Part shown: positions 1-20,911 of the stretch, piece by piece
Layout of the letters: each line of letters opens with the position of its first letter
Numbering within the stretch: position 1 is the stretch's first letter
NCBI GenBank assembly: GCA_946478765.1
Contig: CAMLDH010000024.1
Coordinates: forward strand, 1-20,911
Direction: 5' to 3'
Source of the DNA: an uncultured Oxalobacteraceae bacterium
Lineage (GTDB): Bacteria > Pseudomonadota > Gammaproteobacteria > Burkholderiales > Burkholderiaceae
Length of the DNA: 20,911 nucleotides
Translations under genes and position numbers: made by a program
Notes under the pieces: generated by a model
Seen by the model: the letters and a program-made list of their open reading frames with translations, nothing else
What the model was told of the DNA's origin: nothing
The model's database searches: none

Positions 1-1
1 C

Positions 2-77
2 TGGTGGGTGCTGAGAGGCTCGAACTCCCGACCTACGCCTTGTAAGGGCGCCGCTCTACCAACTGAGCTAAGCACCC
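2..77 (-). tRNA. tRNA-Val (anticodon UAC)
   Basis: The reverse complement folds as a standard 76-nt tRNA. The acceptor strand GGGTGCT pairs with AGCACCC, and the 3' CCA is encoded at positions 2-4. The D-arm is GCTC-AGTTGGTA-GAGC. The anticodon stem GCGCC/GGCGT encloses the loop CTTACAA, giving anticodon TAC, which reads GUA valine codons. The T-arm loop is TTCGAGC. It is read leftward from the promoter at 140-168. Confidence 0.97.
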
Positions 78-139
78 GAAATTCACTGCTTAGTCAGTCA
101 AACAATGCTGGCGTGTGTCATCACGCCTGAAGGGGGCGA

Positions 140-168
140 ATTATACAGCAGATTAAAAAATTTGGCGA
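140..168 (-). promoter_or_regulatory. Probable sigma70 promoter of tRNA-Val
   Basis: On the minus strand TCGCCA (163-168) and a perfect TATAAT (140-145) are separated by exactly 17 bases, followed by a C-rich stretch (TCGCCCCC). That is the GC-rich discriminator typical of stringently controlled stable-RNA promoters. The -35 and most of the spacer lie inside the last codons of the upstream gene on the same strand. The leader before the tRNA contains a small GGCGTG/CACGCC hairpin. The start site itself is inferred. Confidence 0.6.
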
Positions 169-704
169 GTGGCTTGGCTAAGAGAATCAATTGGCGTTGC
201 CGATGCCAAGGTTCCAGCCCGCCGATAGGCCGATATGATGCGTAGCAGCCGGCCGATGAAAATGCCGTTGAACATACCGTACAGCGCGCATGCCGCCATG
301 ACGAAGCCGGCATCCTGTCGGTAGTCCGGATGGCGTGCCAGCGTCACGGCCACCACGTATTTGGTGAAGAAAATTCCCATCATCAATGTCAGCGGCCTCC
401 AGCTTCCGCGCTGGAATACCACGCCCCGCTCCGGATGCGCAATGATCTGGTTGCGGCCGGTGGCAAACCAGGCGATGGCACCGGCGGCGGCAACGCATGC
501 GAGCCAGACCTGCATCGCCCCGATCTGGGGGCCGAAGGAAGACGCGATTCCCTGAATCGACAACGCCAGCATCACGAGCGGGATGATGAAGACCTTCCTG
601 AACGCAATTTCCCGGTCGACACTGGCCATCATGCCACGGTAGATCAGGAATGCCAGCAGTGCCCACACCCACAATGGCGTATTGGCAATAATTTGTCCCA
701 GCAT
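153..704 (-). CDS. DUF6622-like integral membrane protein
   Basis: This encodes 183 residues, starting at the ATG at 704 because an AAGGAG sequence lies just upstream; a longer in-frame reading to 890 has no such site. The protein begins MLGQIIANTPLWVWALLAF and has about four to five hydrophobic segments: residues near 10-22, 40-58, 65-85, 107-125 and 135-160. These are separated by short basic loops such as YRGMMASVDREIAFRK. It resembles small inner-membrane proteins labelled DUF6622 in Burkholderiales; that assignment comes from memory of the family pattern. No catalytic motif is visible and the function is unknown. The gene is read leftward toward tRNA-Val, and its 3' end overlaps the tRNA promoter. 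Confidence 0.8.
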   Translation of the reverse strand: MLGQIIANTPLWVWALLAFLIYRGMMASVDREIAFRKVFIIPLVMLALSIQGIASSFGPQIGAMQVWLACVAAAGAIAWFATGRNQIIAHPERGVVFQRGSWRPLTLMMGIFFTKYVVAVTLARHPDYRQDAGFVMAACALYGMFNGIFIGRLLRIISAYRRAGTLASATPIDSLSQATRQIF

Positions 705-1023
705 ATTGTTCTCCTTGTCAAAATCGATGCAATGCAGGCATTTTGCCCATCCCGCCGATGGATAAAAATACGCTTGCGACGAAACAGGGAAAAAAGCGGA
801 TGAAGCGCCGAATTTCCGGCGTAAAGCAGATTTGCTGAAGCGGCCGGCGGCAGTCTTGGAGAAACAGTTGATCGCCTTCAAAGATGACACCGGTAACGCC
901 GACCCGTACGGTGCTTTTGCATATCATGGCGCAACGGCCTGGAAAATGTGGCGGCGCAAAAGCCTGAAATCCTTTAACGGCGCGTACAATTGATCGGCCG
1001 ATGATCCAAGAAAGTCGCATGCC
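705..1023. other. Intergenic stretch with a possible degenerate small ORF
   Basis: No convincing gene lies in these 319 bases between divergent genes. On the plus strand a reading frame is open from 766 to the TGA at 991-993 and would end with the peptide TAWKMWRRKSLKSFNGAYN, but it lacks a good start codon. An ATG at 758 in a different frame opens only a 26-codon ORF. This could be an old frameshifted gene or chance. The promoter of the prolyl aminopeptidase gene should lie in this stretch, but I cannot pick one with confidence. Confidence 0.3.
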
Positions 1024-1995
1024 ATGACCGATACCGCCTTCGAGCAGATCCTGTTTCCCGCGATCGAACCCTACCAGACCGGCAGGCTGCCGGTGGATGA
1101 ATTGCACACCCTGTATTGGGAAGAATGCGGCAACCCGAATGGCGTCCCGGTATTGTTCCTGCATGGCGGGCCGGGCGGCGGCCTGACCCCCAAGCATCGC
1201 CGTTTTTTCGACCCGGCCTATTACCGCATTGTCTTGTTCGACCAGCGCGGCGCCGGCAAGTCGACGCCGCTGGGCGAATACCGCAATAACACGACGCAGC
1301 TGCTGATCGCCGATATCGAACGCCTGCGGCACATGCTCGGCATCGCGCAATGGCTGGTGTTCGGCGGCTCGTGGGGCTCGACCCTGGCGCTCGCCTACGG
1401 ACAGGCGCATCCGGAGTGTTGCACCGGCTTTGTGCTGCGCGGCATTTTCTTGTGCACGCGCGCCGAAATCGACTGGTTCCTCAATGGCGTCAAATGGTTT
1501 TATCCCGAGGAGCATGCGCAATTCGTCGCGCCGATTCCGCGACATGAACGCGACGACCCTTTGCGCGCCTACCAAAAGCGGCTATTCAGCGAAGATCCCG
1601 CGATCTATCTGCCAGCCGCGCGTACCTGGAGCCGCTACGAAGGCAGTTGCCTGTTTTTGCGGCCCGATCCGGAAGCAATCGAGCAATTCAGCTCGGAAGC
1701 CGTCAGCCTCGGCCTGGGACGGCTGGAAGCGCATTATTTTTTAAACAACGGCTTTTTTACGGAAGATCAGTTGATCCGCAATGTTGACCGCATCCGGCAT
1801 TTGCCGGCCGTGATCGTGCAGGGACGCTACGATATTGTGTGTCCTCCATTGTCGGCATATCGTTTGCATGAAGCATGGCCACAAGCGAAGTTTCACATGA
1901 TTGCCGATGCCGGTCATGCCGCGACAGAGCCGGGCACCGCGGCTGCGCTGGTGGCAGCGACCGAGCAGTTCAAGACTCAAGGCAGGTTCGATTGA
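1024..1995 (+). CDS. pip: Prolyl aminopeptidase (proline iminopeptidase), S33 family
   Basis: This encodes 323 residues, the normal length for the bacterial monomeric enzyme, which removes N-terminal proline from peptides in the cytoplasm. The alpha/beta-hydrolase signatures are all present. The oxyanion-hole motif HGGPGGG is at residues 47-53. DQRGAGKS follows at 73-80. The nucleophile Ser116 sits in GGSWGS. The catalytic acid is Asp270 (GRYDIVCP) and the catalytic His298 is in DAGHAATEPG. The N-terminal segment FPAIEPYQTGRLPV and the WEECGNP motif are typical of the family. The ATG at 1024 has only a weak purine-rich sequence ahead of it, but the N-terminus fits the family. The gene stands alone; the next gene starts 111 bases downstream with its own ribosome binding site. 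Confidence 0.95.
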   Translation: MTDTAFEQILFPAIEPYQTGRLPVDELHTLYWEECGNPNGVPVLFLHGGPGGGLTPKHRRFFDPAYYRIVLFDQRGAGKSTPLGEYRNNTTQLLIADIERLRHMLGIAQWLVFGGSWGSTLALAYGQAHPECCTGFVLRGIFLCTRAEIDWFLNGVKWFYPEEHAQFVAPIPRHERDDPLRAYQKRLFSEDPAIYLPAARTWSRYEGSCLFLRPDPEAIEQFSSEAVSLGLGRLEAHYFLNNGFFTEDQLIRNVDRIRHLPAVIVQGRYDIVCPPLSAYRLHEAWPQAKFHMIADAGHAATEPGTAAALVAATEQFKTQGRFD

Positions 1996-2106
1996 AAAGT
2001 GCAGGGCAGCAGACCGGAGTCGGATCGCAATAGTAGCGCCCCACCAAAAAAGCAAGCGTGCCATCCTGTAGGCTGGCCGCAATTCTCTTTGCCCCGAGGA
2101 GGTTGT

Positions 2107-3045
2107 ATGAGCGCCGCAATAAAAAAATATCGTCTGGTCACGCGCAGCGATTTCGACGGTCTGGCGTGTGCCGTACTGCTGAAACATCTCGACATGATCG
2201 ATGAAATCAAGTTTGTCCATCCGAAGGATATGCAGGACGGCAAAATCGAGTTGAGCGAACGCGACGTCACCACCAATCTGCCGTATGTGCCGGGCGTGTA
2301 CCTCGCTTTCGACCACCACCTGTCGGAAACTATCCGCAATACCGGCGAGCGCCCCAACCACGTGATTCATCCGGAATCCCCTTCGGCGGCGCGCGTCGTG
2401 TATGACTATTACGGCGGCAAAAAAGCGTTCCCCGCCTCCTGGGACGAGATGATGGCGGCGGTCGACAAGGGCGACTCGGCGCAGTTCAATCGCGATGAAA
2501 TCCTGCATCCGCAGAAATGGGATTTGCTGAACTTCCTGATGGATGCGCGCACCGGCCTCGGCCGCTTCCACGAATTCCGCATTTCCAATTACAACCTGAT
2601 GATGGATTTGATCGAGTACTGCAAAAATCACACGATCGATCAGATCATGCAGTTGCCCGACGTGAAGGAGCGGGTCGATTTGTACGTCGAGCACACGGAA
2701 AAATTCAAGGACCAGATCAAGCGCTGCGCCATCGTGCGCAAGAATCTGGTGGTGCTGGATTTGCGCAATGAAGAAACGATTTATGCAGGCAACCGGTTCA
2801 TGATTTATGCGCTGTATCCCAACACCAACATCTCGATCCATGTGCTGCGGGGTTTGAAGAACCAGAATACGGTATTCGCAACCGGCAAGTCGATCATCAA
2901 TCGCAGCGCCAGGACCAACATCGGCGAGTTGATGCTGCAGTATGGCGGCGGCGGCCATGAGAATGCGGGCACCTGCCAGGTCGACAATGACAAGGCAAGT
3001 GAGGTGCTGGAAATACTGGCCGCGAAGATCAATGCCGATGGCTGA
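2107..3045 (+). CDS. DHH-family phosphoesterase
   Basis: This encodes 312 residues. The start at 2107 is fixed by a strong GAGGAGG sequence seven bases upstream; an in-frame extension back to 1999 lacks support. The N-terminal DHH domain has Asp15 and Asp17 in RSDFDGLACAVLL and the name-giving motif FDHHL at Asp69-His70-His71, which bind catalytic metals in this family. The C-terminal DHHA1-type domain ends with YGGGGHENAGTC (residues 279-290), the substrate-binding glycine/histidine motif. Relatives include oligoribonuclease (NrnA), RecJ and exopolyphosphatases. The substrate cannot be told from sequence, although phosphodiester or polyphosphate hydrolysis in the cytoplasm is expected. The last four bases overlap the start of a recognisable fadH remnant, so a rearrangement broke the chromosome at or just after this stop codon. 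The extreme C-terminus could therefore differ from the ancestral one. Confidence 0.88.
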   Translation: MSAAIKKYRLVTRSDFDGLACAVLLKHLDMIDEIKFVHPKDMQDGKIELSERDVTTNLPYVPGVYLAFDHHLSETIRNTGERPNHVIHPESPSAARVVYDYYGGKKAFPASWDEMMAAVDKGDSAQFNRDEILHPQKWDLLNFLMDARTGLGRFHEFRISNYNLMMDLIEYCKNHTIDQIMQLPDVKERVDLYVEHTEKFKDQIKRCAIVRKNLVVLDLRNEETIYAGNRFMIYALYPNTNISIHVLRGLKNQNTVFATGKSIINRSARTNIGELMLQYGGGGHENAGTCQVDNDKASEVLEILAAKINADG

Positions 3046-3142
3046 ACCTCGGTTTCACCGAGCTGTGCAACCGCGTCATCATGGGCTCGATGCATACCGG
3101 CCTGGAAGACCGTTTTACAATTGACGGCGCGGCTATGCGTTA
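3042..3142 (+). pseudogene. fadH: 5' remnant of fadH (2,4-dienoyl-CoA reductase)
   Basis: The frame beginning CTG at 3042 reads LNLGFTELCNRV, then IMGSMHTGLEDRF, and reaches a TAA at 3141. This matches residues about 10-32 of NADPH-dependent 2,4-dienoyl-CoA reductase, whose N-terminus in E. coli reads [20 protein letters not shown] followed by LEE (recalled, not searched). The GSMHTGLE string is diagnostic of this Old-Yellow-Enzyme branch. Homology stops after about 25 codons. Just past LEDRF another frame continues YN, suggesting a lost T in the run near 3114-3117. The flavin, Fe-S and NADPH domains (about 640 residues) are absent. The remnant overlaps the DHH gene by four bases and has no start codon, so it is a deletion scar and not a gene. 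Confidence 0.7.
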
Positions 3143-3326
3143 AATCGCACTCGCCGCGAGCGCCCGCGTACGATGAAATTCGCGGGATGTGAATCGAACA
3201 ATGCGCTGCGACTTTGTGCATTACATCCGAACCTTGGTGCAGCGTACCGGTCCAATTCCGACACGATGCGCATAGGACATATGAAATGCGGTGGCGATAC
3301 GGCTTTCCATCTCAGGCTTGGATATC

Positions 3327-3818
3327 ATGAAAACAGCGCTCGTCATATTTTCTACCGCATGCCTGCTGGCCGGCTGCGCCAGTCATCCGTCAGACAAAGT
3401 CGCCACGGCGCCAAGCAAGCGCGAACCTGCTGCAAGCACCTCGAAAGACACATCGACCGCTACCTCGCGCGCATTAACGCTGGCTGGTTACAAGCAGGAC
3501 TTGGCGCAGCGCATCGCGGACGTCAATGCAGACAAGGTGTACCCCGGACGGCCACAGGCGCTGTTGCGCTCCGTGATCGTGGTGAAATATGCGGTCGACG
3601 CGGGCGGCCACTTGATGCGCAGCGAAATCATCCGCTCCAACCACGATAATGGCACCGAAACAACGGCGTTGGCGTCGTTGCGGAAAAGCGCGCCCTTTCC
3701 GAAACCCGCTTCGCATTTGCTGAACCATGGCCGCATTGAAATTTCAGAGACCTGGCTGTTCAATAACGATGGCCGCTTCCAGTTGCGCACTATCGCACAA
3801 CCGCAGATGAACGAGTAG
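3327..3818 (+). CDS. Lipoprotein with TonB C-terminal-like domain
   Basis: This encodes 163 residues. The start at 3327 is chosen because it gives a clean lipoprotein signal: MKTALVIFSTACLLAGC, with lipobox LLAG before Cys17. A longer in-frame start at 3291 would bury the signal. After a Ser/Thr/Ala-rich linker (residues 18-50) comes a compact domain: YKQDLAQRIADVNADKVYPG, then a strand-rich part LRSVIVVKYAVDAGGHLMRS, then SLRKSAPFPKP and IEISETWLFNNDGRFQLRT. This is the layout of the TonB C-terminal domain (precursor helix, beta strands, the ASLRKSAPFP turn). It lacks the transmembrane anchor and proline-rich stretch of true TonB. It is probably a periplasm-facing lipoprotein of unknown job. 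The ribosome binding site is weak (AGG about 10 bases upstream). Confidence 0.8.
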   Translation: MKTALVIFSTACLLAGCASHPSDKVATAPSKREPAASTSKDTSTATSRALTLAGYKQDLAQRIADVNADKVYPGRPQALLRSVIVVKYAVDAGGHLMRSEIIRSNHDNGTETTALASLRKSAPFPKPASHLLNHGRIEISETWLFNNDGRFQLRTIAQPQMNE

Positions 3819-4175
3819 TGCAGGCACCGGCCACCTCTGTCGAAATCCCCGTCAGTGATCGGCTGTTTGCGTAGGACTTGAGCCATATTGCAGCAATTCC
3901 ACACTAAAAGTTACAACATGGATACATCTACGCCGGTAACGATCCTGGTTGTCCATGCAGGTATTTCCATATGGGAATAACGGCGAACGATAAGGTCTTT
4001 TGCGCGCGCGTTGTTACAGACTTTTACATTCCAAAAAAGCCATTGTCATTCAAGGACTTGTAACGGGTTTTCAGAAATTGCCTGGCGCTTGAGGCGTCCC
4101 GGCCTGAACGCGCAGCGGGTCAGCGCATCCAAACATTGCATCAAGGATGCATTCCATTAATTTCAGGAGTTAAAG
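3819..4175. other. Intergenic region with an 18-bp dyad
   Basis: No gene is visible in these 357 bases. The one structured feature is an imperfect palindrome at 3962-3979, TATTTCCATATGGGAATA, with eight of nine positions self-complementary about the CATATG centre. Its size suits a dimeric regulator, but no matching family or promoter was identified. The region is AT-richer than its surroundings and presumably carries the promoter for the exported protein at 4176. Confidence 0.35.
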
Positions 4176-4574
4176 ATGACGTTAAAAACCACGATTCAAA
4201 CACTGTCGTTCATTATCGCCGCATCAACAGCTTCGCTCGCGCTGGCGAGCGGCTTGGGCGCTGGTGCCGATGCCGATGCAAAAGTAGGCGCACCGGTCGG
4301 CGGACAACCTGCCGCGACCGTATTGGGCAATGCGCCAACCGCTGCAACCGACACCGCCAAAGACGTCAAGGGCACCGCCAATGCAACAGCCGATACCACC
4401 GGCGCAACTGCGGATGCAGCAGCGGACAAGAGTGCCGCTGCCAATGCCGACACTCGCCTCGCTGACCGGAAAGCCAAGTCGAGGAAGGCCAAGTCGGGCA
4501 AGTCACAGACTGCTGACGATGCAAAAGCCGGCGCCGGCGCGAATGCGAAAGGCGATGCCTCTTCCGGTTCATAA
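4176..4574 (+). CDS. Ala/Asp-rich low-complexity exported protein
   Basis: This encodes 132 residues, started by the ATG at 4176 behind a good AGGAG site. The first 24 residues form a Sec signal peptide: basic MTLKTTIQ, then a hydrophobic core, then LALA before SG as a plausible signal peptidase I site. The mature part is almost all Ala, Asp, Thr, Gly and Lys. It holds irregular DADAKVGAP-, TAATDTAKDVK- and ATADTTGATADA-type repeats, then a basic patch (RKAKSRKAKSGK, near residues 98-110) and an acidic/Ala tail. No domain is recognisable. Such composition suits a disordered periplasmic protein. The frame is supported by the signal peptide, the ribosome binding site and the terminator directly downstream. 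Large open frames on other strands here are by-products of the composition. Confidence 0.72.
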   Translation: MTLKTTIQTLSFIIAASTASLALASGLGAGADADAKVGAPVGGQPAATVLGNAPTAATDTAKDVKGTANATADTTGATADAAADKSAAANADTRLADRKAKSRKAKSGKSQTADDAKAGAGANAKGDASSGS

Positions 4575-4601
4575 CCGGACCTTGCATCACTGAACAATAC
4601 G

Positions 4602-4624
4602 GCGGCCTGCGGGCCGCTTTTTTT
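4602..4624 (+). terminator. Intrinsic terminator
   Basis: The stem GCGGCC (4602-4607) pairs perfectly with GGCCGC (4612-4617) around a four-base loop, followed directly by seven T residues. It lies 28 bases after the stop codon of the Ala/Asp-rich protein gene. Confidence 0.88.
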
Positions 4625-4925
4625 ACGCCGCTTTTCCTGGCGCGCTCACCATCGGCGCTTCACCGGACGGCCAGGCCACATCGTAGTACGGGTCGCCGAT
4701 GCATCGGCCGCTGCGGAAGTGCTGGCCAGCGGCGAGGTGAGCATTCGGGCGCGCGGACAGTTTTTGTGAGCGGCATTTGACCCCGCATTCGATGACGCAG
4801 TCCAACATCGTTTTTCTCTGCGCGCGCGCAAATCCGCGCAAGCGATGTTTGCCGCAGCCCGATTAATCTGCTTAAATGACATCAAGGCCCATCGGGATTT
4901 CAAAAAATTAATCAGGACAGATGAT
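4625..4925. other. Gap with an unproven small minus-strand ORF
   Basis: These 301 bases hold no gene I can support. The best candidate is a minus-strand ORF from an ATG at 4808 to a TAA at 4623 (61 residues). It is cysteine-rich at its start (MLDCVIECGVKC) and contains RCIGDPYYDVAWPSGEAP. It has no good ribosome binding site and matches no family I know. A competing plus-strand open frame ends at 4769. The bases just before 4926 include AGGACAG, the ribosome binding site of the next gene. Confidence 0.25.
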
Positions 4926-5462
4926 ATGGCCACCATAGATTGTCAGCGTCCGCCCAAGCTCTATCGATATTCAGAGCGACGCTGGCTGGAGCGTTCCTTG
5001 GCCTTGGGCGAATTTCGTTTGCGGCCTGCCGCCGACGATATCAAGCACAGCCATTCGCGCGCAAGCCAGCATATTTTGCCGTTTGGATCGACTGCAGCGC
5101 GCGGCGCGGCACCGGCCAGTTATCTCACGCTGAGTCTGGCGCAAGCATGGGATGAAATGCTGTTCGATGAATTTTCCGGCGCCGACTGTTGCCTCGTGAT
5201 TCATGACGCCGAAGAGTTTGGCGAGCGCATTCACCGCGCGGCGCAGCGCGCGCTGCCGAACTGGGCCGGCATCGACGCGGCGATTTCGTATGGCGTGCCG
5301 AGCCGTCTGGGCGCGGCGTTTTCGAAGGCCAAGCAGTATGCCCATCAGAAAGAATGGCTGTTTGCATGGCGTCCGATGCAAGCGACGATGTCGCTCAATC
5401 CGGTGGTAATCCAGATCGGCAATATCGAAGGCATTGCGGAGGTGCGCGTAAAAGCGGCGTGA
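4926..5462 (+). CDS. Hypothetical protein, N-terminus DUF2971-like
   Basis: This encodes 178 residues, started at the ATG at 4926 with AGGACAG nine bases upstream; an in-frame extension to 4845 is unsupported. It is soluble, without signal peptide or membrane segment. The opening PKLYRYSERRWLERSLALGE followed by FRLRPA resembles the start of DUF2971-type proteins, which begin with a YRY/YKY core and a GE-x-(R/Y)-(F/L)-x-P turn. The rest (LTLSLAQAWDEMLFDEF, CCLVIHDAEEFGERIHRA) is a plausible alpha/beta fold. The typical DUF2971 length is greater, so this may be a short relative or an unrelated family. The function is unknown. It is flanked by intergenic stretches on both sides and is probably monocistronic. 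Confidence 0.72.
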   Translation: MATIDCQRPPKLYRYSERRWLERSLALGEFRLRPAADDIKHSHSRASQHILPFGSTAARGAAPASYLTLSLAQAWDEMLFDEFSGADCCLVIHDAEEFGERIHRAAQRALPNWAGIDAAISYGVPSRLGAAFSKAKQYAHQKEWLFAWRPMQATMSLNPVVIQIGNIEGIAEVRVKAA

Positions 5463-5763
5463 AATTGTCGTTTGCGCGTAACGCTGGGACGGTGTTTTTT
5501 GAGGGGTCGATGAAAACATCGTTTCCCAAGCATTTTTTCGCGCTCAACGGCAATTTCGTTGGCATCTGCACGGAAAATGCATTCACTCATCGCCGTGTTG
5601 CAAGCCATCTCCTTTTCCTCCGACCAATCATTTATTTGATCCGTCATGCGGCGTGGTGCTCCGGCAGAGTAAAGTTGCGCAAGCAGCCAGACGCTCGGAT
5701 TGCAGGCCCTATGCCAGGCATTGCCGGCATGCGGCCGCGTCGGCTTTCCAGAGGAAATACCGA
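5463..5763. other. Intergenic stretch, no supported gene
   Basis: These 301 bases separate two rightward genes. A plus-strand frame from 5510 (with GAGGGG upstream) runs to a TGA overlapping the next start codon, but its protein looks random. A minus-strand frame starts at 5608 behind a good GGAGG and looks coding for about 50 residues, but then runs antisense into the upstream gene. Neither is strong enough to call. GAGGAAA at 5751-5757 is the ribosome binding site of the flavoprotein gene. Confidence 0.3.
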
Positions 5764-7197
5764 ATGAATACATTGACAGTCGATGTCGCGGTCATCGGTG
5801 CCGGTACAGCCGGCTTGGCGGCGTATCGCGCGGCCCGCTCGCACGGCAAACGGGTGGTGCTGATCGAGGGCGGACCCTACGGCACCACTTGCGCGCGGGT
5901 CGGCTGCATGCCCAGCAAATTACTGATTGCCGCCGCCGATGCCGCGCATGCCATCGGCGCGGCGTCCGCCTTCGGCGTGCATGCCGGCCCATTGCGCATT
6001 GACGGCAAAGCGGTGATGGCGCGGGTACGGGCCGAGCGCGACCGTTTCGTCGGTTTCGTGCTGGACGGCGTCAATAAAATCGCCGCCGGCGATCGTCTGC
6101 GCGGTTATGCAAGATTTCTCAATGCCCGGCAGTTGCAGGTGGATGAACACACCATCGTCAATGCCGAGCGCATCGTCATTGCAACCGGCTCCAGTCCGCA
6201 GATCCCGCCGGAACTGTGCGCGTTGGGCGAGCGCGCGGTGGTCAGTGACGACGTGTTCGAATGGCGGGATCTGCCGGCATCGGTCGCGGTGATGGGCATC
6301 GGCATCATCGGCCTCGAACTGGGCCAGGCGCTGCACCGGCTGGGCGTGCGGGTGGCGCTGTTCGGCCGCAGCGACCGGCTGGCACAGTTGAGCGATCCGG
6401 CGGTACGCGATACCGCGGCGCGCGTACTGGGCGCGGAGCTGGACCTGCGGCAGCGCACCGAAGTGCGCGGCGTGCAGCGCGACGGCACTGGCGTGCTACT
6501 GCATTCGCGCAGCCCCGACGGCAGCGAGCGCACCGAACATTACGACTATGTGCTGGCCGCCGCCGGCCGCATGCCCAATGTCAGCGGCCTGGATCTGAAA
6601 CACACTGGGCTGGCGCTCGATACGCGTGGTCTGCCGCTGTTTGATTCGCACACCATGCAGTGCGGAGACAGTGCGATTTTTATCGCCGGCGACGTCAGCA
6701 ACGAGCGTCCGCTGCTGCATGAAGCGATGGACCAGGGCCGCATTGCCGGCGACAATGCCGGGCGCTATCCGCAGGTGCATCCGGGTTTGCGCCGCAATCC
6801 GCTCAATATCGCGTTCACCGACCCGCAGATTGCCGGCGTCGGGCAGACCCATCGCAGTCTGCGGGCCGGCAGCTTCGCCACCGGCGAAGTGTCGTTCGAA
6901 GACCAGGGGCGCAGCCGCGTGATACTGCAAAATCGCGGCTTGTTGCGGGTCTACGCGGAATACGGTTCAGGCCGCTTCGTCGGCGCCGAAATGATCGGCC
7001 CGCATGCCGAACATCTGGCACACCTGCTGGCATGGGCGTGCCAGAGCGGCATGACTGTGGCGCAGATGCTCGATATGCCGTTTTACCATCCGGTGATTGA
7101 GGAGGGCGTACGCACCGCGTTGCGCGACCTGCATGAGAAGCTGTTGCATGGCGTGCCGGAAATAGAGCATTGCACCGATTGCACGCCAGGGATGTGA
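5764..7197 (+). CDS. Dihydrolipoamide-dehydrogenase-like flavoprotein disulfide reductase
   Basis: This encodes 477 residues, with a clear GAGGAAA site before the ATG. The N-terminal FAD-binding fold has VAVIGAGTAGLAAYRA (GAGTAG at 12-17). The redox-active pair is Cys43/Cys48 in TTCARVGCMPSK. The NAD(P)-binding glycine motif is GIGIIGLELG at 178-187, and the second FAD contact is IFIAGDV. The C-terminal dimerisation domain carries the catalytic base dyad His442 and Glu447 (HPVIEE, replacing the usual HPTxSE). The CxxxxC spacing and this dyad are those of class I pyridine nucleotide-disulfide oxidoreductases. No lipoyl acyltransferase or dehydrogenase-complex E1 gene is nearby, so the partner is unknown. 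The C-terminus adds HCTDCTPGM, a CxxC pair (Cys470/Cys473) reminiscent of the extra C-terminal thiols in thioredoxin or mercuric reductases. It could be a lipoamide, glutathione-type or other disulfide reductase. Confidence 0.88.
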   Translation: MNTLTVDVAVIGAGTAGLAAYRAARSHGKRVVLIEGGPYGTTCARVGCMPSKLLIAAADAAHAIGAASAFGVHAGPLRIDGKAVMARVRAERDRFVGFVLDGVNKIAAGDRLRGYARFLNARQLQVDEHTIVNAERIVIATGSSPQIPPELCALGERAVVSDDVFEWRDLPASVAVMGIGIIGLELGQALHRLGVRVALFGRSDRLAQLSDPAVRDTAARVLGAELDLRQRTEVRGVQRDGTGVLLHSRSPDGSERTEHYDYVLAAAGRMPNVSGLDLKHTGLALDTRGLPLFDSHTMQCGDSAIFIAGDVSNERPLLHEAMDQGRIAGDNAGRYPQVHPGLRRNPLNIAFTDPQIAGVGQTHRSLRAGSFATGEVSFEDQGRSRVILQNRGLLRVYAEYGSGRFVGAEMIGPHAEHLAHLLAWACQSGMTVAQMLDMPFYHPVIEEGVRTALRDLHEKLLHGVPEIEHCTDCTPGM

Positions 7198-7379
7198 TGT
7201 TTCATCGCGGCGGTGCAGGCAGGTCTTTAAAGCGATGCTAATGTCAGGACATACTTGCCCTGCCCAGCTTGGCTGGGTATGATGGCCCGATGTCGCCGAA
7301 TTTTGCTTGAGGCTTCCCAACCTGTAGCGTCCGCGCCGTATCGCGCTACGCTATTTTCATTTACCGATAGGAGTGCGCC

Positions 7380-7682
7380 ATGCTGGCATCGAACGTGAAG
7401 ACCGTGCGAAACGATATGAAAACACTGATGAAGGATGCGCAGGATCTGTTTCGGGAAGCGACTTCCGCGACCGGTGAAAAGGCCGATGAGCTGCGCGCCA
7501 AAGGTCTGGGCATGCTCGAAACAGCCATGACGAAGGCGCAGGAAGTGCAAGCGGCCGCACTTGAAACCGGCAAGGAAGTAGTCGAATCGGCAGACGACTT
7601 CGTCAAGGAAAATCCATGGAAGGCGGTCGCGATTTCCGCCGGGGTCGGCCTGCTGGTGGGCATGCTCATCTCGCGCAAGTAA
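7380..7682 (+). CDS. DUF883 (ElaB/YqjD) membrane-anchored protein
   Basis: This encodes 100 residues, with AGGAG six bases before the ATG. The first 75 residues form a long amphipathic helix (DMKTLMKDAQDLFREATSAT, AMTKAQEVQAAALETGKEVV). The end is the family hallmark: ENPWKAVAISAGVGLLVGML then ISRK, a single glycine-rich C-terminal transmembrane helix. E. coli relatives ElaB and YqjD are tail-anchored inner-membrane proteins that bind ribosomes in stationary phase. It leads a compact cluster with the YqjE-like gene (18 bases) and the YqjK-like gene (6 bases), the same order as E. coli yqjD-yqjE-yqjK, so co-transcription is likely. Confidence 0.92.
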   Translation: MLASNVKTVRNDMKTLMKDAQDLFREATSATGEKADELRAKGLGMLETAMTKAQEVQAAALETGKEVVESADDFVKENPWKAVAISAGVGLLVGMLISRK

Positions 7683-7700
7683 GCGTCCGTCATCGATCCC

Positions 7701-8093
7701 GTGGAAACTCCGCAAGCGAGTGCCGCCAAACCCGGCCCGGGCCTGATCGTCGGGCTGATTGCCATCGCAAAGAATGTGTTCGGCCTGGCGCTGAACCGCA
7801 TCGAACTCGCGGCGCTGGAGTTTTCGGAAGTGCGCGCTAACTTCCTGAAGCTGCTGCTGGTTTTCGCGTGCGGCATCATGGCAGTCTGGTTCGCGCTCGC
7901 GTACTGGACGGCGCTGCTGGTGTACCTGAGCTGGGACACGCTGGGATGGAAAGTATTGTTGATGCTGGCCGCCGTATTCACGCTGCTGGCGGTCGGCATA
8001 TTTTTGTATGCGCGCTCCATCCTGGCACAAGGCAGGTTATCGATGCCGGTGACGATGGCGGAATTACGCAACGATCGCGATGCGTTGCTATAG
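7701..8093 (+). CDS. yqjE: YqjE-like phage-holin superfamily membrane protein
   Basis: This encodes 130 residues from a GTG at 7701; no ATG in frame fits and there is no clear ribosome binding site, so translation may be coupled to the gene ending 18 bases upstream. The layout is typical of YqjE (DUF1469/holin superfamily III): a short hydrophilic start, an amphipathic helix (IAIAKNVFGLALNRIELAAL), then two transmembrane helices. These are LLLVFACGIMAVWFALAYWT (near 51-70) and VLLMLAAVFTLLAVGIFLYA (near 85-104), followed by a basic tail. Despite the holin label there is no phage context here. It is the middle gene of the DUF883-YqjE-YqjK-like operon. Confidence 0.88.
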   Translation: METPQASAAKPGPGLIVGLIAIAKNVFGLALNRIELAALEFSEVRANFLKLLLVFACGIMAVWFALAYWTALLVYLSWDTLGWKVLLMLAAVFTLLAVGIFLYARSILAQGRLSMPVTMAELRNDRDALL

Positions 8094-8099
8094 AAAATA

Positions 8100-8471
8100 A
8101 TGAAAAACTCCGCACCGGAATCCATCGCGCAGCGCAAAGCCCAACTCGTCGCAGAGGGCGCGGCATACCGGTCCGGTATCGGCGACGCCACGCAAGCGGT
8201 CAAGGAGGGCTTGCGCGCGCAATCGCTGGCCAGAAATGCACTCGGCTATTTCACCACGATCGGCTTTAGCCTGCTCAAGGGGCGCACCGGTGTCGCCGGT
8301 CTCGGTTTGCAGACGGCGCTGCCGTTGTTGATGAGCGGGGTGGCTGCATTGAACAAGAAACCCCGGTTGAAATTTTTGCTGCGCAGCGGATTGATTGCGG
8401 GCGCGGTAGGCACGCTGGCCAGCATTATCATCAAAAAGAAAAAGGCCGCTGTCGCTGCCCAAGAGCGTTAG
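8100..8471 (+). CDS. YqjK-like small membrane-associated protein
   Basis: This encodes 123 residues. The ATG at 8100 lies six bases after the YqjE-like stop codon. The opening ESIAQRKAQLVAEGAAYR resembles the E. coli YqjK start (ERRKAQLLSQI), and the position in the operon agrees, but identity beyond that is weak. A C-terminal hydrophobic helix (FLLRSGLIAGAVGTLASIII) is followed by a KKKK anchor. A second hydrophobic stretch lies at GLQTALPLLMSGVAAL. It is likely an inner-membrane protein of unknown function. The stop codon TAG at 8469-8471 is at the same time the first three bases of the palindromic element that follows. Confidence 0.8.
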   Translation: MKNSAPESIAQRKAQLVAEGAAYRSGIGDATQAVKEGLRAQSLARNALGYFTTIGFSLLKGRTGVAGLGLQTALPLLMSGVAALNKKPRLKFLLRSGLIAGAVGTLASIIIKKKKAAVAAQER

Positions 8472-8631
8472 AGCGGCTTTCGTATCAGTGTACGGGTACC
8501 GCGGGCCGCTTCGGGGCGCATCGCAGCGTTGCTCGTCGCTTGTGTGGCTCGCCACACGGCGCTCCTCGCGCCTTGCGCTGCACCCCAAATCAACCCACGC
8601 CACCCGCACACTGATACGAAAGCCGCTCTAA
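8468..8631. repeat. Palindromic element 1 of the TAGAGCGG family
   Basis: Two perfect 24-base inverted arms (8468-8491 and 8608-8631) extend to 30 bases with one mismatch (8468-8497 and 8602-8631). The outer ends read TTAGAGCGGCTTTC. The 104-base interior is itself structured: GTGTGGC-TC-GCCACAC, GGCGC/GCGCC and GCAGCG/CGCTGC can all pair. The whole would fold into a long branched hairpin or cruciform in DNA or RNA. It starts at the TAG stop of the YqjK-like gene. It contains no coding capacity and resembles a MITE or large REP-type unit. It could also end transcription of the operon, although only a short T-rich run (ATTTTGTC) follows. Confidence 0.9.
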
Positions 8632-8772
8632 TTTTGTCGTGACGCAAAGCGCTGTTTTCGCCATGCGCCGGGTGTAACAATCCGCTTATCGCATTCCTTC
8701 TCTTCAACTTGCCGAACTTGCATCGCCTCTTTGTGTCGAACGCTCTCTATTCAATGACACAAGGAAAAAATC

Positions 8773-9465
8773 ATGCGCAAGCAAGTAGCCGTATCGACCC
8801 TCGCCGCAGCCCTTGCACTCGCCGGCTGCGCCAACATGACTGAAACCCAGCGCGGCACCGCCACCGGCGCCGGAGTCGGCGCCGGCATAGGCGCAATACT
8901 GGGCGCCACTACCGGTGACGGCGGCGGCCGCCGAACGGCGCAAGGCGCTGCCTTGGGAGGGGCAGCCGGCGCAGTGATCGGCAATATCTGGTCGAGCAAG
9001 ATGGAACAGCAAAAGAGGGAAATGCAACAGGCCACGCAAGGCACCGGCGTACAAGTCAGTCAGACGCCGGACAATCGCCTGAAACTGGATATTCCGGCCG
9101 ACATTTCATTCGACACCAACCGGGCCGATATCAAACCCAATTTCCGCCCGGTGCTGGACAAGTTCGCGGCGACCTTGGTGGAGCATCCGTACACCATGGT
9201 GACCATCGTCGGCCACACCGACAACACCGGCAGCGACGCGATCAACGATCCGCTGTCGTTCGATCGGGCTGCCCATGCCCGCGATTATCTGGTGAGCAGA
9301 GGCGCCGCATCCAACCGTTTCAGAATCGATGGCAAGGGTTCGCATGAACCGCTCGTGGCCAACAATAACGATATCGATCGCGCCAAAAATCGCCGGGTGG
9401 AAATTTTCGTCGCAGAGCAGCAGGCGACTGCGCAAATGCCGTCCCAGATTCCGCAGCAGAGATGA
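8773..9465 (+). CDS. OmpA-family lipoprotein with glycine zipper (YiaD-like)
   Basis: This encodes 230 residues, with AAGGA eight bases before the ATG. A lipoprotein signal ends at LALAGC, acylated Cys19. Residues 30-72 form a glycine-zipper region (GTATGAGVGAGIGAILGA, GAALGGAAGAVIG) that can pack in or on the membrane. Residues 100-215 are an OmpA/MotB peptidoglycan-binding domain: DISFDTNRADIKPNF, VTIVGHTDNTGSD, NDPLSFDRAAHARDYLVSRG, and the terminal RAKNRRVEIFV. It should tether the outer membrane to peptidoglycan, as YiaD- or Pal-type proteins do. It is monocistronic, following the palindromic element by about 140 bases that likely hold its promoter. Confidence 0.93.
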   Translation: MRKQVAVSTLAAALALAGCANMTETQRGTATGAGVGAGIGAILGATTGDGGGRRTAQGAALGGAAGAVIGNIWSSKMEQQKREMQQATQGTGVQVSQTPDNRLKLDIPADISFDTNRADIKPNFRPVLDKFAATLVEHPYTMVTIVGHTDNTGSDAINDPLSFDRAAHARDYLVSRGAASNRFRIDGKGSHEPLVANNNDIDRAKNRRVEIFVAEQQATAQMPSQIPQQR

Positions 9466-9473
9466 GCGCAGCG

Positions 9474-9638
9474 TCACCACCGACGTGAAGAGCCGAGCAA
9501 ATCGGCATAGGGAGCAGCCCAAATGGGCCGCTCCCCTGCGATGAGCTTCTTCGAAGTTTCATACTCAAGCTCGGGCGGGCCGCAGTGCTCTGCGGCGGCG
9601 ACTCTGGTTTCCTGAAATTCAACAATACGGACTTCCAT
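9474..9638 (-). pseudogene. Truncated GyrI-like/effector-binding domain gene
   Basis: The minus strand from the ATG at 9638, behind a good AGGAG, reads MEVRIVEFQETRVAAAEHCG, then PPELEYETSKKLIA. This is the canonical N-terminus of stand-alone GyrI-like (SbmC/AraC effector-binding) domain proteins, which normally continue with a WR..N..LPP..HR.YG.HYTDP pattern for about 150 residues in total. Here homology breaks after residue 34 and the frame runs through unrelated sequence (GERPIWAAPYADLLGSSRRW) to a TGA at 9474. The breakpoint lies at about 9535, exactly at a GC hairpin. Start and ribosome binding site are intact, so a 54-residue peptide could still be made, but the ligand-binding fold cannot form. 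The family match is from memory. Confidence 0.65.
9510..9535. terminator. GC hairpin after the OmpA-like gene
   Basis: GGGAGCAGCCC pairs with GGGCCGCTCCC around AAAT, ten pairs with one mismatch. It lies 45 bases after the OmpA-like stop codon and coincides with the break in the GyrI-like remnant. No T-run follows on either strand, so intrinsic termination is doubtful; it may work as an mRNA 3' stabiliser. Confidence 0.45.
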
Positions 9639-9768
9639 CGAACACTCCTGGGATTTTGCCTTGCGACCTAACGTTTAAAGTGAGAGGCACGGAGCCTCCC
9701 ACTCCACTGTAATGTTAAAGCGCATAACGGCATCACGCTACTTTGCTTGCAGCGACATCGAGACTTGT

Positions 9769-10869
9769 TTAACGGTCGGCGGCAAACAACTTGTCGTATG
9801 CCGCCAGCAACGTCTGGTGCATCGCGCTGCCTTGCATGTCGGCCCCCAATGTTTCCAGCCCAAAGAAGCGCTCGCTGCGGTCGAGCAAGGCCTCGGCCTG
9901 AGGCACGGTTTCGGCGCCATACAGCAGCACCAGGGAACGACGGTAATTCTCCACGTCGTCGACGTTGAGCATGCTTTCAATGCAGCGGTACACCAGGCGG
10001 CGTGCCGGCGCCAGGTCTTGAAAGTGATGAATCCAGTCGCAACCTTCGCGGATCGCTTCCTGGTCGCCAACGGCCAGTGCCAGCAGCGTTTTCAGTTCGC
10101 CGATGCGCAGTTGTTTCCACGGCGTGCCGACCGGAATTGCCAGGCCGAGAATTTCCCATAGCGGGCGTTCATCGTTCAGGTTCATCGTTTGCAGCGCAAT
10201 CTCGAAGCGCGGGTGCGCGCCGTAGCTGGAAAACACGCCCTGGTCTTTCGGGTGTACCAGGGTCACGTTCATGACGGGATAGCGGCCGCCAAGCGACGCA
10301 TCCTTGACCAGGATACCGAAACCGGCTTTGCGTAATCCAGCGATACCGGCGGCGATATTCGGGAAGCGCGCGATGACCTCATCCGGCACTTCCGGCAGAC
10401 ACAGTCCTTCGCTGATGATGCGGTACTTGATGGCACGCTCGAAAATCTCGGACAAGGCCTGGCTGCGCGCTTCCATCATCGTATTGCCGGCCGCCATGCC
10501 GTTGCTGACGTACAGGTTGCCGATAATATTGACCGGAATGAACGTCTGGGCGCCGTCGCGCAAACGGGTGTAGGGCAGGGCGCAGATGCCGCGCGCCACG
10601 TTGCCGGAATTGAGGTCGACCAACACTTCGCCATCGATTTCGCCATCCGGGTTGTAGAAAGCATGCAATTCGGGATTGAGCAGTTCAGCCGGCCACTTGC
10701 CGTCGGACGTCGGTGCGAACCAGCGCTCTTGTGGATAGTGCACGAAAGGACGGTTGGCGCGGGTTTCGCCCAGGTGAAAGTGTGTCCAGAAATAATGGGT
10801 GCCGAGGCGCTCGAACGGGTCGACGGGTACCGACAAAAATGGCTTGTCGGCATATCGTTCAATTGGCAA
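9769..10869 (-). pseudogene. ycaO: Broken ycaO (5'-truncated, internal deletion)
   Basis: The 366-codon open frame is clearly YcaO, the ATP-dependent ribosomal protein S12 methylthiotransferase accessory factor: FERLGTHYFW, LGETRANRPFVHYPQERWF, GICALPYTR, IPVNIIGNLYVSNGMAAGNT, SEIFERAIKYR (Glu141/Glu144) and WKQLRIGELKTLLALA. Intact E. coli YcaO has about 586 residues. Two parts are gone. First, roughly 70 N-terminal residues: homology starts only at FERL, the first ExxE glutamate is Asp, and the open frame can begin only at an unsupported TTG. Second, about 140 central residues are missing in frame: GAHPRFEIALQ (217-227) jumps to MNLNDERPLWEILGLA (229-244). ATP-binding elements lie in both lost parts, so activity is not expected. 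An IS66 scrap adjoins the missing 5' end. Confidence 0.78.
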
Positions 10870-10944
10870 GAGTGCGCTATGACCAGCGATCTATACCAAA
10901 CGGTGGAAAGTCGGTAAGCGTCCGGTCTGAACCGTATTGGCGTT

Positions 10945-11054
10945 GCCGTGAACGCGCTGATCAGTACCGCCCACTCAACAACATCGATCCCGAAGCGTGC
11001 TTGCGGTATATGTGGGTCACGCTAGCTAACGCCGCTGACTGCATCTTTTCGTAG
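10945..11054 (+). mobile_element. IS66-family transposase C-terminal remnant
   Basis: Two overlapping frames together reproduce a stretch near the C-terminus of the IS66 TnpC transposase. NALISTAH (around 10951-10974) corresponds to YSLIGTAK. After a one-base frameshift, LNNIDPEACLRYMWVTLANA (10975-11034) corresponds to a LNGIDPEAYLRHVLTxIAD-type sequence. The frame stops at TAG 11052-11054, before the usual ELLPW end. No terminal inverted repeat or target duplication was found. The scrap lies between the broken 5' end of ycaO and the KimA-like gene. The match is from memory of IS66 sequences. Confidence 0.55.
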
Positions 11055-11080
11055 ACGCCAATGCATCAGCGAAAACTTCC

Positions 11081-13036
11081 CTACACCTTCATCGGTAAAA
11101 TAATCATCTGCAATCCTTCGAAATGCAGCCGCCGCTGGATCGCCAGCGCGGCCTGGTTATGCAGTATGCGGGTGAACCAGTTATCGCTCTGAAAAATCAA
11201 TTTGCTGGTGAAGAAAATGGCATTCGGATATTCCTGCTGCACTTCTTCACACAGCCGCGTAATCTCAATGACCGCATCGGTGCCGAACGCGAGACGCGAG
11301 GTCGAGGCCATGTCGTGGCTATGGCAAAAGTCGACAAAGAAATTGAGCGTCGTATCGGCTTCCGCCCGCATTTTTTCCAGCGCGCCATCACCGCCATACG
11401 CGTGCGAATCGACGGTGCGTGCGCTGATGAATACGAAATTCTTGAAGTGCCCGGGGAACATGCGCTGTACCCACAATAACGCGTGCAGACCGCCGCCGCG
11501 CGACGAGCCTACGATAAACACTGCCGTCTGCGCATCCGGATCGGCGGGCACCGCGCCGACATGGCTGCCGAACGGCTGATGCGCAAACACCTTGTCGACG
11601 TCGCCGATTTTCTGCTTCGTCTCGCGATAGTGACTCTTGATGAAGAGGCAGATGCCGATCACCAATGCGGTGATCAGGATCGTGACCCATCCGCCTTCGA
11701 AAAACTTTTCCACCACCGTCACCACGAGAATGCTGAAGGTCACGACCAGCCCGATGGCCGACAGGGCAAGGCGCCGCATCCACCGTTTATCGTCCTTGCG
11801 ATGCTTGATCCAGTAGCGGCATAGCCCTGCCAGCGACAGGCTGAAGGTCAGGAATACGTTGATGCTGTACAGGACGACCAGCAAATCGACCGCGCCGCGG
11901 CTCCAGTACAGCACCGCAATCGCGGCGATGCCCATGACCAGCACGCCATTTTGCGTCACCAGGCGCGTCGATAAATAGCGAAATTTGTGCGGCACCCAGG
12001 AATCGGCGGCCATGTTCGCAAGCACCGATGGCCCGCCCAGAAATCCGGTGTTGGCGGCTACCAGCAACAGTCCCGCTTCGAATGCCAATACCACCGACAA
12101 CGCGCCATGTAGCGTCACGCCTTGCAGCCCCATGTCGGCCAGAATCGAATTGAATACGACCGCATTCAGGGTCTGTCCGTCGACCGGCCTGGCATCCCAG
12201 AGCAGGTACAGCAGAATAATGCCGCCGGCGGTGAAGGCGAGACTGAATGCCATGTACAGCATGGTCATCTTGCCGGTGTGCTCGCGCGGTTCGGCCAGCG
12301 AATTGACGTTGTTGGATACCGCTTCGATGCCGGTATAGGTGCCGCCGCCCAATGAATACGCCTTGAGCAACAACGCGATGGTAAACAGCCATCCGGTTTC
12401 GGAAGCCATTTTTTGCGATTCGTGTATCGTGTCGGGCAGCAGCGCGGGGATGCTGCCCGCATGTACTGCCAGGCCGTAAATAATGACGATGACGTGCGTG
12501 ATGACAAATCCCATGAAGATGGGCAGCAGAATCTTGATCGACTCTTTTGCCCCGCGCAGATTCGTCCATAGCAGGAACACGACCAGACTCAGTTCCAACG
12601 CCAGCTTCCAGGTCTGTGCGCCCAGCGGCAACAGGCTGAAAAAGGCGTCGACGCCGCTGGCAATCGAAATGGCGATCGTCAGCACATAGTCGACGATCAG
12701 GGCGGCGCCGGAGATCAAACCGGCGTGCGGGCCGATCAACACACTCGCAATGCGATAGCCGCCGCCACCGGTCGGAAACAACTCGATGATCTGGTTGTAT
12801 GCCAGTGAGATGATAAAAACCGTTACCGCTGTCGCGATAGCGAGATACAGGCCGAAGTGGCCATGCGGGCCGAGCGCCTTGAATGCTTCTTCCGGCCCGT
12901 AGGCGGATGACGACAGGCCGTCCGCGCCGAGACCGACCCACGCAAGGAAGGCAACCAGTGCCAGTGAATGACGGGTTTCCGTCTTTAGAGGATCGAGTGC
13001 CTTGCCCAGCACCATCTCCCGGATCGATGTTTTCAT
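11081..13036 (-). CDS. KimA-like potassium importer (KUP/APC superfamily)
   Basis: This encodes 651 residues: about 12 transmembrane helices (25 to about 460) and a cytosolic C-terminal domain (about 465-651). It aligns well with my recollection of B. subtilis KimA (YdaO), a high-affinity K+/H+ symporter. Matches are ADGLSSSAYGPEE (39-50), LFPTGGGGYRIAS, LIVDYVLTIAISIASG (113-128), GGTYTGIEAVSN (231-242), LVAANTGFLGGP and the terminal RILHNQAALAIQRRL (623-637). Asp39, Tyr46, Asp116, Tyr117, Thr235 and Glu238 sit where KimA has its ion-pathway Asp/Tyr/Thr/Glu residues. The C-terminal domain starts with VFIVGSSRGGGLHALLWVQR, unlike KimA in detail. The start is the ATG at 13036, with AAGGG about 11 bases upstream. 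The gene is divergent from a KdpDE pair and probably controlled by it. A generic amino-acid permease is the alternative, but the C-terminal domain argues against it. Confidence 0.88.
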   Translation of the reverse strand: MKTSIREMVLGKALDPLKTETRHSLALVAFLAWVGLGADGLSSSAYGPEEAFKALGPHGHFGLYLAIATAVTVFIISLAYNQIIELFPTGGGGYRIASVLIGPHAGLISGAALIVDYVLTIAISIASGVDAFFSLLPLGAQTWKLALELSLVVFLLWTNLRGAKESIKILLPIFMGFVITHVIVIIYGLAVHAGSIPALLPDTIHESQKMASETGWLFTIALLLKAYSLGGGTYTGIEAVSNNVNSLAEPREHTGKMTMLYMAFSLAFTAGGIILLYLLWDARPVDGQTLNAVVFNSILADMGLQGVTLHGALSVVLAFEAGLLLVAANTGFLGGPSVLANMAADSWVPHKFRYLSTRLVTQNGVLVMGIAAIAVLYWSRGAVDLLVVLYSINVFLTFSLSLAGLCRYWIKHRKDDKRWMRRLALSAIGLVVTFSILVVTVVEKFFEGGWVTILITALVIGICLFIKSHYRETKQKIGDVDKVFAHQPFGSHVGAVPADPDAQTAVFIVGSSRGGGLHALLWVQRMFPGHFKNFVFISARTVDSHAYGGDGALEKMRAEADTTLNFFVDFCHSHDMASTSRLAFGTDAVIEITRLCEEVQQEYPNAIFFTSKLIFQSDNWFTRILHNQAALAIQRRLHFEGLQMIILPMKV

Positions 13037-13173
13037 GTTGGTTTGTTCCCTTGTTGTGCACTAGGTCAGGATTTGATTCCTGCATGCGCACGGTGATTTA
13101 TTCGTACAATGGACCGGCTTTCCGTTTATTTCTCTTGGCCGCCACTGGATGTATCAAGCCTATCCAAAAAGGT

Positions 13174-13212
13174 GTAAAAATTTTGTAAAAAATCGGCGAA
13201 GGAACGTAAAAA
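13174..13212. promoter_or_regulatory. GTAAAAA repeats, candidate KdpE operator
   Basis: Three direct GTAAAAA repeats begin at 13174, 13185 and 13206, spaced 11 and 21 bases, one and two helical turns. Tandem sites at about 11-base spacing are how OmpR/PhoB-type regulators such as KdpE bind. Read toward the KimA-like gene the first two repeats give TTTTTTACAAAATTTTTACACC, closely resembling the T-rich KdpE site I recall upstream of E. coli kdpFABC (TTTTTTTACACCCC). They lie about 140 bases from the transporter start and about 125 from the kinase start. The promoters themselves are not resolved. Confidence 0.55.
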
Positions 13213-13336
13213 TGCTGCAAATTCACGGCCTTACCATCGCGAGAAATTGATACTTTCTTTACCTTTGCAAAATTTTTAGGCTATCCCGGTTACTCTGCGA
13301 TATATCAAGCCAGGACTCGACATCGAACCAACCGCC

Positions 13337-15478
13337 ATGCCAGCAACCCATGACCATCGCCCCGCTTCGGGTACCGTGGCCGAGCGCATCGAAGATGATG
13401 CACAGGCAGGCCGGATCGCACAGTCCGTCAGCCCGATGTGGAAAACGGGCGCCGCACTGCTTGCCTGTATCGGTCCGCAGGCGGGTGCCGAACACGTGGT
13501 GCGCAGCGCGGCGCGGCTGGCCGTGCAATTGCATGCGGAATGGCACGCGGTTTATGTCGAGACACCGCAATTGCAACGGCTGCCTTCGGACCATCGCGAA
13601 CGCATCCTGAAGACACTGAAGCTGGCTGAGAATTTGGGCGCGACCACCGCCGTGCTGGCGGACAATGACGTTGCGCTTGCAATCGTCGGTTATGCGCGCA
13701 GCCGGAATTTTTCCAAGGTCGTGTTGGGACACAGCCATTTTACGTGGGTGAATTATTTCCCCTGGCACAAGGAGTGCCTGAAACGCATCGCCGCTTACGC
13801 GCCCGATATCGACCTGATTGAAATCGGACGCGCGGACGCCAGTGAGACTACCGCATCGCTCGAAGCGGACGGGCTGGAACAACCGCCCGCTGCATTACCG
13901 AGTGAAGCGGAAAGCGGGACCGCGGTGCTGCGCCAGCCGTCGCGCCGACGGCGCTACCTGCTGGCAGCCGGCGCCAGTCTGGCGACGACGCTGCTCACGA
14001 TTCCCTTGTTGCCTTATCTCGAACTGGCCAATATCGCGATGCTGTTCATGCTGACCGTCGTGCTGGTGTCGGTCCGCTTCGGACGCGAGGCATCGGTTGT
14101 GGCGACCCTGGTGGGCGTGATCGCGCTGGTGTTCGCGATGCCAAGGTTCTCCTTTGCCGCCGGCGATTTGCAATACACGGTCACGTTTCTGGTGATGCTG
14201 AGCGTGGGGCTCATCACGGGCAAGCTGACGGCCGATCTGCGTTATCAGGCTGGCGTCGCGTTGCATCGCGAATTGCGCTCGCGTGCGTTGTATGAATTCG
14301 CACGGGCTTTGTCCGGCACCTTGCAAATCGCACAGGTATTCGAGATCACGCGCACCTTTATCCAACGCACCTTCCATGCAAAGGCCACGCTATTGTTGCC
14401 CGACGATGCCGGCCGCTTGCAGTATCCAACGCTCAGTCTCGATCGCGGCAACCGCGCGCCGAACATGAGCGTGCTGGACATGGGGGTAGCACAATGGGCA
14501 TTCGATCATGCAGCGCCTGCCGGCACCGGCACCGATATGTTGCCCACCAATCGCTTTTTCTATTTGCCGCTGGTCGCCCCGATGCGCACGCGCGGCGTGC
14601 TGGCGATTGAGCCGCAAAGCCGGCGCTGGGCGTTGATCCCGGAGCAGCGCAAACAGCTCGATACTTTCGCGGCACTGGCGGCGATTGCACTGGAGCGCGT
14701 GCATTACGTCGACGTGGCGCAGGATGCGCTGGTGCGGATGGAATCCGAGCGCTTGCGCAATTCGCTGCTGGCGGCCTTGTCGCACGATTTGCGCACGCCG
14801 CTGACGTCGCTGGTCGGGATATCCGAATCGCTCGCGATGTCGAAGCCGCCGCTGACGCAGCCGCAACGGGAACTGGCGGATGCATTGCGCGAGGAAGCGG
14901 TGCGCATGAGCAATCTGGTGGCCAATCTGCTGGACATGGCGCGCATCCAGAGCGGGCAGGTAAAACTCAATCTGCAATGGCAACCGTTCGAGGAAGTCGT
15001 CGGCAGCGCGCTGCGCGCCAGCGGTTTGCAACTCGCCGCGCATGTAGTATCGACACAGCTGACGCGCGACTTGCCGCTGGTGCGTTTCGATGCAGTGCTG
15101 ATCGAGCGTGTACTGTGCAACCTGGTGGAGAACGCGGCCAAATATACCCCTGCCGGCTCGCGCATTGTGGTGACCGCGGAAGTTAATGCGCCATTTCTGC
15201 AGGCCTCGATATGCGACAACGGACCGGGCATACCGATGGGGCGCGAAGAAGCGATCTTTGAAAAATTCACGCGCGGCGAACGCGAGTCGGCCAAGTCCGG
15301 TGTCGGTCTCGGCCTGGCCATTTGCCGGGCGATTGTCGAAGCGCATGGCGGGACCATACGCGCGGCCGGTTCAGCCGATGGCGGCGCGTGCTTCACCTTC
15401 ACTTTGCCGGTCGGCACGCCGCCCGATTTACCCTCCATAGACGAAAGCGAGAGCAGCATCTCGCATGCCCCATCATGA
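13337..15478 (+). CDS. KdpD-type sensor histidine kinase lacking the N-terminal KdpD domain
   Basis: This encodes 713 residues versus about 890 for KdpD. Domains in order: a Usp-like domain (38-165; LLACIGPQAGAEHVVRSAAR, FSKVVLGHSHFTW); the four-helix DUF4118 membrane module (207-297); GAF (about 315-455); HisKA with phospho-acceptor His483 in LSHDLRTPLTS; and HATPase with N box NLVENAAKYTP (596-606), DNGPG (627-631) and GVGLGL (655-660). These match KdpD from its Usp domain onward. The preceding KdpD sensor domain (about 210 residues with Walker-like motifs) is missing, leaving a short 33-residue lead. The ATG at 13337 lacks a Shine-Dalgarno; Met34, just before the Usp domain, is an alternative start. 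The stop overlaps the kdpE start (ATGA), so the two are translationally coupled. It presumably senses K+ or osmotic state and phosphorylates KdpE. Confidence 0.92.
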   Translation: MPATHDHRPASGTVAERIEDDAQAGRIAQSVSPMWKTGAALLACIGPQAGAEHVVRSAARLAVQLHAEWHAVYVETPQLQRLPSDHRERILKTLKLAENLGATTAVLADNDVALAIVGYARSRNFSKVVLGHSHFTWVNYFPWHKECLKRIAAYAPDIDLIEIGRADASETTASLEADGLEQPPAALPSEAESGTAVLRQPSRRRRYLLAAGASLATTLLTIPLLPYLELANIAMLFMLTVVLVSVRFGREASVVATLVGVIALVFAMPRFSFAAGDLQYTVTFLVMLSVGLITGKLTADLRYQAGVALHRELRSRALYEFARALSGTLQIAQVFEITRTFIQRTFHAKATLLLPDDAGRLQYPTLSLDRGNRAPNMSVLDMGVAQWAFDHAAPAGTGTDMLPTNRFFYLPLVAPMRTRGVLAIEPQSRRWALIPEQRKQLDTFAALAAIALERVHYVDVAQDALVRMESERLRNSLLAALSHDLRTPLTSLVGISESLAMSKPPLTQPQRELADALREEAVRMSNLVANLLDMARIQSGQVKLNLQWQPFEEVVGSALRASGLQLAAHVVSTQLTRDLPLVRFDAVLIERVLCNLVENAAKYTPAGSRIVVTAEVNAPFLQASICDNGPGIPMGREEAIFEKFTRGERESAKSGVGLGLAICRAIVEAHGGTIRAAGSADGGACFTFTLPVGTPPDLPSIDESESSISHAPS

Positions 15479-16173
15479 GTGAAGCAACCCCGATCGCCCT
15501 ATTGATCGAAGACGAACCGCAAATCCGGCGTTTCGTGCGCATGGCGCTGGAGGCGGAAGGCTGGCAGATTTTCGAATCGGAATCGATGCGCCGCGGCCTC
15601 ATCGATGCCGGCACGCGCAAGCCGAACCTGATCATTCTCGACCTCGGATTGCCGGACGGCGACGGCGTCGATTTCATTGCCGATATCCGGACCTGGTCGG
15701 CGGTGCCGATCATCGTGCTGTCGGCACGCGTGGACGAATCCGACAAGATCCGGGCGCTCGATGCCGGCGCGGATGACTATCTCACCAAGCCGTTCGGTGT
15801 CGGAGAATTGCTGGCGCGCGTGCGCGCGACCTTGCGGCGGCAGCGGCAGCCGGAAATCAGTGCCGATGGGCAGATCCGGTTCGGCGATGTCAAGGTGGAT
15901 ATCCGCACACGGCTGGTGACCAAGGCGGATCAGGTGGTGCATCTGACGCCGACCGAATACCGGCTACTTACGGCGCTGGTGACGCATGCGGGACGCGTGG
16001 TGACCAATCCGCAACTGCTGCGCGAAGTCTGGGGGCCATCCAACACCGAGAATGGGCATTATCTGCGCATCTACATGGGGCATTTGCGGCAAAAACTCGA
16101 AGACGATCCGGCCCAGCCGAAATACTTGTTGACCGAGACGGCGGTGGGGTATCGGCTGTTGTTGCCGCACTAG
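15475..16173 (+). CDS. kdpE: KdpE response regulator
   Basis: This encodes 232 residues, an OmpR/PhoB-family regulator of normal KdpE length. The receiver domain has Glu12-Asp13 in LLIEDEPQIRRF, phospho-acceptor Asp56 in LIILDLGLPDGDG, the S/T switch in VLSAR, and Lys105 in DDYLTKPFGVGEL. A winged-helix domain (about 130-230) includes HLTPTEYRLL, VTNPQLLREVWGPSNTENGH and YLRIYMGHLRQKLEDDP, with the terminal GVGYRL-type wing (AVGYRLLLPH). LPDGDGVDF and WGPSNTENGHYLRIYMG are characteristic of KdpE within this family. The start overlaps the kinase stop by four bases. No kdpFABC is nearby; the likely target is the divergent KimA-like gene. The stop codon TAG (16171-16173) is shared with a palindromic element. 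Confidence 0.94.
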   Translation: MSEATPIALLIEDEPQIRRFVRMALEAEGWQIFESESMRRGLIDAGTRKPNLIILDLGLPDGDGVDFIADIRTWSAVPIIVLSARVDESDKIRALDAGADDYLTKPFGVGELLARVRATLRRQRQPEISADGQIRFGDVKVDIRTRLVTKADQVVHLTPTEYRLLTALVTHAGRVVTNPQLLREVWGPSNTENGHYLRIYMGHLRQKLEDDPAQPKYLLTETAVGYRLLLPH

Positions 16174-16279
16174 AGCGGTTTGCGCTCCGATATAAGGTAG
16201 GGTGCGCCTCGCGCACCAGTGCTCTTGCGACGGTATCGGTGCGCGGGGCGCACCCTACGGTGATTTGCAATCCGCTCTA
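16171..16279. repeat. Palindromic element 2 of the TAGAGCGG family
   Basis: The outer ends TAGAGCGGTTTGC and GCAATCCGCTCTA are inverted with one mismatch. The inner arms at 16197-16217 and 16238-16258 match at 20 of 21 bases (GTAGGGTGCGCC... against ...GGCGCACCCTAC). The unit fills nearly the whole gap between two convergent genes, so it is well placed as a bidirectional terminator or transcription barrier, though no T-run is present. Its first three bases are the kdpE stop codon. Confidence 0.9.
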
Positions 16280-16288
16280 AGATAGATT

Positions 16289-17611
16289 CTAAGGCGTATC
16301 AGTTTCCTTGCGCCACAGCGCCCCGCTCTTCCCATCCTCATCCGTAACGCTGACGTGAAAGCCGATGGTGGTTTGCCCCGAGATGCCTTCCAGCGAACCA
16401 TCCTTGCGGAAGCGGCTGACGGTCTTGTCGGCAGCCGGATGCAACTCGATCGTGATGTCGCACGCGTCTTCCTGCTGGAACGCATCGATGATGAGGGTGT
16501 TGACCCGGTTGATGAGTGCATTCTCGGCCTGCGCCAGACGATCGATGCTGTTCGTCTCCTCTGCGTCTTGCGCGGCGGGATCGGCATCTTCCGCGGCGCC
16601 GAACAGCTGATCGAGCGTCTGCTTGAATTCGCGATGGGTGGTGACGCGGTAAGCCAGCGTCGCTTGCGGAAAATGCGCATCCAGCATGAGCGACGTCTTG
16701 ATGCGCTCGGGGTTGGTGGTCAGGATGATGCGCTCGCCCGCCCTTTCTTCCAGCAGCAGCCAGCGGTGTTGCTCAAAATATTCGGGCGCGAAATTTTGCA
16801 GCGCATGGGCCGGCCTGATCCGCTCCTTTTTGAAGCCCTCGTAGGGCACGCCGAAGAACCTGGCAAGCGACTCGCCGATATCCGACAACTTGACCTGAAA
16901 CTCGTTGACGAGGACATCCTGGATATCGCGCCCCTTGCGGCGCGCCAGGCGGCCGGCCAACTCCAGTTCGGGCAGCGACAGGACCGCTTCTGCCACCAGC
17001 GGATGGTATTTGGAGCGGATCACCAGCGGCGGCTTCAGGCGCTGCGCGAATGCGATCGCCAGCGTCTCGCACAACTCCTTCAATCCCTCTTCCACCATTT
17101 TCGGAAAGGCTTCGCTGGTGTGGCTGTTGATGAGCTGCAGCACGCCCAGCAATTCCCGGGTCTGCGCATTGACCAGCGGCGCGACCAGCATCTGCTTGGA
17201 GCGATAGCCGGTGCGCTGATCGATCTTGCTGATGTAATGCAGCCCCGGCGAAATGGCGTTCAGTTCCGCCTCGTCATACACGTCGCGGATGTTGACGACC
17301 TTTTTTGTCAGCGCGACATAGCCGGCGATGCTCTTGTCGGAAATCGGCAGTGAAAAATCCTTGAACGAATGGAGCCCGGTCTTGACCTTGGTCTCGATCG
17401 ACGTCTTGCCTTCGCTTAGCACATAGATGGTCAGACGGTCGCAGGCCGCGAGTTCGCAGATATCCTGCGACAGATCGAGCATGATCTCGTCGATATTGCC
17501 GGTCGAATGAATCTTGTTGGTGACCGTCTGCAGCATCTTGAGGAAGTGCACGCGGCTGCCTGCGTCTTCGTCATGGTCGGTGTGGGGCGGTATGCCGGAA
17601 AGCTTGTTCAT
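16289..17611 (-). CDS. GAF + GspE_N (MshEN) protein lacking the ATPase domain
   Basis: This encodes 440 residues from the ATG at 17611, chosen for its GGGAGA site; in-frame extension to 17689 lacks one. A GAF domain (about 25-190; LTIYVLSEGKTSIETKVKTG, GYRSKQMLVAPLVNAQTRELL, GVLQLINS) is followed by a GspE N-terminal/MshEN-type module (about 215-340; LAGRLARRKGRDIQDVLVNE, IGESLARFFGVPYEGF, LLLEERAGERIILTTNPERI). The start of a type II/IV secretion ATPase comes next: ALINRVNTLIIDAFQQEDAC, DITIELHPA, RFRKDGSLEGI (about 365-415). In GspE/PilB relatives this continues into about 300 residues with Walker A and B. Here the protein ends 29 residues later, next to palindromic element 2. Either it is a truncated ATPase or a natural regulatory protein that kept the GAF and nucleotide-sensing parts. 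It has an intact frame, start and stop. Confidence 0.78.
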   Translation of the reverse strand: MNKLSGIPPHTDHDEDAGSRVHFLKMLQTVTNKIHSTGNIDEIMLDLSQDICELAACDRLTIYVLSEGKTSIETKVKTGLHSFKDFSLPISDKSIAGYVALTKKVVNIRDVYDEAELNAISPGLHYISKIDQRTGYRSKQMLVAPLVNAQTRELLGVLQLINSHTSEAFPKMVEEGLKELCETLAIAFAQRLKPPLVIRSKYHPLVAEAVLSLPELELAGRLARRKGRDIQDVLVNEFQVKLSDIGESLARFFGVPYEGFKKERIRPAHALQNFAPEYFEQHRWLLLEERAGERIILTTNPERIKTSLMLDAHFPQATLAYRVTTHREFKQTLDQLFGAAEDADPAAQDAEETNSIDRLAQAENALINRVNTLIIDAFQQEDACDITIELHPAADKTVSRFRKDGSLEGISGQTTIGFHVSVTDEDGKSGALWRKETDTP

Positions 17612-17867
17612 GCGCGGTTCTCCCGAATCTCGAATCCGATTGCGAATGTCATCCTTGTGCATAGTAGCGGTCCGGTCAAGCCTGAGCAACCGAATCGCGC
17701 GCCGTTAATGCATTGCGTTCATGCGGCCGCGCCGGCAAATTTGAATTGGCAAGGCGCATTGCATTGCGCGAATGCTTTCCTGGAATAATTACCATCTTGC
17801 CGCAATCGAGCGGTGCGGGTAGCATGGGACGAACATCGGGTTTTGGCATTCTCTATCTGGGGGGATC

Positions 17868-18182
17868 ATGGCACTTTTCGTTATCGATGCGGTTCAATTC
17901 AATGCCGGGAACGAGCGGGTTGAAAAGGTGCGCTGGGGCAAGATTAGAGGCGGGGAAGTAAGCGCGCCGGTATGGGTTACCGCGCCGTCCGTTACCGAGG
18001 TGGCGGCAGTGGTGGATGCCATCAAGGGCGGCGATGAGGTGATGACCCTGTTTGCCACCGCCGGTGGCGCGGTGGTCGGCCCCAAGGTACATGTCGTTAC
18101 CTACGACGATCGCTCGCAGGGGATTGAAGCGGACAAAAACGACATTGCCGAACGAAGCTTGCGCGATCTGCCCGGTTTCTAG
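17868..18182 (+). CDS. Hypothetical protein, 104 residues
   Basis: This is a short soluble protein with a strong GGGGGA sequence just before the ATG. It has no signal peptide, no cysteines and no catalytic motif I recognise. The pattern (FVIDAVQFNAGNERVEKVRW, APVWVTAPSVTEVAAVVDAI, EVMTLFATAGGAVVGPKVHV, VTYDDRSQGIEAD) suggests a small alpha/beta fold of alternating strands and helices. Frame use and the ribosome binding site support a real gene. Its TAG stop (18180-18182) is the start of the third palindromic element. The gene upstream is transcribed divergently. Confidence 0.75.
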   Translation: MALFVIDAVQFNAGNERVEKVRWGKIRGGEVSAPVWVTAPSVTEVAAVVDAIKGGDEVMTLFATAGGAVVGPKVHVVTYDDRSQGIEADKNDIAERSLRDLPGF

Positions 18183-18252
18183 AGCGGATTGCGGGTGCTG
18201 TAGGGCGACCCGCGTAGGGGTGTAGCAGGGACTGCGGATCGCCTGCGATCCG
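18180..18252. repeat. Palindromic element 3 of the TAGAGCGG family (partial)
   Basis: The left end TAGAGCGGATTGC is identical to the inverted right end of element 2 over 13 bases. Two hairpins follow: GCGGGT (18191-18196) with ACCCGC (18208-18213), and CGGATCGC-CT-GCGATCCG (18235-18252), eight perfect pairs. No CCGCTCTA right end is found before the next gene, so this copy is decayed or of a different type. It starts with the TAG stop codon of the preceding gene and lies between convergent genes. Confidence 0.7.
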
Positions 18253-18321
18253 TCTGCGATAACGGTAGCGTCTTGCAAGCCAATATGTCCCCCTGCAGCA
18301 GATCGGTATAAAAACAGGCAA

Positions 18322-18651
18322 TCAATCAATCAGCAACGCAGACGAGCCGTCCGGATAACGCGCGTCAAAACAGCGTGTGCATTGCTCACAAAAAACATGC
18401 TCCTGTTTCACATGCTTCTGGCGTAGCACCAGCTTCAGGTGGACGGTTTTGCATGCCGGGCAAGTCTCTCTTATTGTCCCTGCCATCACGATCGGACCTT
18501 CCACAAGGCAACCTTCGGCGACGGGTGCGCCATTGACAATGGTCAATGGATCGAGCGGGATCAAAACAAGCAAATCCGCATCGTTATGTCTGTTGTTCAT
18601 ACGCGGCCGTTCGACCGAATCGTGCCGGCCCATCGTTTCGGATTCGCTCAT
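18322..18651 (-). CDS. Small cysteine-rich (zinc-ribbon-like) hypothetical protein
   Basis: This encodes 109 residues, with AGAGGAGC seven bases before the ATG. The N-terminal half is polar, then hydrophobic (DADLLVLIPLDPLTIVNGAP). The C-terminal half holds Cys64-x2-Cys67 (ETCPACKTVHLK) and Cys88-x2-Cys91-x2-Cys94 (HVFCEQCTRCFDARYPDG). Two CxxC knuckles about 20 residues apart suit a single zinc ribbon. No enzyme domain is visible. It could bind nucleic acid or protein; I do not recognise the family. It is read leftward, converging on the 104-residue gene across element 3. Confidence 0.75.
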   Translation of the reverse strand: MSESETMGRHDSVERPRMNNRHNDADLLVLIPLDPLTIVNGAPVAEGCLVEGPIVMAGTIRETCPACKTVHLKLVLRQKHVKQEHVFCEQCTRCFDARYPDGSSALLID

Positions 18652-18747
18652 GTTAATGCTCCTCTTATCGCGAAAAATGATTATTTAACCATAGCCAAGA
18701 AACGCGAGGATGGCAAGGCAAGATCAACATTATTTTGCGGAAATCGA

Positions 18748-19491
18748 CTACTCCAGATATTGCGCATTCCAGCACACGTACAGCGCATAGGCGGCGGCTT
18801 TCATCGCGTATTTATCGGCGTAGTCCTTGGGATCGAGCGGGTCGTACACGTAAAAATTGGCGCAATTGTTTGCGGCAGTCAACATATGCCAGATTTTTTG
18901 CGGCAACGTGTACGGCGGTTGCCATTCAAAATCGTCCTGCGCTTCATAATGCAAAAAAATCGGCAGGATCGGGATGCCGGTGCGCATCGACACTTCAAAC
19001 GCGCCGGACTTGAATTCGCCAAACAGGCGCCGCCCTTTGCACCCGCCTTCCGGATAAAGCGCAATGTTTTGCCCCGCATTGACCGCGTCCACCATGGTCT
19101 GGATCGCCTGCTGGCGCGACGCCGGATCGTCGCGATCGACATACAGGGTGCCGGCCGCCTTGCTGATGCGGCCGACGACAAACCAGCCTTGCACCTGCAG
19201 CTTGGCTAGCGACACTACGTCAAACAATGCGGGAATCCCGATATCCTCAAACGCGGCCGGATGATTGGCAATCAGGATGAAGCGCGTCGGCAGGCGCCGC
19301 CGGTTTTTCTGATGCAAGCGCAAGTCGACATCGAGCGCCCGCACAAACGCGCGGCTCCAGGCCTGGAACAGGCGCGCTACCGGATGAATGCCGGGCCAGG
19401 GCAACCAGGACAGCAGGTACATCAGCATGGTGAAGGCGATGAAATCCACCCAGCCGATTACTTTTCGCATCAGACGTAGCAGCGGCAGCAT
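18748..19491 (-). CDS. PlsC-family lysophospholipid acyltransferase
   Basis: This encodes 247 residues from the ATG at 19491 (AGGGA about 11 bases upstream); an in-frame extension to 19596 is unsupported. An N-terminal membrane helix (GWVDFIAFTMLMYLLSWLPW, 13-32) is followed by the acyltransferase core. Motif I is ANHPAAFEDIG with His77; the acid four residues on is Glu82, with Asp83 next to it, whereas the family norm is HxxxxD. The GTLYVDRDDPASR region (114-126) and motif III LYPEGGCKGRRLF (145-157; usual form FPEGTRS) come next, then the substrate-shaping MRTGIPILPIFLHY. Enzymes of this fold acylate lysophosphatidate or related lipids at the inner membrane. The altered motifs suggest a divergent subfamily with an uncertain acceptor. 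Confidence 0.85.
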   Translation of the reverse strand: MLPLLRLMRKVIGWVDFIAFTMLMYLLSWLPWPGIHPVARLFQAWSRAFVRALDVDLRLHQKNRRRLPTRFILIANHPAAFEDIGIPALFDVVSLAKLQVQGWFVVGRISKAAGTLYVDRDDPASRQQAIQTMVDAVNAGQNIALYPEGGCKGRRLFGEFKSGAFEVSMRTGIPILPIFLHYEAQDDFEWQPPYTLPQKIWHMLTAANNCANFYVYDPLDPKDYADKYAMKAAAYALYVCWNAQYLE

Positions 19492-19659
19492 CCGGTTTAT
19501 CCCTGTGTAATTGGTGCAGGCATGGACGGCAGGCGAAGCAGTAAAACCGTTGAACGGCTTGCATGACATTGGCGTGCGCCGGGAACGGCTGGGCAAGGTA
19601 TTGAATCGAACCCCATCTGATGCCTTGCCCGCACCGCGCGCGTCATTCGGCAGGCGATT

Positions 19660-20796
19660 TCAGCGCCTGAACATCGCTTCGAATTTCAGGCGGTCGGTGG
19701 TCGCCTTGCGCGCATCCTCGTGGCTCACCTTCTTCGCCTGCATCAGCGCCTGCAAATCGTCGTTCATCGTGTGGCATCCCGATGCCGCGTCCTGTCCCAG
19801 CTTTTCCAGCAAGGGACGGATGCCGCCCAGATTGCGGCTCTCGATCAGGCGGCTGACGTCGGGATTGACAGTCAGGCATTCGGACGCCAGGCAATACGTG
19901 TTGCCCTCGACCGACGGCAGCAAGGCCTGGCAGATCACGCCGCGCAGCGAATTCGACAAGGCTTCGGCTTGCGCATCGGTGCTGCCCAGCAGGCGCAGCA
20001 GTTTTTGCAATCCCAGCTCGGTCGATCGCGCGTGCAGCGTAGCCAGCACCAGGGGCCCGGATTCCGACAGCGCCAACGCCTCTTGCGCGGTTTGCGCGTC
20101 GCGGATCTCGCCGATCAGGATGACATCGGGCCGCTCGCGCAACGCATCGAGCGCGCCCAGATAAAAACTGTCGACGTCGCCGTCGGCGCCCACTTCGCGT
20201 TGCGTAATGATGCATTTGCGTTGCGGGATCAGCGTTTCAACCGGGTCTTCAATCGTGATGATGTGTCCCGAGCGCGTCTTGTTGATCTGATCGAGCAAGG
20301 ACGCAATCGTGGTCGATTTCCCCTGGCAGGTATCGCCGATGATCAGCACCAGGCCGCTGTTGAGCTTCGCGAAATCCTGCGCGCACTTGCGCAAGCCGAT
20401 CTGCTCCAGCGCCACCGGCTCGGTCGGGAAACGGCGAATCACGCAGCCGAGCCGCTTGTTTCCCTGAAACGAAAAACAGTTCGCCCGGATGCGCGCGCTG
20501 TGCAAATCCTTGGAGCGATCGAACGCGCGATCGCGGATGCACTCTTCCCAATTCGGCTCGATCACTTCGAAAAATTCTTCCAGCTCTTCGCGCGTGATCG
20601 GCGTGTCCGACACCGCGACCAGCCGCTTCGGCTGGCGCAGCATGATGGGACTGTTCTGATGAATGAGGATGTCGCTGAATACGGTATCGGAGTTAAGCAG
20701 ATGGACGATTTGCTCGATCAGGGTGCCGAGGACGGGAAGGCCAGCTATTTCGCTGAAGGTGAGGGTTTCAATGAGCGAGTATTGTTGATGTTGCAT
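19660..20796 (-). CDS. PilT/PilU-like type IV pilus retraction ATPase, orphan
   Basis: This encodes 378 residues. An N-terminal PAS-like domain (LTFSEIAGLPVLG to about 120) precedes the RecA-like ATPase core. The Walker A motif is GDTCQGKSTT at 154-163, in place of the usual GPTGSGKSTT. The Asp box is HIITIEDPVE (178-187), Walker B is DVILIGEIRD (224-233) and the His box is LATLHARS (251-258). The order and spacing follow PilT/PilU, the hexameric motors that retract type IV pili. The C-terminal AIRE motif of true PilT is not evident; the protein ends TTDRLKFEAMFRR. No pil genes are adjacent, only an acyltransferase downstream, so it is an orphan paralogue, perhaps PilU-like. CAGGGA precedes the ATG at 20796. 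Confidence 0.9.
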   Translation of the reverse strand: MQHQQYSLIETLTFSEIAGLPVLGTLIEQIVHLLNSDTVFSDILIHQNSPIMLRQPKRLVAVSDTPITREELEEFFEVIEPNWEECIRDRAFDRSKDLHSARIRANCFSFQGNKRLGCVIRRFPTEPVALEQIGLRKCAQDFAKLNSGLVLIIGDTCQGKSTTIASLLDQINKTRSGHIITIEDPVETLIPQRKCIITQREVGADGDVDSFYLGALDALRERPDVILIGEIRDAQTAQEALALSESGPLVLATLHARSTELGLQKLLRLLGSTDAQAEALSNSLRGVICQALLPSVEGNTYCLASECLTVNPDVSRLIESRNLGGIRPLLEKLGQDAASGCHTMNDDLQALMQAKKVSHEDARKATTDRLKFEAMFRR

Positions 20797-20857
20797 CAGT
20801 ATCCCTGCTGGTTGGAAAGAACGTCACGGTCTTACAGCTGGCTTTCGATCTCATCCA

Positions 20858-20911
20858 TCATATTGCATCAAGCGCATTTTGCAAATCGCGCCGCAAATCC
20901 TCAACATGTTC
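20858..20911 (-). CDS. Possible 3' end of a further leftward gene (partial)
   Basis: At the window edge the minus strand is open from 20911 to a TGA at 20858 and encodes EHVEDLRRDLQNALDAI. That has the charge pattern of a C-terminal helix and would be the end of a gene on the same strand as the PilT-like gene, 61 bases upstream of it. With only 17 codons visible this is tentative. Confidence 0.25.
   Translation of the reverse strand, partial: EHVEDLRRDLQNALDAI

Follow-up and report, generated by a model that had tools for sequence, protein, structure and literature searches.

A kimA-type gene divergent from kdpDE lacking the N-terminal KdpD domain: a candidate K+-limitation module apart from the Kdp pump

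Background

KdpDE is a K+-starvation switch whose textbook link is to the Kdp pump. In E. coli, the N-terminal domain of KdpD is a serine kinase that phosphorylates and inhibits KdpB, and it is the membrane and GAF parts of KdpD that are credited with K+ sensing, according to the available text of a 2024 study (PMC11018627). The KdpD domain survey in that text took in only species in which a Kdp pump is annotated; the KdpDs of pumpless species are outside its data. The same text describes KdpD/Usp-only serine kinases in Deinococcus geothermalis, in which the histidine kinase was lost and the pump was kept, and a c-di-AMP riboswitch controlling expression of KtrAB and KimA in Bacillus. KimA of B. 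subtilis (KUP family, PDB 6s3k) is under c-di-AMP control (PMC10284832, available text). Among the non-subscription papers listed for a kup-kdpDE linkage and for kdpDE without kdpFABC, none describes such a linkage in its title or abstract opening, and no paper on KimA in Betaproteobacteria was found in the non-subscription literature. The available parts of PMC3135505, PMC3610689 and PMC11018627 contain no description of this linkage.

The locus described here shares with the E. coli KdpDE-kdpFABC system a KdpE above the family cut-off, a KdpD core of Usp, DUF4118, GAF, HisKA and HATPase, and a box of the type TTTATA/TTTACA with a 5-bp spacer, but it has neither pump genes nor the N-terminal domain PF02702, and the divergent partner is KimA. 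The transporter resembles B. subtilis KimA in sequence, in the K+/proton-site residues and in the HNQ motif of the cytosolic domain. As in D. geothermalis, one of two KdpD outputs is removed, but the situation is a mirror image, with the serine kinase lost and the pump absent from the locus. Genes for kimA divergent from kdpABC are present in Herminiimonas sp. MAG G002 and in Pseudomonas (L066, L067, L070 and L080). There, kimA is likewise back to back with kdp genes and box-like sites lie between them, but the pump is present; in the four Pseudomonas loci, the DNA retrieved contains no kdpD adjoining the pump genes.

Results and discussion

Gene arrangement at the locus

In the window, the whole 20.9-kb stretch of DNA that was analysed, kimA is located back to back with kdpE and a kdpD gene without the N-domain (N-less). 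The features are as follows.

11081..13036, minus strand: kimA-type K+/H+ symporter gene (KUP family), 651 aa; phmmer against PDB 6s3k, profile search, site residues
13173..13189, minus strand: KdpE box matching TTTAYA-N5-TTTAYA without mismatch, some 140 bp upstream of kimA
13247..13263, plus strand: weaker KdpE-box-like site with two mismatches, facing kdpD (offset 256 of the piece from 12991)
13263..13308, plus strand: segment similar to the promoter region of kdpF in G002; weak local alignment
13337..15478, plus strand: kdpD without PF02702 (Usp-like, DUF4118, GAF, HisKA, HATPase), 713 aa; Pfam, NF007793, alignment to G002
15475..16173, plus strand: kdpE, response regulator, 232 aa; above the NF007820 cut-off, frame counted from 15472

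Every part of the gene set named in the initial annotation, a KimA-type transporter divergent from a short KdpD and KdpE, was present. Searching the window by tblastn with KdpA, KdpB, KdpC and the KdpD N-domain of the relative G002 gave no match at E <= 1e-3; the very small kdpF was outside this query set. Within the window, kdpFABC is not found next to kdpDE. The proposed absence of kdpFABC holds for the locus, but relatives vary: the genes are not in the assemblies of G018 and G004 and lie elsewhere in the genome in G005, G016 and G153. The stretch resembling the kdpF promoter region is a weak match, with a local alignment score of 31 where the best of 200 shuffles scored 25. A scan for sigma-70 promoters and terminators from 12900 to 13500 found neither.

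The KdpD and KdpE proteins

Pfam searches (E <= 1e-3) matched DUF4118, GAF_3, HisKA and HATPase_c in the kinase and did not find PF02702, the N-terminal domain with Walker A/B of full-length-type KdpD. The Usp part, which completes the KdpD core, was weakly recognisable by its match to PDB 7ji4 (E 1.4e-6), a KdpD chain that we take to be the Usp domain. The KdpD model NF007793 was matched from profile position 225 onward with 674 bits, below its 1123-bit cut-off. The protein aligns to KdpD of G002 from residue 268 of the translated frame of that relative, and its start corresponds to the linker just after the lost N-domain. The phospho-acceptor region and the ATPase domain are intact. As read directly from the sequence, the kdpE start at 15475 overlaps the kdpD stop as ATGA. 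KdpE is full length, exceeds the NF007820 equivalog cut-off (346.8 versus 325 bits) and, in an alignment to 4kny inspected by eye, conserves the equivalents of R193, R200 and T215, which are DNA-contact residues in E. coli KdpE (PMC3264566, available text). The earlier view of a coupled KdpD/KdpE pair with a kinase devoid of the N-terminal KdpD domain agrees with these data, in the case of Usp through a weak match.

A proposed K+-limitation module

Taken as a whole, the locus is quite probably best explained as a K+-limitation module in which KdpDE is re-used for a non-Kdp importer; KdpDE appears to have been redirected to kimA, encoding a secondary K+/H+ symporter. KdpD would sense low K+ via its Usp/DUF4118/GAF parts and phosphorylate KdpE. 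Phosphorylated KdpE would bind the box between the divergent genes, induce kimA and thereby a proton-coupled K+ importer, and probably also induce kdpDE itself. The PF02702 domain may have been lost because the partner of KdpD is here not the pump. The locus would be a self-contained module and one example of a recurring pairing of pump-free, N-less KdpDE with Kup, KimA, Trk or Ktr. With somewhat less confidence, we favour the broader view that KdpDE, instead of being dedicated to the Kdp pump, is a portable K+-starvation switch, attached repeatedly by Pseudomonadota to the unrelated K+ importers KimA, Kup, Trk and Ktr, and that the N-domain acts as a removable brake on the pump, retained only if there is a KdpB for it to phosphorylate. 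In contrast to the riboswitch of Bacillus, the route predicted from these loci is a two-component one, in which KdpE would control Kup, KimA and perhaps Trk/Ktr. The same loci let the claimed role of the KdpD N-domain as a KdpB serine kinase (PMC11018627, available text) be tested in nature: the N-domain is missing or decayed in loci whose partner is something other than the pump.

Loss of the N-domain and presence of the pump

A single family was surveyed across 245 genomes. Both KdpC and PF02702 were detected in 151, KdpC only in two, PF02702 only in six, and neither in 86. In 19 of these genomes the kinase was present and PF02702 absent, and KdpC was missing in 18 of the 19. In G025 and G062, both without KdpC, inspection by eye revealed a decayed N-domain, the acidic residues of Walker B being lost in both and Walker A being altered in G025. 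G001 has an intact-looking N-domain, yet neither KdpA nor KdpC is in its assembly. At least 13 changes between the N-less and the full state were detected in the KdpD tree. A tree-aware pair test restricted to well-supported branches was underpowered, with about four pairs in the same direction, none in the opposite direction and one tied (p 0.125).

Since the domain is a KdpB-inhibiting serine kinase (PMC11018627, available text), its loss would be the loss of a pump-specific output, and this reads best as the explanation. The initial annotation had taken the loss mainly as a change of input; its proposal that KdpDE was redirected is supported by the recurring gene order and by boxes that track kdpDE (see below), but a change of input is the weaker explanation of the loss. 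That N-domain loss mainly alters input or shut-off, so that a different signal is recognised or the kinase is on at high K+, is possible but rather unlikely. When N-terminal parts of E. coli KdpD are removed, its phosphatase activity is deregulated and repression at high K+ fails (PMC2714519, available text), so that effects of this kind may occur here as well. However, loss of the domain tracks the pump across the 245 genomes, the lost part is the KdpB kinase, and the kinase still has its Usp-like, DUF4118 and GAF parts, K+ sensing having been assigned to the membrane and GAF parts.

Also rather doubtful is a single deletion, running from the kdpF promoter to within kdpD, by which kdpFABC and the N-domain were removed together and the kdp promoter was fused to kdpD. 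An undeleted arrangement exists in G002, where kdpABC and full-length kdpDE are divergent from kimA, the junction is in the linker, and the stretch upstream resembles the kdpF promoter. This match is weak, however, and in the KdpD tree the window falls with G025 and G062, both retaining a decayed N-domain, and not next to G002; stepwise loss is favoured by this grouping. One clade of short KimA-linked KdpDs was not supported by the tree.

Recurrence of N-less kdpD-kdpE loci

In three surveys, a KdpD open frame of less than 800 aa together with KdpE was considered an N-less locus at a match limit of 1e-60. The large surveys scored the best three or four candidates per genome, and many of the genomes are draft or MAG assemblies. 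Before counting, contig-edge cases (G159, G011, G068, G199 C50, G026, G532, G503 and G333) were dropped, as were G245 (frame breaks C-terminally), G199 C83 (N-terminal piece of a contig-split gene), G318 (805-aa frame) and a second match in G188 (E 5e-52, beyond the limit). A Kup-linked locus in G246, which looks broken into pieces in several frames, was counted once as Kup and omitted from the trees.

In total, 83 loci were obtained, 49 linked to Kup, eight to KimA and eight to Trk/Ktr, while in 18 no K+ transporter of the tested kinds lay within 1.5 kb. None of the 83 contained kdpA/kdpC or a separate PF02702-like frame. The transporter gene is on the same strand as the N-less pair in 56 of the 65 linked loci, divergent in six and convergent in three, with a median gap of 105 bp. 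Three of the eight Trk/Ktr neighbours are convergent and have therefore no shared upstream region. The order found in the window, kimA divergent from short kdpD-kdpE, recurs in G018, G004, G016 and G153, and across two contigs in G005. Redirection to KimA is supported by the neighbourhoods of KimA homologues, but a module specific for KimA is not, Kup being the commonest partner and Trk/Ktr occurring as well. G188 combines both types: after kdpBC and full-length kdpDE comes, on the same strand, an N-less unit of kdpD, kdpE and kup. N-less pairs can thus be found beside a pump operon, this unit being a few kb from kdpC, although its own neighbour is kup.

KdpE boxes

The box at 13173..13189 is the only match in the window with at most one mismatch, 0.05 being expected from shuffles. 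Allowing two mismatches, boxes were present in all six kimA/short-kdpD intergenic regions, the window included, and upstream of kimA in 6/6 loci with kdpDE nearby. They were detected in none of 34 close kimA genes (at least 65% identity) without kdpDE nearby and in 5/36 upstream regions of distant kimA genes, four of these five being Pseudomonas genes divergent from kdpABC. The family and order sets gave 37 Kup/KimA-KdpDE units; 33 had a box with at most two mismatches versus 6.1% of shuffles, and 23 had one with at most one mismatch versus 0.4%. In the Trk/Ktr set (1/6 with at most two mismatches) and in the order-level KimA loci L252 and L255, boxes were weak or missing.

It is improbable that the pair is a decaying kdpFABCDE remnant located by chance beside kimA without a regulatory link. 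The gene order of G002, the start of KdpD in the linker, the remaining kdpF-promoter-like stretch and true N-domain decay in G025 and G062 would suit such a remnant, but the catalytic parts of KdpD are intact, KdpE is full length, pairing with Kup, KimA or Trk/Ktr recurs in 65/83 loci, and among close kimA genes boxes were found only with kdpDE nearby. A chance neighbourhood was rejected on locus recurrence and boxes.

The KimA-type transporter

The motifs ADGLSSSAYG, VDYVLT, TGIEA and LHNQ are all present in the 651-aa protein. In phmmer searches, KimA 6s3k was the sole PDB match at E <= 1e-3 (E 6e-58, residues 4-482), and a profile search gave E 1.5e-87. Residues with roles in the K+ and proton sites of KimA (D36, Y43, T121, Y377 and E233; PMC6994465, available text) all have equivalents in the window protein; in 19 aligned proteins, D36 is present in 18 and the others in all. 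The protein is predicted from these matches to move K+. An amino-acid permease instead of a K+ importer, as could be suggested by the Pfam assignment AA_permease_2 and by the names of those listed homologues that were named by their source (amino acid transporters or permeases), is very improbable and was rejected on the PDB matches and site residues, while PF02705, a K+ transporter domain, was found in 11 of the 120 listed homologues; the KimA identity given initially stands.

A search of 21 KimA-bearing genomes for the diadenylate cyclase domain PF02457 detected it in one and not in the other 20. Bacillus-like c-di-AMP control of kimA appears unlikely on this basis, which fits the contrast drawn in the initial annotation. 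H579 and N580 are kept in all 19 aligned KimA-type proteins, and R337 is replaced by His in 13 of them; in contrast to B. subtilis KimA, the window protein has His for R337 and Ala for S582.

The KimA locus and its KdpE box

KimA is a K+/H+ symporter; in E. coli, KdpD senses K+ limitation and phosphorylated KdpE activates via the KdpE box (direct repeat TTTAYA-N5-TTTAYA). In the window, a KimA-type gene is divergent from genes for a short, N-less KdpD, i.e. one without the N-terminal PF02702 domain, and for KdpE. This gene content and order, together with the box, recurs in relatives, and makes the locus a candidate for the reuse of KdpDE for non-Kdp importers.

11081-13036, minus strand: KimA-type transporter gene; by sequence, no PDB entry other than KimA matches at E <= 1e-3, also in a profile search
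13173-13189, facing kimA: predicted perfect KdpE box, the single match with at most one mismatch in the whole window
13337-15478, plus strand: kdpD-like kinase gene (DUF4118, GAF_3, HisKA, HATPase_c)
15475-16173, plus strand: kdpE, passing the KdpE family cut-off

The K+ and proton site residues of KimA (named in PMC6994465) are kept in the window transporter (D39, Y46, T120, E238, Y390, window numbering). PF02702 was not found by Pfam in the kinase protein. The kinase alignment begins only at position 225 of the KdpD profile and, against the full-length KdpD of the relative G002, at residue 268 of the translated frame, which is the linker preceding the Usp-like part. kdpE overlaps kdpD by ATGA, and in an alignment read by eye its product keeps the residues with which E. 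coli KdpE contacts DNA. At E <= 1e-3, the window has no match to references for KdpA, KdpB, KdpC, the N-domain, Kup and TrkH/KtrB-type proteins.

In E. coli, the KdpE binding site consists of the direct repeats TTTATA and TTTACA with a 5-bp spacer (PMC3264566). One box with at most one mismatch was observed in the whole window versus 0.05 expected; a second, weaker box-like site faces kdpD. The short KdpD would sense K+, and phosphorylated KdpE would induce kimA. The domain loss likely also affects shut-off at high K+, since E. coli KdpD truncations fail to repress under this condition (PMC2714519). In the open-licence literature searched, no description of kdpDE linkage to kup or kimA in Proteobacteria was found.

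kimA loci of relatives

In six of 80 kimA loci (L001, L002, L004, L005, L030, L039), a KdpD, a KdpE or both with at least 50% identity lie near kimA. A short kdpDE pair is divergent from kimA in the genomes G018, G004, G016 and G153, and, over two contigs, in G005. G002 carries kdpABC and full-length KdpDE divergent from kimA; in G001 full-length kdpDE lies upstream of kimA and neither kdpA nor kdpC was found in the assembly. Among 24 genomes tested, KdpA was found in 12 and PF02702 in 14, and neither in G018, G004 and G003. Many of the relatives are draft assemblies of unstated completeness.

All six kimA/short-kdpD intergenic regions (window, G018, G004, G016, G153, G005) contain a box with at most two mismatches, each reached by no more than 0.5% of 200 shuffles. 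The same threshold yielded a box 5' of kdpA in 10 of 14 regions (the exceptions being L089, L092, L093 and L094). In the 300 bp upstream of kimA, usable for 76 of the 80 loci, it was found in 6/6 cases with kdpDE nearby, which include G002, with pump genes between kimA and kdpDE, and G001, with its full-length KdpD. It was found in 0/34 close kimA without kdpDE and in 5/36 more distant ones. Four of these five are Pseudomonas loci (L066, L067, L070, L080; about 4700-12000), where kimA is divergent from a kdpABC operon with a box-like site of two mismatches in between, the loci's own shuffle frequencies being only 0.07-0.11; no kdpD lies beside kdpABC in the fetched DNA. The fifth, L072 (Opitutaceae), has a site with one mismatch upstream of kimA; its fetched DNA contains no kdpABC, and the only kinase hit there is a remote histidine kinase with 30% identity, located some 3 kb away.

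Survey of N-less KdpD loci

The KdpD kinase was searched at E <= 1e-60 in 245 family, 300 order and 299 phylum genomes, and at 1e-50 again in 36 family genomes; as the best four or three candidates per genome were considered, further copies may be missed. Loci with an open frame below 800 aa were taken. Exceptions were G245 (frame cut at the C-terminal side, beside kdpC), the second G188 match (E 5e-52) and G199 C83, which covers the N-terminal part of a gene. The family gave 29 N-less loci, reduced to 24 by dropping contig-edge cases (G159, G011, G068, G199, G026), and the order 26 besides G018, reduced to 23 (without G532, G503, G333). All 36 phylum loci besides G018 and G472 were kept, several of them near contig ends (e.g. 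L273, L292, L297, L302).

Among these 83 loci, drawn from the best four or three candidates per genome, the partner is Kup in 49 (including the broken G246 locus), KimA in eight and Trk/Ktr in eight, Kup and Trk/Ktr identities being checked by Pfam on examples; in the other 18, no tested K+ transporter lies within 1.5 kb. By set, the family comprises 17 Kup, five KimA and two without partner, the order 18, three and two, and the phylum 14 Kup, eight Trk/Ktr and 14 without. Neither KdpA or KdpC nor a separate PF02702-like frame was found at any of the 83. In the 65 linked loci the median gap is 105 bp, and the transporter is on the same strand in 56 (Kup 48, KimA 3, Trk/Ktr 5), divergent in six (KimA 5, Kup 1) and convergent in three (Trk/Ktr L278, L296, L297). 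The phylum pairs without partner are L282-L292 and L300-L302; in L282, TrkA/TrkH-type genes lie a few kb away. KtrAB or TrkH/TrkA-type genes adjoin the pair in L279, L298, L299, L276, L278, L280, L296 and L297, most of which lack the E. coli-type box.

For comparison, 46 loci with full-length KdpD were inspected together with flanks of about 1.5 kb: none contains a Kup, KimA or TrkH-type gene, and 38 contain KdpB or KdpC. In six of the other eight (L199, L202, L205, L212, L134, L111), KdpC is located further on the same contig, judged by coordinates; the remaining two are L112 and L116. One locus of this set, L197, belongs to G188, with kup beyond the flank. In G188 (L325, 1408-11994; outside the 83), kdpBC, full-length kdpD-kdpE, an N-less kdpD whose identity to the reference is 29%, another kdpE and kup lie in this order on one strand, showing that an N-less pair occurs close to a pump operon, yet with its own kup.

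For 37 Kup/KimA-KdpDE units of family and order (L265 of G318 included, L248 at a contig edge excluded), an upstream box was present in 33 with at most two mismatches versus 6.1% of shuffles, and in 23 with at most one versus 0.4%; random 400-bp pieces of these loci gave 6.1% and 2.6%, respectively. Among those of the 83 loci with enough upstream DNA, boxes with at most two mismatches were found for KimA in 6/8, Kup in 37/47, Trk/Ktr in 1/6 and no partner in 5/18, versus 4.7% of random pieces. By these counts, the box argument is strong within family and order, and weak outside these two sets.

Association of the N-terminal domain with the pump

Of the 245 genomes from the family, 153 have KdpC and 157 have PF02702; both were found in 151 and neither in 86 (Fisher p 5e-56, no kinship correction). 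KdpC alone occurs in two (G026, G093) and PF02702 alone in six (G001, G025, G031, G042, G062, G104); the KdpD frames of G042 and G104 run close to a contig end, so that the pump may be absent from the assembly only. Of 19 family genomes in which the kinase but no PF02702 was found, 18 are without KdpC, the exception being G026, whose KdpD is close to a contig end and has an internal stop. PF02702 is weak in G025 (E 1e-22) and G062 (6e-51) compared with the usual value of about 1e-95; by eye, neither retains the DELAH-type Walker B, and G025 also has an altered Walker A.

PF02702 phosphorylates KdpB Ser162 (PMC11018627), and the domain would have been lost for want of this substrate. The survey of 5495 species described in that paper was restricted to those annotated with the Kdp pump. 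The N-less KdpDs thus mirror the forms without histidine kinase that the paper describes.

History of the short KdpD

Short KdpDs fall in several parts of both kinase-core trees calculated (73 and 119 cores). On the larger tree, with rows L305-L324 labelled full solely from open-frame length, at least 13 changes between N-less and full forms are required, many branches being weakly supported. A tree-aware pair test on well-supported branches gave about four same, no opposite and one tied pair, which is suggestive, short of significance.

The window kinase groups (SH-aLRT 99) with G025, G062 and the short forms of G153, G005, G016 and G239, and stepwise loss therefore seems no less likely than one deletion running from the kdpF promoter into kdpD. 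The junction position would fit such a deletion, as would a promoter-like remnant (score 31 versus 25 in shuffles), but the kinase is placed with G025 and G062 even though its core shares the highest identity with the G002 core (77%).

Other observations

HN of the KimA c-di-AMP pocket (window protein residues 626-628) is invariant in 19/19 aligned KimA proteins, and with one Pfam model, no diadenylate cyclase domain was found in 20 of the 21 genomes with KimA that were searched. HN may bind a different ligand or have a structural role. Further window genes are an ORF with a sub-threshold DHHA1 match (2104-3045, plus strand) and a YcaO-type protein (9769-10869, minus strand; 366 aa counted from a TTG start), whose match to the S12-type YcaO model starts at profile position 74 and stays below the cut-off. 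A GAF and MshEN protein (16289-17689) and a PilT/PilU-type ATPase (19660-20796), both on the minus strand, are apparently unrelated to the KimA/KdpDE locus.
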